The notes under the pieces were generated by a model that searched no databases, was not told where the DNA came from, and saw nothing but the letters and a program-made list of their open reading frames with translations. 64,000 bases of DNA, taken from positions 186,001 through 250,000 of the forward strand of contig KE159799.1 in assembly GCA_000403495.2 (NCBI GenBank), read 5' to 3'. Source of the DNA: Lachnospiraceae bacterium 10-1. GTDB lineage: Bacteria > Bacillota > Clostridia > Lachnospirales > Lachnospiraceae. Positions 1 through 64,000 of this stretch are shown here, piece by piece (positions within the stretch are counted from its first letter, which is position 1; every line of letters begins with the position of its first letter). The position numbers were made by a program, and so were the translations under genes.

Positions 1-1331
1 AGCATCTCATTTTCAGAAACATCTGTCCCAAGCAGATTATTAATCCTGTCAGGTTCAAATTTTATTCTTGCTTCTTCTTTCATAGGCTGGCATACATCTA
101 CCATTCCACTTACAACTTCACCGCAGCCCAGCTCCTTAATTAACTGACATGCCCGGTTAATAGCTGCTTCCGCATTGTGGGGATCAAGTCCTTTTTCAAA
201 TTTGCCGGAGGCATCTGTCCGAAGCCCCAGCCTTTTGGCTGATTTACGAATATTTGCACCATTAAAGGTAGCAGCTTCAAAGAGAACTGTCTTAACTTCA
301 TCAGTGATTTTACTGTTTTCACCACCCATAATACCTGCAATGCCAATTTCCTTTTCTGCATCACAGATCATTAATATATCTTTATCCAGTTTCCTTGTCT
401 GTTCATCCAGTGTCTGAAATTCCTCTCCATCTTTAGCGCGCCTGACAACAATCTTATGTCCTGCTATGGTATCAAGATCAAATGCATGCATAGGCTGTCC
501 GTACTCTTCCATTACATAATTTGTAATATCTACCAGGTTATTAATCGGACGGATTCCGCTGGCTGCAAGTCTTCTCTGCATCCATTCAGGTGAAGGTGCA
601 ATTTTAATGTTGGTACATACTCTTGCACAATATCTGGTACACAAATCAGTATCCTGAACTTCTACGGAAACATAATCGTTTACATTTTCTCCGTTCTCTT
701 CCACTTTAACTGCCGGAGGAACAAAAGGCTTGCGGAAGGTTGCTGCCGCTTCTCTTGCGATCCCCAGCACACTATAGCAGTCTACCCGGTTGGAAGTAAT
801 TTCATATTCAAATACGGTATCTCTAAGGCCAAGAATCTCTACTGCATCTGCTCCCACCTGAACCTGGTCAGGGAATATATAAATTCCCAGTTCCGGCGCT
901 TCCGGATACATATTTCTGTCTGAACCAAGTTCTTCAATGGAACACATCATTCCATTTGATTCAACACCTCTTAATTTTCCTGCTTTGATTGTAATTCCCT
1001 CTTCGGGCAGCGGTCCTCCGTCATGGCCTCCTGCTACCTTCCCGCCATCTAATACTACAGGCACTTTATCTCCTTCTTTTACATTAGGAGCGCCTGTCAC
1101 GATCTGAATGGTTTCATTTCCAATGTTTACCTGGCAGACAATTAATTTATCTGCATCAGGATGTCTTTCTATTTTTTCAATCTGTCCAACTACTATCTTT
1201 TCCAGATTTTTATCTAATCTTTCATAATTTTCTACCTTTGTTCCGGTGAGCGTCATTGCATCACAATATTCCTGGTCAGAACACTCAAGTTCCGGCACAT
1301 AAGCTTTGATCCATGATAATGCTGTGTTCAT
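1..1331 (-). CDS. pheT: Phenylalanyl-tRNA synthetase beta subunit, 3' end cut by window edge
   Basis: This is the beta chain of the alpha2-beta2 cytoplasmic enzyme that charges tRNA-Phe. About 443 codons are visible from an ATG at 1331; the rest lies beyond position 1. The N-terminus (MNTALSWIKAYVPEL) is typical. An EMAP-type tRNA-binding domain lies near residues 40-150 (HPDADKL), followed by the B3/B4 editing region (residues about 205-390) and the start of the B5 domain. It is downstream of pheS on the same strand, so it should be cotranscribed under the Phe T-box. The 150-base spacer from pheS is unusually long for this pair and contains nested inverted repeats. The start is chosen by family alignment; there is only a weak AGGTTAAA-like ribosome site before it. 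The identification is secure. Confidence 0.95.
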   Translation of the reverse strand, partial: MNTALSWIKAYVPELECSDQEYCDAMTLTGTKVENYERLDKNLEKIVVGQIEKIERHPDADKLIVCQVNIGNETIQIVTGAPNVKEGDKVPVVLDGGKVAGGHDGGPLPEEGITIKAGKLRGVESNGMMCSIEELGSDRNMYPEAPELGIYIFPDQVQVGADAVEILGLRDTVFEYEITSNRVDCYSVLGIAREAAATFRKPFVPPAVKVEENGENVNDYVSVEVQDTDLCTRYCARVCTNIKIAPSPEWMQRRLAASGIRPINNLVDITNYVMEEYGQPMHAFDLDTIAGHKIVVRRAKDGEEFQTLDEQTRKLDKDILMICDAEKEIGIAGIMGGENSKITDEVKTVLFEAATFNGANIRKSAKRLGLRTDASGKFEKGLDPHNAEAAINRACQLIKELGCGEVVSGMVDVCQPMKEEARIKFEPDRINNLLGTDVSENEM

Positions 1332-1347
1332 TTTTAACCTCATTTCT

Positions 1348-1440
1348 GCGCTGCTTTGTTGCGCAAAACCATACATGGTTTACAAGTTTGTGGAAGCAGC
1401 GCGGACACAAACTTGCAGAGGAAAGATTTGAAAAATCTTT
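1348..1440. repeat. Nested inverted repeats in pheS-pheT spacer
   Basis: Four inverted repeats are packed into the spacer. A 9-bp stem pairs 1348-1356 with 1394-1402 (gcgctgctt/aagcagcgc). Inside it is a short palindrome at 1366-1381 (aaaccat-ac-atggttt). A competing 9-bp pairing links 1384-1392 with 1406-1414 (aagtttgtg/cacaaactt), and a further hairpin lies at 1422-1440 (aaagatt/aatcttt). No ORF is present. It could be a small intergenic repeat or an RNA processing site between the two cistrons. The pairings are seen directly; the function is unknown. Confidence 0.6.
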
Positions 1441-1481
1441 CACTCTTTCTTCCTTTTATGGGGAGTGCCTTTCATTTTTTA

Positions 1482-2501
1482 CTAGAACTGTTTTAAAAAT
1501 CTTATATCGTTTTCGTAGAGGAGACGCATGTCATCAATTTCGTATTTCAGAAGGGCGATTCGCTCCAAGCCTACTCCAAATGCAAAACCGGAATATTTTT
1601 CAGGATCGATTCCGCTCATGGTTAGTACATTAGGATGAACCATGCCGCAGCCTAATATTTCAATCCAGCCGGAGCCTTTACAGAAACGACATCCTTTTCC
1701 ACCGCACTTAAAACAGGAAACGTCCATTTCCGCACTGGGTTCCGTAAAATTGAAATGGTGGGGGCGGAATTTAACTTTTGTCTCTTCTCCAAACAGCTCT
1801 CTTGCAAACTCAGCAAGTGTACCTTTTAAATCTGCAAAGGTAATGTGCCTGTCAATTACAAGTCCTTCTACCTGATGGAAGGAAGGTGAATGGGTAGCGT
1901 CTACTTCATCTGAACGGAACACTCTGCCCGGTGCAATCATACGAATGGGAAGCCTGCCTTTTTCCATTTCATGTACCTGGGTACCGGAAGTCTGTGTTCT
2001 AAGCAGAAAGTCGCCGTTGATATAAAAAGTATCCTGTTCGTCCTTTGCCGGATGATCTGCCGGAATGTTTAATGCCTCAAAGTTGTAATAATCAGTTTCC
2101 ACTTCGGGGCCTTCCACTACTTCATATCCCATACCAATAAAAATTCTTTCCACTTCTTCAAGTGCAATTGTATTGGGGTGTCGGTGTCCCATATTTTTTT
2201 TCTTTGCAGGAAGCGTCACATCAATAGTTTCATTTTTCATTCTGCTTTCTAAAACCGCACGCTCCATTTTAGCCTTTGCTTCTTCTAAAACAGACTCAAT
2301 CTCCTGTCTTGTCTCATTTACCATCTGGCCGACTTTGGGCCGATCCTTTTCTGCTACGTCTTTCATTCCTTTTAAAACAGCGGTTAGTTCTCCCTTTTTT
2401 CCTAAATAGTTTACTCTGATCTCATTTAACTTATCTAAGGCATCGCTGTCCTGAATCTTTTTTAAGGCCTCTGCCTTAATTTGTTCTAATTTTTCTTTCA
2501 T
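1482..2501 (-). CDS. pheS: Phenylalanyl-tRNA synthetase alpha subunit
   Basis: This is the catalytic alpha chain of PheRS (class II, 339 aa, the usual family length). It has an N-terminal coiled-coil arm (residues 1-85), class II motif 2 (FRSDEVDATHSPSFHQVEG) and motif 3 (GFAFGVGLERIALLKY). It also has the Cys-rich CxxCGGKGCxxC insert common in Firmicute PheS. The frame stays open upstream, but those extra codons fall in the T-box terminator. The ATG at 2501 is preceded by GGAAGGAAAGGAAG and begins MKEKLEQIK, as in the family. It is the first gene of the pheST operon and is controlled by the T-box leader. Confidence 0.96.
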   Translation of the reverse strand: MKEKLEQIKAEALKKIQDSDALDKLNEIRVNYLGKKGELTAVLKGMKDVAEKDRPKVGQMVNETRQEIESVLEEAKAKMERAVLESRMKNETIDVTLPAKKKNMGHRHPNTIALEEVERIFIGMGYEVVEGPEVETDYYNFEALNIPADHPAKDEQDTFYINGDFLLRTQTSGTQVHEMEKGRLPIRMIAPGRVFRSDEVDATHSPSFHQVEGLVIDRHITFADLKGTLAEFARELFGEETKVKFRPHHFNFTEPSAEMDVSCFKCGGKGCRFCKGSGWIEILGCGMVHPNVLTMSGIDPEKYSGFAFGVGLERIALLKYEIDDMRLLYENDIRFLKQF

Positions 2502-2535
2502 TCTTTCTTCCTTTCCTTCCTTATTTTTTACACTA

Positions 2536-2775
2536 AAAATCCCTTGTGTGTTAAACACACAAGGGACGAAATTAATCCGCGGTACCACCCAAGTTCCTGT
2601 CAAAGACAGACTCTCCATTCACTTAACGCGTGTCACGTTCAAGCTTACCCGATAGTGCACCCTAAATAAATCATGCATTCTGTTCGGCCCGAAAGCTCCG
2701 GTGGGAAATTCGCAAAATTATTTGAACTAAAGGAAGCTTTCAGCCATCTGCCTCCTCTCTCTGATAGAAAATAAT
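2536..2775 (-). promoter_or_regulatory. Phe T-box riboswitch leader of pheST
   Basis: On the minus strand, 2590-2578 reads GGGTGGTACCGCG, the exact T-box antiterminator motif that pairs with the NCCA end of uncharged tRNA. It is followed by TTCGTCCC and then an intrinsic terminator at 2565-2541 (cccttgtgtgtt with its complement, 12 bp) with a U tract at 2540-2535. A candidate Phe specifier codon UUC lies at 2707-2705 in the sequence GCGAATTTCCC, the usual place on the 3' side of Stem I. The leader probably starts near 2775, behind a TATAGT -10 at 2786-2781. Uncharged tRNA-Phe would favour readthrough into pheS. Confidence 0.93.
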
Positions 2776-2831
2776 TCTCTACTATACACCTTCACAGCCT
2801 TTATCATTAATTTTCTCAACTGACATACATT

Positions 2832-3689
2832 TTAGCCAATCTTTTCTTTTCTGTCAATATACTTTTTCCCTACAAAAAATTGAAAAGCCGGCTTAAAATA
2901 GCGATTCATATATGCTCCCGCCATAATAATATACATCGCCGCATACAGCCAAAGCATTAAAATAATAATTGTTGTCAGGTTGCCATATGTAGTAAAGCCA
3001 TTAAATACATCTATGTAAATGGAAAAAGCCCATGTCATCACACTCCATGCAACTGCTGCAAATACTGCACCCGGAAGCTGCATTTTAAAGCCCTGCCTTG
3101 TTCCCGGTACATAAGCATACATCAGTGCAATCACTACTGTCAGCACCGCCCACACAAAAAGGGATCTAAAATGCAAAAGCAGATCAAACAGATAAGAAGT
3201 TTGAGGTATGATACCCTCAATAAGTCCAATAATAGAATTTCCGAAAACCATAATAAGCAAAGATAAAAGCACCGCCGCTAAAAGCAGTACAATATATAAA
3301 CACGCCGCCAGGCGCAGAAGCAGATAATTTCTGTTTTCTTCAACATCATTTACCGCATTCAACCCGCGGAGCAATGCCAATACCCCTTTTCCTGCCGACC
3401 ATAAAGTAGCAATTGCCGTAACAGAAATAATTCCTATAGACTTATCATAAACATCTGCAATAATACTAGTCACCAATGCATGCATGGCCTCCGGTGTAAT
3501 CTGCCTTGCCGCATTCATTAGATTTGCCTCCGTAACCGGCGTATAAGGTAAAATAGAACAAAGCAGCATAAGTGCCGGAATTAATGACAAAAAAAGAAAG
3601 AAAGCTGTACTTGAGGCAAAAGCGCTGATATTTTTTTTGCTCATTTGTTTTCCAAAATCATATCCAATAAATGCAAGTCGTTTTAACAT
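2832..3689 (-). CDS. YihY/BrkB-family inner membrane protein
   Basis: The product has 285 aa with about six hydrophobic helices and the family's typical opening: a short basic N-terminus, then a first helix with FLFLSLIPALMLL. Further family features are LWSAGKGVLALLRGLN, the VPGTRQGFK loop, and a penultimate segment with YGNLTTIIILMLWLY. The family (formerly called ribonuclease BN) has no settled molecular role; a transport or envelope function is usual. It sits 24 bases downstream of the SpoIID-like gene on the same strand, so the two may be cotranscribed. It ends just before the T-box promoter. Family assignment is firm; the function is open. Confidence 0.9.
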   Translation of the reverse strand: MLKRLAFIGYDFGKQMSKKNISAFASSTAFFLFLSLIPALMLLCSILPYTPVTEANLMNAARQITPEAMHALVTSIIADVYDKSIGIISVTAIATLWSAGKGVLALLRGLNAVNDVEENRNYLLLRLAACLYIVLLLAAVLLSLLIMVFGNSIIGLIEGIIPQTSYLFDLLLHFRSLFVWAVLTVVIALMYAYVPGTRQGFKMQLPGAVFAAVAWSVMTWAFSIYIDVFNGFTTYGNLTTIIILMLWLYAAMYIIMAGAYMNRYFKPAFQFFVGKKYIDRKEKIG

Positions 3690-3713
3690 GAATCTTCCTC
3701 TATCGCTTTTAAA

Positions 3714-6095
3714 CTAATATAATTTATTAAGCTGGCTTCCCTGAAAATAAAAGGAAAGAATACTCTCACAATCCTCATGGGCAAGCCCCATTGCTCTGGC
3801 TCCGTTTTGGGACATTCCCACTCCATGCCCGTATCCACCGCCAATAATAGTATATCCTATCACATTTTTATCCTCTTTTACAACATCAATTATCAAATAT
3901 GCACTTGGAAGCAATGCACTACTTGTATACGGAGAGCCATCCTGCCTGATCACATCCCCTCCCTGATTCAAAACATATCTGATATTGTACTCGGAGATTA
4001 CTTTGTAAGTCCCCTTATCTGTTTCAATTAATATTTCATCTATAACGCCGCCTTCTTTGCGTTTTACACATCTAATCTCATAAACCTTTTTAAATTCCCT
4101 GGGTTCTTTTGATTCATATAACTCAGGATCATCCAAATTACCGCTTTCTCCTGCAAAAGTAAGGATTTTTCCCGGCGCGGCATGAAACCTCTCGCTGATC
4201 CTGTTAGAGAGCATGGAAACATCCAGGTTATCTACCTGGTAGTTCCAGCGAAACCAGGGTTCATTTGTTTCATATGCATTTTCATCCGTTCCGGTAATAT
4301 ATTCCCTAAAATTATCTTCTACAGAAAGTTCTTCTGTCGTATATACTTTTTCCCCGTCTCCCAATTGTGATTCCTGTGTTTTTCCAATATAAACCGGATT
4401 CAAATAAGGAAATTGTTCTCTTTGCTCCTCATTCCACACTCCCGCATCAGCGCCAAATCCACAGGAAGTTGAGTAATAATATGCATTGACAGGCTCTCCT
4501 TCATACAAAAGCAATTCTCCGGCAGTTTCTTTCACTGCTTTGGTTGAGTTAACATTCTCTGCAATGTTATTGTAAACCTGATATCCAACACTATCATCCA
4601 CATGTGCCCCTAAGGCTGCATAGCCCGGCTTTAGCAGATAGCCATATCCATAAGTTCTTGCACAAACTGCCTGTGCCTTTAACGCTTCTATTGGATAAGA
4701 TGCAGGCATTTCGCTTGGAACCACAGAATACAAATACTCTTCCAGTAATACTTCATTAATAAGTACAAGCCCTTCTTTTGTCTTTACGATTTCCATTCTT
4801 CCTCTGTAAGCAGGCACCCCCTGACTGCGCTCCATAGAAGCCACCTGAATCTTTGCGGTATTTACTTCAGGCACAATCTCCATTCTGGCTCCTGAAAGAT
4901 AATCGCTTCCTGCCTCTATAGTAATTTCCTGGCCTGCCTCCACCTTTTCCTGCATTCTATTTTCATAATCTCCATAGTAAATCGTCATAGGTTCCTGGCA
5001 CAAAAGCCTGATACTCTCATGATATACACTACTAAATCCGGTGGATTTCAATACCACACGGATGGTTTCCATTTTTTCTTTTCTTGCAAGCAAAAAAGCA
5101 CATACTTTTCCATTTTCCAGTACAAAATCCGCAAAATCATAGCCAAGCATCAAATCTGACCATTCTGCTTTTTCCAGCTTTTCATACAACTTATATCCCA
5201 CATTTTCCTGATTAATTTCTAAAATTCCATATCCCTCTATCTCTAACTGTCCTTCTGAAATACTAAGGAGTTTCCCGCTGATCCTATCTTCCTTGATCGT
5301 TATATCCGAAATTGTACTTTCCTGATAAATAATATTTCCAACCTGCTCCCGCAGCAAGCTTATTTCTCCCTCCTGCCTTTCACCTGCCTTTGCATACTCC
5401 CCTAATATTTCAAATCCTTCATAAAAAAACTGAATCCTATTTTCTTCCTCTTCCATGATCCAGACATTTTCCAAAACACTTTTATCCGAAAGAACTTCCG
5501 TTAATGTAAGCAGACGATTTCCTCTCACATAAGCCTTTACTGATACAAAACTTAAATCCATAAAATCTTCTGAAACACCTAAATATTCTTCCAGATTTTT
5601 TCCCAGCAGACTTCCTTCACTTATCCCTCTTTCACCCACAAGCTGCTCACTGTTGCAAAGAATCTCCACCTTCTGTTCTGAAATACTTCCCAAAAGTCCC
5701 ATTGAAGCAAGAATCCCCTCATAGCCTTTATACCAGTCCTTTTTTAAAACCAGAAACTCTTCTTTATATTTATTCTTGTATAAAATTTTTTCCTTTTCAT
5801 ATATCTGCTCTGTGCCTCCCATAAGACTATCTAATATCTTCATGTAAGTATGATAGCTCAAATATTCCTCTGCCTGAATCAAGGTATGTATCTCTTCCAT
5901 CACATCATTGTCAATCTCCACCCCCGCCAGTTCAAGTTCACTTACCAGTATCCACACATCTGATGAAGTAACCAATTCACCTTCCGGCTGCTTAATCTGC
6001 AATACATTTTTATCCGTATCTATCAACCATATAAGTAATACGGTTAGCACAATTACCAACCCAAGCTTCACAATTATTCTAATCTGCTTATCCAT
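3714..6095 (-). CDS. Large SpoIID/LytB-domain protein
   Basis: The product has 793 aa with one N-terminal membrane segment (about residues 8-25), so it is probably anchored outside the cell. The SpoIID/LytB domain occupies roughly residues 415-560. It contains the VVPSEMPASYPIEALKAQAV signature, in which the glutamate matches the catalytic residue of SpoIID lytic transglycosylase, and then YYYSTSCGFGAD. A second conserved block at the C-terminus (GGGYGHGVGMSQNGA) completes the fold. The 400 residues before the domain are beta-rich and unrecognised. Sporulation SpoIID is about 340 aa, so this is a much larger relative, probably a peptidoglycan-remodelling enzyme. The start is supported by AAGGGGAAATAA before the ATG. 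Confidence 0.88.
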   Translation of the reverse strand: MDKQIRIIVKLGLVIVLTVLLIWLIDTDKNVLQIKQPEGELVTSSDVWILVSELELAGVEIDNDVMEEIHTLIQAEEYLSYHTYMKILDSLMGGTEQIYEKEKILYKNKYKEEFLVLKKDWYKGYEGILASMGLLGSISEQKVEILCNSEQLVGERGISEGSLLGKNLEEYLGVSEDFMDLSFVSVKAYVRGNRLLTLTEVLSDKSVLENVWIMEEEENRIQFFYEGFEILGEYAKAGERQEGEISLLREQVGNIIYQESTISDITIKEDRISGKLLSISEGQLEIEGYGILEINQENVGYKLYEKLEKAEWSDLMLGYDFADFVLENGKVCAFLLARKEKMETIRVVLKSTGFSSVYHESIRLLCQEPMTIYYGDYENRMQEKVEAGQEITIEAGSDYLSGARMEIVPEVNTAKIQVASMERSQGVPAYRGRMEIVKTKEGLVLINEVLLEEYLYSVVPSEMPASYPIEALKAQAVCARTYGYGYLLKPGYAALGAHVDDSVGYQVYNNIAENVNSTKAVKETAGELLLYEGEPVNAYYYSTSCGFGADAGVWNEEQREQFPYLNPVYIGKTQESQLGDGEKVYTTEELSVEDNFREYITGTDENAYETNEPWFRWNYQVDNLDVSMLSNRISERFHAAPGKILTFAGESGNLDDPELYESKEPREFKKVYEIRCVKRKEGGVIDEILIETDKGTYKVISEYNIRYVLNQGGDVIRQDGSPYTSSALLPSAYLIIDVVKEDKNVIGYTIIGGGYGHGVGMSQNGARAMGLAHEDCESILSFYFQGSQLNKLY

Positions 6096-6194
6096 TTATT
6101 TCCCCTTTTAATACAAACATTCCGGGCACAAAGTTGTACACCTATTTCATCGTGCAGTTTCCATAAAGCACTGCTTGTTTTATGAAGTTTTATT

Positions 6195-6467
6195 AAGTAA
6201 GAAAAGCAGCCCTGTATGGGCTGCTTTTCTTCTGTCTGACAGGCAAACCGGCAGAATATGCCGCTTCCTGTTTTCATATCCCCAAAATGCCGGTTCCTGC
6301 CTTTTGACTCCTAGCCAAGCTAGGTGGGTAACCGCAATCTGTACTTTTGCCTTCCCTTCCAATCCTCAAAAGCGAGTGAGGGCTTGACAGCCGTCAGACA
6401 ATTTAGGAATCCCGTTGAAAGTATCTGTAGGTTCAAAACTAACAGGAGTTGTCGTACATTTCAGGTT
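6195..6467 (-). ncRNA. Structured small RNA with own promoter and terminator, possibly 6S RNA
   Basis: A strong promoter (6502-6474) and an intrinsic terminator (6230-6200) on the minus strand delimit a transcript of roughly 270 nt with no credible ORF. Hairpins visible in the DNA include 6310-6324 (cctagc-caa-gctagg), 6364-6381 (cctca/tgagg), 6385-6396 (tgac-agcc-gtca) and 6249-6263 (cggca/tgccg). The 5' part (CTCCTGTTAGTTTTGAACC) resembles my recollection of Firmicute 6S RNA leaders, so SsrS is my best guess. It does not match tmRNA, SRP RNA or RNase P RNA signatures. The existence of an RNA is fairly well supported; its family is not. Confidence 0.55.
6200..6230 (-). terminator. Intrinsic terminator of the small RNA
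   Basis: A perfect hairpin (agaaaagcagccc-tgtat-gggctgcttttct) is followed on the minus strand by a T-rich run. The symmetrical A and T flanks could also let it work from the other side. Confidence 0.8.
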
Positions 6468-6473
6468 ATTTTT

Positions 6474-6502
6474 ATTATATCCAATCCTTTTTTAAAATAC
6501 AA
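6474..6502 (-). promoter_or_regulatory. Sigma-A-type promoter of the small RNA
   Basis: On the minus strand, TTGTAT (6502-6497), a 17-base spacer and a consensus TATAAT (6479-6474) point into the structured RNA region. Transcription should begin near 6467. It lies immediately downstream of the stop codon of the small gene at 6526. Confidence 0.75.
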
Positions 6503-6525
6503 CTGAATTTTAATTTGCTTTTTAT

Positions 6526-6717
6526 TTATTCTTTGATTTCATCAATATCTGTTAAATTTACACCGCAAACTTGCAGAATAGCTTTTAATGATAAATATTC
6601 TTTTTTTAGTTCTGCATATGTTTTTGCAGCGCCTTCCTCTTTTGCTAAATGCATATAACGTTGTATTTTCTTGAAATCCTCAATAGCAACTTTCGCAACT
6701 TCTACACCAGTTGGCAT
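6526..6717 (-). CDS. Small uncharacterised protein, 63 aa
   Basis: This is a short, charged, helix-prone protein starting MPTGVEVAKVAIEDFKKIQ. The ATG at 6717 is chosen because GGAGGTGAT stands eight bases before it; the longer reading from 6732 has no site. There is no signal peptide, membrane segment or cysteine pattern. I do not recognise the family. It precedes the small-RNA promoter and follows the decayed surface-protein region. The good ribosome site and protein-like composition suggest a real gene. Confidence 0.65.
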   Translation of the reverse strand: MPTGVEVAKVAIEDFKKIQRYMHLAKEEGAAKTYAELKKEYLSLKAILQVCGVNLTDIDEIKE

Positions 6718-6797
6718 ATATATCACCTCCACAGCAACAAAACGATCATTCGGTTACATTCAGTATAACATGGTCAAAACACAAAGTAAACTTACTC

Positions 6798-7728
<931 letters not shown>

Positions 7729-7767
7729 AACCTGTCAACTCCTTTTTAAACATGAATTGGTGAATTT

Positions 7768-7795
7768 ATTATAGCGGGATGGAATATAATGACAG
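7768..7795 (-). promoter_or_regulatory. Promoter of the repeat-containing ORF
   Basis: On the minus strand, CTGTCA (7795-7790), a 16-base spacer and TATAAT (7773-7768) lie 40 bases before the ATG at 7728, which has AAAGGAGTTGACAGGTT in front. Expression signals therefore look intact although the coding region behind them is broken. Confidence 0.6.
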
Positions 7796-7857
7796 TTGTT
7801 ATGGGATAAACTGCGAATTTTGGGGAAAAAATAAGATAGTTTGTAGAAAGAACAGGC

Positions 7858-7896
7858 AAATCCCGTAATCTGCTTTCAAAACAGATTACGGGATTT
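7858..7896. terminator. Strong stem-loop between pckA and the surface-gene remnant
   Basis: A perfect 15-bp stem pairs 7858-7872 with 7882-7896. The T run (7894-7899) follows it on the plus strand, and an A run on the far side makes it plausibly bidirectional. A second hairpin at 7917-7931 (ccagc-ttcat-gctgg) lies closer to the pckA stop codon. Together they probably end the pckA transcript. Confidence 0.65.
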
Positions 7897-7955
7897 TTTA
7901 CTTACACTAAACGCATCCAGCTTCATGCTGGACAGCGTCCTTATTCAAATACACC

Positions 7956-9665
7956 TTAGTTAAGTGCATCAACCAGTTTCTGAACTGCTGCAAGTGCCTC
8001 ATCAGGAAGCTTGTCATATCCTTCCTTCTTCTCAGCAAATCCTTTAACTGCATTTACACGTGTCTGCATTGCATTCTTCAATGCATCCTTATAAGAAGCA
8101 TCATTTAAGTCAGGCTTAAAGTCTGCTGTCTTGCCATCCCAGTCATACATAATTTCGATATCATCAAAGCTGCCCCATTTCTCAAATACAGCTCTGCCCT
8201 CAACGATTGTTTCAAGAATTCCTAATGTATCAGCAGGTTTTACTTTTGTTCCCATGAAATCACCGGTATTAACGATGTAACATGCTACATTCTTCTCTTC
8301 TACCAGCTTTTTGAACTTCTCATAGTCATGAACCAGAGGATAGGTTCTGAAAGGATTTGCATAAGGAACGATACGAATTGCATTCAGGTCAGTTCCTGCT
8401 GCTACACGTTCTGCTGTAGATGTCTTGGTTGCAAGAGTAGCACCCATAACGGAAGCTAATGCAGAGCCTTTTAATTTAACTACAGGCGGAATGGTAGGAT
8501 CTTTCATAATCCAGAAAATTGCATTAACAGGAGCATCAATCTTATCTACACGGTTAGGTGACCATAATTTGGACTTGATTGCACGTCCGTTACCATTTCT
8601 GATATCTTCTGTAACAAGCTGAATCTTGCCATTTTCATCAAGTGTTGCAGAACAGTTCTGAGCAGATAACAGATATTCATTATCAGGACATCCTGTAGGA
8701 TAATCAGCAGTCTTATCAAAATAAGTAGGCTCAAGAGCTACAGATGCACAGGTATCTGTGTTGATAATGAAAGCATCATCATGAAGAACCTTGATTGCGG
8801 GATATTTATTGTTATGTTTTGCATGTGTAAGTGTTGACTTACCTGATCCTGATAAACCATATACAGAAGCAACGAATTTAGATCCGTCTGCCAAAGTGTA
8901 TTCCTTCTGTCCGCCATGACATGCTGCATAACCATTTCTGTTTGCAAGCGCCCATGCCATAGTTAATGTACCCTTCTTGTGCTCGCCAAAATATCTCATA
9001 CCAAGAATTGCTGCACAGTTTTCATTGGTATCAAAATAGCAGAGAGTTAAAGGATCACTTAAGCAGCTGAAGTCAACATCAGGTGCATCCTGAGGTGCCC
9101 ACTGGGGATCTGAGAAGATATAGATGTCAGGCTCTTTTCCATCACCAACAGGTTTGGATGTCTTATACATCTTAACATATTCATCTGACATATACTGGAA
9201 GTTGATCATCCAGTTATAAAGAAGGTTCTCTTCTCCTTCAGGAAGCAGAAGGTGAGCCTTTACCATAAACTCAGGATCAAGACCTACAAAGCACTCTGCA
9301 TGATACATAGTTTTCCAACGAGTATTATAAACTGCATCCATAACAACCTTATCCAGTTTAGCTTCTTCAACACCCGGTTCACCTTTGATACGGCGTGCTG
9401 CTGCATAACGGCCTGTTACTGCACCATCATTAAATAAAAGAACCTTTGCATCTTTTTCAAGACCAAATGTTTCACCGTCCTTAACAGGCATATCTGTTAC
9501 AATGGTTCCAGGTGAATTTTTAGCCAGCTCATAAGCTTCTTTTAATGTGTTTACCTTAACTACGTTATTTCCGTAAAAAGCAGCTTCAATAATAGAACGG
9601 GTTTTAGAAAAACCTACCTTACCAGCTCCAATTTCGGAAATTGGATAATACGCTTTTGTTGACAT
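7956..9665 (-). CDS. pckA: Phosphoenolpyruvate carboxykinase (ATP)
   Basis: It interconverts oxaloacetate + ATP and PEP + CO2 + ADP; in rumen and gut anaerobes it often runs toward oxaloacetate. The product has 569 aa. The nucleotide site GLSGSGKSTL is near residue 255, followed by a metal/phosphate motif (HDDAF) and conserved RNGNGRAIKSKLWSPNR. The P-loop and overall pattern fit the ATP-dependent class. The start at 9665 is supported by AAGGAGGACGAATAAT before the ATG; the longer reading adds 17 untypical residues. It is transcribed alone from a consensus promoter at 9803-9775, divergent from citrate synthase. Confidence 0.95.
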   Translation of the reverse strand: MSTKAYYPISEIGAGKVGFSKTRSIIEAAFYGNNVVKVNTLKEAYELAKNSPGTIVTDMPVKDGETFGLEKDAKVLLFNDGAVTGRYAAARRIKGEPGVEEAKLDKVVMDAVYNTRWKTMYHAECFVGLDPEFMVKAHLLLPEGEENLLYNWMINFQYMSDEYVKMYKTSKPVGDGKEPDIYIFSDPQWAPQDAPDVDFSCLSDPLTLCYFDTNENCAAILGMRYFGEHKKGTLTMAWALANRNGYAACHGGQKEYTLADGSKFVASVYGLSGSGKSTLTHAKHNNKYPAIKVLHDDAFIINTDTCASVALEPTYFDKTADYPTGCPDNEYLLSAQNCSATLDENGKIQLVTEDIRNGNGRAIKSKLWSPNRVDKIDAPVNAIFWIMKDPTIPPVVKLKGSALASVMGATLATKTSTAERVAAGTDLNAIRIVPYANPFRTYPLVHDYEKFKKLVEEKNVACYIVNTGDFMGTKVKPADTLGILETIVEGRAVFEKWGSFDDIEIMYDWDGKTADFKPDLNDASYKDALKNAMQTRVNAVKGFAEKKEGYDKLPDEALAAVQKLVDALN

Positions 9666-9750
9666 ATTATTCGTCCTCCTTAAGATTGTATATTTTCCAT
9701 CACAAACTTCCGGCAAAAATGCTGAAAGAATCGTGATTGTTTACATTCAA

Positions 9751-9803
9751 TGTACCTTTTGGTACACCTCTTGTATTATCTCAAACATGTTTTTAAAAGT
9801 CAA
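9751..9803 (-). promoter_or_regulatory. pckA promoter with palindrome at the 5' end of the mRNA
   Basis: On the minus strand, TTGACT (9803-9798), a 17-base spacer and GATAAT (9780-9775) form a near-consensus promoter with a start near 9768. Directly at the start site lies a perfect 16-bp palindrome, 9751-9766 (tgtacctt/ttggtaca in two halves). It could be a repressor operator or a 5' mRNA hairpin. The leader to the ATG is about 100 bases. Confidence 0.75.
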
Positions 9804-10002
9804 TAATAATAAACTCCAATTTTGTTTTATAAATATGAAATATTTGTTAACAGTTTAATTTTTTCTTGCTATGAATAGAATTTACATGTTATTATAATTA
9901 TGTTAACTATATTCTAAATAGTTCTTGTATTTCTGATTATATTCTGTTTCAGCATATACCAGACTGAATTTAATATTTTTATCATAGAAAGGAGCCTAAT
10001 AT

Positions 10003-11370
10003 ATGGATCATAATGTGTTTTCCGAAGTTACACCCGATATTATACGCCTGGCTAAAATGAGCGAGCAGGCCGACTTAATTGATACAGAGCTTTTTACAAA
10101 ATATGATGTGAAAAGAGGCCTTCGTGACTTAAATGGAAAAGGTGTTTTAGCCGGCCTCACTAATATATCAGATGTGCGTGCCAAGAAAATTGTTGACGGT
10201 GTTGAAGTTCCTGCACATGGACGTCTTTTTTACCGGGGCTATGATATCAATGATCTGGTAACCGGCTTCACCAAAGATAACCGTTTCGGTTTTGAAGAGG
10301 TCACTTACCTTCTCTTATTTAATAAACTTCCTAACGAAAAAGAGCTTCTTGATTTCAGAATCTTACTTTCCAAATACCGCTCTCTTCCCACCAGTTTTGT
10401 AAGAGATATTATTATGAAGGCTCCAAGCAGTGACATGATGAATACACTGGCCCGCAGTGTTCTTACTTTATATTCTTATGATGACCGTGCCGATGACGTA
10501 TCCCTGCCTAATGTACTCAGGCAGTGCCTGCAGCTCATCAGCCTGTTTCCGTTGCTTTCCATTTATGGCTATCAGGCATACTGCCATTACCATGATGGAA
10601 AAAGCCTGTATATCCATCAGCCGGATCCTGAACTGTCATCTGCTGAAAATATACTTCATATTCTGCGTCCGGACAGTTCCTACACTCCTTTGGAAGCCAA
10701 ACTTTTGGATGTAGCGCTGGTATTACATATGGAACATGGCGGTGGTAACAACTCTTCCTTTACCACACACGTAGTTACTTCTTCACTGACAGATACCTAC
10801 TCTGTTATTGCCGCTGCTATCGGCTCCTTAAAAGGCCCCCGTCATGGAGGTGCCAACATTAAAGTAGTTCAAATGTTTGAAGAAATGAAGTCCGAAATAA
10901 AAGATTGGACTGATGAAGATGAAGTAAGCTGCTACCTGCGCCGCCTGCTTCATAAGGAAGCATTTGACCATGCCGGACTTATTTACGGTGTTGGCCACGC
11001 AATTTATTCAAAATCTGATCCACGTGCAGTTATATTAAAATCTTTTGTGGAAAAATTGTCTGTAGAAAAAGGATTGGAAAAAGAATTTGCTCTCTACTCC
11101 TTAGTTGAGAAACTTGCTCCTGAAGTTATTTCTGCCGAGCGCCAAATGTACAAAGGTGTAAGCATTAATGTAGACTTTTATTCCGGATTTGTATATCATA
11201 TGCTTGATCTTCCTTTAGAGCTGTATACTCCCATCTTTGCAATTGCACGTATTGCGGGCTGGAGCGCACACCGTATGGAAGAATTGGTAAATAACGGAAA
11301 GATCATTCGCCCGGCCTATAAACCAATCGGTGAAGACTGCATCTATATTGATATGCATAACCGCCATTAA
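10003..11370 (+). CDS. gltA: Citrate synthase
   Basis: It condenses oxaloacetate and acetyl-CoA to citrate, usually for glutamate synthesis in fermenting clostridia. The product has 455 aa. The active-site elements are visible: the first histidine in MEHGGGNNSSF, the conserved GPRHGGAN, the second histidine in GVGHAIYSKSDPRA and the catalytic aspartate in NVDFYSG. The protein is slightly longer at its N-terminus than the 430-residue bacterial type. GAAAGGAG precedes the ATG. The gene is monocistronic, divergent from pckA across a 337-base spacer and ends in a clear terminator. 2-Methylcitrate synthase is an alternative that sequence alone does not exclude. Confidence 0.92.
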   Translation: MDHNVFSEVTPDIIRLAKMSEQADLIDTELFTKYDVKRGLRDLNGKGVLAGLTNISDVRAKKIVDGVEVPAHGRLFYRGYDINDLVTGFTKDNRFGFEEVTYLLLFNKLPNEKELLDFRILLSKYRSLPTSFVRDIIMKAPSSDMMNTLARSVLTLYSYDDRADDVSLPNVLRQCLQLISLFPLLSIYGYQAYCHYHDGKSLYIHQPDPELSSAENILHILRPDSSYTPLEAKLLDVALVLHMEHGGGNNSSFTTHVVTSSLTDTYSVIAAAIGSLKGPRHGGANIKVVQMFEEMKSEIKDWTDEDEVSCYLRRLLHKEAFDHAGLIYGVGHAIYSKSDPRAVILKSFVEKLSVEKGLEKEFALYSLVEKLAPEVISAERQMYKGVSINVDFYSGFVYHMLDLPLELYTPIFAIARIAGWSAHRMEELVNNGKIIRPAYKPIGEDCIYIDMHNRH

Positions 11371-11425
11371 TTTCTTAATTCCTAAAAGTAACGCCAAGCA
11401 GATTTTATATAAGGCATATTATAGA

Positions 11426-11459
11426 ATCCCCTGAGCATTTCCTGCTTCAGGGGATTTTT
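11426..11459 (+). terminator. Intrinsic terminator of citrate synthase gene
   Basis: The stem aatcccctga/tcaggggatt is followed by TTT on the plus strand, 56 bases after the stop codon. It may also serve the end of the convergent GGDEF gene. Confidence 0.85.
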
Positions 11460-11496
11460 AATCACATATAACATATATTAAAACATTTTAAAGGCT

Positions 11497-12825
11497 TCAA
11501 ACACTCTGCATTTCATAGACAAGCGTCATTGTATCATCCTTAAGAAGTTCGTCAAACTTCTGTTGGATTCTATGAGCCACTATGGTTCCATTTTGATAAG
11601 AAGCATTGACCAATATTGCCACATACTGTATATTTCCACATTTTGTTGCCACATCTTCCTTTCTTAGGGACTGGACAACAGCCTCCTCCAATATCCTGAT
11701 CCCTTTATCAGCTTTTTCATTTCCGATCTCGTTATCTGAGGTATCCTTTACTGTAAACAAAAGCAATTGCAGATCCTGGCTTTTTCTATCTTTGCATCTG
11801 GAAATAAAATGATAAATCCGCTTAAAACCGTCATATTCAACCTTATATGCACCTGCCCCACATCCCTTTTCCTGTATCAGGCGCTGCAGCTGTATCAAAT
11901 TAATCAATTTGTTTTCTTTTTCAGATTCCTCAATATCCTTTTGTGAATCTCCGTAAAAATGAAAGCCGCGTTTTCCATTCTGCTTCACATAATACAAAGC
12001 CTTATCTGCCGCAGAATACAGCTCCATAAAGCTTCTACCATCTCCCGGTTTTTCTGCAATACCTATGGATACTGAAACTTTGAACCCGCAAGATTCCGAA
12101 AGCAGTTCATTTACTTCAAACTCAATAACTGCAATCATCCGTCTCACTATTTTTTTCAATGTTTCTTTTTTGTAGTCTTTAGGAATATAAATAGCAAATT
12201 CATCACCGCCTAAGCGGCATACACAGCCTTCCTTATCAACCTCTTCCTTTAAAACCCCCGCAAATCTAACTAAGACTTCATCTCCAACCACGTGGCCGAA
12301 AGTGTCATTTACCAGTTTAAAATTGTCAAGATCAAGTAGTAAAAAGAATCCTTTTTCTTCCCTGTTATCTGTCTGGTTTAGCAGCTTTTCCATATATCTG
12401 CGGTTTAGAAGATCAGTCAGGCCGTCTTTACGGGCAATATCCTGCAGAATCTTATTCTGTTCCGTCAATTTTAAGATTCTACCAATTCTGCTGAGCATAA
12501 GCTCCGGTTCAAAAGGCTTTTTAATAAAATCCATAGCTCCCATTTTTAGACACCTGATCTCATTTTCCCGATCTGATCCTTCGATAAAAAACACTACCGG
12601 AATTCCGCTAAAGACTTCATCCTGTTTAAGCTGCTCCATCACCTCATAGCCATTCATTGCCGGCATATCAACATCCAAAAGAATTAAATCAGGCATGTTT
12701 TCCTCTAAAAAAAGAAGCGCCTTTTCACCTGTATCTACAGTAGTAACCTGGTAAATATCCCTTAATATTTCTTCTGCACATTTCAAATCATTTATTACAT
12801 CATCAACTACCAAAATATGTTTCAT
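11497..12825 (-). CDS. Response regulator-diguanylate cyclase with degenerate C-terminal domain
   Basis: The product has 442 aa. Residues 1-120 are a receiver domain with acidic pocket (VVDD), phosphoacceptor Asp in LILLDVDMPAMNG and Lys in FIKKPFEPE. The usual Thr/Ser switch position reads Ile in VVFFIEGSD. Residues about 130-290 are a GGDEF domain with an intact signature (CRLGGDEFAIYIP), predicted to make cyclic di-GMP. The RxxD inhibitory site expected just upstream is absent. Residues about 300-442 look like a decayed second GGDEF (KEDVATKCGNIQYVAILV). No histidine kinase is adjacent. It follows thrC by 31 bases with AAGGGGACAAGTAT before the ATG. Confidence 0.9.
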   Translation of the reverse strand: MKHILVVDDVINDLKCAEEILRDIYQVTTVDTGEKALLFLEENMPDLILLDVDMPAMNGYEVMEQLKQDEVFSGIPVVFFIEGSDRENEIRCLKMGAMDFIKKPFEPELMLSRIGRILKLTEQNKILQDIARKDGLTDLLNRRYMEKLLNQTDNREEKGFFLLLDLDNFKLVNDTFGHVVGDEVLVRFAGVLKEEVDKEGCVCRLGGDEFAIYIPKDYKKETLKKIVRRMIAVIEFEVNELLSESCGFKVSVSIGIAEKPGDGRSFMELYSAADKALYYVKQNGKRGFHFYGDSQKDIEESEKENKLINLIQLQRLIQEKGCGAGAYKVEYDGFKRIYHFISRCKDRKSQDLQLLLFTVKDTSDNEIGNEKADKGIRILEEAVVQSLRKEDVATKCGNIQYVAILVNASYQNGTIVAHRIQQKFDELLKDDTMTLVYEMQSV

Positions 12826-12856
12826 ATACTTGTCCCCTTAACGCCTGACCAAATCA

Positions 12857-14344
12857 TCAAATACCAAGAAAATCCATTACCACCTGCTTCATTTCGTTTT
12901 TTTCGCACACATGGTTATGCATAATCGGTGCAGTTCTGATTTCTTCAATCGCTTTGGGAACTTCTGTTTTTGAAATTTCTGAAAGCATATCAACCAATTC
13001 AAAGTCTTCCATTGTATCATACTTATGGTCAATTGCATTCATAACGCTTCTTGTAAATTTATAAGGGCTTGCTGTGGAAGCAATCACTGCCGGCTTTACA
13101 TCCTTTGTTTCCTTTTTATACTTATCATAAACACAGGAAGCCACCGCAGTATGAGTATCAATTACATAACCAGTACTGTCAAAAAGCTCTTGTATTTTCT
13201 CTGTAGTTTCTTTTTCGTTTGCATAATTTCCATAAAAATCAGATAGCTGGTTTTTCATTTCATCAGTAATTGTATATACTCCGCCCTGATTAAGTGCATC
13301 CATTAATTCCTTATTTTTGTCCGGATCATCACCTGCAATACGATAAATCAGTCTTTCCAAATTGCTGGAAATTAAAATATCCATTGATGGAGATGAGGTA
13401 AGAACAAAGTCCCTGTTTCTGTCATAGGTTCCTGAACAAAAGAAATCATAAAGTACTTTATTATCGTTAGAGGCACAAATTAATTTATCAATAGGAAGTC
13501 CCATCTGCTTTGCATAAAAAGCAGCCAGAATATTTCCGAAATTACCGGTAGGAACCACCACATTAATCTTTTCTCCACTGTTTATTTTTTCTTCTTTAAG
13601 CAGTTTCACATATGCATACACGTAATAAACGATCTGAGGAACCAAGCGTCCAATATTAATAGAATTAGCAGAGGAAAACTGGAATCCTCTTTCATCCATA
13701 TATTCAGCCAAACTGCTGTCTCCAAAAATTTGCTTCACACCTGTCTGGGCATCATCAAAATTCCCGTGAATTCCTACCACATATGTATTATTTCCTTTTT
13801 GTGTCACCATTTGTTTTTCCTGAACGGGACTTACTCCGTTCTTTGGATAGAACACAACAATTCTGGTTCCCTCAACATCTGCAAAACCTGCCAAAGCAGC
13901 TTTTCCCGTATCTCCGGAGGTGGCAGTAAGAATCACAATTTCATTTTTTACATGATTTTTTTTAGCGGAAACAGTCAGTAAATGAGGAAGAATGGAAAGC
14001 GCCATGTCCTTAAAGGCAATCGTTGCCCCATGAAATAATTCCAGATAATATGCTCCCTGTGCCTCAACAATGGGTACAATATCCTCCGTATCAAACTTGG
14101 AATCATATGCCCTGGCTATACATCCTTTCAGTTCTTCCTCTGTAAAATCAGTCAGATACAATTTCATCACTTCATAAGCGACCTGACCATAGGTCATTTC
14201 CGCTAATTCTTCCAATGTCTTATCAAAAGCCGGAATTTTATCCGGCACGAATAATCCTCCATCTTTTGAAAGCCCCTTTAAAATTGCCTCTGATGCTTTC
14301 ACAGGACTTTGCTTAGATCTTGTACTGTTATATAATACTTCCAT
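12857..14344 (-). CDS. thrC: Threonine synthase
   Basis: This PLP enzyme converts O-phospho-L-homoserine to threonine. The product has 495 aa, in the long fungal/Gram-negative-like subgroup. The PLP lysine lies in HGATIAFKDMAL (about residue 110), and the phosphate-binding loop in TATSGDTGKAAL. The N-terminal domain (NSTRSKQSPVKASEAILKGL) is typical. The start is set at 14344, which gives the family N-terminus and has GGAAG nearby; the frame stays open to 14401. It is followed by the GGDEF gene, and a SleB-like gene lies 94 bases upstream, so a three-gene transcript is possible. Confidence 0.94.
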   Translation of the reverse strand: MEVLYNSTRSKQSPVKASEAILKGLSKDGGLFVPDKIPAFDKTLEELAEMTYGQVAYEVMKLYLTDFTEEELKGCIARAYDSKFDTEDIVPIVEAQGAYYLELFHGATIAFKDMALSILPHLLTVSAKKNHVKNEIVILTATSGDTGKAALAGFADVEGTRIVVFYPKNGVSPVQEKQMVTQKGNNTYVVGIHGNFDDAQTGVKQIFGDSSLAEYMDERGFQFSSANSINIGRLVPQIVYYVYAYVKLLKEEKINSGEKINVVVPTGNFGNILAAFYAKQMGLPIDKLICASNDNKVLYDFFCSGTYDRNRDFVLTSSPSMDILISSNLERLIYRIAGDDPDKNKELMDALNQGGVYTITDEMKNQLSDFYGNYANEKETTEKIQELFDSTGYVIDTHTAVASCVYDKYKKETKDVKPAVIASTASPYKFTRSVMNAIDHKYDTMEDFELVDMLSEISKTEVPKAIEEIRTAPIMHNHVCEKNEMKQVVMDFLGI

Positions 14345-14438
14345 ATTAGCTTCCGTACCTTTCCATTTCCTTCTTCTTAAAATCCTTTCACATTCTAACA
14401 TACTCTAAAACATATTACAATGAAAAGCCTTTATTCTA

Positions 14439-15059
14439 TTACATAAAAAATTCATGTCCACCATGTTCAAACAGTTTTGTCAAAGAATTGTCAAACCACC
14501 GCATTTTTTCCGGATCTGCATATTTTCTGGATACAAAGTACAACGCTCCTTTTGTAATGTCCTCTCCTGAAAGAACACGCTCCACTGCCTTTATGGTTTC
14601 TTCTGTCACATTTGCTCTTTTATAGGTACCATTTGCTACCGGTGAAAATTGATAAACACCATTTTCTTTCTGCATTACCACTTCCGTTACTGTTTCCGGA
14701 AATTTACTGCTGTCCACTCTGTTTAAAATTACTCCGGCAACCAACATTTTTCCCTCTTCATCTTCATTGCCGGCTTCAGCCTGTACAATTTTTAAAAGTG
14801 CTTCATAGTCAGCTTCTGACAAGCTGTACTTGTACTCCTTTTCCAAAACCACATAATCCACTACCCGCTGTCCGGAAGCCGCCCTTTTAGGCACCCCAAA
14901 AAACATGTCCACTTCAGGCTCCGAATAATTTTCTGTCAACTTGATCTTAAAAGCAGGAGTTGATGCCAGTCTGTTCATCTGTGCTCCTTTTACGCAAAAC
15001 CATCCTGTCATCAGCAGCATATTGCATAAAAACAACTGCAATATAAATTTTTTATACAT
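14439..15059 (-). CDS. SleB-type cell wall hydrolase (Hydrolase_2)
   Basis: The product has 206 aa with an N-terminal hydrophobic segment (residues 4-22), so it is secreted or anchored. The C-terminal 120 residues match the SleB/CwlJ hydrolase fold: ALLKIVQAEAGNEDEEGKMLVAGVILNRV with the catalytic-type Glu, then QFSPVANGTY and a terminal block around AVERVLSGED. The family cleaves peptidoglycan in spore cortex or vegetative wall. The start at 15059 has GGAAG nine bases before; the longer frame to 15107 adds a charged stretch unlike a signal peptide. The gene stands alone from its own upstream region, divergent from the AP2-domain gene. Confidence 0.85.
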   Translation of the reverse strand: MYKKFILQLFLCNMLLMTGWFCVKGAQMNRLASTPAFKIKLTENYSEPEVDMFFGVPKRAASGQRVVDYVVLEKEYKYSLSEADYEALLKIVQAEAGNEDEEGKMLVAGVILNRVDSSKFPETVTEVVMQKENGVYQFSPVANGTYKRANVTEETIKAVERVLSGEDITKGALYFVSRKYADPEKMRWFDNSLTKLFEHGGHEFFM

Positions 15060-15263
15060 ATTTTTACGCTTCCTTTCTTCTTCCTGATCTATCCTTGTCC
15101 GGAACAATCATTGTCTGTTTGCAGTATTTCTATAATATTCTATACAGTTACTGCCAAAAATATTTCTAAAAATTACAATTATGGGTAATTTGTTTCAAAA
15201 TTGTATCTTTTTATGTTAAAATAATTAAAAAATTAATCCATTAAAAAGTTTAAGGAAATCTGT

Positions 15264-16061
15264 ATGGAACATAATCCTCCCGGCGTATTTTCAGCCTCAA
15301 AAAAAGACGGCACTATTTATTATCGTGCCTCCATAACCCACAAAAAAAAGCACATCAGCCTGGGCAGTTATCCTACTGCACTTCTTGCCTATGGTGCTTA
15401 TCTTGAAGGTACCGCTATTCTTGATGGTGAAAGTCTTACCATCACAGATTATTCATGCCACCGCATCCTTCCGTTTGCCAAATGGATCTGTCTGATCAAC
15501 TATAGAGACAACCGGATCTATTTTGCAAATCCGATTTATATACGTAAAAATTATTTTGAATATTATCTTTCCGAAGATTTAATATTAAAATTCGACATTG
15601 ATGATTTGTTTTATTATTCCTCGCACAAGATTATGGTACGCGGGCGGCATTTTTTTGTCTCCGACTATGGTATGCAAGTAAATATTTTAAACAGATATGG
15701 AATAAAAAATTACGCTGTAAAAGACAGGGATTACCGCTTTGTCAATGATGATGATCTGGATTTTCGATATGATAATATAGAAATTTTTAATATTTATCAT
15801 GGTGTTACCCGCAAGAATACCAAAAAAGGCATCCGGTATGTAGCAAAAATACACATCAAAGGCAATTACACCATCGGTATCTATGAAAGTGATATAGAAG
15901 CTGCTATTGCATACAATAAAGCGATTGATCTATTAAAAAAAGCCGGCGTAAACAAGAATTTTTCCGTAAATTATCTGGAAAATCTTTCTCCTTCTGCTTA
16001 CGCCGACATTTATTCCAAACTGCATATTTCTTCTAAAATAACAAATTATTTGCGGGTATAA
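15264..16061 (+). CDS. AP2-domain-like protein without recognisable nuclease domain
   Basis: The product has 265 aa. The C-terminal part (about residues 185-240) has the AP2/ERF-like pattern of a beta-sheet DNA-binding domain: GVTRKNTKKGIRYVAKI, then TIGIYESDIEAAIAYNKAI. The N-terminus (residues 6-52) has a second, weaker copy (GVFSASKKDGTIYYRASI, then LGSYPTALLAYGAYLEG). The middle contains DDDLDFRYDNIEIF, resembling the loop that joins HNH homing nucleases to AP2 domains, but no HNH catalytic residues are obvious. AAGGAAATCTGT precedes the ATG. It overlaps the convergent GH25-like gene by 16 bases. DNA binding is inferred; the role is unknown. Confidence 0.7.
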   Translation: MEHNPPGVFSASKKDGTIYYRASITHKKKHISLGSYPTALLAYGAYLEGTAILDGESLTITDYSCHRILPFAKWICLINYRDNRIYFANPIYIRKNYFEYYLSEDLILKFDIDDLFYYSSHKIMVRGRHFFVSDYGMQVNILNRYGIKNYAVKDRDYRFVNDDDLDFRYDNIEIFNIYHGVTRKNTKKGIRYVAKIHIKGNYTIGIYESDIEAAIAYNKAIDLLKKAGVNKNFSVNYLENLSPSAYADIYSKLHISSKITNYLRV

Positions 16062-17176
16062 TCCACAAAACTGATTATATAAGCGGCATTATTTTCCACG
16101 CCGGCAATACTTTGATCTGTGGCATACCTCCACATCCTGAACTGGTAAGGGTAATCCGGTATGGAAGCCTGATCATTTAATAAAACATCATAGTCAGAAA
16201 GCAGCTCCTCAGGCATCAGCTCCCCTAGCAGCCAATTGGTATTTCCATACAAAATGGGCCTGTGTCCACTCTTTTCTATTTCCAATAAAAAAGTTTCTGC
16301 AATCTGCGTTTTTTCTTCCACATCCAGAAAATCTATTCTGGCATCATCATTTGCAATATATTCCATTATAAAAGCCACCGGATAAGAAATTTTATAAGGA
16401 ATCAGATTATTTGCTACAAAAACAGCTTCTTCCACAGCCTCTGCCTTATTTACCGCCTGAGAAAAAAAGGTGACTCCCACCTCAAGTCCTGCCGCCTGGG
16501 CGGCTGTAATATTAGAAACAAAGTTTTCATCAAGAGATACAAGACCGCTTTCATAGCCCCTGCTCCCCAGCCTGAGCATAACAAAATCAACTCCTGATGA
16601 TTTTAGCCTCTCAAAATCTACCTGCCCGCTGCTTTTAGATAAATCCACGCCCAGAAAAGACTGCTTTTCTCCATCCAGATAATAGGCCATCTTTCCGCCT
16701 GAAATTTTCAAATTGGTAAAATCATAATTATACAAAGGAATATCTTCTGATATTTCTACCCATTCTTCTTCACCGTCTTTATGTGTAATCTTCACATGCA
16801 TTCCGTCAGCCGCCATCTCCTCCTCCGTAGGTTCATGTGAAGGTTCCGGTGTAGGGCTTGTAGAAGGCTCTGCAGTAACCACCGGCTTTTCATCCTGATA
16901 CATATCCCAAAAGTCCAGGTCTTCCGCTCTTAATTTGTTTTCTCTGTATAAAGCTTCTATATCCTCCTGCCCCTGTGCAAATTCCATTTCTATCTCCGGC
17001 GTCGGAGAAGGCGTCTCTTCCATTTGCGTTTTTCCTGAAGGATTTAAATTATTGGGCCTGTTATTGCTAAAAAAAACCACGGCTAAAATTATAAGAATAC
17101 ATATAGACACTGCTACAATTGTATATATTACTGGAGTTCCCATGCCTCTGTCTTCATGTTCGTCCGGTAAACGCAT
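16046..17176 (-). CDS. Membrane-anchored GH25-like (lysozyme family) protein
   Basis: The product has 376 aa. There is one membrane helix (about residues 15-37), then a Pro/Thr/Ser/Glu-rich linker (SPTPE and TEPS-like repeats), then a GH25 barrel from about residue 165 (FLGVDLSKSSGQVDFERLKSSGVDF). The first acidic site (GVD) is present. The usual D-x-E strand reads FIMEY, keeping the Glu but losing the preceding Asp, and the closing W-Y strand (FRMWRYATDQSIAGV) lacks the usual D-x-D. It is either a weak or modified muramidase or a glycan-binding relative. The start at 17176 follows GGTGATTAAA; a GTG at 17188 is an alternative. Confidence 0.8.
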   Translation of the reverse strand: MRLPDEHEDRGMGTPVIYTIVAVSICILIILAVVFFSNNRPNNLNPSGKTQMEETPSPTPEIEMEFAQGQEDIEALYRENKLRAEDLDFWDMYQDEKPVVTAEPSTSPTPEPSHEPTEEEMAADGMHVKITHKDGEEEWVEISEDIPLYNYDFTNLKISGGKMAYYLDGEKQSFLGVDLSKSSGQVDFERLKSSGVDFVMLRLGSRGYESGLVSLDENFVSNITAAQAAGLEVGVTFFSQAVNKAEAVEEAVFVANNLIPYKISYPVAFIMEYIANDDARIDFLDVEEKTQIAETFLLEIEKSGHRPILYGNTNWLLGELMPEELLSDYDVLLNDQASIPDYPYQFRMWRYATDQSIAGVENNAAYIISFVDYTRK

Positions 17177-17280
17177 TTTAATCACCACTTTCTCTTTTCA
17201 AATTTTCTCCAAAATTATATAATTACTATACATGAAACCTTGTTTCATGACAACTATTTTCCATTACAGAGGTATCCGTT

Positions 17281-18315
17281 ATGCCAAGACAGCGCTTTTC
17301 CTTTATCAGCAAAAAATCAGCTTTTCCCCTCCTTCTGCTTTTTGTAGTCTGCTGCTGTATTTTTTTTACAGGATGCAGACATACCTCTAAAGCACCAAAA
17401 AGTGTAACCGGATTTTATTACGACACTATTATCTCCGTAACCATATATGATTCAAGCTCTGACCAGATTTTAAGCCAGTGCATGGATCTGGCCAATCATT
17501 ACGAAAAACTTTTAAGCCCTAATATCGAAGGAAGTGATATATGGAATATCAATCATAACCCGAATTCTTATGTAACTGTCTCTGAGGACACTTTAAGTCT
17601 TATAAGTACGGCGCTTTCTTATGCCTGCCTTTCTGACGGTCTGGTGGATCCTACAGTTGGAAGCCTGTCACAGCTATGGAATTTCGGTTCTGACAATGCA
17701 GCAGTCATTCCCGATCAGAATGAAATCAAAACTGCTCTTTCACACATAAATTATGAATCTGTTCATATAAAAGAAAACCAGGTCATGTTAAGCGATCCCT
17801 CTGCCTGTATGGAACTTGGCTTTATTGCAAAGGGCTTCATTGCTGACAAAATAAAAGAATTTCTTTTATCCAAAGGAGTCACCTCCGCTATCATCAATTT
17901 AGGCGGCAACGTTCTTACTGTGGGAAGCAAACCCGATGGCACTCCTTTTTCCATCGGCATTCAAAAGCCTTTTGAAAAAAACGGCGTGCCTGCTCTAACC
18001 TTGTCAATAAACGACGCCAGTGTTGTTTCCTCCGGCAGTTATGAGCGCTACTTTAAGCAAGATAACATACTTTACCATCACATTTTATCTACCCAAACCG
18101 GCTACCCTGTTGACAGCGGGCTTTCTCAGGTTACAATTATCAGCACTTCTTCTGTTACAGGAGATGCACTCTCCACACTTTGCTTTATTTTAGGGTATGA
18201 AAAAGCCGTCTCCCTGCTTAAAAGCTACCCTGACGTTCAGGCAGTTTTCATTGCGGAAGACGGTCAAATTTCTTATATCAATTTTGATCAATCAACTCTT
18301 CTTAGCCAACACTGA
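17281..18315 (+). CDS. apbE: FAD:protein FMN transferase (lipoprotein)
   Basis: It attaches FMN covalently to Thr in S(T)GAT-type motifs of target flavoproteins outside the membrane. The product has 344 aa. The N-terminus is a lipoprotein signal ending FFTGC, with Cys at about residue 32. The ApbE domain follows, with IINLGGNVLTVGSKPDG, SSGSYERYF, ILSTQTGYPVDSG and the metal-site region GDALSTLCFILG. It converges on the AKR gene, overlapping by 14 bases, beside the Rnf operon. RnfG (ISGATITT) and RnfD (SGATPLA) encoded next door are its expected substrates. AGAGGTATCCGTT precedes the ATG. Confidence 0.93.
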   Translation: MPRQRFSFISKKSAFPLLLLFVVCCCIFFTGCRHTSKAPKSVTGFYYDTIISVTIYDSSSDQILSQCMDLANHYEKLLSPNIEGSDIWNINHNPNSYVTVSEDTLSLISTALSYACLSDGLVDPTVGSLSQLWNFGSDNAAVIPDQNEIKTALSHINYESVHIKENQVMLSDPSACMELGFIAKGFIADKIKEFLLSKGVTSAIINLGGNVLTVGSKPDGTPFSIGIQKPFEKNGVPALTLSINDASVVSSGSYERYFKQDNILYHHILSTQTGYPVDSGLSQVTIISTSSVTGDALSTLCFILGYEKAVSLLKSYPDVQAVFIAEDGQISYINFDQSTLLSQH

Positions 18316-19342
18316 CCTTTCCTTCTAAAACGTTTTTGTAATCTTCCAAATTTTTAGCAAGAAGCGCCGGCGTATCCAATCCATAAGGGCATTTGCTCTT
18401 GCACTGTCCACAATGCAGACAATTTTCAATCTTTTCCATTTTATCCTGCACTTCCTTAGTCAATTGAAGTTCTGAAGGGGATCTCCTAAGAAGAAGCGAC
18501 ATTCTGGCGCAATTATTAATTTCAATTCCTGCCGGGCAGGGCATACAGTATCCACACCCTCTGCAAAAATCTCCTGCCAGTTCTTTTCTGTCCTTTTCAA
18601 TAATTTCCTTTATTTCTTCCGTCAGTTCCGGAGGATTATCTATGTAGGATAAAAATTCATCCAACTCTTTTTCACGCTGTACACCCCATATGGGAAGTAC
18701 ATGGGGAAATGCCGCCATATGAGCATAGGCTGCCGACGAATTGGTAATAAGTCCGCCGGAAAGCGCCTTCATGGCAATAAACCCCATATTCGCCTTATGA
18801 CACATTTCTACCAGCTCCTCATCCTGTTTTGTAGCAAGATAGCAAAAAGGAAACTGAAGGGTTTCATAAAGCCCGCTCTGGACGGCTTCTTTTGCAACGC
18901 CAAGCCTGTGATTGGTTATTCCTATATGCCGAATTTTTCCGGCACGTTTTGCTTCAAGCGCAGCCTCATACAGCCCGCTGTTGTCTTTTGGCTTTGGGCA
19001 AAACGCAGGATTATGGAACTGATAAATGTCAATATAATCTGTCTGAAGCAATTCAAGACTTTTCTTCAGATCTTTTTCCATCTCCTCACCAGTCTGTGCT
19101 GCTGTCTTAGTAGCAATATATAACTTTTCCCTGATATCTTTAAATGCAATTCCCAGCTTATACTCACTGTCGGTATAAGCCCTTGCCGTATCAAAAAAAT
19201 TTATTCCATTCTGATAGGCTTTTGTTAAAAGGAAAACCGCATCCTCATTGCTGATTCTCTGAATGGGAAGTGCCCCAAATCCATTTTTATTAACTACAAT
19301 ATCCGTGCTCCCCAACCTCACCTGTACATTACCGGTTTTCAT
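18302..19342 (-). CDS. Aldo/keto reductase with C-terminal 4Fe-4S ferredoxin domain
   Basis: The product has 346 aa. Residues 1-250 form an AKR barrel (INFFDTARAY; Lys in YIATKTAAQ; HIGITNHRLGVA). The C-terminal 95 residues carry two Cys clusters (CRGCGYCMPCPAGIEIN and CLHCGQCKSKCPYG). This architecture is common in clostridia, where electrons may come from ferredoxin rather than only NAD(P)H. The substrate is unknown. It is the last gene in the direction of the Rnf operon, 95 bases after rnfB, behind two perfect stem-loops. I chose the ATG at 19342; ATGs at 19354 and 19402 are possible. Confidence 0.88.
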   Translation of the reverse strand: MKTGNVQVRLGSTDIVVNKNGFGALPIQRISNEDAVFLLTKAYQNGINFFDTARAYTDSEYKLGIAFKDIREKLYIATKTAAQTGEEMEKDLKKSLELLQTDYIDIYQFHNPAFCPKPKDNSGLYEAALEAKRAGKIRHIGITNHRLGVAKEAVQSGLYETLQFPFCYLATKQDEELVEMCHKANMGFIAMKALSGGLITNSSAAYAHMAAFPHVLPIWGVQREKELDEFLSYIDNPPELTEEIKEIIEKDRKELAGDFCRGCGYCMPCPAGIEINNCARMSLLLRRSPSELQLTKEVQDKMEKIENCLHCGQCKSKCPYGLDTPALLAKNLEDYKNVLEGKVSVG

Positions 19343-19359
19343 ATTTATACCCATGCCTT

Positions 19360-19427
19360 TCCCACATGGGCCCCTCCCATGTGGGAATAGGCCCAAATAC
19401 ATAGATTGAAAATTTCAATTTTCAATC
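19360..19427 (-). promoter_or_regulatory. Two perfect stem-loops between rnfB and the AKR gene
   Basis: An 11-bp stem pairs 19360-19370 with 19376-19386 (tcccacatggg/cccatgtggga), and a 10-bp stem pairs 19404-19413 with 19418-19427 (gattgaaaat/attttcaatc). Neither has a good T run on the minus strand, so they look more like mRNA processing, attenuation or 3'-end protection signals than full terminators. The GC-rich stem ends a few bases before the likely AKR ribosome site. Confidence 0.6.
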
Positions 19428-19436
19428 TTTCTCCTA

Positions 19437-20234
19437 TCAATGTGTGGTAATTGACTTTCTGGGGCATTTTTCCATACAAACGCCGCAGCCCACACATTTT
19501 TCATATTCAATTGTTGCATTAAAATCAGTTACGGTTACTGCATCCTGAACGCAGTTTTTCTTACAAAGCTGGCATCCGATACATCCCACACTACAATCCT
19601 TCATAGTAACCGGCCCTTTGTCTTTCGAACTGCACGCCACCACATATTTGGCATCATAAGGAATCAGCGTAATCAAGTGTTTCGGGCAAACCTCAACACA
19701 TTTACCACATGCCTTACACTTTTCTTTGTCCACTACTGCTACCCCATTCTCTACGTGAATCGCATCAAAAGGGCATACCTGAACACAGCTTCCATATCCT
19801 AAACATCCATAATTACAGCTTTTGGCACCGCCATTGGGCACAAAGGAAAGCATTCTGCAGTCCTCGATTCCATGATAATCATAATCAAGCGTAGTTTTAT
19901 CGCAATCTCCCTGGCACTGAACATAAGCTGTCATTCTTTGTGTCTCTTTGGCTTCAACTCCCATGATTCCTGCAATTACTTTCCCAACTGCCTCTCCGCC
20001 TACCGGACAGGCATTCACCGCCGCCTCTCCTTTGGCAATGGCACTGGCTAATCCACTGCACCCCGGGAAGCCACAGCCTCCACAGTTATTTCCGGGAAGT
20101 GCCGCCAGAACCGCCTCTTCCTTTTCATCCACTTCAACTTTAAATTTAATGGAGGCTATCCCAAGAAAAACGCCAATAAACAGCCCTACGCCTCCAACAA
20201 CTACTACCGCCTGTAAAATTCCTGTTATCATCAC
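19437..20234 (-). CDS. rnfB: Rnf complex subunit B (multi-cluster ferredoxin)
   Basis: This is the electron-entry subunit of the ferredoxin:NAD+ oxidoreductase (Rnf). The product has 265 aa. There is an N-terminal membrane helix (residues 4-28), then the CGGCGFPGCSG cluster motif, then several ferredoxin-like clusters (CLGYGSCVQVCP, CKACGKCVEVCP, CIGCQLCKKNC, CVGCGVCMEKCP). It is the last rnf gene in the operon order C-D-G-E-A-B. GGAGGTG stands eight bases before the ATG. Length and cluster count fit clostridial RnfB. Confidence 0.96.
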   Translation of the reverse strand: MMITGILQAVVVVGGVGLFIGVFLGIASIKFKVEVDEKEEAVLAALPGNNCGGCGFPGCSGLASAIAKGEAAVNACPVGGEAVGKVIAGIMGVEAKETQRMTAYVQCQGDCDKTTLDYDYHGIEDCRMLSFVPNGGAKSCNYGCLGYGSCVQVCPFDAIHVENGVAVVDKEKCKACGKCVEVCPKHLITLIPYDAKYVVACSSKDKGPVTMKDCSVGCIGCQLCKKNCVQDAVTVTDFNATIEYEKCVGCGVCMEKCPRKSITTH

Positions 20235-20245
20235 CTTGACACCTC

Positions 20246-20824
20246 CTACAGCAGTCCTGAAAATCCGCAGAAAGCAATTGCCATAAGTCCTGCAGTAATC
20301 AATACAATAGGCATCCCCTTAAAGGATTCCGGAATATCATTAAATTCCATTTTTTCCCTGATACCGGCAAGAATTACAATCGAAATGGTAAATCCAATCG
20401 CAGTTGCAAATCCGTTTACGATACCAGTCAGTATTCCATAATTTTTCTGTACGTTTGTAAGCGCCACTCCAAGCACTGCACAGTTGGTAGTAATAAGCGG
20501 CAGATATACGCCAAGTGCCTGATAAAGCGGCTTCATAAATTTTTTAAGAAACATCTCCACAAACTGGACCAAAGCCGCAATTACCAAAATAAATACGATT
20601 GTCTGCAGATAGGTCAGATCAAAAGGCATTAATATGTATTTATATATGGCGCCTGCCACCGCTGAGGCCAATGTGATAACAAAAATAACTGCTGAGCCCA
20701 TTCCGGCAGCTGTACTGGTCTTTCTGGATACACCTAGGAAAGGACATAAACCTAAAAACTGGCTCAGCACTACATTACTCACCAACGAGGATGAAATCAG
20801 TATGATCAATAAATCCTTAATCAT
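20246..20824 (-). CDS. rnfA: Rnf complex subunit A
   Basis: This integral membrane subunit has 192 aa and six helices, and belongs to the RnfA/NqrE family. Visible family blocks are LSQFLGLCPFLGVSRKT near the start and LPLITTNCAVLGVALTN in the middle; the paired cysteines are the ligands of a membrane iron-sulfur site shared with RnfE. The gene overlaps rnfE by eight bases and is 11 bases upstream of rnfB, so all are cotranslated. It forms part of the ion path across the membrane. Confidence 0.96.
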   Translation of the reverse strand: MIKDLLIILISSSLVSNVVLSQFLGLCPFLGVSRKTSTAAGMGSAVIFVITLASAVAGAIYKYILMPFDLTYLQTIVFILVIAALVQFVEMFLKKFMKPLYQALGVYLPLITTNCAVLGVALTNVQKNYGILTGIVNGFATAIGFTISIVILAGIREKMEFNDIPESFKGMPIVLITAGLMAIAFCGFSGLL

Positions 20825-21659
20825 TTATCTCTTCCTCCCTTCTTTCTGCTGCTTTTTCTGTCTCTGTGTTTTCTTCTTTTTCCGCTGTTTCTCCTGCGTC
20901 AGGGAAATCCTTTTCCTCCGTAATTTCAATAATCTCCAGATCTTCTTCCTTTTCTTTGGTAGATTCACCGAAAAAACGCTTGCTGCAGCCTGATTCCCCG
21001 CAGTTCATACAATCGGAATTACATCCCGACTGAATCTTTGACATATCTCTGCCTTTCTTTTCACCTGCAATTTTAACCTTATTTTGTATTGCGGTTAATA
21101 CTGCAAGAACAAAGAAGGCACCAGGTGCCAGAACAAAGATACTGCATGGCACATAGCTTTCCGGCATCAGCGCAGCTCCAAACACTTCTCCTGCCCCGAT
21201 CAGCTCCCTGACTGCACCAATAATTGTAAGTGCACAGGTAAATCCCAGCCCCATTCCGATTCCATCAAAAAGCGATGATACAACATTATTTTTAGAAGCA
21301 TAAGATTCCGCACGTCCTAAAATAATACAGTTTACAACAATAAGGGGAATATATAATCCCAACGCATCATACAAAAATGGAATAAATGCCTTCAGTAAAA
21401 GCTCCACAACTGTCACGAAAGACGCAATAATAACAATAAATGCAGGAATCCGCACTTTATCAGGAATCACTTTTCTAAGAAGGGAAATAAACATATTGCT
21501 AAGGGCAAGCACTACCATTGTAGTCAATCCCATTCCCAAACCATTAACTGCTGATGTGGTAACCGCCAGCGTAGGGCACATTCCAAGCATCAGCACAAAA
21601 GTAGGATTTTCTTTTAAAAGCCCGTTCATCAGGCGTTCAGATATATTATTCTGCTTCAT
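20817..21659 (-). CDS. rnfE: Rnf complex subunit E with Cys-rich, acidic C-terminal extension
   Basis: Residues 1-195 form the usual six-helix RnfE/NqrD protein (LGMCPTLAVTTSAVNGLG; LYIPLIVVNCIILGRAES). Unlike the roughly 200-residue family norm, the chain continues to 280 aa. Residues about 205-230 hold four cysteines (C213, C217, C220, C225, from GCNSDCMNCGESGCSKRF), followed by a very acidic tail rich in Glu. The Cys pattern could bind a metal or iron-sulfur cluster on the cytoplasmic side. It overlaps rnfG by 14 bases and rnfA by eight. No stop or frameshift separates the two parts. Confidence 0.94.
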   Translation of the reverse strand: MKQNNISERLMNGLLKENPTFVLMLGMCPTLAVTTSAVNGLGMGLTTMVVLALSNMFISLLRKVIPDKVRIPAFIVIIASFVTVVELLLKAFIPFLYDALGLYIPLIVVNCIILGRAESYASKNNVVSSLFDGIGMGLGFTCALTIIGAVRELIGAGEVFGAALMPESYVPCSIFVLAPGAFFVLAVLTAIQNKVKIAGEKKGRDMSKIQSGCNSDCMNCGESGCSKRFFGESTKEKEEDLEIIEITEEKDFPDAGETAEKEENTETEKAAERREEEIND

Positions 21660-22269
21660 TTATGCTACCTCCTAACTGCGTCTGGAAATAGTAAAGTCCG
21701 CCATTTACTGCAGTCGTTACTGCATTTGTGGTGATTGTTGCACCGCTAATCGCATCAATCTGACTGTCGCTTGTGGCTCCTGTCTTTGTGTAAGTAAAGT
21801 TTGAAACATTTTTACCTGCAAACTGAGGTTTCAATACAGATTCCGCCTTCATGCCAAGACCGGCTGTTTCTGAAATACTTAAAATGGAAATTCCGTTTAA
21901 AGTTCCGTCATTACTGATTCCCATGGTAAAGGTTATATCTCCGCCATATCCTTCATGACTGGTAACAGTAAGTACATATCCGATTCTATTGCCGCTTCCG
22001 TCAAGGGCTGCCAGCACATTTATAATATCCACGCCTTCATATCCTGAACTTTTCCATTCCTCATACCCTGCATCACCTTCTGCAAAGCTGATTTCCAGCA
22101 TGTTAAAATCTGCGGCCTGGGAAAACACCTCCGCATATGCCTTCTTTGCCGCCTCTTCCTCCGCTCTGGCAATGGGTTCTTTTGTAATCTGATATACAAA
22201 TCCCAAAATAAGTCCTGCACATAAAGTGATCACTAAAAGGATGGCAGCATCTTTTATCATATTTTTCAT
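21646..22269 (-). CDS. rnfG: Rnf complex subunit G (covalent flavoprotein)
   Basis: The product has 207 aa with one N-terminal membrane helix (residues 7-28) and an extracytoplasmic FMN-binding domain. The flavinylation motif ISGATITTNAV is near residue 180; its Thr should carry FMN attached by ApbE. The preceding GLGMKAESVLKPQFAGK block is typical. It overlaps rnfD by four bases (ATGA) and rnfE by 14. Confidence 0.95.
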   Translation of the reverse strand: MKNMIKDAAILLVITLCAGLILGFVYQITKEPIARAEEEAAKKAYAEVFSQAADFNMLEISFAEGDAGYEEWKSSGYEGVDIINVLAALDGSGNRIGYVLTVTSHEGYGGDITFTMGISNDGTLNGISILSISETAGLGMKAESVLKPQFAGKNVSNFTYTKTGATSDSQIDAISGATITTNAVTTAVNGGLYYFQTQLGGSINEAE

Positions 22270-23198
22270 GCTCTTTCCCCTCCTTTTCCAAATGCCCGAG
22301 GCATGGTGATCTTTTCAATCAAAGGTACCAAAAGATTGCCTAAAATAATCGCATAGGAAACGCCTTCCGCCGAGGGCCCGAAAATTCTGAAGATACCGGT
22401 AAGCAGTCCTAAAACGATCCCATACAAATATTGCCCTTTCCTGGTTACGGGCCTTGTCACGTAATCAGTCGCCATAAAGAAAGCTCCCAGCATAAGACCG
22501 CCGCCGGAAAGATGCGCCGCAATATATGCCGGATCAAAACCATGACCGCCAAATAAAATTACAAAAACAGCAAAGGAAATTATGTAGCTTCCTGGAATTT
22601 TCAGGTCAATCACTCCTAAAAGAAGTAAAAAGCATGCACCAATTACAATTGCAATCATAGAAGTCTCGCCGATTGTACCGCTGGTTCTTCCCACTACCAT
22701 ATCTAAAATATTTACGCTTTCTCCTGCTTTTAAGTTTGCCAAAGGAGTAGCCCCTGAATAAGCATCACATTCAAAGTTACACATAATGGAAGTATAGGAG
22801 ATCAATAAGAAGCATCTTGCTCCCAAAGCCGGATTCATAAAGTTCTGCCCCAGTCCTCCAAAAAGCATTTTAACCACCAGGATGGCAAAAATACCACCAA
22901 TTACTCCAATCCACCAGGGGGCGGAAGATGGAAGGTTTAAGGCAAGCAAAAGGCCTGTTACCACTGCCGAATAATCTCCGATAGTCACCTTTTTATGCAT
23001 AGCCTTTTCATAAACAAATTCAGTCATCACTGTCGTTACAACAGTAATCAATATTAAAATCAGTGCATCCAATCCAAAATTATATATGCCAAAGCCTGCC
23101 GCAGGAAGTAAAGCAATCACCACTGCAAGCATAATATTACTTGTGGTAACCTTTGACCTGATATGGGGATTGGATGAAACTTTCATCAAATCGCTCAT
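22266..23198 (-). CDS. rnfD: Rnf complex subunit D (membrane flavoprotein)
   Basis: The product has 310 aa, is multi-spanning and belongs to the RnfD/NqrB family. It opens with SSNPHIRSKVTTSNIMLAVV, close to the family consensus. The covalent FMN site is in YSGATPLANLK (about residue 155). Conserved FGGLGQNFMNPALGARCFLL and GGGLMLGAFFMATDYVTRP follow family expectations. It lies 14 bases after rnfC. Confidence 0.96.
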   Translation of the reverse strand: MSDLMKVSSNPHIRSKVTTSNIMLAVVIALLPAAGFGIYNFGLDALILILITVVTTVMTEFVYEKAMHKKVTIGDYSAVVTGLLLALNLPSSAPWWIGVIGGIFAILVVKMLFGGLGQNFMNPALGARCFLLISYTSIMCNFECDAYSGATPLANLKAGESVNILDMVVGRTSGTIGETSMIAIVIGACFLLLLGVIDLKIPGSYIISFAVFVILFGGHGFDPAYIAAHLSGGGLMLGAFFMATDYVTRPVTRKGQYLYGIVLGLLTGIFRIFGPSAEGVSYAIILGNLLVPLIEKITMPRAFGKGGERA

Positions 23199-23212
23199 TA
23201 CGTTTGTTCCTC

Positions 23213-24529
23213 CTACTTTTTCTTCTTTGCAAGCTGCATTTTACGCATGGATTTTATCACCTGTGTTAGAGGGCGCTTTGCCGGACAAATGTAGCTGCAA
23301 CAGCCGCATTCACAGCATTCCATACCGTTGTTTTTTACAAAAGCCTCTTCATCATAATGTTCTGCATAATCTGCCAGTTTTCTTGGCACCACTCTTCCGG
23401 GACACACTTCCACGCACTTGCCGCAGTTAATACATGCGCTGGGTTCCATTGCAGATACTTCATCTTTAGTAAGACATAACAACGCCGAAGAAGTTTTCGT
23501 TGCAGGCACATCCAGATCAAAAATACCAAATCCCATCATTGGGCCGCCGGAAATAATTTTAACCGGCTGCTGCTTAAAGCCTCCCGCTTCATCAACCAGT
23601 TCATGATAATTGGTACCAATTCTGACCTTAAAGTTACATGGATGCGCTATGGCATCTCCTGTGACGGTAACAATTCTATACATTAAGGGTTTTCCTTCAA
23701 TTACAGCATTATAAATTGCTATTACCGTATCAACATTATTCACAACACATCCCGCATCAGCCGGCAGCATGGCAGAATGAATTGCACGTCCGGTAGCAGC
23801 ATAAATAAGCTGGCGTTCTGAACCTTGCGGGTATTTCGTTTTTAATGCCTTAACTGCAATTTTATTTTCATCTTTGGTAAGCCTTTTTAGTTTAGCAATA
23901 CATTCAGGTTTATTATCTTCCACTGCAAGGATTCCCCGTGCATTTTCAAATAAGCTTAATGAAACCTTAAGGCCTCCTATTAGTTTTTCCGGTTCCTCTA
24001 ACATTTTGCGGTAATCGGAAGTCAGATATGGTTCACACTCCGCACAGTTTACAATCACATATTCAATTTTTTCAGGCTCTTTGGGAGAAAGCTTCACTGA
24101 CGTGGGGAAACCTGCACCTCCCATACCTACAATTCCGGCCTCTCTGATCATGGTTATTTTTTCTTCTCTGGTCAGTTCTTCAAAAGGCTTAACCTCCGGC
24201 CAGTCTATTTCTTCATATAGCCCATCGTTTTCAACCACAATGCTCATTACATTGTCTCCGGTAACCACTCTTCTGGACTCCACTGCCTTCACCGTTCCCG
24301 ATACGGTCGCATAAATAGGTGCAGACACAAACCCTCCTGCCTCTGCAATCTTCTGCCCTGTAAGAACCCTGTCTCCTTTTTTCACAATCGGCTGTGCCGG
24401 TGCCCCAATATGCTGGCTCAACGGATAAACCAGATCGCCCTTGGGTAAGACCTCCCTGATCGGTTCGCTCTTGGACAAATCCTTACCATCATAAGGATGA
24501 ATTCCTCCCGAAAATGTTAATCTCGCCAC
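23213..24529 (-). CDS. rnfC: Rnf complex subunit C (NADH-binding)
   Basis: The product has 438 aa. This soluble peripheral subunit carries the NADH/FMN site (GMGGAGFPTSVKL; YVIVNCAECEPYLTSDYR) and a C-terminal two-cluster ferredoxin region (CINCGKCVEVCPG; CCECGCCSYICPAKRPL). It opens the operon. I chose a GTG at 24529: it has GAGGG seven bases before and gives the family start MARLTFSGGIHP. The ATG at 24550 lacks a ribosome site. The upstream 148 bases, shared with a divergent nuclease gene, should hold the operon promoter, but no strong -35/-10 pair stands out. Confidence 0.95.
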   Translation of the reverse strand: MARLTFSGGIHPYDGKDLSKSEPIREVLPKGDLVYPLSQHIGAPAQPIVKKGDRVLTGQKIAEAGGFVSAPIYATVSGTVKAVESRRVVTGDNVMSIVVENDGLYEEIDWPEVKPFEELTREEKITMIREAGIVGMGGAGFPTSVKLSPKEPEKIEYVIVNCAECEPYLTSDYRKMLEEPEKLIGGLKVSLSLFENARGILAVEDNKPECIAKLKRLTKDENKIAVKALKTKYPQGSERQLIYAATGRAIHSAMLPADAGCVVNNVDTVIAIYNAVIEGKPLMYRIVTVTGDAIAHPCNFKVRIGTNYHELVDEAGGFKQQPVKIISGGPMMGFGIFDLDVPATKTSSALLCLTKDEVSAMEPSACINCGKCVEVCPGRVVPRKLADYAEHYDEEAFVKNNGMECCECGCCSYICPAKRPLTQVIKSMRKMQLAKKKK

Positions 24530-24677
24530 TTGATAACCCTCTTTCTCCATATAATAACAGTTCAGCCCTGTTTTCTTATCAAAGCTGTCTCTATAAATAT
24601 ACTATTTTTTTGTCGAAAATACTACAGTAATTTTGAAAAATATGCTACACTTAAAAATATAACGTTAGGAGGACTCA

Positions 24678-25784
24678 ATGAAAACAGAAGAAATCATCTT
24701 TGGAAATTTCAGGTTAAAATATCCTTTAGAGCGCCTGGCTCCTTTAAATCAAATATTATTTTTAGATATAGAAACCACCGGTTTTCTATCTTCCGATTCC
24801 TCTATTTACCTGATTGGATGCGCTTTTTATTCTGAAGGAAACTGGATCATCCGTCAATGGTTTTCCCAGTCTCCTGATGAAGAAGCTGAGCTGATTAAAT
24901 CTTTTTTAGCTTTTGCAGGCAATTATTCTTACTTAATTCATTATAATGGAAATACCTTCGATCTTCCTTTTATAAAAAACAAAGCGGCCAAGTATGGGCT
25001 GCCATGCAGTTTCGATAATATGGAGGGATTGGATATTTACAGGCGCATCATGCCATATAAAAATTTCTTAAAGCTTCCCGACTGTAAGCTTAGGACAATA
25101 GAGCAATTTCTTGGCATCAGCCGCGAGGATACCTATAATGGAGGCGAATTAATAAAAGTTTATTCGGATTATATTGCTTCCCATGACTATAACTTATACC
25201 ATACCCTTCTTCTTCATAATTCAGACGACATGAAGGGATTACTGGAGATTCTCCCTGTTCTTCATTACTACGACCTGTTTAACTGTGATATTAAAGCCTG
25301 TAAAGTACAGGCCAATTATTACAATGATATTCATGGCGTTCCACGAAAAGAACTGATCCTTCAGCTGGTATTTGCTCCTTCTCTTCCCGTTTCTGTTTCT
25401 TTTATGGGAAAAGGCTGCTATTTTAAGGGGCAGGATCATGAAGGTACCCTGATTGTTCCTATTTATGAAGAAGAACTCAAGTATTTTTATGCCAATTATA
25501 AAGATTATTATTACCTTCCAACAGAAGATGTGGCTCTTCACAAATCAATTGCCTCATTTGTTGATAAAGACTATCGTATACAGGCATGCGCATCAAATTG
25601 TTATACCCGTAAGATATCCCGTTTCCTGCCTCAATGGAAAATATTGATGGAACCCTTCTTCAAAAGAGAATACAAAAGCAAAGATTTATTTTTCGAGCTG
25701 ACGGATGATATCAAAAAGAACCGGGAATTATTTTCAATTTATGCCAGCCATATTTTAAATGAAATGGCTCTCCAGCAGGAATAA
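24678..25784 (+). CDS. RNase H-like (DEDD) exonuclease-type protein, YprB family
   Basis: The product has 368 aa. Residues 25-190 carry an RNase H-fold 3'-5' exonuclease pattern: LFLDIETTGF (Asp-Glu), HYNGNTFDLPFIKNK (Asp) and LLLHNSDDMKGLL (late Asp), with the remaining residues plausibly placed. This is the RNase_H_2/YprB domain of Firmicutes. The C-terminal 150 residues are not recognised. AGGAGGACTCA precedes the ATG. The gene is monocistronic, divergent from rnf, and closed by a strong terminator. A role in nucleic acid processing is inferred from the fold only. Confidence 0.82.
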   Translation: MKTEEIIFGNFRLKYPLERLAPLNQILFLDIETTGFLSSDSSIYLIGCAFYSEGNWIIRQWFSQSPDEEAELIKSFLAFAGNYSYLIHYNGNTFDLPFIKNKAAKYGLPCSFDNMEGLDIYRRIMPYKNFLKLPDCKLRTIEQFLGISREDTYNGGELIKVYSDYIASHDYNLYHTLLLHNSDDMKGLLEILPVLHYYDLFNCDIKACKVQANYYNDIHGVPRKELILQLVFAPSLPVSVSFMGKGCYFKGQDHEGTLIVPIYEEELKYFYANYKDYYYLPTEDVALHKSIASFVDKDYRIQACASNCYTRKISRFLPQWKILMEPFFKREYKSKDLFFELTDDIKKNRELFSIYASHILNEMALQQE

Positions 25785-25786
25785 AA

Positions 25787-25814
25787 AAGGAAGGCATCAT
25801 ATGATGCCTTCCTT
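25787..25814. terminator. Bidirectional terminator between RNase H-like gene and cheR
   Basis: A perfect 14-bp stem (aaggaaggcatcat and its complement, no loop) is flanked by A-rich sequence on one side and T-rich on the other. It ends the convergent genes on both strands. Confidence 0.88.
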
Positions 25815-25843
25815 AAATACATAATAAGTATTTACCTATTTAA

Positions 25844-26626
25844 TTAGTTCAATGGACGTTCGTAATAAAACGAATTTTTTCGTTCATATCCTATATCCTT
25901 ATGATTTATGATCTGCTCCGTACTTCCGATAAACAAAATTCCACCTGGCTTTAAAGAATGATAAAACTTCCTGAACACCTCATCTTTCGCCTCCTCGGTA
26001 AAATAAATAAGTACATTCCGACAAACAATCATATTAAAATCTTTTCCATAATCATTTCCCAGAAGATTATGTTCAGAAAAGATAACTCTTGATTTAATCT
26101 CATCTGAAATTTGATAAGAAAGACCTATTTTTGTGAAATACTTTTTCTTAAAATCATCCGGCACCGCTGCAATACTCTTCTCATTGTAAAGACCAACTTT
26201 GGCTTTTGCAATAACCTGCTTATCAAGATCCGTAGCAGTAATCCGTATCATATTAAGCGGAATATGCCTGGACAAAGCCATCACTAAAGAATACGGTTCA
26301 TCTCCGGTAGAGCATGCCGCACTCCATATCTTGAGAGTTTTACCAAATTTACCAATCAATTCAGGAATGATTTCCTTATCCATAAGTCTCCATTGATCAG
26401 GATTGCGATAAAATTCCGAGACATTTATCGTAAGATAATTGATAAATTCTTCAAACCGGGTTTTATCCGTCTTAAGGACCTGTATGTAACTTTCATAATC
26501 CTTGATTCCATGTTTGGAAATCAGTGCATCAATCCGCCGCTTCATCTGCCTTTCTTTATAGGCATTAAGGTCAATCCTTGTAAGTGTCAAAACAGCAGCT
26601 TTAAATTTTTCATAATCATAAGCCAT
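25844..26626 (-). CDS. cheR: CheR-type protein-glutamate methyltransferase
   Basis: It transfers methyl groups from SAM to Glu residues of chemoreceptors. The product has 260 aa. The N-terminal helical domain (YKERQMKRRIDALISKHG) is followed by the SAM-binding fold with IWSAACSTGDEPYSL, TATDLDKQVIAKA and FNMIVCRNVLIYF. Length and motifs are full. No other chemotaxis gene (cheA, cheW, cheB, receptor) is nearby, so it is an orphan copy. It follows the S1 gene by 21 bases and may be at the tail of the cmk-ispH-S1 transcript. Confidence 0.92.
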   Translation of the reverse strand: MAYDYEKFKAAVLTLTRIDLNAYKERQMKRRIDALISKHGIKDYESYIQVLKTDKTRFEEFINYLTINVSEFYRNPDQWRLMDKEIIPELIGKFGKTLKIWSAACSTGDEPYSLVMALSRHIPLNMIRITATDLDKQVIAKAKVGLYNEKSIAAVPDDFKKKYFTKIGLSYQISDEIKSRVIFSEHNLLGNDYGKDFNMIVCRNVLIYFTEEAKDEVFRKFYHSLKPGGILFIGSTEQIINHKDIGYERKNSFYYERPLN

Positions 26627-26647
26627 AGCAAGTCCGCCTTAATTAAT

Positions 26648-27820
26648 TTAATTTTCTTCAGAAGCATCCTCTTTTGCATCTTCTGCCGCGATCACTGCAT
26701 CAATGTCAACTGAAACAACATCAGCGTCCTCTTCTTCTGTTTCTTTTACAGCTTCTTCTTCTGCTTCAGGAGCAAGCAATGCTTTGATGCTTAAGCTGAT
26801 CTTCCTATCCTCGCTGTTGAAGTCTACTACCTTAGCAGTTACTTCATCACCAACCTTAAGGATATCAGAAGGCTTCTCAATATGTTCTTTTGAAATCTGT
26901 GATACATGAAGCAGTGCGTCCACACCTGGCTCTAATTCGATGAAAGCACCGAAGTCAGTCATTCTGGCAACCTTGCCTGTAACTTCATTTCCAACCGCAT
27001 ACTTTTCTTCCGCATTCTTCCAAGGATTTGCATCATCAAATTTCAAGCTTAAAGCAATTTTGGTACCGGAAATATCTTTAATAAATGTTTTAACCTTATC
27101 GCCAACTTTAAATACTTTCTTGGGATTCTCAACACGTCCCCATGACATTTCGGAAATATGAAGCAGTCCATCTGCTCCACCAATATCAATAAACGCACCA
27201 AAGTCAGTTACATTCTTGACAACACCATCAACCACATCACCAACCTGAATGCTTTCAAGAAGTTTTTTCTGCATCTCTGCCTTTTCCGCAACAAGAAGCT
27301 GCTTACGATCCCCTATATATCTTCTTCTCTTGGGATTATATTCGCTGATCACAAATTGAATTTCCTGACCTGCATATTTAGTAAGATCCTTTTCATACAC
27401 ATCTGAGACAAGACTGGCCGGAATAAAAATCCTTACCTCATCCACAATTACGCTTAAGCCGCCATCCAGCACCTGCGCAACTTTTGCGGTAAGCACCTCT
27501 TTTGAGTTAAAGGCTTCTTCAATTCTCTTGTTGCCGCGATCTGCTGCAAGTCTTTTATAAGTTAAAATAACCTGTCCTTCACCATCGTTTACCTTAAGAA
27601 CTTTAACTTCCATGGTATCACCCGGCTTTGCAACAGTTGTCAAGTCTATATTAGGTTCATTGGTATATTCGTTTCTGGTTAAAACACCATCGGACTTATA
27701 ACCAATGTTAAGAATAATTTCTTCAGGCTTAACATCAATAACTGTACCTTCAACTACCTCTCCTGTATGTATTGTCTTTAATGATTCTTCCAACATTTGT
27801 TCAAAAGTTAATTCTGACAT
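26648..27820 (-). CDS. rpsA: S1-domain RNA-binding protein (ribosomal protein S1-like)
   Basis: The product has 390 aa with four S1 (OB-fold) domains at about residues 17-90, 105-175, 190-260 and 275-345 (GVVKNVTDFGAFIDIGG and GKVARMTDFGAFIEL in the last two), then an acidic tail. Proteobacterial S1 has six domains; this is the short Firmicute type that helps mRNA binding at the ribosome. The ATG at 27820 has GAGG nine bases before. The gene starts inside the last 20 bases of ispH in another frame, so translation is coupled. The long frame upstream of 27820 is ispH read out of phase. Confidence 0.9.
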   Translation of the reverse strand: MSELTFEQMLEESLKTIHTGEVVEGTVIDVKPEEIILNIGYKSDGVLTRNEYTNEPNIDLTTVAKPGDTMEVKVLKVNDGEGQVILTYKRLAADRGNKRIEEAFNSKEVLTAKVAQVLDGGLSVIVDEVRIFIPASLVSDVYEKDLTKYAGQEIQFVISEYNPKRRRYIGDRKQLLVAEKAEMQKKLLESIQVGDVVDGVVKNVTDFGAFIDIGGADGLLHISEMSWGRVENPKKVFKVGDKVKTFIKDISGTKIALSLKFDDANPWKNAEEKYAVGNEVTGKVARMTDFGAFIELEPGVDALLHVSQISKEHIEKPSDILKVGDEVTAKVVDFNSEDRKISLSIKALLAPEAEEEAVKETEEEDADVVSVDIDAVIAAEDAKEDASEEN

Positions 27821-28649
27821 AATTTTGAACCTCCTCAATAATATTGTTGGGGGTGGAAGCCCCCGCAGTAATACCCACCAGAGCAGCAGTCTTAGGTAGT
27901 TCCAAATGCAAATCTTCCAGTGTCTGTATAAAATATGTAGCTTCACACTTCTCACAGCATATTTCATAAAGCTTTCGCGTGTTTGAACTGTGCCTGCCAC
28001 CTATTACTATCATTGCATCGACTCTGGCCGCAATATCGCGTGCCTGCGTCTGTCGTTCTTCTGTCGCATTACAGATAGTATTTACAACATTAACATTGTA
28101 ACCTCTTTTTTGAAAAATTTCAACTAATTCTTGAAATTTGTTGTAGTTAAATGTCGTCTGGGATACAATACACAAAGGTTTGGAAATATCTCCCTGAAAG
28201 TTTTCAGCTTCCTGGACAGATTCTATCACCTGCGCGTCCGTTTTTGCCCATCCCATAATTCCTTCCACTTCAGGATGGCCTGAATTGCCGATAATGATAA
28301 TCTTTTTGTCATTATCACTTTCTTTTTCCACTATATCATGTATCCTTTTTACAAAGGGACAAGTTGCATCGATACATTCAATCCCCTTTTCTTCCATCAG
28401 CTCATAAATTTGTTTCGGCACACCATGAGACCGGATCACTACCGTGCCATCCTTTAATGCCTCTAATTCTTCTTTACTTGCCACCACCTTAACACCACGT
28501 TTCTCCAAGTCACTAACTACTTCCTCATTATGAATGATCGGACCGTAAGTATATATCTTTCTTCCGGTATCTATCTGTTCGTAGACTTTTTCCACCGCAC
28601 GCTTTACCCCAAAGCAAAAGCCGGCACTTTTTGCAAGTATTACTTCCAT
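27801..28649 (-). CDS. ispH: 4-hydroxy-3-methylbut-2-enyl diphosphate reductase
   Basis: This is the last step of the MEP isoprenoid pathway, giving IPP and DMAPP. The product has 282 aa. The three cluster-ligand cysteines are present in AGFCFGVKRAV, ATCPFVKRIH and NTICNATEERQ. The catalytic Glu lies in NTICNATEE, and the SNTRKLYEI diphosphate-binding block follows. In several Clostridia IspH is fused to S1 domains; here the two are separate but overlap by 20 bases. The start abuts the cmk stop codon with no spacer, so it too is probably translationally coupled. Confidence 0.96.
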   Translation of the reverse strand: MEVILAKSAGFCFGVKRAVEKVYEQIDTGRKIYTYGPIIHNEEVVSDLEKRGVKVVASKEELEALKDGTVVIRSHGVPKQIYELMEEKGIECIDATCPFVKRIHDIVEKESDNDKKIIIIGNSGHPEVEGIMGWAKTDAQVIESVQEAENFQGDISKPLCIVSQTTFNYNKFQELVEIFQKRGYNVNVVNTICNATEERQTQARDIAARVDAMIVIGGRHSSNTRKLYEICCEKCEATYFIQTLEDLHLELPKTAALVGITAGASTPNNIIEEVQNYVRINF

Positions 28650-29330
28650 TTACAGTTCCTTTCCCTTTTCACGTTTTTCGCATAAATCAAGTATCGCGCC
28701 TGCGACTTCATCAACGGTCATATGGGATGAATCCAACAGTACTGCATCCTCCGCCTGCTTCAAAGGAGCTACTTTTCTTGTCATATCCTGTTCATCCCTT
28801 TTGATAATATCAGCTTCTATTTGTTCTATATCACAGGATATTCCTTTTGCACTAAGTTCATCAAACCTTCTCTTTGCCCTCACTTTGGAACTTGCAGTTA
28901 AATAAATTTTCACATCTGCATCCGGAAGCACGCAGGTTCCTATATCACGCCCATCCATAACTACATTGTTGGTTTTCGCAAGCTCTTTTTGTAAAAGTGT
29001 CAGGCGTTCTCTCACCTTGGGATTTGGACTGCTGGCAGAAGCCATATTGCCCACTGCTTCACTGCGGATCACTCCGTTTACATTTTCACCATTTAAAAGC
29101 ACCACCTGCTCTCCTTCTTCATAGCAGATGGTAATATCAGCGTTCTGACAGTTTTCCTCTATCGCCTGTGCATCCTTCGGGCTTACTTTCTTTGACAGAA
29201 GATAGTAAGCCATAGCACGATACATTGCACCTGTATCTACATATATAAAGCCTTTTTGTTTTGCCACTTTTCTGGCAATGGTACTTTTTCCGGCTCCTGC
29301 CGGTCCGTCTATTGCAATCTGAAAACTCAT
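28650..29330 (-). CDS. cmk: Cytidylate kinase
   Basis: It phosphorylates CMP and dCMP. The product has 226 aa. The P-loop IDGPAGAGKSTIARKVA is at the start, with YVDTGAMYRA and the VVMDGRDIGTCVLPDADVKIYLTAS block. The start at 29330 has AAAAGG nine bases before and gives the standard N-terminus; the frame open to 29384 is extra. It is the first of the conserved cmk-ispH-S1 set and follows the BaiN-like flavoprotein gene by 37 bases. Confidence 0.95.
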   Translation of the reverse strand: MSFQIAIDGPAGAGKSTIARKVAKQKGFIYVDTGAMYRAMAYYLLSKKVSPKDAQAIEENCQNADITICYEEGEQVVLLNGENVNGVIRSEAVGNMASASSPNPKVRERLTLLQKELAKTNNVVMDGRDIGTCVLPDADVKIYLTASSKVRAKRRFDELSAKGISCDIEQIEADIIKRDEQDMTRKVAPLKQAEDAVLLDSSHMTVDEVAGAILDLCEKREKGKEL

Positions 29331-29367
29331 TTTATTCAACCTTTTCTCCTGATTTTTTATTGTGTAA

Positions 29368-30624
29368 TTAGATGACTGCCGCACTTATTCCCGCAAGGTA
29401 TCCGGTAGACCAGGCAATTTGGAGATTAAAACCTCCTGTCAATGCATCCACATCAAGCACTTCCCCTGCAAAGAAAAGCCCCTTTACCAGCCTGGATTCC
29501 ATAGTAGAAGGATTAATTTCCTTTACGTGGACTCCCCCCTGGGTTATGATTGCTTCATGAAAATCTCTGGTTCCCGTAATTATCAACGTGAGATTTTTCA
29601 TACGTTCAACCAGTCCTGCCCTTTCTTCCTTTGTTATTTCATTTACTCTCTTTTCTGGTAAAATTCCAGACAATTTTATCATAACCGGAATTAATTTTGA
29701 AGGAAAAAGACCATCCAAAGCATTTTTAAACTGCCGGTTTTTATTTTCATCAAAGTCCTTAAGCAGTCTTTTATCCAATTGTTCTTTTGTCAGCGCCGGC
29801 TTAAGATCAATGGATAAAACAGCCGGCGTCCCATAATATTTCTTTGCATAATAACTGCTTGCGGTTAAAATCATTGGCCCGCTGACGCCAAAATGAGTAA
29901 ACAACATTTCTCCAAAGCCTTGGTATATTGTTTTCTTTTCATTTCTTAAAGTAACAGCAACGTTCTTAAGAGAAAGTCCCTGGAGTTTCATACACCAGTC
30001 CTCTTTCGTCGTAAAAGGAACAAGTGCAGGCTTAATATCTTTAACCATATGACCTGCTGCTTCTGCAAATTTATACCCATCCCCCGTGGAGCCTGTAGAC
30101 TCGTAGGATTTTCCGCCAGTTGCAATAATTACCGCATCTGCACTTATGATTCTTTCATCAAAAAGTTTTACACCCGTTATGCATTTTTTCGAAGGTGTTT
30201 CCTCATCCTGATCCATCAAAACTTCCTTAACACAGGTACGTAAATACACCTTAACGCCTTTCTTTTCCAACTGCCGGTTCAATGCCGAAATCACATCCGA
30301 AGAATGATCTGATACCGGAAAAATACGCTCTCCTCGTTCTTTTTTTAATGGACAGCCTGCCTCTTCAAAAAATTTCATTACAGAATAATTATCCATTTTG
30401 TAAAAGGCACTGTATAAAAACTTTCCATTATTAATTACACTGTCAAAAAAATTTTCCTGATCACAGGCATTGGTCAGATTACACCTGCCCTTTCCAGTAA
30501 TAAAAATCTTTTTCCCCGTCTTTTCATTTTGCTCAAGCAGGCTGACCTTTGCGCCTTCTTCCGCCGCCGCTATAGCCGCCATCATTCCCGCTGCTCCGCC
30601 GCCAATTACAATCACATGTTTCAT
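29368..30624 (-). CDS. HI0933/BaiN-family FAD-dependent oxidoreductase
   Basis: The product has 418 aa. The FAD-binding GGGAAGMMAAIAAAEEGAKV motif is at residues 8-27. KIFITGKGRCNLTNA and the C-terminal FAGEVLDVDALTGGFNLQIAWSTGYLAG are signatures of the HI0933-like family (YhiN, BaiN). Physiological substrates are mostly unknown; the BaiN name comes from a bile-acid-related member, and I do not infer that activity here. It overlaps the RpiR regulator by four bases (ATGA) and precedes cmk. Confidence 0.9.
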   Translation of the reverse strand: MKHVIVIGGGAAGMMAAIAAAEEGAKVSLLEQNEKTGKKIFITGKGRCNLTNACDQENFFDSVINNGKFLYSAFYKMDNYSVMKFFEEAGCPLKKERGERIFPVSDHSSDVISALNRQLEKKGVKVYLRTCVKEVLMDQDEETPSKKCITGVKLFDERIISADAVIIATGGKSYESTGSTGDGYKFAEAAGHMVKDIKPALVPFTTKEDWCMKLQGLSLKNVAVTLRNEKKTIYQGFGEMLFTHFGVSGPMILTASSYYAKKYYGTPAVLSIDLKPALTKEQLDKRLLKDFDENKNRQFKNALDGLFPSKLIPVMIKLSGILPEKRVNEITKEERAGLVERMKNLTLIITGTRDFHEAIITQGGVHVKEINPSTMESRLVKGLFFAGEVLDVDALTGGFNLQIAWSTGYLAGISAAVI

Positions 30625-31589
30625 ATATTCTGCTCTTCCTTCTTCATAAGAGGATAATTCAGCATAGGTTCTTCATCTATAAAATTAATTTCATCATTTA
30701 AGTAAACCTGATAATTGTTCCAAACATCTTCCAGCGTTTCCAAATTCTTTTTCACAATCTCCGGCTGTTTTAAGCAAAGCGCAACCACCAGTGCATTAAT
30801 CACGCTAAGAGGCGCCACGAGAGAATCAACAATAGAAACCATATCGCTTCTTGCAAGCAGATTACAGGAAGAATAAAGGTTCATAGGAGAATGAATGCTG
30901 TCCGTAATGGTAATTACTTTTGCATTCCTGTCATTGGCAAATTCAATTGCCTTTAAAGTACGCATGGAATATCTTGGGAAGCTAATTCCTATAATTGCAT
31001 CTCTCTCATTAATGCGTATCATCTGTTCAAACATTTCCGTAACGCTTGTTGTTTTTATGTGTACAATGCTGCCTCTGATCATATTCAGGTAAAAATGCAG
31101 GAAATCAGCAAGCGGCTCACAGCTTCTTACCCCCACCAGATATATTGTTTCCGCCTCCAGAATAATATCAACAGCTGCCTCAAATGCTACCACATCCAGC
31201 TTCACAATGGTATCCTTTATTTTTTCAATGTCTGCATTCAATACGGAATGTAAAACCTCAGACTGGGAACTTTTTCCATATTTAGCTCCAATTTTCTGAA
31301 CAGAATTCAGTTTATTTTTAACCCATTCCGCCAATGCCTTTTGAAACTCAGGATATCCTTCATACCCCAGCCCCATAGCAAAGCGCACCACCGTAGACTC
31401 ACTAACGCCCACAGTCTCTCCAAGTTTAGCGGCAGTCATAAATACTGCCTGCTCATAGTGATCTGATATGTAAGCGGCTACCGCCTTATGCCCCTTACTC
31501 ATTTTCATATATCTGTCATTCATTCTGGAAATAATATCATGATTAACTTCCACTGCCTTTTCCTGCTGTTCAACCATACTTAAAGCCAT
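30621..31589 (-). CDS. MurR/RpiR-family transcriptional regulator
   Basis: The product has 322 aa. The N-terminal helix-turn-helix (about residues 25-100; AAKLGETVGVSESTVVRFAMGLGYEGYPEFQKAL) is followed by a SIS sugar-phosphate-binding domain (about 130-270; IYLVGVRSCEPLADFLHFYL and IGISFPRYSMRTL). The family senses phosphosugars. Overlap with the flavoprotein gene suggests cotranscription, but no sugar genes are adjacent, so the regulon cannot be read from context. The start is uncertain: AAAGGA is very close to the ATG at 31589, and an ATG at 31577 is possible. Confidence 0.9.
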   Translation of the reverse strand: MALSMVEQQEKAVEVNHDIISRMNDRYMKMSKGHKAVAAYISDHYEQAVFMTAAKLGETVGVSESTVVRFAMGLGYEGYPEFQKALAEWVKNKLNSVQKIGAKYGKSSQSEVLHSVLNADIEKIKDTIVKLDVVAFEAAVDIILEAETIYLVGVRSCEPLADFLHFYLNMIRGSIVHIKTTSVTEMFEQMIRINERDAIIGISFPRYSMRTLKAIEFANDRNAKVITITDSIHSPMNLYSSCNLLARSDMVSIVDSLVAPLSVINALVVALCLKQPEIVKKNLETLEDVWNNYQVYLNDEINFIDEEPMLNYPLMKKEEQNI

Positions 31590-31631
31590 ATCCTTTCAAC
31601 CCTGAAAACATTTCAACTGTTATCTGTATTT

Positions 31632-32177
31632 TTACTTAAAAGACTGATACGCCTCCTTCAACATACGCATCGTTTCATCTTCCGAAAGATCATAATCCCC
31701 TGTAAGGGACATGCATGCCGCTCCATGTATAAATATCCACATCTTCATAAAAAGACCGCTGGCATCCCTGCACCCTTGTGATGCGGCAGCCTGGATTTCT
31801 TTACTTACATTTCCAGTACTGCAGTTTACAAGATCATACATACTTCTCCCATATCTTTCATTAGACAAAAAAATAAATTCAAAAATTTTTTTATGCTTTT
31901 CAGCAAATTTAATATATGCCTGCCCTAAATTAACAAATGGAGTCACCGTTACCCTGGGCTGATTTGCATAAAAATCCTCAAAAAAACCGCATGCCTGTCC
32001 AAACAGCTCTTCCATAAGCTTTTCCATATTACTATACACCCGAAAAATAGGCTGAGTAGAACAATTAGCTTTTGCCGCCAGCTTTCTGGCTGTAACCTGT
32101 CCGGCTCCCTCCTCCTTAAGTATCTCAAATGCTGCTCTTAGAATATCTTCTTTTGTAATTGATTCCTTCCTAGCCAT
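31632..32177 (-). CDS. TetR-family transcriptional regulator
   Basis: The product has 181 aa. The N-terminal HTH (residues 5-55; KEDILRAAFEILKEEGAGQVTARKLAAKANCSTQPIFRVYSN) is typical, and the C-terminal ligand domain resembles the WHG-type. The ATG at 32177 has GAGGTG five bases before; the longer frame starts inside the operator. Its own promoter at 32241-32213 overlaps a perfect palindrome, so it is probably autoregulated. No effector gene is adjacent apart from rpiR downstream. Confidence 0.9.
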   Translation of the reverse strand: MARKESITKEDILRAAFEILKEEGAGQVTARKLAAKANCSTQPIFRVYSNMEKLMEELFGQACGFFEDFYANQPRVTVTPFVNLGQAYIKFAEKHKKIFEFIFLSNERYGRSMYDLVNCSTGNVSKEIQAAASQGCRDASGLFMKMWIFIHGAACMSLTGDYDLSEDETMRMLKEAYQSFK

Positions 32178-32197
32178 ATAAGCACCTCTTCTTATGT

Positions 32198-32241
32198 ATA
32201 ACATATGTTATTATTCTACATTTAACGAGTTATTCTGTCAA
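32198..32241 (-). promoter_or_regulatory. Promoter and operator of the TetR gene
   Basis: On the minus strand, a consensus TTGACA (32241-32236), a 17-base spacer and TAGAAT (32218-32213) set a start near 32206. A perfect 14-bp palindrome, ataacat/atgttat at 32198-32211, straddles that start. The arrangement fits direct binding by the TetR protein encoded immediately downstream. Confidence 0.8.
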
Positions 32242-32273
32242 TAAAAAACATACTTAAAATTAGTAACCTTATC

Positions 32274-32308
32274 ATAAAAAACAGCGCCCCACTTCTTGTG
32301 GAACACTG
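32274..32308 (-). terminator. Terminator of the glycan/amidase operon
   Basis: On the minus strand an 11-bp stem (CAGTGTTCCAC with GTGGGGCGCTG, including G-U pairs) is followed by TTTTTT, a few bases after the amidase stop codon. Confidence 0.82.
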
Positions 32309-32314
32309 CTTTTC

Positions 32315-33175
32315 TCACACTTGTTCTTCCATAATATATTTCTCTAAGTCATTAATGAACTGCTCCCACGCTTCCTCATGCTCAACATAATAAAGAGGAC
32401 ATTTTTTGCCACCTTCATCATAATGTCTTCTCATATCTTCCGGTGCAAGATCATATTCATTTAAAAGCCATGCACACAATTGGATCAATGATCGGTATGT
32501 AGCGTCTGTAAACTTTCCATCCTCCTGCAGATAACAGCATTCTATTGAAACAGAATCATAATTTCGCTGCATCACTGCATAAGCTATTTCATTTAATGGT
32601 ATACATTGTATAATTTCTCCATCATATCCTATTACAAAATGCGCACTGGCTGAAGTCTCTCCCGTGATTCCAAGATTTTCAAAATAACTCCTGTTCTGTG
32701 CAGCGCTTGTTTCCGGATTTGCCGTATAATGTACAAAAAGATTATTTACATTTTGTAATGGTTCCCCTGGCCGGGAATATTCGTTAATCGTAAGAAAATC
32801 CTCAATAATTTCAGGCTTCTGCGTATTATTTGTTTCAATCATCTCCGTTCTGTGAACAGAAACTGCTTCCACAACATCTTTTTTCTCATCAGGCCCATTT
32901 AGTATCACTGCTCTTAGCAAATTGTAAACTAAAAAGCCTAAAATAATGATAAATCCTAATTCGCATAATACAATAACACTCTTTATTATACGCCTTTTTC
33001 TTTTACGCTTCCTGCTTCTTATTACCCGCTGGCGCTGTAGTTCGATCTCTTTTGCCCTTTGTACGCTGTCAACTTTTCTGGCCGATGCTGTTCTTTTCTT
33101 TGGAGGCCTCCTTCTTTCCTCTATATGCCTCCTGCGCTGCTCTGGCCTTGAAACATCTATAAATTCCAGTTCCAT
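32315..33175 (-). CDS. Membrane-anchored N-acetylmuramoyl-L-alanine amidase (Amidase_2/PGRP)
   Basis: The product has 286 aa. A strongly basic cytoplasmic N-terminus (RRRHIEERRRPPKKR; KRKRKRR) precedes one membrane helix (about residues 63-88). The amidase domain lies at about 135-280: zinc His in NNLFVHYTANP, SAHFVIGYDG, SIECCYLQEDG, then the second His and Cys in RRHYDEGGKKCPLYY. It should cleave stem peptides from peptidoglycan outside the cell. It is the last gene downstream of the glycan island, next to an SH3 protein, and ends at a terminator. It may trim wall where polymer is attached; that is inference. Confidence 0.88.
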   Translation of the reverse strand: MELEFIDVSRPEQRRRHIEERRRPPKKRTASARKVDSVQRAKEIELQRQRVIRSRKRKRKRRIIKSVIVLCELGFIIILGFLVYNLLRAVILNGPDEKKDVVEAVSVHRTEMIETNNTQKPEIIEDFLTINEYSRPGEPLQNVNNLFVHYTANPETSAAQNRSYFENLGITGETSASAHFVIGYDGEIIQCIPLNEIAYAVMQRNYDSVSIECCYLQEDGKFTDATYRSLIQLCAWLLNEYDLAPEDMRRHYDEGGKKCPLYYVEHEEAWEQFINDLEKYIMEEQV

Positions 33176-33284
33176 CCCGCCTCATCCTTTGTGCATTAAT
33201 ATCACATGTACTTTTACACGTAAAATATTATAATGAAGAATTACACAGCATTTTTTAATTTTCTATAAATCTTTTACTAATTTT

Positions 33285-33803
33285 TTAGTCCTCTTTGTCA
33301 AGGTCTATGATCTTTCTCTTCTCCTTTTCAATTCTTGTAGTTGAAATAATACCTGTTGCAAAAATTCCAACTACCAAAAGTACAATAATGATTCCCCAAA
33401 TTCGTGAACGTTTCGCCTCTGCACGGTATCGTTCCACTTCTTCTATTACCAACTTTCCTTCTGCCTCAGTCTGCTGAAATTCCTTATCCAGTCCTTCTAC
33501 ATCAAATTCCTGCATAGTCAACGCCGATTTCTTCACATATCCTTCCTTGTCTTGATAGGAAACTTGATACCACCCATCTTTCGTTTCTCCAATTACAAAC
33601 ACTGAATCTCCACTCTCATAAGTAATAACCACCTTTCCACTGTTAGTAGGTGTTTCCCTGGCTTCAACTGCTTCATTTGCCACCATAATTTGATTTAATT
33701 CAGTAAGTCCCTCTTCCTTTTGTAGTTCATCTGCCTCTACTGGCAAAACCGCTATGTTTCCCAAGCACAAAACTGCTACAAACACAAATAAAATTTTTTT
33801 CAT
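33285..33803 (-). CDS. Secreted SH3b-domain protein with C-terminal membrane helix
   Basis: The product has 172 aa. The signal peptide spans about residues 1-24 (ending VEADEL), the bacterial SH3 domain about 40-95 (VVITYESGDSVFVIGETKDGWYQVSY), and a helical stretch leads to a membrane helix near 137-158 with a basic tail. SH3b domains often bind cell-wall peptides. The ATG at 33803 has GGAG before it and gives the signal peptide directly. It follows the polymerase-like gene by 13 bases, so it is part of the same transcript. Confidence 0.82.
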   Translation of the reverse strand: MKKILFVFVAVLCLGNIAVLPVEADELQKEEGLTELNQIMVANEAVEARETPTNSGKVVITYESGDSVFVIGETKDGWYQVSYQDKEGYVKKSALTMQEFDVEGLDKEFQQTEAEGKLVIEEVERYRAEAKRSRIWGIIIVLLVVGIFATGIISTTRIEKEKRKIIDLDKED

Positions 33804-33816
33804 TTCAACACTCTCC

Positions 33817-35241
33817 TCATTCAAATTTAAATTTACTAACAGATACCTTTTCTTTCTTTTCTTTATAAGAAACTGCCAAAATTGTAAAAATCCAATATAC
33901 CGGCAATATACTTATACTTACCCTAAAAAATAGAAGCTGAACTAAAAAAACACTTGCAATTAGGACCAGAATACTCGTAATTGGCTTATCCAGCCTTAAA
34001 TTTTTCCTGATCTCTGTAATCAATAAAACGCACACTGTCAAAACAAGCAGGCTTCCTATTACTCCAAACTGTTCAAAGCATAAATAGAAAGCACTCTTCC
34101 CCTGATATGCTTCATTTACCAAAGGAATTGCAAACCCTTTCACTACCGCCATTCCAAAACTATCAGGAAGATTGCTCCAACAATTTCCTCCCAATATGAT
34201 TCCTACAAATATAATGCTGGTCATTCTAGCCAAAAACTGATAACCCCGCCGCATTTTTCTCATAACCAGTCGTCTTAAATCCACACCTTCCGGTATCCTG
34301 TTCCAATATTTAAAAAAGAAAAAGCCTCCGATTACCACCAATAATTCCAGGTAAACACTTTGCTCTATGTCATAATGTATATCTACAAGAAACATCTTTG
34401 TATAATTTGTGAACAAACTCATATTACACAGCATAAACAAAAAAATAAAAAACATCTGCATATCTTTTTTTACCAGTTCTGCTGTAGGACGCTCAATTAA
34501 TGGAATTACAAGAAACACCATTATCATAATCCATATGCTTATTCTGCTTTGATTTACAAATAAAACTAAAAATCCAATCACCAATACACTTATGTAAAAG
34601 AAAGACCGGAGCCTGTCTTTGCATTTCAAGTACTGCCAAATCCCTATGATACAGACAAGTATCGTATAAGAAGCAATCCCTTCCTTGTCCTTAAGCAAAA
34701 CCGTTGCTACAGATTCTGCCCCATCTCCGCAAAAATATTTCATCAGCAATAAAGCAAATACCACCAGTGCTGAATAGCATAATGTATCCAAATAATATAC
34801 TTTAAACTCTGGTTTTGATAATAGCAAAAAAAATATTGCGCTCAAAGCCAGTATTGTCATTTCGTATTCATAGCTTACCAGATTTTTTTCGCTGGTAATT
34901 ATTATCTTATATATGATTTTGATAAATACATAAAATGTCAGTGCAGTTATCGCGAATCCCAGCCTGTTTCTATAAAAATGAAATGACCACTCCCCTGATC
35001 TTATCTGTAAAAAGCAGTACAAAAGTACACCTAATGTGCATAATGTCAGAATTAAATGTTGGATTCTAAAGCTGCCTACATTAACTTCAAATAATAAAAG
35101 CGGATAAATTCCTATTATAAAACTGATCAATATGTGTATTGAAATCTCTGCCCTGTTTTTTCCTGTTTGATTTTTCACTTTTTTCTTCTTATATGAATTT
35201 TCTTTTTTCCGGCTTATTTGATACCATTTTAAATTTTCCAT
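33817..35241 (-). CDS. O-antigen polymerase/ligase-like membrane protein
   Basis: The product has 474 aa with about 11-12 hydrophobic segments and a large loop between late helices (about residues 330-400), the Wzy/WaaL-like layout. No conserved short motif is certain, as usual for this family. Position after the flippase and transferases supports a polysaccharide polymerase. Its ribosome site (GGGAG, ten bases before the ATG) lies in the 3' arm of the hairpin at 35246-35295. Composition is AT-rich like the island. Confidence 0.7.
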   Translation of the reverse strand: MENLKWYQISRKKENSYKKKKVKNQTGKNRAEISIHILISFIIGIYPLLLFEVNVGSFRIQHLILTLCTLGVLLYCFLQIRSGEWSFHFYRNRLGFAITALTFYVFIKIIYKIIITSEKNLVSYEYEMTILALSAIFFLLLSKPEFKVYYLDTLCYSALVVFALLLMKYFCGDGAESVATVLLKDKEGIASYTILVCIIGIWQYLKCKDRLRSFFYISVLVIGFLVLFVNQSRISIWIMIMVFLVIPLIERPTAELVKKDMQMFFIFLFMLCNMSLFTNYTKMFLVDIHYDIEQSVYLELLVVIGGFFFFKYWNRIPEGVDLRRLVMRKMRRGYQFLARMTSIIFVGIILGGNCWSNLPDSFGMAVVKGFAIPLVNEAYQGKSAFYLCFEQFGVIGSLLVLTVCVLLITEIRKNLRLDKPITSILVLIASVFLVQLLFFRVSISILPVYWIFTILAVSYKEKKEKVSVSKFKFE

Positions 35242-35245
35242 ATAA

Positions 35246-35295
35246 TTAAAACTCCCAATATAAGATTTCTTCTTATCTTATACAAGGAGTTTTTC
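35246..35295 (-). terminator. Hairpin at left end of cassette A
   Basis: On the minus strand AACTCC with GTATAAGAT pairs back to ATCTTATAT with GGGAGTT, followed by TTAATT. It lies just downstream of the coiled-coil gene and just upstream of the polymerase start, where its 3' arm includes the ribosome site. Part of it (35274-35287) repeats inverted at 36029-36042. Confidence 0.65.
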
Positions 35296-35301
35296 TTTAA
35301 T

Positions 35302-35769
35302 TTACTGCACTTTCTTTAACTGTTCGCTGTGGCTTATCACTACCTGCTTTAAAACACTGATATCCATATCCATTCTATCTATCTGTTCCGCCCGTTCCAA
35401 GTACCTGTCTGATGTATCAATATAGCATTTCTCAATCGTACTCAGTCTTGGAATTACGTTGTTTTCCAACTGTACAACTTTAACATAAGTCATGTCATCT
35501 TCCAGTTTTTCTACTGATGCCTCCAACCTGGACGTGCGCTCGTCTAATTTTTTCACCGAGATTTCTAAGTTATCTAACTTAATGTTAATCGGCTTTAATT
35601 TCTCATCAAACTTCTGATCCAATTTCTTGTTCAATTTCTCTTCCAGTTTCTTGTCCAATTTTTCTTCCAGTTTCTCTTCCAGTTTCTTGTCCAATTTTTC
35701 TTCCAGTTTCTCTTCCAGTTTCCTGTCCAGCAAGTCTTCTATTGCTGCAAGCATTTCTCTGTCTACCAT
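35302..35769 (-). CDS. Coiled-coil protein A with Lys/Leu/Glu repeats
   Basis: The product has 155 aa, soluble and highly charged. Residues 14-60 are a repeated KLEEKLEEKLDK pattern, encoded by two identical 36-bp tandem units plus partial ones (about 35630-35730). The second half is predicted coiled coil and includes VQLENNVIPRLSTIE and RYLERAEQID, shared with the protein at 45728-46027. AGGAGG before the ATG supports the start. No catalytic motif or membrane segment is visible. It lies with its own leader and end repeats between the flippase and the polymerase genes. I recognise it only as a repeated Lachnospiraceae-type hypothetical. Confidence 0.8.
   Translation of the reverse strand: MVDREMLAAIEDLLDRKLEEKLEEKLDKKLEEKLEEKLDKKLEEKLNKKLDQKFDEKLKPINIKLDNLEISVKKLDERTSRLEASVEKLEDDMTYVKVVQLENNVIPRLSTIEKCYIDTSDRYLERAEQIDRMDMDISVLKQVVISHSEQLKKVQ
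35641..35712. repeat. Two identical 36-bp tandem units inside coiled-coil gene A
   Basis: 35641-35676 and 35677-35712 are identical, with partial copies on each side. Each unit encodes 12 residues, so gain or loss of units changes coil length without changing frame. Confidence 0.9.
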
Positions 35770-36065
35770 TTTTCATCCTCCTGTGATCCGAATAAGCGAA
35801 ATCTTTCTTTTCGCCTATTACAAGTATTTTAATTGTATGAATCTTTGACGAAAAGCCAGGATATCGGATAACCGATAATGCACTAAGAAATTCAGAATCT
35901 TTATGTGCGTGATTTAATTCATACATTTACTATAACACAATCACATTATAATCACAAGAAGATTTTACAAAAATACCAAGCCTTTTTAAAACAATCCTTT
36001 TATGATATTTTTAGAAGCTTTCTGCTTCCCTTGTATAAGATATGAAGTTTTCAAAGTGCTATATG
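35770..36065 (-). promoter_or_regulatory. Leader region of coiled-coil gene A (conserved hairpin element)
   Basis: No gene is needed to explain this stretch. It holds a 25-base segment at 35833-35857 that matches 22 of 25 positions with 46091-46115. Next to it is a hairpin (tatcgg-ataa-ccgata, about 35863-35878). A GCAC/GTGC pairing encloses it. At the far end, 36029-36042 is an inverted copy of the sequence at 35274-35287. A short frame reads AFRQRFIQ here, but stops soon after. Confidence 0.6.
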
Positions 36066-37529
36066 TCAAGTTCTTTCTCTAGATAATGAAGCAATACTCC
36101 TCTGTATCATTTCTATTATTTCCTGTACAAAAATTTCTTTCATTAGAAGCAGGCTAAGCAAATAAATACTACTAAAACAAATGGCTGATATCAATAAAAT
36201 CCAAAAACAACCAGCCTCCAATTTCAAAACCCATATAGATGCAATTGCAGCAACTGCTGTTGAAATAATAAATTTCCATAAATTTATATTACAAAACAGC
36301 TTTTTAAATATATCCAAGTCAGAAAAATATTGATAAACAAATACTGCTATCTCAGCTACCATTGTTCCAATGGCGGCGCCAGCGGAAGAATATCTGGGAA
36401 TTAATATCATATTTAACCCAAAGTCTATTACAGCACCCACAATCGTTGAAGCCAATACCTTACGTTCTTTTCCCATTGGAACTAAAATCTGAATACCCAT
36501 AAGATTGGTCAATCCTATAAAAAGTAATGTAGGCATTATTAACTGCATTGGGAAAATGGCTCCTTCATATGCAGTTCCTGCCAACAACAAAATAACCGGT
36601 CGTGCAAACATAGTAAAATATACCAACATAGGAATTGAAATAAACAGGATAAAACGAATAGCCTTAACCGAAAGATTCTTAAATTTTTCATTCTCCTGTT
36701 TCTCCAAATAAGCTGTCACTCTTGGTAATAGCACTGCCCCTAACGAAGTTACAATGCTAAGTAACATATTCTTTATTTTTACTGCTGCATTATAATAGCC
36801 CACATCCACGTCCGTTTTTATAAATCCAAGCATAACAGTATCCAATTGTAAATAAACCGTTGTAGCACATGACATGGCAAAGAAAACAAAGATTGGTTTC
36901 ATATGTTTTTTCAAGTCAAGTTTAAAACGTTTTTGAAAATCAACCAGTTTATGGAGATAAATAAAGTTTAGGATATTAGAAGCAGATGATGCAAAAATGG
37001 ATATTGCTCCATAAATAATATAATCCTCCTGTTTATGTACTAAAAAAAACATAGTGGCTAACGCAATAGTCTTAAAAAAAATGGAACGCCATGTAATATA
37101 AGAATACATTTCCAGCGCTTTAAAAACCCACTCGGCTCCCAAAGTAGTAAGTAAAATAGATGCACTTGTAACAATCAACATTTTTTTTTCTTCTCGAAAA
37201 CGTGGAACACAAAAAAGCGATAAGGCAAAAAGTATGTATGCTATTATGCACATGATAATATTAATCAATAAAATTTCCTGTACATTCTTGTTAAACTCTT
37301 CTTGGTCATCTCTCACCTTTGCACATGCCCTGATTCCATAAATCGGAATTCCCAGCTGCGCAACCAGCACAAAATAACTTACTATAGAAGTAGCAAAAGA
37401 TACTTTTCCTGTTCCAGCAGGTAGAAGAATTCTCGAAATATAAGGAAAAGTAATTAACGGAAACATATAAGAGGACATCGTTAAAACAATATTCATTATG
37501 AAATTATAAAAAATGGAATGCTGTTTCAA
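36066..37529 (-). CDS. Polysaccharide flippase (Wzx-like, MATE/PST fold)
   Basis: The product has 487 aa with about 12-14 membrane helices. It opens with YNFIMNIVLTMSSYMFPLITFPYISRIL, typical of RfbX/Wzx transporters, and contains FPMQLIMPTLLFIGLTNLMGIQILVP in the second half. It should flip lipid-linked oligosaccharide repeats across the membrane for polymerisation. A TTG start at 37529 is supported by AGAGG nine bases before. It lies 25 bases after the GT-B-like gene. Confidence 0.9.
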   Translation of the reverse strand: MKQHSIFYNFIMNIVLTMSSYMFPLITFPYISRILLPAGTGKVSFATSIVSYFVLVAQLGIPIYGIRACAKVRDDQEEFNKNVQEILLINIIMCIIAYILFALSLFCVPRFREEKKMLIVTSASILLTTLGAEWVFKALEMYSYITWRSIFFKTIALATMFFLVHKQEDYIIYGAISIFASSASNILNFIYLHKLVDFQKRFKLDLKKHMKPIFVFFAMSCATTVYLQLDTVMLGFIKTDVDVGYYNAAVKIKNMLLSIVTSLGAVLLPRVTAYLEKQENEKFKNLSVKAIRFILFISIPMLVYFTMFARPVILLLAGTAYEGAIFPMQLIMPTLLFIGLTNLMGIQILVPMGKERKVLASTIVGAVIDFGLNMILIPRYSSAGAAIGTMVAEIAVFVYQYFSDLDIFKKLFCNINLWKFIISTAVAAIASIWVLKLEAGCFWILLISAICFSSIYLLSLLLMKEIFVQEIIEMIQRSIASLSRERT

Positions 37530-37554
37530 TTTCGTTGTCCTCTCATTTATATCC

Positions 37555-38553
37555 TCAAATTATAAAAATATTTTTAACATCATTTATAAACTGGCTTTTT
37601 TCATTTAATATTATTTGTCTATATTGCTCAAAATCATTAATAATCTCTTCATACTTTTCCAAGCAATATCTAATACAGTGAATTATCGCTCGCTGTTCCA
37701 CTATCTTTTCATCAAATTTATATTTATCCAAAATGGGAACATCCTTATTAAATTTTGCCGCCCCGCGTTTCCCAGTAATTATGCAACAACCACTTATTGC
37801 TGCTTCACGAGGAAACCGATCTTTTCCTGGATGATTTCCAAAGTCTACATACACCTTACTATTATTTAAATACTGATAAATCTCTTCATTTGTCATCCCT
37901 TGCAATGGTATCCACTCCAAATCAGGTGTAGCTTTTATAAGCTTCCTAGTGAATTTATAGCCTTTCGCCGGATTATATAGAATTACATCATTTCTTACAC
38001 TTTTATCTTCTTTTACATAAGATTTGGTATAACAATCATTAATGTAATCTGATAAATATATAATTTTTTCTTCATCAAAATTATATTTTCGTTTTATATA
38101 ATCAATGGCATAATATGACTGGCAAAGATGGAAGTCAGCTTTTAAAACAAATTTTGTTTTATCCTTTATATCCCCTGTTATCATATTATATAAAGCATTT
38201 TTAAGACTACATAACTCTTTTCTGGACCTAAAATCATTGTGTATAGCAAAATTGTCAACACTTAACCACCAAATAGCAGTCATGGCATTGCTGAATTTAT
38301 TTACATACTCTACCTTTGTTTCAGGAATAATAATAAGATTTTCAGCGTCATCTTCTATTTCATCCAGTCTCTTCACTGGTGTTTCTATATAGTTTTTAAA
38401 CGCTTCTGGCATAGACAAATCATTCCCTATGTAAACAATATATGCCATCTGTCCTTCTCTGTTTAAACGAAACACCAATTGATGCAAAAGTTCTGTTCCA
38501 CCTGTTTTAAGTCCACCGATGCAAAGCACGTATATTTTAGAATACTTACTCAT
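37555..38553 (-). CDS. Putative GT-B-fold glycosyltransferase
   Basis: The product has 332 aa. An early glycine motif (GGLKTGGTELLHQL) and a C-terminal half with DVILYNPAKGYKFTRKLI, then WIPLQGMTNEEIYQYLNNSKVYVDFGNHPGKDRFPREAAISGCCIITG, fit the donor-binding half of a GT4-like transferase. This is close to proteins annotated simply as glycosyltransferases in capsule loci. The acceptor and sugar are unknown. The ATG at 38553 has GGGAGGAG before it. The gene is AT-rich. Confidence 0.72.
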   Translation of the reverse strand: MSKYSKIYVLCIGGLKTGGTELLHQLVFRLNREGQMAYIVYIGNDLSMPEAFKNYIETPVKRLDEIEDDAENLIIIPETKVEYVNKFSNAMTAIWWLSVDNFAIHNDFRSRKELCSLKNALYNMITGDIKDKTKFVLKADFHLCQSYYAIDYIKRKYNFDEEKIIYLSDYINDCYTKSYVKEDKSVRNDVILYNPAKGYKFTRKLIKATPDLEWIPLQGMTNEEIYQYLNNSKVYVDFGNHPGKDRFPREAAISGCCIITGKRGAAKFNKDVPILDKYKFDEKIVEQRAIIHCIRYCLEKYEEIINDFEQYRQIILNEKSQFINDVKNIFII

Positions 38554-38558
38554 TGTTC

Positions 38559-40442
38559 CTACTCCTCCCACTCATCATAATAATTCTTCAAATAGTGGAA
38601 TCTTTCATTATTATTTACGATTATGAATTCGTTTTCATCCATCAAAAAGATATAATAATCATCTAATTTAAATCCTATTTTATTCTTCAACTTACCTATA
38701 TCATTTCCAATTATTATCATATCTTCTTCTTCCACTTGAGGATAATCTGATATAACAACTTTATCCCTCATAACGAACTGCATCAAAAACTGTGGTCCAA
38801 ATATTTCATTACAGTAATACACATGTTCAATATTATCTAAAATTTTATCTTCTGTTTTTAGCAATTCATATGTAGCATTCACAGAACCGTAATAATTTGC
38901 CGAGTGGGAATAAGGTTTATCCCAGTTTATAACAGAATAACTATATTGATAAATCTGAATTAGGCACATTAAAATATAAAAAAATTTTATATATTTTTTT
39001 CTAATTAATAAATAATACATACTAAATATAATTAATGAAATTACTGTCGCTTGCAAATAATAAGCCCCATTTTGCATATTCTCAGAATATTTAGCTCCTG
39101 TAAATGAAAGCGGTGCAAAATAACCAAACCAGTCCCCACTATACTTCTCTTTAGCCAGCGTTATTTGTAAACTATACGCATATGTAAATTTACATACAAA
39201 CAGTTGTATTATAATTACACCCCAAAAAATATCCCTTCTTATTCCATATTTTTTCAGAATTAATAAAGCAATAAAAATAATCGGTCCAAAACCATTACCA
39301 ATGTATCTTAAATAAAAATATCCCCTTGATAAATCATTACCATAATTTCTAACCATATCAGCAGAAGAAATCCAAAGAATACTTAATCCGATAAGTGAAA
39401 ATACAAAAACTATCAATAAAAATACAGCAGGCAATATCCATATGTTTTTACTAAATAAACCAACATTTATTTGTCGTTTTTTTATAATTTTTACATTCAT
39501 TACTGCAAACATACATATAAATACTATTATTATTCCTTGATAATATGTAAAGGTAATCCAAATATTTGAAAAAAATAAACTAAAAAAATTAGTAATTCCA
39601 TTCACATTAAAAAAATTATTTTTTAATATACCTGCAACATTACCAGCAACCCCCGAAACAGTGTTATTTAATACAGTATTTTGATATATATCAGAAAAAT
39701 AAACAGTATTTTGTATAACTTTTTTTGCATAATTTACGACAAAAAAAAGTAGAAAATAAATGCTAAAGCTAAGAGTATAATTAACCAATGCTCTTCTATA
39801 AATTAAATGAAATATTATGCAAACTATTAGCACTGCCAATACATAAATATAAGCTCTTGTATGTACAGTTAATGAATATCCCAATATAAAAAAAAGAAAC
39901 AATGAATATGCATTCCGTTTTTTTTTGCTTATTTTATCTTGTAAAGTCGTCAATAAATATACTATTGTCCATGCAATCAATATAAGCATAGGCTCATTAT
40001 CAATATTAGTTGCTCTTGTTGGGGCAGCTATTACTGATATTGTACTTATTAATATAGCCTCTGTTATGTTATATTCCTCTGAATACTTTTTTAAAAGCGA
40101 AAAACATATAAACACAGGAATTGTTCGCAAAACAGCTCCTCCTGCCAACAATACCTGATATAAAATCAAAGGATTCTTAACAATATAAAACAAGGGAGCA
40201 AAAATTATAGTTGTGCCAAACCCGTAATAGCTATTCGCTTGAGAAAGAACATAGCTCCAATCATATCCACATAATTTTGCTGCAACGGAAAGAGCACCTA
40301 TTTCATCCGGCAAACTTCGTGGAACAATCTCATTTACATTTAAAATAATTTGAAAAATTAATACAGCGATAAAAGTTCCTATCTCCGCTATATACCATTT
40401 ATAATTATCATTAAACTTTTTCTCATGCTTTATAAATGACAT
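38559..40442 (-). CDS. GT-C-like multi-spanning membrane protein
   Basis: The product has 627 aa with about 12-13 helices and a C-terminal soluble tail of about 110 residues. The first loop has LPDEIGALSVAAKLCGYDWSYV and NSYYGFGTT, closely parallel to the protein at 47392-49152 (PDEFGYWASAAEKIGYDWSEV). The acidic residues in this first loop resemble the DE/DD sites of lipid-sugar-dependent GT-C transferases. It may glycosylate a lipid-linked glycan outside the membrane. Codon use is strongly AT-biased. Confidence 0.65.
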   Translation of the reverse strand: MSFIKHEKKFNDNYKWYIAEIGTFIAVLIFQIILNVNEIVPRSLPDEIGALSVAAKLCGYDWSYVLSQANSYYGFGTTIIFAPLFYIVKNPLILYQVLLAGGAVLRTIPVFICFSLLKKYSEEYNITEAILISTISVIAAPTRATNIDNEPMLILIAWTIVYLLTTLQDKISKKKRNAYSLFLFFILGYSLTVHTRAYIYVLAVLIVCIIFHLIYRRALVNYTLSFSIYFLLFFVVNYAKKVIQNTVYFSDIYQNTVLNNTVSGVAGNVAGILKNNFFNVNGITNFFSLFFSNIWITFTYYQGIIIVFICMFAVMNVKIIKKRQINVGLFSKNIWILPAVFLLIVFVFSLIGLSILWISSADMVRNYGNDLSRGYFYLRYIGNGFGPIIFIALLILKKYGIRRDIFWGVIIIQLFVCKFTYAYSLQITLAKEKYSGDWFGYFAPLSFTGAKYSENMQNGAYYLQATVISLIIFSMYYLLIRKKYIKFFYILMCLIQIYQYSYSVINWDKPYSHSANYYGSVNATYELLKTEDKILDNIEHVYYCNEIFGPQFLMQFVMRDKVVISDYPQVEEEDMIIIGNDIGKLKNKIGFKLDDYYIFLMDENEFIIVNNNERFHYLKNYYDEWEE

Positions 40443-40481
40443 AAAGATATACCATCCGCTTTCTATTTATAGGTATTTCAT

Positions 40482-41600
40482 CTAATGCACATACCTTTTG
40501 TAAATATCTGTTATATGAATTTTATTAAATAATTTTCTTAGAGTAACAAATATATATTCATAGTAAAAAGCCATTAGATATTTTTTTTTTGCTACAAGCT
40601 TCAAAATTCCCCTTCCTAAATAAAACGATTTGTCTAAATAATCTATCATTCTTATAGCATCTGGTGTCAATCTACTGGAAACAATACCTTCCAAATATAT
40701 TTTTCTATCTTTACGCCTTCTTTTTGCAATAAGTTCATATCTATATATTTCAATTATTTCATTGCAGGCTTCACCCGCCTTATATGTTTCTGCAATATTA
40801 TCCAATCCTTTTTTCTTAAGTTCATTTATAATATAGTCACTAACCTGCTCCCATTTCTTATCTATATTTACAATATATTTTATATTACATGATTCTGAAT
40901 CATAATTTGTTCTCCAATAATAACCAATTTTACTTATTGTGCATACCCTATTTGAATTTAAAAAAAGATCAAACCGCATGAGAAGATCGTCTTCAAAATT
41001 TACAAACCTTTTGAATTTAATTCCATTATTTTCTAATAATAATTTTTTAAAAACAATATTCCAAATTGTTGATCTTGACCGTTTACCATTTTCCAACTCC
41101 GTATAAAATCCCATTAAAATGCTTGGAAGAATTAACGCTTCTGGAATATTTTTATTTTCAATCACATTGTCATTTTCATATTCGTATATATATGAATCCG
41201 CCTTAATATTTCTAAAAAATTTTGCAGAGCTTGCAATACACAAATCACTTCCGGTTTCTTCTATCTTAGTTATAGCTTCTTCATAAAAATCTGCTGAAAT
41301 CAAATCATCCTGATCTACAAAAGCAATATAATATCCTTTCGCTTCATTTAACCCTCTATTTCGCGCTCCGACAATTCCTGTATTTTCTTGCTGGATATAC
41401 CTTATTCTATTATCCTGCAATGCATACCATCTACAAATAGTGGGGCTGCTATCACTTGAACCATCATCAATCAAAATAATATCCATATTTTTATATGTTG
41501 AATCCAAAACAGAATTCAACATATCTTTTAAATATTTTTCTCCATTGTAAACCGGAATGATTACACTTAACATTTTTTGTTCATCTTTTCTTTTTTTCAT
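40482..41600 (-). CDS. Family 2 glycosyltransferase
   Basis: The product has 372 aa. The N-terminal GT-A domain reads VIIPVYNGEKYLKDMLNSVL, ILIDDGSSDSSPTIC and, as the DxD motif, YYIAFVDQDDLIS. The C-terminal 140 residues are not assigned. It probably adds a sugar to the growing repeat unit on undecaprenyl phosphate at the inner face. GGGAG precedes the ATG. It lies between the GT-C-like and HAD genes in one direction, AT-rich. Confidence 0.9.
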   Translation of the reverse strand: MKKRKDEQKMLSVIIPVYNGEKYLKDMLNSVLDSTYKNMDIILIDDGSSDSSPTICRWYALQDNRIRYIQQENTGIVGARNRGLNEAKGYYIAFVDQDDLISADFYEEAITKIEETGSDLCIASSAKFFRNIKADSYIYEYENDNVIENKNIPEALILPSILMGFYTELENGKRSRSTIWNIVFKKLLLENNGIKFKRFVNFEDDLLMRFDLFLNSNRVCTISKIGYYWRTNYDSESCNIKYIVNIDKKWEQVSDYIINELKKKGLDNIAETYKAGEACNEIIEIYRYELIAKRRRKDRKIYLEGIVSSRLTPDAIRMIDYLDKSFYLGRGILKLVAKKKYLMAFYYEYIFVTLRKLFNKIHITDIYKRYVH

Positions 41601-41612
41601 AATAAATACTCC

Positions 41613-43475
41613 CTATAGTTGATCAGAATCCACTATGTCATATATTCTCATATAGTTAAGATTTAAGCGCAAAATTCTCTTTAACTGTGCTAATTTCCAA
41701 TTTACTTTATTTGTATCCTGCTTTATTCTACCAGGGTGCTTCAAATAATACCCTGTACCATGTATTTCACCATTTTCAATAAATCTGGCCACTTCCCACG
41801 CGTCAAACAATGTTGGCTTGATTCCTATACGACAAAAACCATAAAAGTAAACATCAGGTTCATAGTATTTGATGTCAATAGTTTGAAGCATATTTAATTG
41901 TTTAACTCTATCCAACGCACTTTTTTGAAGAATATTTAAAATTTTATCTTTTTCCATATTAGAATGATTGTTTTCCAAAATAGGAATTATTATCTCTTTT
42001 TCTTTCTTATAACATTTTGTAGATCCTTCATCATGAGAAAAGAACGCTTCGACAATTGCTGTAGCTCTCACTTCATTAATCTGATTTTGTATATGTTCTT
42101 CTCCGAAATAAAGGTAAGCGCTCATCTCCTGGCTTTCAAAATACCTGCACTTATCCCGAATTCCAATATAATATCCATGCACTTTTGCATTTATTCCAGC
42201 CGCACTAATAATTTTTTCAATTGCATTCTGTAAATTTCCAAACCATCCAGTATCAACAATAGCCACATTCCCCTCAAATCCTTCCTGATTAAGGTATTGT
42301 ATCAGCAAATCATATTCTTTTTTGGAATTTTCTTCAATCGTCTGCTCTAAGTATTTGTATACATTCAACAATTCAATATTTGTAAGTAATTCATCCTTTC
42401 CATAAACATAATTTGAATTTTCAATAATTTTCTCTATTTTTTTCTCATAATCCTCATACTTAATTCCAAAATTACTCACAAAGTCCTTAATCGTGTAATG
42501 TTTTTTCCAATACATTATTTCACACCGTTCTTTATAACCATCGTACAAATATAATGATGGTACTATCAACGCCCTTCGTGAAACATATAAATATGAACTC
42601 TTTTTTATCAATTCTTCAGACGCCATTATTTCCATGGCTTTTTGCATAATAAAACCATCTCTTGATAAATAAAACACATGGTTATATTCATCAACTTCAA
42701 GTTCTTTAAGCAACCATTTGGTATACCCAAATAAAAAATTTCCCAATGAATATTTTCCTACTTGTTCCCAATAAAAATTTCTTGAAAATTTCCGAGGCAT
42801 GTCTCCATAAAAAATATTATATGGATAAGTGTAATTTTCTTTGTATCGTTTGGCTGGAGAATAATGAAATGCAGCAATACCTTTCTTTTTGGCATGAAGA
42901 TAATCACTTATAAAATTATCACCTATATGCAGAATTTTTTTCGGCATAACACCAGTTTCATCAATTAACTCTTGATAAAGAGTTCCTGTAGATTTTCTTT
43001 TATTTCTATCTGATGATAAAAATAATTGTTCATAGTCGGCACATCGATTTTTCTGTAATATTTTTTCAATAGTTTCTTTATCAAGATACATATCAGAACA
43101 CATTACCACTCTCTTTTTCTGATTTAAGCATTCTTGATATATTTCAAGCATCTCAAAATTTACTACTGATAATTCAATCTCAATATCTTTTTCTAACTGA
43201 CAAACTATATCTTTTCTATTTATATCTAAATATTTATATATTTCATTTAATAAAATTTCTTCTTTATCAGAAAAACTAATTGCCTGACGCTCTGCTATTA
43301 TTCTCTTTTGAGCAAAGCCAATATAGTCATTACCATATCTTTCATATAGTACTTTTTCTATCTCGAAAAAAATATTATGCGGATTTCCAACACAACGATA
43401 GATCAGGGTATCAAATATATCAAAAGATATTACATCATACCTATTCAATTTATCTTTAACATTGTTTACATTCAT
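41613..43475 (-). CDS. HAD-superfamily domain protein with large C-terminal domain (glycan locus)
   Basis: The product has 620 aa. Residues about 10-215 show HAD motifs: VISFDIFDTLIYR (nucleophile and acid Asp), VVMCSDMYLD, Lys in RKSTGTLYQ and ILHIGDNFISDYLHAKK. The remaining 400 residues (HVFYLSRDGFIMQKAMEIM; VAIVDTGWFGNLQNAI) match a type I recognise from capsule loci but cannot name functionally. SRDG and DTGW are likely active-site loops. It may handle a phosphosugar or phosphate-linked substituent. It lies inside the transferase string with a normal ribosome site. Confidence 0.75.
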   Translation of the reverse strand: MNVNNVKDKLNRYDVISFDIFDTLIYRCVGNPHNIFFEIEKVLYERYGNDYIGFAQKRIIAERQAISFSDKEEILLNEIYKYLDINRKDIVCQLEKDIEIELSVVNFEMLEIYQECLNQKKRVVMCSDMYLDKETIEKILQKNRCADYEQLFLSSDRNKRKSTGTLYQELIDETGVMPKKILHIGDNFISDYLHAKKKGIAAFHYSPAKRYKENYTYPYNIFYGDMPRKFSRNFYWEQVGKYSLGNFLFGYTKWLLKELEVDEYNHVFYLSRDGFIMQKAMEIMASEELIKKSSYLYVSRRALIVPSLYLYDGYKERCEIMYWKKHYTIKDFVSNFGIKYEDYEKKIEKIIENSNYVYGKDELLTNIELLNVYKYLEQTIEENSKKEYDLLIQYLNQEGFEGNVAIVDTGWFGNLQNAIEKIISAAGINAKVHGYYIGIRDKCRYFESQEMSAYLYFGEEHIQNQINEVRATAIVEAFFSHDEGSTKCYKKEKEIIIPILENNHSNMEKDKILNILQKSALDRVKQLNMLQTIDIKYYEPDVYFYGFCRIGIKPTLFDAWEVARFIENGEIHGTGYYLKHPGRIKQDTNKVNWKLAQLKRILRLNLNYMRIYDIVDSDQL

Positions 43476-43518
43476 TTGTTATTTACCTTTTTAAATACTT
43501 AAGTTACAAGCCATACAA

Positions 43519-44538
43519 TTATTTTTCTGCATTGAATGTTGGAACTATTTTACTAACCAGAGTGTAAATAATATTATCACTGCTATCATAGTATAAATTT
43601 CCCAAAGTTGATAAAAATCTTTTTCCAAATAAACTTGAAAAAGCTATTATTCTGATATATTTCTTTGCTTTTCTATCAAAAAAAACTTTTCTACGATATA
43701 AGCAGATTTGCTTCCAACATGGCATTAAATAAGTATTATTCTCTTTTGCAAATGGAATCTCTCTAAATGTCTGTGCTGCCGCCAATAAGCACCTTGCATC
43801 TGCCGCTCTGACAAACTCTGGATATTCCTCTATTATAAATTTCCTCATATTCTGAGAAATTTCAATTCTTTGCATTTTTTTTGAATTGAAGTTTTCTGCC
43901 ATAATGCTGCCATTTCTCTGAACATAATAGTATTTTTGTAAATTACTGACTATAATTTTGGAAGATCTATCAAGAAGTTTACATATAACAGCCATATCTT
44001 CATAATAATATCCTACCGGATATCTTATTTCTGCAAACAATTCACTTTTATATATTTTACAATGAGCACTTGCTGTGAACTTTCTTTGATAAAGATAATT
44101 TTCAATAGCAGATGCTTTGTCTAAGACTTCTATCTTTTCTTTATAATCATCCAGCCTATCCTGTGTATTATATATTTTTTTAAATTGACAAACAGCAATA
44201 TCAGCATTGTTAACAGATACTAAGCCATATAAATATTCTATATAATCTTCTGTCACATAATCATCAGAATCTACACATACTACGTATTCTCCACACATCA
44301 TATCTAGTGCCGCATTTCTGGCATCACTCAGGCCACCATTTTTTTTGTGTAATACTATTATCCTTTCATCTTGTTTAGCTAATTCATCACATAACTCTCC
44401 TGAGCCATCAGTTGATCCATCATCTATCAAAAATATCTCACAATTCGTATAGGTCTGATTAATAACAGATTTTACACACTTTGATAAATATTCTTTTACA
44501 TTATAAACAGGAATAATTATACTGATCAGCTTATCCAT
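43519..44538 (-). CDS. Family 2 glycosyltransferase
   Basis: The product has 339 aa. The GT-A core reads ISIIIPVYNVKEYLSKCVKSVINQTYTNCEIFLIDDGSTDGSG, then KNGGLSDARNAALD and the DSDDYVTEDY metal site. The C-terminal region is variable. It belongs with typical capsule-repeat transferases of the CpsI/EpsJ kind. It is nine bases after the next GT2 gene and shares its AT-rich composition. Confidence 0.92.
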   Translation of the reverse strand: MDKLISIIIPVYNVKEYLSKCVKSVINQTYTNCEIFLIDDGSTDGSGELCDELAKQDERIIVLHKKNGGLSDARNAALDMMCGEYVVCVDSDDYVTEDYIEYLYGLVSVNNADIAVCQFKKIYNTQDRLDDYKEKIEVLDKASAIENYLYQRKFTASAHCKIYKSELFAEIRYPVGYYYEDMAVICKLLDRSSKIIVSNLQKYYYVQRNGSIMAENFNSKKMQRIEISQNMRKFIIEEYPEFVRAADARCLLAAAQTFREIPFAKENNTYLMPCWKQICLYRRKVFFDRKAKKYIRIIAFSSLFGKRFLSTLGNLYYDSSDNIIYTLVSKIVPTFNAEK

Positions 44539-44547
44539 TTTTTTCCC

Positions 44548-45591
44548 TTACTTTACTAATCTATAAAAAATTTTTGTAAAATTCTCTAACTTTCCAAAAT
44601 AGCACATCCATGAAAATACCCATACTCCTAATTTCTGTGAAAGCAATAATTCATTATATTCAAAAAATCTAGTATATTTATTTCTTCTAGCGTATGGAAA
44701 GTATTTGTTTGCAATTTTTTGAAAAGATTGTGCAATTACAGTTGCGTTTTCTACATTTGATTTCTTGTCTGTATTGCTTAAATATTCTCTTTTCCTAATA
44801 CGCACAAACAACAAATATGTAAAAAGACTTAGCACTGTAAATTCAAATAATTGTCTGTCTAACCGTTCATCCCTATGTCTTAAAATCTTTTCAATACAAT
44901 TATCCCATTCCGTTAATGGTAAATCTGCTGTTTTTATTACCTTGCTCGTAGTACTCCCCTCATGTACTACTTGATAGTATCCCGCATAATCTAAAAAATA
45001 GCTCTTTTCCGTTAAAAAAAATGCCTGTAGATTAAATGAATTATCTTCATATGTTTTTCCGATTGGAAAAACAATATGATTTTCTTTTATATACGACGTC
45101 AAATATATTTTCCCAGAAATATTAAAACGTCTCATCAAACATTTCCCATCATACGATTTATAAATTATGCTATCTATAATTTCCCCATCTTCTTTAACTT
45201 TATATTGCCCACTACATACCACATCGCACATATGTTTCTCTGCTACAGAAACTAAGGTTAATAAGTAATTCTGATCAATATAATCATCTGCATCCAAAAA
45301 CATAATATATTTTCCTTTGGAAATATCTATACCGCAATTTCTCGCTGATGCCTGTCCACCATTTTTTTTATTAACACTAACCACTTTTTCTTTGAAGTTA
45401 TCAATATATTTATTGATGATTTCAACAGTACCATCTGTACTTCCATCATTTATGATAACTATTTCAAAATTCTGATATGTCTGTTGTAATATTGAATGAA
45501 TACATTTATCTAAACGTTCTTCTTCGTTATATGCAGCAATAACAACTGAAACCATTGGAAAACGTTTCTGTACTTCTAATTTAGCATTCAT
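44548..45591 (-). CDS. Family 2 glycosyltransferase
   Basis: The product has 347 aa. The core motifs are VSVVIAAYNEEERLDKCIHSILQQTYQNFEIVIINDGSTDGT, KNGGQASARNCGID and FLDADDYID. The C-terminal part is divergent and probably sets acceptor choice. It is the first gene after cassette B in transcription order. AAGGTAGATATAA precedes the ATG. Confidence 0.92.
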   Translation of the reverse strand: MNAKLEVQKRFPMVSVVIAAYNEEERLDKCIHSILQQTYQNFEIVIINDGSTDGTVEIINKYIDNFKEKVVSVNKKNGGQASARNCGIDISKGKYIMFLDADDYIDQNYLLTLVSVAEKHMCDVVCSGQYKVKEDGEIIDSIIYKSYDGKCLMRRFNISGKIYLTSYIKENHIVFPIGKTYEDNSFNLQAFFLTEKSYFLDYAGYYQVVHEGSTTSKVIKTADLPLTEWDNCIEKILRHRDERLDRQLFEFTVLSLFTYLLFVRIRKREYLSNTDKKSNVENATVIAQSFQKIANKYFPYARRNKYTRFFEYNELLLSQKLGVWVFSWMCYFGKLENFTKIFYRLVK

Positions 45592-45655
45592 TTATATCTA
45601 CCTTCCTATTCCATTAAAAAAATACTGATACAAAGTATCTCATTTCTCCACACAA

Positions 45656-45705
45656 AAAACTCCCAACATAAGACAATTTCATATCTTATATCAGGAGTTT
45701 CCTCT
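45656..45705 (-). terminator. Hairpin at left end of cassette B
   Basis: On the minus strand AACTCC, then ATAAGA, pairs with TCTTAT and GGGAGTT, followed by TTTTTG, about 30 bases after the stop of coiled-coil gene B. Its core, 45672-45696, recurs inverted at 46268-46292 with one mismatch in 25. Confidence 0.7.
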
Positions 45706-45727
45706 TTCATTTTATTATATTATTCCG

Positions 45728-46027
45728 TTATACTGAGATTCTGTTAAGTTTTTTGCTATGTTCTTCAAGAACAACTTTCATAACTTCAATATCTGAACTC
45801 ATGGCATCAATCTGCTCTGTCCTCTCCAGATATCTTTTGGCAGTATCCACATAATATGCTTCTATAGTGTTAAGCCTTGGTATCACATTATTTTCTAGCT
45901 GCACCGCTCTGACATACTGCACGTCAGATTCCAGTTTACCCAACCTGTCATAAACTGGCCCCAGTTTCTCATCCAGTTTCTGATCCATCATTTCTGACAT
46001 TGCCATTAACATTTCCTGATCTACCAT
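45728..46027 (-). CDS. Coiled-coil protein B
   Basis: The product has 99 aa and starts MVDQEMLMAMSEMMDQKLDEKL; AAGGAGGATAAAGAA stands before the ATG at 46027. The frame is open upstream to 46144, where it reads AFRQRFMQ, but that part is the leader element. The C-terminal half (VQLENNVIPRLNTIE; RYLERTEQID) matches protein A at 35302-35769. It lacks A's long repeat and keeps only one KLDEKL unit. It has no membrane segment and no catalytic signature. It is flanked by inverted repeats and stands between the GT2/GT-C pair and the AT-rich transferase block. Confidence 0.78.
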   Translation of the reverse strand: MVDQEMLMAMSEMMDQKLDEKLGPVYDRLGKLESDVQYVRAVQLENNVIPRLNTIEAYYVDTAKRYLERTEQIDAMSSDIEVMKVVLEEHSKKLNRISV

Positions 46028-46343
46028 TTCTTTATCCTCCTTTTGCTGTGTGCAGGCGGAACACACGCTTTCCGCCCTCCTTTTTATCTGTTGCATGAAT
46101 CTCTGGCGAAAAGCCGGACACCGTTTCAGCGGTGTATCGCACATGAGAAGTTAGAATAAATTTGTGCGAGAATAGATTTCATGTTCCTAATTTACCATAT
46201 TTTTAAAAGAAGCGCAAGGAAAACAAAAAAAAACTGTTTTTTCGTTCAAATGATTTTATGCAAAAAATCCTGATATAAAATATGAAATTGTCAAAGTACG
46301 GGATTTTTTATTTAAAACAAACATTTATATAAAAACTGAACCT
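46028..46343 (-). promoter_or_regulatory. Leader region of coiled-coil gene B (conserved hairpin element)
   Basis: It contains 46091-46115, matching 35833-35857 at 22 of 25 bases, and a hairpin acaccg-tttcag-cggtgt at about 46118-46135. A wider pairing of TGTGCG with CGCACA lies around 46137-46175. The right end (46265-46306) is a hairpin with poly-T that probably ends the GT2 transcript (stop at 46344) and doubles as the inverted end repeat. No independent gene is evident. Confidence 0.6.
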
Positions 46344-47390
46344 CTACAGAGAAACGCTCACGCGTTCAAAGGCATCTTCTTCCCTGTTGGACTCTCCCAC
46401 GATCCGGTAGGTCTTCACAGTCTCCTTTTCCAGCTTTTGCTGCATGTAAATTGCATCATACTCTGTTTTTCTTGCATGATACTGGGTATCCTGAAGCAGT
46501 TTTCTATTAGCAGCAATCACATCTGCCACCAGCCCTATCATAAAGGTAAGAAATCCCATAATAATTAATGTACATGCCAGAATAAGAGACTGAACATGTC
46601 CGCCTGACTGTCCGATCGTCATATAGTACAAAAAGCGAAACCCAATCAAAAGCCCCACCGCTATCGGTGCAACAGCCAGATAACTAAAACACTTTAATGG
46701 CTTGTACATCATATATGCCCGAAGAATTGTCAGCATACTCTTTTTTACATATCCCCAAATACTGTTAAACAATCTGGAAGGCCGGAGTTCTTCGTTAGTT
46801 CTGACTGGTACACTGGTGATTGCAATTTTTTCTCTCCCTGCCTGCACAATGGTTTCCAATGTATATGTATAATCATTTACCACATTCAGCCGCATAGCAG
46901 CATCCCTTGAATATGCGCGAAACCCACTGGGTGCATCCGGAATATTTGTATTGGATGCTTTACGCACCACCCAGCTCCCAAAATGCTGCAGCTTCTTTTT
47001 AATAAAAGAAAAATGTTCGGTCTGATCAATTGGCCTTGCACCAATAACCATATCCGCCTTTCCTTCCAAAATCGGATGGATTAATGTTGCAATATCTTCT
47101 GCGCAGTATTGGTTATCTGCATCTGTGTTAACAATAATATCCGCACCGTTTCTAAGGCACCCATCGATTCCAGCCATAAAGCCTTTAGCCAGTCCTTTGT
47201 TTTGTTTAAAATTAACTATATGGTGAACACCCCACTTTTGGGCCACTTCCACTGTATTATCCCGGCTTCCATCATTGATGATCAAATATTCAATTTCATC
47301 AACACCTTCTAAATTCCGTGGCAAGTCGTTTAATGCAATTTCCAGTGTTTCTGCCTCGTTATAACAGGGAATTTGTATAATCAGCTTCAT
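46344..47390 (-). CDS. Membrane-bound family 2 glycosyltransferase (DPM1/GtrB-like)
   Basis: The product has 348 aa. The GT-A domain (residues 1-220) has IQIPCYNEAETLEIAL, YLIINDGSRDNT, GLAKGFMAGIDG and NTDADNQY, and is followed by two membrane helices (about 240-262 and 274-300) and a cytoplasmic tail. Such enzymes usually make undecaprenyl- or dolichyl-phosphate sugars, which GT-C proteins use. The adjacent upstream gene is a GT-C-like protein, so the two form a plausible donor-transferase pair. The upstream gene ends two bases before this ATG. The start could also be 47402. Confidence 0.9.
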   Translation of the reverse strand: MKLIIQIPCYNEAETLEIALNDLPRNLEGVDEIEYLIINDGSRDNTVEVAQKWGVHHIVNFKQNKGLAKGFMAGIDGCLRNGADIIVNTDADNQYCAEDIATLIHPILEGKADMVIGARPIDQTEHFSFIKKKLQHFGSWVVRKASNTNIPDAPSGFRAYSRDAAMRLNVVNDYTYTLETIVQAGREKIAITSVPVRTNEELRPSRLFNSIWGYVKKSMLTILRAYMMYKPLKCFSYLAVAPIAVGLLIGFRFLYYMTIGQSGGHVQSLILACTLIIMGFLTFMIGLVADVIAANRKLLQDTQYHARKTEYDAIYMQQKLEKETVKTYRIVGESNREEDAFERVSVSL

Positions 47391-47391
47391 C

Positions 47392-49152
47392 TTAACCCGC
47401 ATCCTTTCCCTCTGTACTATAGAATAAATAAAAAGTATTTGCCCTTATGCACTCATCAAACATATTGTCTAATTGATTTTTATATTTTGTATCAATATGT
47501 GTAATTACAAACACATCGCTTATTTTCATTTTAATCTCATCAATATCACCTTCTGAAATAACTTCTATGGCTCTTTTCCCCAACTGCATTTGAAGAAAAT
47601 CTATGTATTGGTGCGCTCCTTCATCCAGATAAACAATTTTGTCTCCGGCTTCTTCTTTATCAATAATCTCTTCAGAAATTGTTAAATCCATAAAATTTGA
47701 ACTGTTAACACGATAAGTATAGTGATTACTGATCTGTAGTCCTGCAGTAATTTCAAGAACTATAATTCCCGTCAGCATCCAGACTAAATTTTCTTTTTTT
47801 TCTGAAAGCCAAACAAAAAAAGCAACTAAAAGCATCACAAAAAAGCCAAGTATCCAGGTATCCTGAAAAAAGCTGTATATATCTAAATTATCTTCTTTCA
47901 AAAGATAACTAATGCCAGCCACCATATATCCTCTAAGACCGCTCAATTCCCTTGCTTCTATCACACTTAAAAGCATTGGAAGCATTAATCCTGTCCCCAT
48001 CCCCAGAAGCAGGGTGCCCCTAAAAAGCCACCCGCTTTTCAGCATAGCAATAATGCCAATTATCAAAAAAACCGGCACAAGAAATTCATCATACCTTCCA
48101 TAAATTAATGCATCTATTGTTCCAACAGGATGCATATAAATGCTACAGATTAAAATTTCTCCAGCCATAGCCAGTGAAAGAAACAGAAACACCCATTCAA
48201 TAACCTCTATTTTTCTTTTTTTAAATAAGTGAAACAACAATAACCCACTTTTTTTTATTGTCCAGCCTATGCCCCAGTAAAATATTCCAAAGCTTGCAAG
48301 TCCCAGATAAAGAATCTTCCCGATTACTTCTTTCACAAATAGTCTCATTCCATAAGGCGAAATAATCTGCGTAAGCTTTCCCTTTTGCCCACCATAATCA
48401 TTTCCTGCCAAAACCTGACTGTCTGCACTTGAAAAAACCTGCGCAATTGTATTTTGCTTCAATACCCCTGCCAGTATTGCAAACAACAGTATGGCTCCTA
48501 TAAAAACTAACACTATTTTTGTCTTTGGGTGCTCTGAAACTGCCCAGAGAACCAGTGTAATGCCGCAGGCAATTAATACTCCTGCCGTTCTCATATGCAC
48601 ACAGTAACTATACGCAAGGGATGCTGTCAAAAAAAATGCTGTAACTATATTGGGTTTCTGCATAAAACAGACAAATAAATATGTAATCAGTACAAAAAGA
48701 AACATAAGCAGTGCTTCTGTCATGGTCATTTGCATATTAAAAATCCATACCGGATAAAAAACTGCAATACCGCCAATAAATACCTGCATTTTCCTTTCGA
48801 TTTCTGGAAATAGACGTTTTATAATTCCTAAAATTAAAAATATACCACTACACATCAGCAACATATTGACAGCTACAGCAACTCTATATGCCATCACACC
48901 ATCATCAAAAAGATATAGTATAGGCAATAAAATATAACTATAGCCAAAGGAATAATAGGATCCAAGTGATGTCACTTCTGACCAGTCATATCCTATTTTT
49001 TCTGCTGCACTTGCCCAGTATCCAAACTCATCCGGCACCATTGTAAACCCACAAATTTTACCGATTCCATACTGAAAAATTCCAAATATAATCAGAATAA
49101 TGAGCAATAAATAAATATTTATTTTTTTCTTACAACTTGTAATATTTCTCAT
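47392..49152 (-). CDS. GT-C-like multi-spanning membrane protein
   Basis: The product has 586 aa with about 12 helices and an extracytoplasmic C-terminal tail. The first loop PDEFGYWASAAEKIGYDWSEVTSLGSYYSFGYSYI resembles the 38559-40442 protein, and its Asp-Glu pair is a likely catalytic site. With the downstream polyprenyl-phosphate transferase it may modify surface glycans outside the membrane. The ribosome site before the ATG is weak. Only about 30 bases separate it from the terminator hairpin at 49181-49216, which leaves little room for its own promoter. Confidence 0.7.
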   Translation of the reverse strand: MRNITSCKKKINIYLLLIILIIFGIFQYGIGKICGFTMVPDEFGYWASAAEKIGYDWSEVTSLGSYYSFGYSYILLPILYLFDDGVMAYRVAVAVNMLLMCSGIFLILGIIKRLFPEIERKMQVFIGGIAVFYPVWIFNMQMTMTEALLMFLFVLITYLFVCFMQKPNIVTAFFLTASLAYSYCVHMRTAGVLIACGITLVLWAVSEHPKTKIVLVFIGAILLFAILAGVLKQNTIAQVFSSADSQVLAGNDYGGQKGKLTQIISPYGMRLFVKEVIGKILYLGLASFGIFYWGIGWTIKKSGLLLFHLFKKRKIEVIEWVFLFLSLAMAGEILICSIYMHPVGTIDALIYGRYDEFLVPVFLIIGIIAMLKSGWLFRGTLLLGMGTGLMLPMLLSVIEARELSGLRGYMVAGISYLLKEDNLDIYSFFQDTWILGFFVMLLVAFFVWLSEKKENLVWMLTGIIVLEITAGLQISNHYTYRVNSSNFMDLTISEEIIDKEEAGDKIVYLDEGAHQYIDFLQMQLGKRAIEVISEGDIDEIKMKISDVFVITHIDTKYKNQLDNMFDECIRANTFYLFYSTEGKDAG

Positions 49153-49180
49153 GGCACTGTTTATTATGTCTTTTCATAGG

Positions 49181-49216
49181 AATGGCACTGGCGCCACCTC
49201 TTACGCCAGTGCCATT
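49181..49216. terminator. Strong terminator after the secreted-protein gene
   Basis: A perfect 13-bp stem pairs 49181-49193 with 49204-49216 (aatggcactggcg and complement). The better T run is on the plus strand. On the minus strand, the direction of the flanking genes, it should still partly stop transcription from the 49260 gene. Confidence 0.75.
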
Positions 49217-49259
49217 TTTCTTAAATCAATTACTACTTTGTTTTACCTGCAATAATCAA

Positions 49260-49910
49260 TTAGTATTTGATCATTGCATATGCACCTGCGCCACCAGTTG
49301 TGTCAAAAGTAACAGTATTTGGATTGCTGTCAACATCTTCCAAGATTGTTACTACACCACCCGGACGTACACATACAATTGCAAAAGTAGCATCTGCCTG
49401 TGCAAAGCTTGCAGGAATGCCTAAAGATAATCTGATTGCTGCACCGTCTGAAGGCAGTAAGCTGTACTTACCTGCTGTCATCTTTCCAAGCTCAATATTA
49501 AGCATAGGGCCAACTACGGCTCCCTTTGCCTGAGCTGCTGCATCCATAGCAGCCTTAGCAAGATAACTCTTCTTTGCATCCATGTTCATGAATTTTGCAT
49601 AAGGCTTGTCAGCACTGGTCAAACCATACCCTTCTGCAATTGCTGCTGTTGCAGTAGAAACAACAGTTCCGTTTACGCTGGTTGCAAGATAAACGCCTGA
49701 TACAGTTGTCTTTACGCCTGCAACTGCACTTGTGGCAGGAACCTCAGCTACAGTTGCCACTTCGCCTGATGTGCTGGACGCAACAACTTCTTCAGCTGCA
49801 CTTGTTGAACCGCCTGTTACAGTTGTAGCGCCAACGCTCATTGCAGGTGCCATAACTAAAGAAGCTGCCAGTACGCCAGTCATCATTCTCTTGATAATAC
49901 TTGCTTTCAT
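49260..49910 (-). CDS. Secreted Ala/Thr/Val-rich protein of unknown function
   Basis: The product has 216 aa. A clear signal peptide (residues 1-28, basic KRMM then ALA-rich core ending VGATT) is followed by a low-complexity Ala/Ser/Thr/Val stretch to about residue 70 and then a compact domain to the end (SLLPSDGAAIRLSLGIPASF; ATFAIVCVRPGGVVTILED). It has no cell-wall anchor. A strong ribosome site (AAGGAGGACAAA) and a consensus promoter suggest high expression. It is divergent from an XRE regulator, with palindromic sites in between. I do not recognise the domain. Confidence 0.8.
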   Translation of the reverse strand: MKASIIKRMMTGVLAASLVMAPAMSVGATTVTGGSTSAAEEVVASSTSGEVATVAEVPATSAVAGVKTTVSGVYLATSVNGTVVSTATAAIAEGYGLTSADKPYAKFMNMDAKKSYLAKAAMDAAAQAKGAVVGPMLNIELGKMTAGKYSLLPSDGAAIRLSLGIPASFAQADATFAIVCVRPGGVVTILEDVDSNPNTVTFDTTGGAGAYAMIKY

Positions 49911-49934
49911 TTTGTCCTCCTTAAAGATTTTTTA

Positions 49935-50040
49935 CGGTTATAACCGCCATGTATAAGCTATTAGCATTTACTAAATATAATAAAAATGCTATTATTAATA
50001 GCTCTTTTTAAAGTATATGCTATTGTTAATATATTTTCAA
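49935..50040 (-). promoter_or_regulatory. Promoter and palindromic operator array for the secreted-protein gene
   Basis: On the minus strand, TTGAAA (50040-50035), a 17-base spacer and TATACT (50017-50012) make a good promoter. Related sites surround it: GCTATTGTTAATA inside the spacer (50019-50031), the perfect 15-bp palindrome GCTATTATTAATAGC (49988-50002), GCTATTAGC (49957-49965), and TATTAATA-type copies near 50124-50140 by the XRE gene. A separate 12-bp palindrome CGGTTATAACCG lies at 49935-49946. The divergent XRE protein is the obvious candidate binder. Confidence 0.7.
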
Positions 50041-50169
50041 GTATTTTTTGGTATACAATTTGAAATTATAGTAATCACAGATGATCCACTTTAGAATTTA
50101 CAAAATAGTATATAATTATAGTTTATTAATAATACTAATAGTTATAGTGTGTTACGTGAAAGGGAAACT

Positions 50170-50655
50170 ATGGCGAACAATACTCTAGAGCAATACTTGA
50201 AAGATCTGCGTAAATCCTGTAATTATTCACAAGAATTTGTTGCTTCACATTTAAACATTACCAGGCAGACCTACTCCCACTACGAAACAGGCAGAGTTAT
50301 ACCTCCAGTTAATTCTCTCTATAACCTTGCAAAATTATATGGGGTTCCTGTTGAAAACTTTCTTGACCTAGTTGTTACTTATAATATTAATATGGATTTT
50401 GCATTAAAGCCGCAGGATAACAGACTCGATATGACAGAAGATTTATCCTTTTTTATTGAATATATAAATGCTCCTGAAAATAGTAAAAAATTTAAATTTC
50501 TTAACAGATGGGAGCGTCAGTTTTTATTTTATTTCCTTCTTATGGACAAGCGCGATCAGGATGATATCCTAACCTTTATGAAAGTTAAGTATCAAAACCG
50601 TTCTAAAGAAAAAAAGCTTGCTAATTATGTAAAAAAACCGGCAGAGGAGCAATAA
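50170..50655 (+). CDS. XRE-family transcriptional regulator
   Basis: The product has 161 aa. The N-terminal HTH_3 domain (residues 5-62; SQEFVASHLNITRQTYSHYETGRVIPPVNSLYNLAKLYGV) is followed by an uncharacterised helical region. The ATG at 50170 has GAAAGGGAAACT before it; a GTG at 50149 is possible. It is divergent from the secreted-protein gene across a spacer with repeated GCTATTA-type palindromes, so it most likely controls that gene and itself. Confidence 0.9.
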   Translation: MANNTLEQYLKDLRKSCNYSQEFVASHLNITRQTYSHYETGRVIPPVNSLYNLAKLYGVPVENFLDLVVTYNINMDFALKPQDNRLDMTEDLSFFIEYINAPENSKKFKFLNRWERQFLFYFLLMDKRDQDDILTFMKVKYQNRSKEKKLANYVKKPAEEQ

Positions 50656-50694
50656 ATTTGCCCGACTGTCGGTTTGGGTTGTTATTTAATCATA

Positions 50695-51621
50695 TTATTT
50701 CTTTCTTGCTCTTTTCCTGTCATTCTTATCCTGATACAGTTCTACTGTATCAATCCCTTGAACAAACTTGGAAAACTGGCTGTAACCAAAATCTTTCACG
50801 TTAAAATTTGCATATTTGCTATATACCCGATTACTCAATTCACTGATTCCTATTCCTTTATGGCCTGCCTTATGGATCATTTCCTTGACAAAATTTCTGA
50901 TTTCTTCCTGAGATTGTTCATTATCTTTTAGGGAAAGAGTAACTACATTCTGTCTCTTTTCTAAATTGAACAGCCCGGCATCCTCCACAAACTTTGATAA
51001 AAGACTGTAGCCATAACTTCTTACATCAAAATCAGGGTACATGTTTACCAGCCGATTGCCTACAGCGGCAAGTTCAACACTTTTACCTTTATTTTCATTT
51101 TCATTAATAATATTAGTAATTGCATTGTAAACCACTTCTCTGCTGATAGTGTTATCTTTATTGTCCTTATTTTCTGTCTCCTCATCCTGATTGCTTAAAT
51201 TCTCCAGGTTAACAAACCGGGTACAGGCAACACGAAAAGAGCGGGGCGTCTTTTCTTCTCCCATTCCGATCACTTCCATCCCTGATTCCCGAAGGCGGCT
51301 GGCCAGACGGGTAAAGTCACTGTCGCTGGACACAATACAAAAACCATCTACATTTCCCGTATAAAGAATATCCATTGCATCAATGATTAAAGTGGAATCT
51401 GTTGCATTCTTACCCACTGTATTGCTGAATTGCTGCACGGGAATCACGGAATTTTCCAATAATTCTCCCTTCCATTTGGTTGCTTGTGTGCTGGTCCAGT
51501 CCCCATAGATTCTTTTGTAAGTAGTAATTCCATAAGTCGACAACTCTTCTAAAATAGAGCCAATATATTTTGCCGAAATGTTGTCTGCATCTATAAGCAG
51601 CGCAAAACGTTTATTATCCAT
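50695..51621 (-). CDS. NYN-domain ribonuclease-like protein with two OST-HTH/LOTUS domains
   Basis: The product has 308 aa. Residues 1-145 form a NYN (PIN-like) nuclease fold with the acidic set LLIDADNIS, TDSTLIIDAMD and SSDSDFTRLA. Two OST-HTH (LOTUS) domains follow at about 165-235 and 240-300 (SYGYSLLSKFVEDAGLF and DFGYSQFSKFVQGIDTV). The family is predicted to bind and cut RNA (LabA/MARF1-like). The start at 51621 has AAGGAG before it, and an extended -10 promoter overlaps the upstream terminator. Confidence 0.9.
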   Translation of the reverse strand: MDNKRFALLIDADNISAKYIGSILEELSTYGITTYKRIYGDWTSTQATKWKGELLENSVIPVQQFSNTVGKNATDSTLIIDAMDILYTGNVDGFCIVSSDSDFTRLASRLRESGMEVIGMGEEKTPRSFRVACTRFVNLENLSNQDEETENKDNKDNTISREVVYNAITNIINENENKGKSVELAAVGNRLVNMYPDFDVRSYGYSLLSKFVEDAGLFNLEKRQNVVTLSLKDNEQSQEEIRNFVKEMIHKAGHKGIGISELSNRVYSKYANFNVKDFGYSQFSKFVQGIDTVELYQDKNDRKRARKK

Positions 51622-51641
51622 ATTTTTACTCCTTTGTGCAC

Positions 51642-51669
51642 ATTATATCACACAAAACCCCTCATACAA
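51642..51669 (-). promoter_or_regulatory. Promoter of the NYN-LOTUS gene
   Basis: On the minus strand TTGTAT (51669-51664), a 16-base spacer and an extended TGATATAAT (-10 at 51647-51642) lie 21 bases before the ATG. The -35 lies inside the terminator stem of the decarboxylase operon. Confidence 0.65.
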
Positions 51670-51688
51670 ATCATTTGTACAAGGGGTT
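51656..51688 (-). terminator. Terminator of the decarboxylase operon
   Basis: A long stem (aaccc-c with aggggtt, continuing through tacaaat/atttgta) is followed on the minus strand by TTTTG. It is 50 bases after the oadA stop codon. Confidence 0.8.
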
Positions 51689-51737
51689 ATCTGCTCAAAA
51701 TAAGGATAGACCGCAATGTGCGGCATCCATTGTTATA

Positions 51738-53165
51738 TTATACGGGATATGCCGCATTCTTTGTATCAGCCTGTGACATATCTACCTTTTCCTGTTGTGC
51801 CTGGCGATATTTAAAGAAATCTGTTGCAACCTGAGGGAATAAAGCGTAGGATAATACGTCTTCATCCTGCTGCTTCCATTCCTTCATTTCGGATTCCAGC
51901 TTATCCATTTCATTTTCTATTAAATCCGCAGGGCGGCAGGTAATTCTCTTTTCACCAGGAATAACCTTATCGATGATTTCCTGATTCATAGGCTTAACTG
52001 TCTGACCATATTCACCACGAAGAACTGCTTTCGTCTCCTTGGTTGCCATTTTGTATCTTTCACCCATAAGCACATTAAATACTGCCTGTGTACCTACGAT
52101 CTGGGATGAAGGAGTTACAAGCGGCGGCTCGCCTAAATCTTTTCTAACCTGAGGGATTTCTCTTAACACATCATAATACTTATCTTCCGCATTCTGCTCT
52201 TTCAACTGGCTAACCATATTGGAAAGCATACCTCCGGGAACCTGATATAACAGTGTCTTAATATCCACGCCCATAACCTTAGGATTAAGTAATCCGCTTG
52301 CAAGGCATTCATCCCTGTAAGGTCTGAAGTAATCAGCAATTTCAGATAAAATGTTCTGATCATAACCTGTATCATAAGGAGTTCCCTTAAAAGTTTCAAC
52401 CATAACTTCTGTTGCAGGCTGTGAAGTACCCATAGCAAAAGGAGAAATTGCACAGTCAATTACATCTACACCTGCTTCAACTGCCTTAAGATAGGTCATG
52501 CTTGCAACACCTGATGTATAGTGGGTATGAAGCTGAATGGGAAGCTTCGTTGCAGACTTCATAGCAGCAATCATTTCAGATGCCTTATAAGGAACCAAAA
52601 GACCTGCCATATCCTTGATACAAATAGAATCTGCACCCATTTCCTCAATCTTCTTCGCCATGTCCATCCAATATTCCATAGTATAGGCATCGCCTAAAGT
52701 ATAGGAAAGGGCAACCTGTGCATGGCCCCTGCCTTCCTGTACTTTTACTTTATTTGTAGCATTAACCGCTTCCTGAAGGTTTCTAAGATCATTTAAGCAG
52801 TCAAAAATACGAATAATATCAATACCATTTGCAATAGACTTCTCAACAAAACTGTCTACAACGTCATCTGCATAAGGTCTGTATCCTAAAATATTTTGAC
52901 CTCTGAAAAGCATCTGCAGCTTTGTATTTTTAAAACCATCTCTTAACTTTCTAAGTCTCTCCCAAGGATCTTCCTTTAAGAAACGCAAAGATGCATCAAA
53001 GGTAGCGCCGCCCCAGCACTCTACTGCGTGATAGCCAACTTTATCCATTTTTTCAACGATTGGAAGCATCATCTCAGTGGGCATTCTTGTTGCAATCAAA
53101 GACTGATGTGCATCACGAAGAACAGTTTCCATGATTCCAACCGGTTTTTTAGCCTGTTCTGCCAT
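51738..53165 (-). CDS. oadA: Oxaloacetate decarboxylase alpha-type carboxyltransferase
   Basis: It moves the carboxyl group from oxaloacetate to biotin, giving pyruvate. The product has 475 aa, matching the 5S-like carboxyltransferase plus PYC_OADA region. It opens IMETVLRDAHQSLIATRM with the metal-site Asp, then LRGQN-like FRGQNILGYRPYADDVV, ICIKDMAGLL (the Lys and Asp site) and LPIQLHTHYTSG (metal His pair). Unlike classical OadA it ends before a biotinyl domain; the carrier is the separate protein at 54395-54763. It is last in the operon and terminates at 51656-51688. Confidence 0.93.
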   Translation of the reverse strand: MAEQAKKPVGIMETVLRDAHQSLIATRMPTEMMLPIVEKMDKVGYHAVECWGGATFDASLRFLKEDPWERLRKLRDGFKNTKLQMLFRGQNILGYRPYADDVVDSFVEKSIANGIDIIRIFDCLNDLRNLQEAVNATNKVKVQEGRGHAQVALSYTLGDAYTMEYWMDMAKKIEEMGADSICIKDMAGLLVPYKASEMIAAMKSATKLPIQLHTHYTSGVASMTYLKAVEAGVDVIDCAISPFAMGTSQPATEVMVETFKGTPYDTGYDQNILSEIADYFRPYRDECLASGLLNPKVMGVDIKTLLYQVPGGMLSNMVSQLKEQNAEDKYYDVLREIPQVRKDLGEPPLVTPSSQIVGTQAVFNVLMGERYKMATKETKAVLRGEYGQTVKPMNQEIIDKVIPGEKRITCRPADLIENEMDKLESEMKEWKQQDEDVLSYALFPQVATDFFKYRQAQQEKVDMSQADTKNAAYPV

Positions 53166-53199
53166 TTTAAAATCCTCCTTATTTTTCTATATTAATGTT

Positions 53200-54351
53200 T
53201 TAGAACACTCCAAATACAGCCATAAATGTACCGGCTGCTACCGCTGTACCAATAACACCTGCAACGTTAGGTCCCATTGCATGCATCAAAAGGAAGTTCG
53301 TAGGATCTGCTTCCGCACCAACCTTCTGTGAAACTCTGGCTGCCATGGGAACTGCAGATACACCTGCTGAACCAATCAGAGGATTTACCTTTCCCTTAGT
53401 TGCAATACACATGAGCTTTCCAAAAATCACACCTGCCGCAGTACCAAATGCAAAGGCAATCAAACCAAGTGCAACGATCTTTAAGGTATCCAGATTTAAG
53501 AATGCTTCCGCACTTGTAGTTGCTCCTACGGAAGTACCCAGCAGAATAACTACGATATACATAAGTGCATTAGATGCAGTATCTGTTAACTGTCTTACTA
53601 CACCGGATTCTCTGAACAGATTACCTAACATCAACATACCAACTAAAGGTGCTGTGGTAGGAAGAATCATGCAGACTACAATTGTAACGACAATTGGGAA
53701 GAGAATCTTTTCCAGTTTGGAAACCGGACGAAGCTGTCCCATTTTAATCTTTCTTTCTTTCTCAGTTGTAAGCAGCTTCATAATAGGCGGCTGGATAATA
53801 GGTACCAGCGACATATAAGAATATGCTGCCACTGCAATTGGTCCAAGAAGGGCTGTCTGGCCTAATTTTCCTGCAAGGAAAATGGAAGTTGGGCCATCCG
53901 CACCACCAATAATGGAGATTGCTGCTGCCGCCTTATCATTAAAGCCCATTGCAATCGCTCCAAAATATGCTGCAAAAATACCAAACTGTGCTGCAGCACC
54001 AAGTAAGAAGCTCTTAGGATTGGCAATCAAAGGACCAAAGTCCGTCATCGCACCGACACCCATAAAAATCAATGACGGCAGGATTGCCCATTCATCTAAG
54101 AGATAAAAATAATACAGCAGGCCACCAGTTCCATTTGCGGAATCTTCAATACTTAACATGATATCAGGATAAATATTAACCAGCAGCATGCCAAATGCGA
54201 TTGGGGTAAGGAGCAATGGTTCAAAGCCCTTAGCGATCGCAAGATAGAGAAATACACAAGCCACAAGGATCATCAGATAATTGCCCCAGGTAAGATTAAA
54301 AAAGGCTGTCTGATGGATCAGATTGGACAGTGTAGATACTATATAATCCAT
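53200..54351 (-). CDS. oadB: Na+-pumping decarboxylase beta subunit
   Basis: This integral membrane subunit decarboxylates carboxybiotin and exports Na+. The product has 383 aa with about nine helices. The conserved [22 protein letters not shown] region, the [17 protein letters not shown] motif (with Asp in the Na+ path) and [20 protein letters not shown] are all present. It is shared by oxaloacetate, methylmalonyl-CoA and glutaconyl-CoA decarboxylases, so the substrate depends on the partner. It lies between the biotin carrier and oadA. Confidence 0.95.
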
Positions 54352-54394
54352 TTGTTTTACCTCCGATAAATTTTCACAGCGCTTACTGCACTAA

Positions 54395-54763
54395 TTAGTT
54401 CATTGTTGCAAGTAATGCGCCTGCCTCAACAGCATCGCCAACTGCTACATCAACGCTGGCTACGGTACCGTCCTGAGGTGCTACAACAGGAATTTCCATC
54501 TTCATTGCTTCCAGAATAATTACTGTATCACCAGCCTTAAGTGACTGTCCTACACTTGCTTCTACCTTAAATACCTTGCCTGCTGCTCCGGCTTCCACTT
54601 TAACACTTCCTGCTCCGCCTGCTGCTTTTGCCGCAGGAGCAGCCTTGGGCGCTGCCTTTGGTGCAGCTTTGGGAGCTGCCGGTGCAGGTGCTCCTGTAGA
54701 TGCACCTTCTTCTACTACCACATCATATACGTTTCCATTTACGGTAATTGTATAATTTTTCAT
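54395..54763 (-). CDS. Biotin carrier protein of the decarboxylase
   Basis: The product has 122 aa. An N-terminal strand (MKNYTITVNGNVYDVVVEEG) is followed by a flexible Ala/Pro/Lys linker (residues 20-48) and a biotinyl domain with the biotin Lys in EAMKMEI (about K88). It carries CO2 between the carboxyltransferases and the membrane pump. The ATG at 54763 follows AAGGAGG. The frame is open upstream into a tandem repeat that contains more AGGAGGA sequences and is unlikely to be coding. Confidence 0.94.
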   Translation of the reverse strand: MKNYTITVNGNVYDVVVEEGASTGAPAPAAPKAAPKAAPKAAPAAKAAGGAGSVKVEAGAAGKVFKVEASVGQSLKAGDTVIILEAMKMEIPVVAPQDGTVASVDVAVGDAVEAGALLATMN

Positions 54764-54770
54764 TTTGAAA

Positions 54771-54886
54771 TCCTCCTTATTTTCTGAAGGAAAATGCGAC
54801 TGCCCCAGCAGGAGCAGAGGATTTATCCTCCTTGTTTTGCGAAGGAAAATCCGAACCTCCTGGCGAGGAGAGGATTTATCCTCCTG
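54771..54886 (-). repeat. Tandem repeat with repeated Shine-Dalgarno-like boxes before the biotin carrier gene
   Basis: Two imperfect units (54771-54825, 55 bases; 54826-54878, 53 bases) and the start of a third each begin TCCTCC on the plus strand, that is AGGAGGA in the mRNA. Each is followed in the mRNA by TAAATCCTC, which can pair with the box (GAGGA-taaa-TCCTC). Three AGGAGGA copies thus lie within 115 bases upstream of the ATG at 54763. Confidence 0.8.
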
Positions 54887-54915
54887 TAAACTATATCCTA
54901 TTATTATTTTAAAAA

Positions 54916-55695
54916 TTATGCTCTCTGCCATTTACTGCCGGCACGTCTAATACTTCTAACTACAAATCCATCTGCTGAAGATGCACCCTCGCTTGCTGCG
55001 ATTGCCGCTGAAATAACTGCAATAAGCTCAAGGTCATCAGACAATTCTTCGGCTTCTACAACCTGCTTAGCTGTATTATTTACTGCAGCGCTCTTAGCAT
55101 CTTCCGTTTTTGATTTCTTTGTCAGCTTATCCTGAATCTTGGGAATCACTCCGAAACAGCTAATAATTGCACTGATCAAAATAAGTACGATAAATACTGT
55201 TCCCATACCAAGGAGTGTATTAAGCGCTGCCTTTTCCATTATCTCACCAAAAGTATACTCCACATTTGTGGTAATACTAAGGGGCATGCCGTCCTCATAC
55301 ACTATTTCCACATTTGCGTCACGCGCTTCGCCTTTTATCTTAACTGTGACTGTTCCTTCCACAGCATAACTTGCGCCATCCACAACTTCTTTTTCCATGG
55401 AATTTTCAGCGACTCCGATTATTTCCACATAATTACCCATATCCCCCAAAGCGCTCTTCCAGCTTTCAAAAGCACTCTTAAATGCCGAAGAGTCCATACC
55501 GCTTTGTTCTAAATAAGCGATATAATTTTCCTCACTCTGCTGGGCTACAATCTCACTGATCACAGTAACATAGCTTTCTGCAAACTGCTGTGCTTCCTGT
55601 GTGGTAAGTACATCCGCCTTATCTTCCTGCCTGCCGCAGGCTGTGAGACCAAACATACAGGTAACCATACCTAATACTAATAACCATTTTTTCAT
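54916..55695 (-). CDS. oadG: Long OadG-type gamma subunit, lipoprotein form
   Basis: The product has 259 aa. A lipoprotein signal ends LTAC (Cys20). Residues 25-155 form an extracytoplasmic domain of unknown function (AESYVTVISEIVAQQSEENYIAYLEQ). One membrane helix follows (160-182) with the OadG-like NTLLGMGTVFIVLILISAI, then a cytoplasmic tail. Classical OadG is about 80-100 aa and lacks the outer domain. It assembles the decarboxylase and anchors the alpha subunit. The start at 55695 is chosen for the lipoprotein signal; it lies between the mmdA-type gene and the biotin carrier. Confidence 0.85.
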   Translation of the reverse strand: MKKWLLVLGMVTCMFGLTACGRQEDKADVLTTQEAQQFAESYVTVISEIVAQQSEENYIAYLEQSGMDSSAFKSAFESWKSALGDMGNYVEIIGVAENSMEKEVVDGASYAVEGTVTVKIKGEARDANVEIVYEDGMPLSITTNVEYTFGEIMEKAALNTLLGMGTVFIVLILISAIISCFGVIPKIQDKLTKKSKTEDAKSAAVNNTAKQVVEAEELSDDLELIAVISAAIAASEGASSADGFVVRSIRRAGSKWQRA

Positions 55696-55713
55696 ATTAA
55701 GTATCATCCTTTC

Positions 55714-57144
55714 CTATACTGTACCATGTTTTTTTGCAGGACGATCTTCTCTCTTGGAAAGCAGCATTTCAAAAGCGCCTATCAGATACTTTCTGGTAGC
55801 TGCCGGCTCAATGATCTGATCTACATATCCTCTCTTTGCTGCACTTGAAGCACTTGTCTGAAGAGAAGCATATTCCTTTGCGCAAGCCTCAATTTTCTCT
55901 GCACCCTGACCGTCACAAATAATCTTAGCTGCTAATTTTGCATCCATAGTTCCTATCTGTGCATCAGGCCATGCCATAGTAATATCAGCGCCGATTGCCT
56001 TGGAATTCATAGTAACATATGCACTTCCATATGCCTGTCCGATTACAACATTCACCTTGGGAACTGTTGCGTCAGCAAATGCATACGTAAGCTTTGCTGC
56101 TGCCTTTGCAATTTTCTTTTCGGAACATTTATCTGCCTTAAAGCCCTTTACATTGGTAAGGGAAAGCACCGGAATGTTAAATGCGTCACAGAAAGTAATA
56201 AATTCTGCTGCCTTATCACATCCTGCCGGAGTAAGAACCGGTTCAAACTTATCCGTAACGGTTCCATCCTCACCATAAATTTCACTGCGGTTTGCAACTG
56301 CGCCAATGGTTACACCATTTAATTTAATAAATGCAGTTACCATTTCCTTAGCATATCCGGCCTTAACCTCAAATACTGCACCGCTGTCTGCAAGCTGTGA
56401 CAATGCAATTGCCGTATCTCCCGTACAATTTGCGATTTCTGCGCATACACGGTTTAAATCATCTGTGCAATCCTCAAAAACCGGATCTTCTTCGTTGTTT
56501 GGAGGAAGCATGCATACCAGTTCTCTAATCTGTGCAAAGATAGATGCCTCATCTGCCACCACGTCAACAATACCTGCCTGCTCACTCTGAAATGCTGCTG
56601 CAGAAGTATCACACCTGCTGATTTCATTTCCATCTAATGCATTAGGCGCATTCACAAACAACTTTGCCTTCTTTTCTTCCATAAAAGTAAAATCTGTCAA
56701 AGTAGGAATCAGGGCAAGTCCACCGCCGCATGAACCAAAAACAGCTGTGATCTGTGGAATCACACCTGAACTAAGTACCTGCTTTTTGTAGATCTCACCA
56801 AATCCGTTCAGCGCATCTGCAGCTTCCTGTAATCTAAGTCCGGCAGATTCAATAAGCCCAATTACGGGTGCGCCCATTTTAAGTGCCAGATCATAAAGGT
56901 TAGCAATTTTCTTTGCATGCATCTCACCAACGCTTCCGTTTAATACAGATGCATCCTGGCTGTAAACATACACAAGATTGCCACCTATTACTCCATATCC
57001 GGTGATAACACCATCAGAAGGAGTTTCTGTCTGTTTCAAATTAAAATCAGTGCTTCTCGCAGTAATCTGCGCACCAATCTCAACGAAACTGTTTTCATCG
57101 AGCAAAGCAGCTATTCTTTGACTCGCCTGTGAAAAAGTACTCAT
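55714..57144 (-). CDS. mmdA: Acyl-CoA-dependent biotin carboxyltransferase (methylmalonyl-CoA decarboxylase alpha type)
   Basis: The product has 476 aa of the Carboxyl_trans family (12S/MmdA/PccB). The two crotonase-like halves are visible: PVIGLIESAGLRLQEAADAL and FGSCGGGLALIPTLTDFTFM in the first, NVVIGQAYGSAYVTMNSKAIGADITMAWPDAQIGTMD in the second. It transfers CO2 between an acyl-CoA and biotin; methylmalonyl-CoA, malonyl-CoA or glutaconyl-CoA are the usual substrates. The sequence is slightly shorter than MmdA (about 510). It opens the operon with GGAGGG before the ATG. Confidence 0.85.
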   Translation of the reverse strand: MSTFSQASQRIAALLDENSFVEIGAQITARSTDFNLKQTETPSDGVITGYGVIGGNLVYVYSQDASVLNGSVGEMHAKKIANLYDLALKMGAPVIGLIESAGLRLQEAADALNGFGEIYKKQVLSSGVIPQITAVFGSCGGGLALIPTLTDFTFMEEKKAKLFVNAPNALDGNEISRCDTSAAAFQSEQAGIVDVVADEASIFAQIRELVCMLPPNNEEDPVFEDCTDDLNRVCAEIANCTGDTAIALSQLADSGAVFEVKAGYAKEMVTAFIKLNGVTIGAVANRSEIYGEDGTVTDKFEPVLTPAGCDKAAEFITFCDAFNIPVLSLTNVKGFKADKCSEKKIAKAAAKLTYAFADATVPKVNVVIGQAYGSAYVTMNSKAIGADITMAWPDAQIGTMDAKLAAKIICDGQGAEKIEACAKEYASLQTSASSAAKRGYVDQIIEPAATRKYLIGAFEMLLSKREDRPAKKHGTV

Positions 57145-57225
57145 TTTTCAGCCCTCCATTTTATATTAAAAAAATTATAACTTGCCTCATAGGGACACAA
57201 GTATCCCCATAATTTTTCCTATAGC

Positions 57226-57231
57226 AGTATA
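57226..57231 (-). promoter_or_regulatory. Extended -10 element ahead of the decarboxylase operon
   Basis: On the minus strand TGGTATACT gives an extended -10 (TATACT at 57231-57226) about 80 bases before the mmdA start; no good -35 is visible. The rest of the 241-base spacer (57145-57385) shows no gene. Confidence 0.45.
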
Positions 57232-57385
57232 CCATAAATAATGCAAATATCATAGTATAAAGTTCTTAATTTTCTTATTTTTTTAAAATTATCGTTTTAG
57301 TAAGATGCATTCTATCACATTATGACATATTTAAGTCAGAAAATACATAAAAATAAAAAGAGAGAACCTGTTCGGATGAAAAATT

Positions 57386-58672
57386 ATGTATCTTATGAAA
57401 AAAATCATTCCCAGATCCATAAAACTTATTTCTATTCTCTGCCTTACTCTTCTTTTTCTTTCTCCATTTATGTCTCTTTCTGCGCTCGCAGAAGAGGAAG
57501 CACCAAAAGAACTTAAGCTTTATGCCCAGGCAGCCGTCTTAATGGATGCTGACTCAGGACGCATCCTGTATGAAAAAGACGCCCATAAGGTTCTTCCAAT
57601 GGCCAGCACTACCAAGATTATGACTTGTATTCTTGCATTGGAATACGGACATCTGGAGGATTATGCAAAAGCCTCTTCTTATGCTGCCAGTATGCCCAAG
57701 GTAAAGCTCAATGTAAAAGCAGACGAATATTATAAGCTGGAAGATCTTCTATATTCTCTTATGCTGGAATCCCATAATGATGCGGCAGTTGTTATTGCAG
57801 AACATATTGCCGGAAGCACGGAAAGCTTTGCTGACATGATGAATCAAAAGGCACGTGATATCGGCTGCTTTGATACCTTTTTTATAACTCCAAACGGGCT
57901 GGATGCCACAGCCACCGCCAGCGACGGTTCCGTAAAAACCCATTCCACCACTGCTGCCGATCTTGCAAAAATTATGTCCTACTGCATTGAAGACTCTCCA
58001 AAAAAAGAAGAATTTCTTGCCATTACCCGTGCGGCTTCCCACTCCTTTGAAAGCTACAAGGAACAGGATGGCTCCTATATTGCAAGCGGACGCAGCTTTC
58101 AATGCAATAATCATAATGCTTTTCTTGGTATGATGGAAGGCGCTCTTTCCGGGAAAACAGGTTTTACCGGAAATGCCGGCTATTGCTATGTAGGGGCATT
58201 AAGACGTGATAACAGAACTTATGTAGTTGCACTTTTAGCCTGCGGGTGGCCGAATAATAAATCCTATAAATGGAGCGACACCAAACAGCTTATGACTTAC
58301 GGGCTTGATCATTTTGAACATCACACCATTGCAGAAGCTTATTATGATGAAAGTAAACTAAACCCCATTGAAGTAGTCAACGGGCAAAGGCCTACTCTTG
58401 ACACTGCCGCATATGTGGAAATAAAAATTGACCGGAAACCATCTTCCGGTCAGGAGGGATTGCTGCTGAAAGCAGGGGAACAAATTCAGGTTGACTTTCA
58501 AATAGAAGAACATCTGACAGCTCCGGTAAACGCCGGAACACAGATCGGTTCCATTAAATACCTGGTGGGTGGCGATGTTTATGAAGTAGAATACATATAT
58601 ACCACCGAAAGCATTGCCGCCATCGACTATCCCTGGTGCCTTAAACAGATCCTGCTTCGCTACTGCCTGTAA
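57386..58672 (+). CDS. D-alanyl-D-alanine carboxypeptidase (PBP5/DacF type)
   Basis: The product has 428 aa. A signal peptide spans about residues 1-36 (ending SALAEEEA). The three penicillin-binding motifs are present: STTK in MASTTKIM (SxxK), SHN in MLESHNDAAV (SxN) and KTG in LSGKTGFTG. A C-terminal beta domain follows. It removes the terminal D-Ala of peptidoglycan stems. No strong ribosome site is visible; the ATG at 57395 is also possible. It is divergent from the decarboxylase operon. Confidence 0.9.
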   Translation: MYLMKKIIPRSIKLISILCLTLLFLSPFMSLSALAEEEAPKELKLYAQAAVLMDADSGRILYEKDAHKVLPMASTTKIMTCILALEYGHLEDYAKASSYAASMPKVKLNVKADEYYKLEDLLYSLMLESHNDAAVVIAEHIAGSTESFADMMNQKARDIGCFDTFFITPNGLDATATASDGSVKTHSTTAADLAKIMSYCIEDSPKKEEFLAITRAASHSFESYKEQDGSYIASGRSFQCNNHNAFLGMMEGALSGKTGFTGNAGYCYVGALRRDNRTYVVALLACGWPNNKSYKWSDTKQLMTYGLDHFEHHTIAEAYYDESKLNPIEVVNGQRPTLDTAAYVEIKIDRKPSSGQEGLLLKAGEQIQVDFQIEEHLTAPVNAGTQIGSIKYLVGGDVYEVEYIYTTESIAAIDYPWCLKQILLRYCL

Positions 58673-58677
58673 TTTAC

Positions 58678-59247
58678 CTATACATCCAATTGCACACTGA
58701 CTTCCTGTTCCGCCTGAACCTTAAACTCTTCTATCTGCACTGCCGAAAGTGCTGGAAGTTCCTCTAAAGACTTTACGCCAAAGCTGCGCAAAAATTCCTC
58801 TGTTGTTCCAAACAACAGAGGACGCCCTGGTGCATCCATCCTTCCCACCTCAGTAATCAGTCCAAATTCTACCAGTCTGTTTACTGCATGATCACAGCTT
58901 ACTCCCCTGATTTTTTCGATTTCCGCTCTGGTGATAGGCTGCTTATATGCAATAATGGAAAGGGTTTCAAGCAGAGTATCGGTAAGAACATATTTTCTCG
59001 GCGTCTTGGCAATCTTAATCAGATATTCATACATATCCGCCCTAGTGCACATTTGAAAGGAATCTTCCAACTCCATCAAGGTCACCCCGCCTTCTTTTTC
59101 CTCATACTCTTCTTTCATTTCCATAAGAATCTGTCTGGTGGTAGCCTTATCTTCCTCAATTACTGCTGCAAGCCTGTCAGTCTCTACCGACTCCCCCATT
59201 GTAAAAAGGATTGCTTCCAACACAGCCTTTTCTTTCTGCCTGTCCAA
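58678..59247 (-). CDS. scpB: Segregation and condensation protein B
   Basis: This is the winged-helix partner of the SMC-ScpAB condensin. The product has 189 aa. The family pattern is clear: LEAILFTMGESVETDRLAAVI, LSIIAYKQPITRAEIEKIRGVSCDHAVNRLVEFGLI and GRPLLFGTTEEFLRSFGVKSLEELP. It lies 12 bases after scpA. Convergent with the carboxypeptidase gene, five bases apart, leaving no room for a separate terminator. Confidence 0.96.
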   Translation of the reverse strand: MDRQKEKAVLEAILFTMGESVETDRLAAVIEEDKATTRQILMEMKEEYEEKEGGVTLMELEDSFQMCTRADMYEYLIKIAKTPRKYVLTDTLLETLSIIAYKQPITRAEIEKIRGVSCDHAVNRLVEFGLITEVGRMDAPGRPLLFGTTEEFLRSFGVKSLEELPALSAVQIEEFKVQAEQEVSVQLDV

Positions 59248-59259
59248 CTTTGCCGCCTC

Positions 59260-60006
59260 CTATGCCTCATTTGAAGTAATCATAATATCATCAAATGTAT
59301 TTTCCTGTACAATAAAAATTTTCCCCAGCTTCATCAGCTCAAGGATCACAAGAAATGTTACAATAATTTCCATCTTGCTTTTTTGCTTTTCTAACAGCAC
59401 TTTAAAACTGAACGTTTTATGTGTCTGAATATAAGCCTCCACAAAGGTGGTCTTTAAATCCATGTCCACTTCATCTTTTTCAATCTTTCCAAATGTACTT
59501 CTTACAGGATCAATCTTATCCTCCTGCCTGCGCATAACTGTCTTAAAAAGCATCTGGAGTTTTCTTAAATCCGCATCTCCCAAAAGCTCCTGCAGATCAA
59601 CAGGCGGCTTATATTCCTCAATTTCTTTGGGAAGCGTCCTGTCCTTAAAAAGCGTGCGGGCGGCATCCACCTGCCTGTCCTTTAGCTCATAAGACATGTA
59701 TTTGTACATCTTATACTCTAACAACTTCTGTACCAGTTCGGCTCTGGGATCTTCCTCCTCCCCTTCTTCATTTATTTCCTTGGGAAGAAGCATCTTACAT
59801 TTAATATCCAATAAAGTAGCCGCCATCACCAGAAATTCACTCATTACATTCATATCCTGGGTTTCCATTGCCTTAATATATTCCAGGTACTGGGCAGTAA
59901 TTTCAACTATTGGGATATCATAGATATCCACTTTATTTTTTTCTATTAAATGCAGAAGCAGGTCAAGGGGGCCTTCAAACGCCTGCAGTTTTACTGATAT
60001 TGCCAT
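59260..60006 (-). CDS. scpA: Segregation and condensation protein A
   Basis: This is the kleisin subunit of the SMC complex. The product has 248 aa. The N-terminus (SVKLQAFEGPLDLLLHLIEKNKVDIYDIPIVEITAQYLEYI) is diagnostic, and the C-terminal winged helix ends the protein (IVTFLVILELMKLGKIFIVQ). It follows deoC by 10 bases and precedes scpB, so these three may be one transcript. Confidence 0.96.
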   Translation of the reverse strand: MAISVKLQAFEGPLDLLLHLIEKNKVDIYDIPIVEITAQYLEYIKAMETQDMNVMSEFLVMAATLLDIKCKMLLPKEINEEGEEEDPRAELVQKLLEYKMYKYMSYELKDRQVDAARTLFKDRTLPKEIEEYKPPVDLQELLGDADLRKLQMLFKTVMRRQEDKIDPVRSTFGKIEKDEVDMDLKTTFVEAYIQTHKTFSFKVLLEKQKSKMEIIVTFLVILELMKLGKIFIVQENTFDDIMITSNEA

Positions 60007-60016
60007 TTTTGCTCCT

Positions 60017-60652
60017 CTAAATACAGATTACAGTCGTTGCACTGGTTCCTAACCGGTCTGCCCCAGCTTTTACCATTGCCTCTGCTGTCTCCTTATCTCT
60101 AATTCCGCCGGAAGCCTTTACACCCATTGTTGTACCTACAACACTGCGCATCAGTTTCACATCCTCCGTTTTCGCTCCTGCCCTGGAAAATCCGGTAGAT
60201 GTTTTAACGAAATCAGCGCCTGCCTCTTTTGCAAGCTGGCAGGCCTTCACTTTTTCTTCATCTGTCAACAGGCAGGCTTCAATAATCACCTTTAAAAGCG
60301 CGCTGCCGCATGCTTTTTTCACTTCTTTGATATCTTCCAGCACCACATCATAAAGCTTGTCCTTTAACGCGGCAACATTAATTACCATATCAATTTCCCC
60401 GGCGCCATCTTCCACTGCAATGGCTGTCTCCGCCGCTTTTGCACGTGCCGACATCTGGCCTAAAGGAAATCCTACCACCGTACACACCTTGACGCCGGTT
60501 CCTTCCAACTGCTTTGCAGCATATCCGGTATAATATCCGTTAACACAGACAGACATAAATCCATATTCTTTTGCTTCATCACAAACCTTCTTCACTGACG
60601 CAGAATCTGCATCTGCCCTTAAAATTGTATGATCAAATAATTTATGGTTCAT
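60017..60652 (-). CDS. deoC: Deoxyribose-phosphate aldolase
   Basis: It cleaves 2-deoxyribose-5-phosphate to glyceraldehyde-3-phosphate and acetaldehyde. The product has 211 aa. The Schiff-base Lys lies in [13 protein letters not shown], with the supporting [11 protein letters not shown] and [13 protein letters not shown] motifs. The ATG at 60652 gives the usual start ([11 protein letters not shown]); the open frame to 60688 is extra. No other nucleoside-catabolism gene is adjacent; it precedes scpA. Confidence 0.94.
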
Positions 60653-60720
60653 AATTTTCCATACCTTTCCAGTCCAATAGTTTATCATGTATTATTTCCT
60701 GCGTCAACTTTGGTACAGCT

Positions 60721-61572
60721 CTATCTGGAGGATAATTCGATCACTACTAATTCTCCCGGATTAAAAATTCTGATAGGAAGCGTATGGGTTCCAAGACCTC
60801 TTCCCAAAATCATAGCCGCATCCCCTTCTTTAAACTCTCCTCCATCATACCTGGGAAAAAGGCGTATTGCCGGAGATATCACTCCACCAAGCACAGGAAG
60901 TCTCATAAGACCTCCATGTACATGACCTGAAACCACCAGATCCGCCCCCCATGCAGCATAGCTTTTAAAATAATCCGGATTATGGGCAATTAATAAAGAA
61001 ACTTTATTCTTATCCGGCTTTCCAAGAAGCTTTTCAAGATAAGCCTCCTCCATCTGAATTTCTTTAAACTTCCGAAAATATTCTCTGTCAATTTCCAGTC
61101 CATAAATATCCATATTCAAATCCGGCAGGCTTATCTTTTCATTAATCAAATGATTAACCCCTGCTGACGCAATTTTTTCTGAAAATTTCCGGTACATATC
61201 TAAAAAATCTTTCGGAAAAAGTCTTGTCTTATGCTCATGGTTTCCGTTGCCATAATAAACTGGATATTTTTCCGCCAATGTACAAACCAGCTCCGCCGCT
61301 GTTTCAATATCACCGCCTGTCGCAGAAGTATACATATCTCCTGCAATCAGAATCATATCCGCCCCGATTTTATCAATTGCTTTAAGAAGCCTTGCATTTT
61401 TCTTTCCAAAAGATTTATTATGCAGGTCAGAAAGAAGGATGAATTTCACATCCTTCTTAAGCTTTTCTTCCCTGCACCTGTATTTTCTTACCACAAAGCG
61501 GTTGCAGTCCAAAATCATTACAATAATAAAGAAAAGTATAAGGGCTGCAATCACACTAAAAAATACTGCCAA
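60721..61572 (-). CDS. Membrane-anchored metallophosphoesterase
   Basis: The product has 283 aa. An N-terminal membrane helix (residues 3-22) precedes a calcineurin-like domain with LLSDLHNKSFG, LIAGDMYTS, YGNGNHEH, LLIAHNPDYF and VSGHVHGG. The start is a TTG at 61572 with AAAGGA seven bases before. The family includes UDP-diacylglucosamine hydrolase-like and generic phosphodiesterases; the substrate is unknown. It is between a D-Ala carboxypeptidase gene and deoC. Confidence 0.9.
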   Translation of the reverse strand: MAVFFSVIAALILFFIIVMILDCNRFVVRKYRCREEKLKKDVKFILLSDLHNKSFGKKNARLLKAIDKIGADMILIAGDMYTSATGGDIETAAELVCTLAEKYPVYYGNGNHEHKTRLFPKDFLDMYRKFSEKIASAGVNHLINEKISLPDLNMDIYGLEIDREYFRKFKEIQMEEAYLEKLLGKPDKNKVSLLIAHNPDYFKSYAAWGADLVVSGHVHGGLMRLPVLGGVISPAIRLFPRYDGGEFKEGDAAMILGRGLGTHTLPIRIFNPGELVVIELSSR

Positions 61573-61618
61573 ATTTGTTTTCCTTTCCCGCCTGCAAATA
61601 CACGTTTATTCCATACAT

Positions 61619-62785
61619 TTAAAGCCTGCAGAACAGTTTCCATACTTTTACCAGATAATCCTTATATTCTGCCTTATCGATCGTCACATCTGCAAGAATG
61701 GATACACTTCCTATCCTCTGCCCGTTTAACTTATAAACAGCTTCTCCAATTGCATCCCCCCGCTTAACAGGTGCCCGCACCTCCTCCGGCAGGGAAATTG
61801 TTTTTTCGATGCCCGCAAGATTGCTTCCTGCAATATCAAGATACCGAAATGGCTCTTTATAAACAATAGGCAGCTCATCCAGTATTCCTCCTTTCACCGG
61901 AACACTTGGAAGCTTATCTTCATTGGCATCCTCATACATTGCACTGACACTGTATCCATAATTCAGCAGCGTCATGGCATCCTGAAACCTTGATTTATTT
62001 GTAGGGGAGCCCATTACCACCGCAATCAGATCAATATTATCCTTACTGGCAGTAGCCGAAAGGCAATATAGTGCTTTGCTGGTAGAGCCAGTCTTTAATC
62101 CTGTTGTCCATTCATACATCTTAAGTAGTTTATTGGTACTGGATAAGGTAAAATTACTTGTGCCCTGATTGGTTACATGGATAATATCCTCCATCCAAAT
62201 CTTCGTATAGTCCAGTATTTGCGGGTACTTCGTAACCAACTCCCTGGACATAAGGGCCACATCCTTTGCAGAGGTATAATGGTCATCAGAATCACTTAAC
62301 CCGCAGCAATCCTCAAAATGAGTATCTGTAAGTCCCATCTCTTCCGCTCTTTGGTTCATCAGCTTCACAAACTCAGCTTCGCTGCCGGCAATATATTCCG
62401 CTGCCGCCACACTGGCATCATTGCCTGAAGCCACTGCAATACATTTAATGATTGTTTCCAGCGTCTGGACTTCACCTTCCTCCAAAAAAACCTGTGAACC
62501 TCCCATAGACTTGGCATATGCACTGGTCATGACTTCGCTGTCAAGGTTTACTCTTCCTGTTCCAAGATGGTCAAAAATAACCAGAAGTGTCATGATCTTT
62601 GTAATACTGGCCGGACTTCGTCTTTCCTGTGCATTTTCTTCACAGATGACCTTTCCGGTGGATGCCTCCATCAATATGTAAGAAGGAGCATCAACTTCCG
62701 GGGCAGCCACTGCCTTCATCGGCATCATCAGTAAAAAAATAAAACACATCACATAGCATAGGGTTACTTTCAAGAATTTATTCAC
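61619..62785 (-). CDS. D-alanyl-D-alanine carboxypeptidase (PBP5/DacF type)
   Basis: The product has 388 aa. The signal peptide is residues 1-28 (ending MKAVAAPE). Motifs: SITK in SPASITKIM, SGN in VASGNDASVA, and KTG in GLKTGSTSKA. The C-terminal PBP5 beta domain is followed by an amphipathic end (YLVKVWKLFCRL), the usual membrane anchor. A GTG at 62785 with GGGGAG before it is the start. It is a second, divergent copy relative to the gene at 57386. It may act in spore or vegetative wall maturation. Confidence 0.92.
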   Translation of the reverse strand: MNKFLKVTLCYVMCFIFLLMMPMKAVAAPEVDAPSYILMEASTGKVICEENAQERRSPASITKIMTLLVIFDHLGTGRVNLDSEVMTSAYAKSMGGSQVFLEEGEVQTLETIIKCIAVASGNDASVAAAEYIAGSEAEFVKLMNQRAEEMGLTDTHFEDCCGLSDSDDHYTSAKDVALMSRELVTKYPQILDYTKIWMEDIIHVTNQGTSNFTLSSTNKLLKMYEWTTGLKTGSTSKALYCLSATASKDNIDLIAVVMGSPTNKSRFQDAMTLLNYGYSVSAMYEDANEDKLPSVPVKGGILDELPIVYKEPFRYLDIAGSNLAGIEKTISLPEEVRAPVKRGDAIGEAVYKLNGQRIGSVSILADVTIDKAEYKDYLVKVWKLFCRL

Positions 62786-62893
62786 GTAATTGCTCTCCCC
62801 TTATATATTCTATTACTATGGATATGTTTTATTTTTATAAAAATGCAAGTACTACTTTTTTCTCAAGGTTACATCTTCTATACCAATAATACT

Positions 62894-63487
62894 TTAATAC
62901 CACCTGGCCCTAAAAGATTGATATGCATCAACCAGTCTGTCTTTTTTCTCCTTAAGGCTGATATGAAAAATATTCATTAATTTAATTGTATAATCTATCA
63001 GTACAAGAAAAAGTATCAGTTTGCAGGCTATTACTCCCTGCCCCATATCAAATCTGTCAATAACACTTAAAATCTTTCCATGAAGAAAAGTAATGATAAT
63101 GATGGCATAAAACCCCCATGCAACCGTACTTTCCAGACAAATGATTCCCTGATAATTACATGGTTTTTCGTTATAATCCCACCACACTTCGCCAAAAATC
63201 TTAAGCATGACTCTTCCTACCAGATACTCGAAGGCTGTTGCCAGAATTGCACCTGCAAGATAAAGTCCTATCAGATTTTTACTAAGCGGATGCAGAATCA
63301 GATACCCTAAAACACCGCCAAATCCATAGATCGGGCAAAAAGGGCCTCTTCCAAACCCTCTATTTGTCAGTTTTTTATTACAAAATGACATATAAATAGA
63401 TTCCACCAGCCATCCAACCATGCTGTAAATAATAAACGCCGAAATCAGGTGGTATACATCCGTACCCATCAATTCCCTTGTCCACAT
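62894..63487 (-). CDS. CmpB-type ABC-transporter-like membrane protein (PF06541 type)
   Basis: The product has 197 aa with about five helices. It shows the conserved SMVGWLVESIYMSFCNKKLTNRGFGRGPFCPIYGFGG block of the putative ABC-transporter type IV family, and a central W-WDY segment. The family is widespread in clostridia and has no proven function. The ATG at 63487 has AAGGGG nine bases before it; the ATG at 63496 is too close to that site. It is upstream of the carboxypeptidase gene on the same strand. Confidence 0.85.
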   Translation of the reverse strand: MWTRELMGTDVYHLISAFIIYSMVGWLVESIYMSFCNKKLTNRGFGRGPFCPIYGFGGVLGYLILHPLSKNLIGLYLAGAILATAFEYLVGRVMLKIFGEVWWDYNEKPCNYQGIICLESTVAWGFYAIIIITFLHGKILSVIDRFDMGQGVIACKLILFLVLIDYTIKLMNIFHISLKEKKDRLVDAYQSFRARWY

Positions 63488-63561
63488 AGATTTCATCCCC
63501 TTATTCTATGTATCGTGCAGCAATTTACAATGAAACGCTGCAAACACTATCTGGCAACAAG

Positions 63562-63588
63562 AAAGCCCTTGGTTTTCATCAAGGACTT
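63562..63588 (-). terminator. Terminator of rpsU
   Basis: On the minus strand a 9-bp stem (AAGTCCTTG with CAAGGGCTT, one G-U pair) is followed by TCTTGTT, about 20 bases after the rpsU stop codon. Confidence 0.7.
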
Positions 63589-63606
63589 TACGTTGCACGC
63601 TATAAA

Positions 63607-63783
63607 TTAATTATATTTACGTTTTCTTGCTGCTTCAGATTTCTTTTTGCGTCTTACGCTTGGTTTTTCGTAATGTTCTCTCTTACGAATCTCCTGCTGA
63701 ATACCAGCCTTTGCGCAGCTTCTTTTAAAGCGACGTAACGCACTGTCTAAAGTTTCATTTTCTTTTACGATTACGTTTGACAT
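63607..63783 (-). CDS. rpsU: 30S ribosomal protein S21
   Basis: This is a 58-residue basic protein of the small ribosomal subunit, binding near the 3' end of 16S rRNA. It starts [20 protein letters not shown] and ends in a Lys/Arg-rich tail ([15 protein letters not shown]), matching S21 along its whole length. GGGAGGTCAGGGTGTAAG lies before the ATG at 63783. It is transcribed alone or after the partial gene at the window end, and stops before a terminator. Confidence 0.96.
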
Positions 63784-63928
63784 CTTACACCCTGACCTCC
63801 CTTCAGTCCCTTCCTAGTAACAATGACTGATTGGGTTTTTCGTATTGCATATGTATGCATATTCACATACACTAGTACAATTATATCACATTTTTTTCTT
63901 ACGTCAATCATTATTTTAAAAAAATACT

Positions 63929-64000
63929 TTACTTTATCTGTTCTTCCAGCACTTTTTCAGTTTCTGCAATGGCCTTGTCAATTCCTGCCGGATTCTTTCC
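63929..64000 (-). CDS. C-terminal end of an unidentified gene
   Basis: Only the last 23 codons are in the window, reading GKNPAGIDKAIAETEKVLEE then QIK and a TAA stop at 63931-63929. The helical, charged end looks genuine but is too short to name. It is upstream of rpsU on the same strand. Confidence 0.55.
   Translation of the reverse strand, partial: GKNPAGIDKAIAETEKVLEEQIK

Follow-up and report, generated by a model that had tools for sequence, protein, structure and literature searches.

Cassettes A and B are two small blocks within a glycan island in the window analyzed here, a stretch of 64,000 nucleotides from Lachnospiraceae bacterium 10-1. Each holds one gene for a coiled-coil protein and has inverted repeats at its two ends. 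The initial annotation suggested that the blocks are mobile or recombination modules that mark or exchange the variable glycan genes, or that the coil protein itself acts on surface glycan assembly. What kind of unit are they? On balance we consider it probable, from sequence comparison, that A and B belong to a family of small insertion cassettes, each with a single gene, that are non-autonomous and transposon-like and whose cargo is interchangeable.

Layout and ends of the two cassettes

35246..36062, minus strand: cassette A; in plus-strand coordinates its upstream end lies to the right and its downstream end, the terminator, to the left
35269-35287 / 36029-36047: inverted repeat of A, 19 nt, 95% complementary, 741 nt apart
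36029..36059, plus strand: upstream end of A, reading outward as CCTTGTATAAGATATGAAGTTTTCAAAGTGC; barely folds alone
35250..35294, minus strand: downstream end of A, a hairpin terminator (MFE -20 kcal/mol, z -6.4)
35302..35769, minus strand: coiled-coil gene A (155 aa), which contains tandem repeats of 12 nt (4 aa)
35828..35932, minus strand: leader of A, a predicted four-arm junction with closing stem 35825-35842 / 35917-35934
45656..46306, minus strand: cassette B, from inverted-repeat and pattern searches
45655-45700 / 46264-46309: inverted repeat of B, an ungapped pair of 46 nt, 80%
46268..46299, plus strand: upstream end of B, reading outward as TCCTGATATAAAATATGAAATTGTCAAAGTAC; weak fold only
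45655..45703, minus strand: downstream end of B, a strong hairpin terminator with a T tract (MFE -26.4 kcal/mol, z -10.3)
45728..46027, minus strand: coiled-coil gene B (99 aa), its product modelled as a single long helix over residues 4-97
46086..46188, minus strand: leader of B, a predicted four-arm junction

The end repeats described in the initial annotation are present: the 25-nt repeat of B matches its inverted copy at 24 of 25 positions, and the perfect 14-base match of A is contained in the 19-nt repeat. Best inverted-repeat scores were 16 for A and 23 for B, against maxima of 13 and 12 in 30 Markov-1 sequences each. A 23-nt core of the B end, allowing up to 3 mismatches, matches exactly twice in the 64 kb (mean 0 in 100 shuffles). 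The tcaaagt motif noted at the ends of both cassettes fits a broader end consensus, approximately TCAARGTRC, that was also found in relatives. The two ends of a cassette are nevertheless not equivalent, a strong hairpin being predicted only downstream. Folding of the upstream ends is no better than that of shuffles (B, -6.0 kcal/mol, z -1.2; A, -2.3 kcal/mol, z +0.4), and the same asymmetry was seen in all nine elements folded, with downstream ends at -20.0 to -30.7 kcal/mol and upstream ends at 0 to -6.0 kcal/mol (0 to -5.0 kcal/mol in the seven besides A and B). Since the upstream end repeats the sequence yet hardly folds, the similarity of the ends exceeds a shared terminator structure. The GGGAG arm of the downstream end of A also lies at the position expected for the Shine-Dalgarno sequence of the gene that follows, whose ATG is at 35241.

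The two coil proteins, noted to share their C-terminal half, are 53% identical over 85 aa. No Pfam family was found above its cut-off for the coil protein, and the structure model of protein B has a pLDDT of 90.9 and a pTM of 0.44. The leader common to A and B is likewise real, with a predicted four-arm fold (z -3.0 in B, -4.0 in A). Its covariation consists of one pair with two-sided change, at a score that was reached by 39 of 500 shuffles, so the four-arm structure is plausible but not proven. As a candidate for a known RNA family the leader was rejected: Rfam gave nothing over cut-off and only a single weak match, to an unrelated family, at E <= 1. A promoter scan predicted 3 promoters in B against 2.5 in shuffles and 6 in A against 2.8, one of the latter with an extended -10.

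Same ends, other cargo, and the junctions they occupy

The coil gene is not the defining part of the element, and units of the same build carry other cargo. End searches covered 37 genomes of the genus and up to 397 of the family. The B-type end pattern was found at 13 places, 12 of them among surface-polysaccharide or cell-wall genes; the remaining one, within a LysR-like ORF of genome G327, is a chance match. The A-type end occurs in two of the 37 genus genomes, here and in G300. Within similar ends we found Rpn-like proteins (G316:C11, twice, and G316:C20), a Uma2 nuclease (G313:C13) and a 91-aa Rpn-tail-like protein (G319:C33), and a related end accompanies an AAA-ATPase_like/PDDEXK_9 gene (PD-(D/E)XK) in another G316 cassette. 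The Rpn-like proteins match TIGR01784 with E values of 7e-7, 1.2e-8 and 1.3e-4, all under the curated cut-off, and the G316:C11 protein has no Pfam match at E 0.1. Assignment of the Uma2 cargo is firmer (PF05685, 101.3 bits for a Pfam cut-off of 27; PADLOC PDC-S03, E 4.3e-50). The AAA/PDDEXK_9 cargo is above the Pfam cut-offs (PF09820, 144.3 bits; PF08011, 67.7 bits) and had no match in a PADLOC search. Rpn and Uma2, two of the three companion cargo families, are reported or listed anti-phage candidates. Across seven elements, one per lineage, the two ends of an element match each other at 20.6 of 23 positions and those of different elements at 17.3 of 23 (permutation p 0.00035).

A second end type, T1, follows the same design in 25 paired elements, of which 12 carry the coil C-terminal family and 13 other small cargo, some of it sharing the coil N-terminal motif. 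T1 elements show no tie to glycan loci. Viral contigs contained five stretches with a T1 end and two coil relatives, and none with the B-type end pattern. Rpn genes of the MGYTKK type and related ones were found without good inverted repeats outside glycan loci (G302:C94, G264:C108, G315). Among the testable top PF12784 loci, for which the choice of ORF was crude and sometimes clearly wrong, none had convincing inverted repeats.

Coil homologues were found at 79 loci, 72 of them testable for ends. Eight of these exceeded the inverted-repeat threshold and seven were convincing, in a test made conservative by a mismatched-pair control that can share T1 ends; the end scan added two coil loci with ends (L060 and L061). 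Most of the 72 loci, and the homologue in G304, are thus without such ends, which counts against the cassette reading. Nor do homologues mark glycan genes, as no glycosyltransferase family is among the 25 commonest neighbours of end-less coil genes. The coil gene on its own therefore behaves as expected if the mobile or boundary idea were wrong. The B-type ends do not: they reappear around other cargo within glycan loci. The A-like gene of G304 was rejected as one half of a clean occupied/empty pair since it has no end repeats. A functional pairing of the coil with AAA or Uma2 was also discarded: within 3 kb of the 79 coil loci AAA was found at three, Uma2 at two and Rpn, with a profile built from only 7 seeds, at none, and the single positive among 46 control loci was the AAA/PDDEXK_9 cassette of G316 itself. 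The coil C-terminus has no match among annotated phages or plasmids. Under the cassette reading, the coil protein is probably passenger cargo.

In this island, A and B sit where conserved genes meet variable ones:

46344..47402, minus strand: GT2 gene, the conserved flank of B (junction J1), with an orthologue in 18 of the 37 genomes of the genus
36066..45591, minus strand: genes between the cassettes (flippase, transferases, HAD protein), replaced by other genes in the relatives read
33817..35241, minus strand: polymerase-like membrane protein gene, the conserved flank of A, followed by SH3 and amidase genes

The polymerase-like protein had no match in a Pfam search; the SH3 domain was found in the gene after it. 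This gene order is kept in G304, and the SH3-amidase order in G300, where the polymerase-like frame looks broken. J1 is readable in 14 of the 18 genomes, and the genes behind GT2 differ among them. It holds the coil gene in G000 and G319, the AAA/PDDEXK_9 gene in G316, a solo end in G304 and no such end in the remaining ten. Cargo thus varies behind the same upstream gene, and the downstream gene is homologous in G316 and G319. A further junction, J4, has no cassette in G322, the Rpn-like cassette in G316 and the 91-aa cassette in G319. In G319 and G300, coil-related genes occupy equivalent positions. As several of these junctions belong to one conserved island, independent events are few. What is supported in the idea of mobile or recombination modules is that they behave as separate, exchangeable insertions with defined ends; exchange of the glycan genes by the cassettes themselves is not supported.

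Edges, movement and competing explanations

Copies within one genome begin at a common left edge, RYACCTTGAYAATT. Copies a and b in G316 are 95.7% and 98.8% identical over their first two blocks and start within 6 nt of CCTTGAC. Two copies in G336, one of them cut by a contig end, are 92.6% identical over 377 bp from ACCTTGACAATT and have different flanks. In comparisons of species-level genomes no target-site duplication was found, either at J4 or around the duplicate copies. When the empty and occupied J4 sites were aligned directly with long gaps allowed, no clean single gap emerged; models of joined flanks scored best with remnants of both ends kept, and TTGA is retained at the empty site. 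No transposase was found among ORFs read inside the elements or at the end-matching places read, nor did those places yield an autonomous partner with these ends.

The cassette reading builds on direct observation of matched ends, exchangeable cargo, presence or absence at orthologous junctions and a common left edge in one genome. A unit would consist of an upstream inverted end, its own leader, one cargo gene and a downstream inverted end doubling as terminator. It would be gained or lost whole at gene junctions, for the A/B end type those within surface-polysaccharide loci, and its cargo could be a coiled-coil protein, an Rpn-like nuclease, a Uma2 nuclease or an AAA-ATPase/PDDEXK_9 protein. 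Because no cassette read carries a recombinase or transposase, we infer that one acts in trans on the matched ends. Deletion between the ends may account for loss, leaving a solo end. With a predicted promoter and a strong terminator of its own, a cassette would be tolerated inside a long operon at little cost.

A serious though rather doubtful alternative is that these are insulated ordinary genes carried along when polysaccharide blocks recombine between strains; gene conversion, or selection for pairing between the two ends in RNA, would then maintain the similarity of their ends. This would agree with the missing transposase and target duplication, with the J4 alignment and with the position of J1 at an edge where downstream genes change too; recombination is also the reported mode of movement of rpn genes elsewhere, whose ends vary (PMC10327210). 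Evidence against it comes from copies in one genome that keep their left edge despite different flanks, from similar ends around unrelated cargo, and from J1, where different cargo follows one and the same upstream gene and the gene downstream of the cargo is homologous in G316 and G319.

Derivation from palindrome-associated, hairpin-ended single-strand transposons of the IS200/IS605 type, with an HUH transposase elsewhere and CCTTGAY as retained target, seems improbable. The hairpin at one end, the lack of a detected target duplication and the conserved short sequence at one edge, with TTGA kept at the empty J4 site, would all suit such elements, but the family requires hairpins on the same strand at both ends, and the ends of A and B are inverted copies of which the upstream one hardly folds. 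Still less credible is a coil protein that works in surface glycan assembly and is retained by the island for that purpose. Two paralogues within one glycan island, and related genes at matching places in G319 and G300, could be taken that way, but in relatives the same junction holds an unrelated nuclease gene or nothing, glycosyltransferase families are absent from the commonest neighbours elsewhere, and the protein, modelled as a single helix, has no Pfam family above cut-off; nothing supports this part of the initial annotation. We give least credence to a phase-variable segment flipped by a site-specific recombinase: each gene is flanked by inverted repeats of 19-25 nt, but the arms are not equivalent and the strong hairpin arm lies 3' of the gene in nine of nine folded elements.

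Relation to known systems

Among known elements, MITEs that carry a gene and mobile insertion cassettes (MICs) are short, with matched inverted ends, one passenger gene and no transposase. A/B-type units are alike in all these respects and differ in lacking a detected parent IS with these ends or target duplication, in cargo that swaps between families, in the concentration of the A/B type in polysaccharide loci, and in an end that doubles as the gene's terminator. Integron gene cassettes have one attC per cassette, in direct order, whereas the units here have two inverted ends. Moron-like genes of phages and conjugative elements are insulated by their own promoter and terminator between operon genes. 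The cassettes resemble them in their predicted promoter, terminator and insertion among operon genes, and differ in their inverted ends, their chromosomal polysaccharide loci and a coil C-terminus that matches no phage or plasmid record.

Some of the cargo is Rpn-like, and single-gene gain and loss is a further likeness to rpn genes (YhgA-like, COG5464). A published account describes these as having varying ends and no identifiable inverted terminal repeats, and did not recognise a vehicle with defined ends for them (PMC10327210); in contrast, several Rpn-like genes here sit between matched ends and share a left edge. Genes for Rpn, Uma2 and AAA/PDDEXK_9 proteins are widespread as lone genes, and the cassette, if our reading is true, would be the end-defined mobile unit that some Rpn-like nucleases are said to lack. 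More tentatively, the elements may form a new class of cargo-swapping single-gene cassettes, some with anti-phage-linked nucleases, whose inverted ends co-evolve and include a terminator; one end type would sit at surface-polysaccharide junctions as an exchangeable layer at the edges of variable regions and the second elsewhere. The link to capsule-type loci would mean that exchangeable genes, some of them defence-like, border the surface cluster that phages meet first, and the cassettes could mark where such loci recombine.

Cassettes A and B and their ends

The island genes of the window (G000:C1:186001-250000, from a 4.57-Mb genome) lie on the minus strand. Transcription runs from a 586-aa membrane protein through a GT2 gene, cassette B, the transferases, HAD protein and flippase to cassette A, a polymerase-like membrane protein, an SH3 protein, an amidase and TetR, the names polymerase-like and TetR being assigned by reading of the sequences.

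Features of the window
2559-2804, minus strand: T-box leader (Rfam)
6276-6470, minus strand: 6S RNA (Rfam)
35246-36062, minus strand: cassette A, with one coiled-coil (coil) gene
45656-46306, minus strand: cassette B, with one coil gene

The initial annotation described both cassettes as a coil gene and leader within inverted ends, and this was borne out for both; in each, the leader and then the coil gene follow the upstream end, and the downstream end closes the unit. A structure model shows the coil protein as a single helix over residues 4-97 (pLDDT 90.9, pTM 0.44). The leader, common to A, B and genomes G300, G304 and G319, is predicted to fold as a four-arm junction (z -3.0 in B, -4.0 in A), with weak covariation. 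Cassettes of MGYTKK-type Rpn genes have a leader, possibly homologous to those of the coil genes, with a hairpin and closing stem like theirs at its end. Two such genes (L145 1531-1662, L299 1883-2014) show a conserved three-way-junction-like 5' leader ending CGGCATCTCGCCGGAAATTCAC. In cassette A the hairpin arm GGGAG lies at Shine-Dalgarno distance before the ATG of the polymerase-like gene (window 35241-35260), so the cassette may supply the ribosome site of this gene.

Downstream ends fold strongly (-26.4 kcal/mol, z -10.3 in B; -20.0 kcal/mol, z -6.4 in A). Each upstream end repeats one arm plus loop in inverted form and folds weakly (-6.0 kcal/mol, z -1.2 in B; -2.3 kcal/mol, z +0.4 in A). 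Seven further A/B-type elements show the same asymmetry (downstream -21.6 to -30.7 kcal/mol, upstream 0 to -5.0), the downstream end of a tenth element lying outside this comparison. The initial annotation had considered that end similarity might be shared terminator structure only. This does not explain the upstream ends, which hardly fold, since a poorly folding copy would not persist if termination were the only function selected. Among seven elements, one per lineage, ends match at 20.6 of 23 positions within an element vs 17.3 between elements (permutation p 0.00035); both ends of a unit evolve together.

End types and their cargo

The coil C-terminal family occurs in 15 of 37 genus genomes and 38 of 299 family genomes; across species genomes 301 relatives were found and 79 loci kept, the named organisms being mostly Lachnospiraceae, which makes this the probable family of the host as well. 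For the 72 loci with enough flank, the median inverted-repeat score equaled the control value, and eight reached the threshold (95% of mismatched pairs), seven of them convincingly. An end scan added two coil loci with ends, L060 and L061, enclosing two genes. End repeats were not found around the A-like gene between SH3 and amidase in G304. The coil gene does not define the element, and the mobile idea, as far as it rested on that gene, fails because most homologues tested lack end repeats. Four tandem coil genes lie about 500 bp apart at G076:C55 11682-13331 (L008 region); in the part that was read, the genes are separated by about 35 nt. At L033 and L039, on our reading of the DNA, an Rpn-like C-terminal tail of repeated GLEQ/GIEQ units stops just before the coil gene.

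The end repeats themselves recur in relatives around different cargo genes. A B-type pattern with up to three mismatches gave 16 matches at nine sites in six of the 37 genus genomes, and a reversed-pattern control in the same genomes gave zero. The ninth site, in G327, was rejected as a chance match within a LysR-like ORF. The A-type end was found only in G000 and G300 of the 37.

Cargo at B-type end sites
Coil: G000 (B), G319:C31
Rpn-like: G316:C11 (twice), G316:C20
Uma2: G313:C13
91-aa Rpn-tail-like protein: G319:C33
Contig edge: G322:C141

The proposal that copies flank glycan genes holds for B-type ends: all eight real genus sites lie among surface-polysaccharide or cell-wall genes, several named from sequence. 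A 25-mer of this end (up to three mismatches, a stringency that misses the window's own copy) was found at four places in three of 397 family genomes, all adjoining such genes (NeuA/NeuB, Glf and like names, again by sequence reading). Pfam assignments of 92 neighbor proteins at 15 end sites included Glycos_transf_2 (12), LytR_cpsA_psr (3), UDPG_MGDP_dh (2), WbsX (2) and others; several of these sites share two conserved islands, leaving about eight separate loci. The proposal does not extend to T1 cassettes, which have no tie to glycan loci, or to end-less coil genes: among 92 (of 155) neighbors of the latter, no glycosyltransferase family was among the 25 commonest, so each has at most two members there. 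Outside glycan loci there are also Rpn genes of the MGYTKK type that lack good inverted repeats (G302:C94, G264:C108), and the same holds for their relatives in G315.

A search of 299 family genomes for a second end type, T1 (CCTTGATAATTSAATAGACTTTACAC), found 26 matches, spread over 12 genomes. Among all loci collected, 25 paired T1 elements carry the coil C-terminal family (12, a share biased because these entered through coil searches) or other small proteins (13, a few with the coil N-terminal motif). At least six of the 13 loci read adjoin ArdC-like (L041, L050, L119, L183) or J-domain-like genes (L113, L181), so named by sequence reading, as in conjugative elements. At L041, L050, L113, L119 and L183 the cassette separates a conserved promoter/leader-like segment from the start of the ArdC-like or J-domain-like gene, with near flanks alike on both sides and different cargo. 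At G179:C13 (L182 1609-4232) three T1 cassettes form an array; their small helical cargo differs, and small ribbon-helix-helix-like genes on the opposite strand separate them. At L157 (G288:C21) a lone T1 end at 1501 (reverse complement) directly precedes an alpha/beta-hydrolase-like gene, as if its promoter.

Occupied and cassette-free junctions

The GT2 orthologue was found in 18 genomes (85-90% identity in G316, G304 and G319), and its downstream side, where junction J1 lies, was readable in 14. J1 holds a coil cassette in G000 and G319. G316 has an AAA-ATPase/PDDEXK_9 gene there (PF09820 144 bits, PF08011 68 bits), flanked by matched ends of its own, and G304 has a solo end (GAGAACCTTGACAATTTCCTTGTGTCAGGATTTTTT); in the other ten, no such end was found in about 230 nt. 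Genes after the cassette read as homologous between G316 and G319. In G299:C11 (L269), the position occupied by cassettes elsewhere, just past the GT2 stop, holds an inverted repeat, GTGTGAAAAGAAAATCT...AGATTTTCTAAGTTTCACAC, that is long and unrelated. Junction J4, between a secreted-protein and a sugar-transferase gene, holds an Rpn-like cassette in G316 and the 91-aa cassette in G319, and is cassette-free in G322, where an end sits one gene further on at the contig edge. Its two sides rest on different genome pairs: on the left, G319 and G322 have similar flanks (47 bp, 87%) that stop 5 nt short of the end; on the right, G322 resembles G316 at the gene start, and the contig of G319 breaks off soon past the cassette. 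Joined-flank models scored best when TTGA or slightly more plus the T-rich tail was retained. Cassette-free sites, which the initial annotation had proposed to look for in strains, occur in relatives at J1 and J4; no target duplication was visible at J4, and direct long-gap alignment there gave no clean single gap.

Duplicate copies were found within two genomes. Two Rpn-like copies 1.8 kb apart in G316 are 95.7% and 98.8% identical over the first two blocks, the likeness beginning within 6 nt of CCTTGAC. Two copies in different polysaccharide loci of G336 are 92.6% identical over 377 bp from ACCTTGACAATT, with different flanks; the whole Rpn-like gene is visible in only one because the other runs into the contig end.

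Possible mechanism and known systems

These units have matched ends, exchangeable cargo and a common left edge, and are gained or lost at fixed junctions. A recombinase or transposase would work on the ends in trans, and a cassette may be lost through a deletion running from one end to the other, of which a solo end such as that in G304 would be the remnant. Alternatively, cargo nucleases could stimulate exchange by cutting cassette-free loci, by analogy with homing enzymes. We class the units with gene-bearing, transposase-less insertion cassettes, as a new variant within them; the titles and abstract openings returned by a full-text literature search of partial coverage describe no such cassettes. 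According to Zhong et al. (PMC10327210), rpn genes function as toxin-antitoxin systems against phages and contain variable four-amino-acid repeats; their ends vary, and they show no identifiable inverted terminal repeats or target duplications. Here, by contrast, matched ends and a shared left edge are present in several Rpn-like genes. The four-amino-acid repeats in coil A resemble those reported there, by analogy only.
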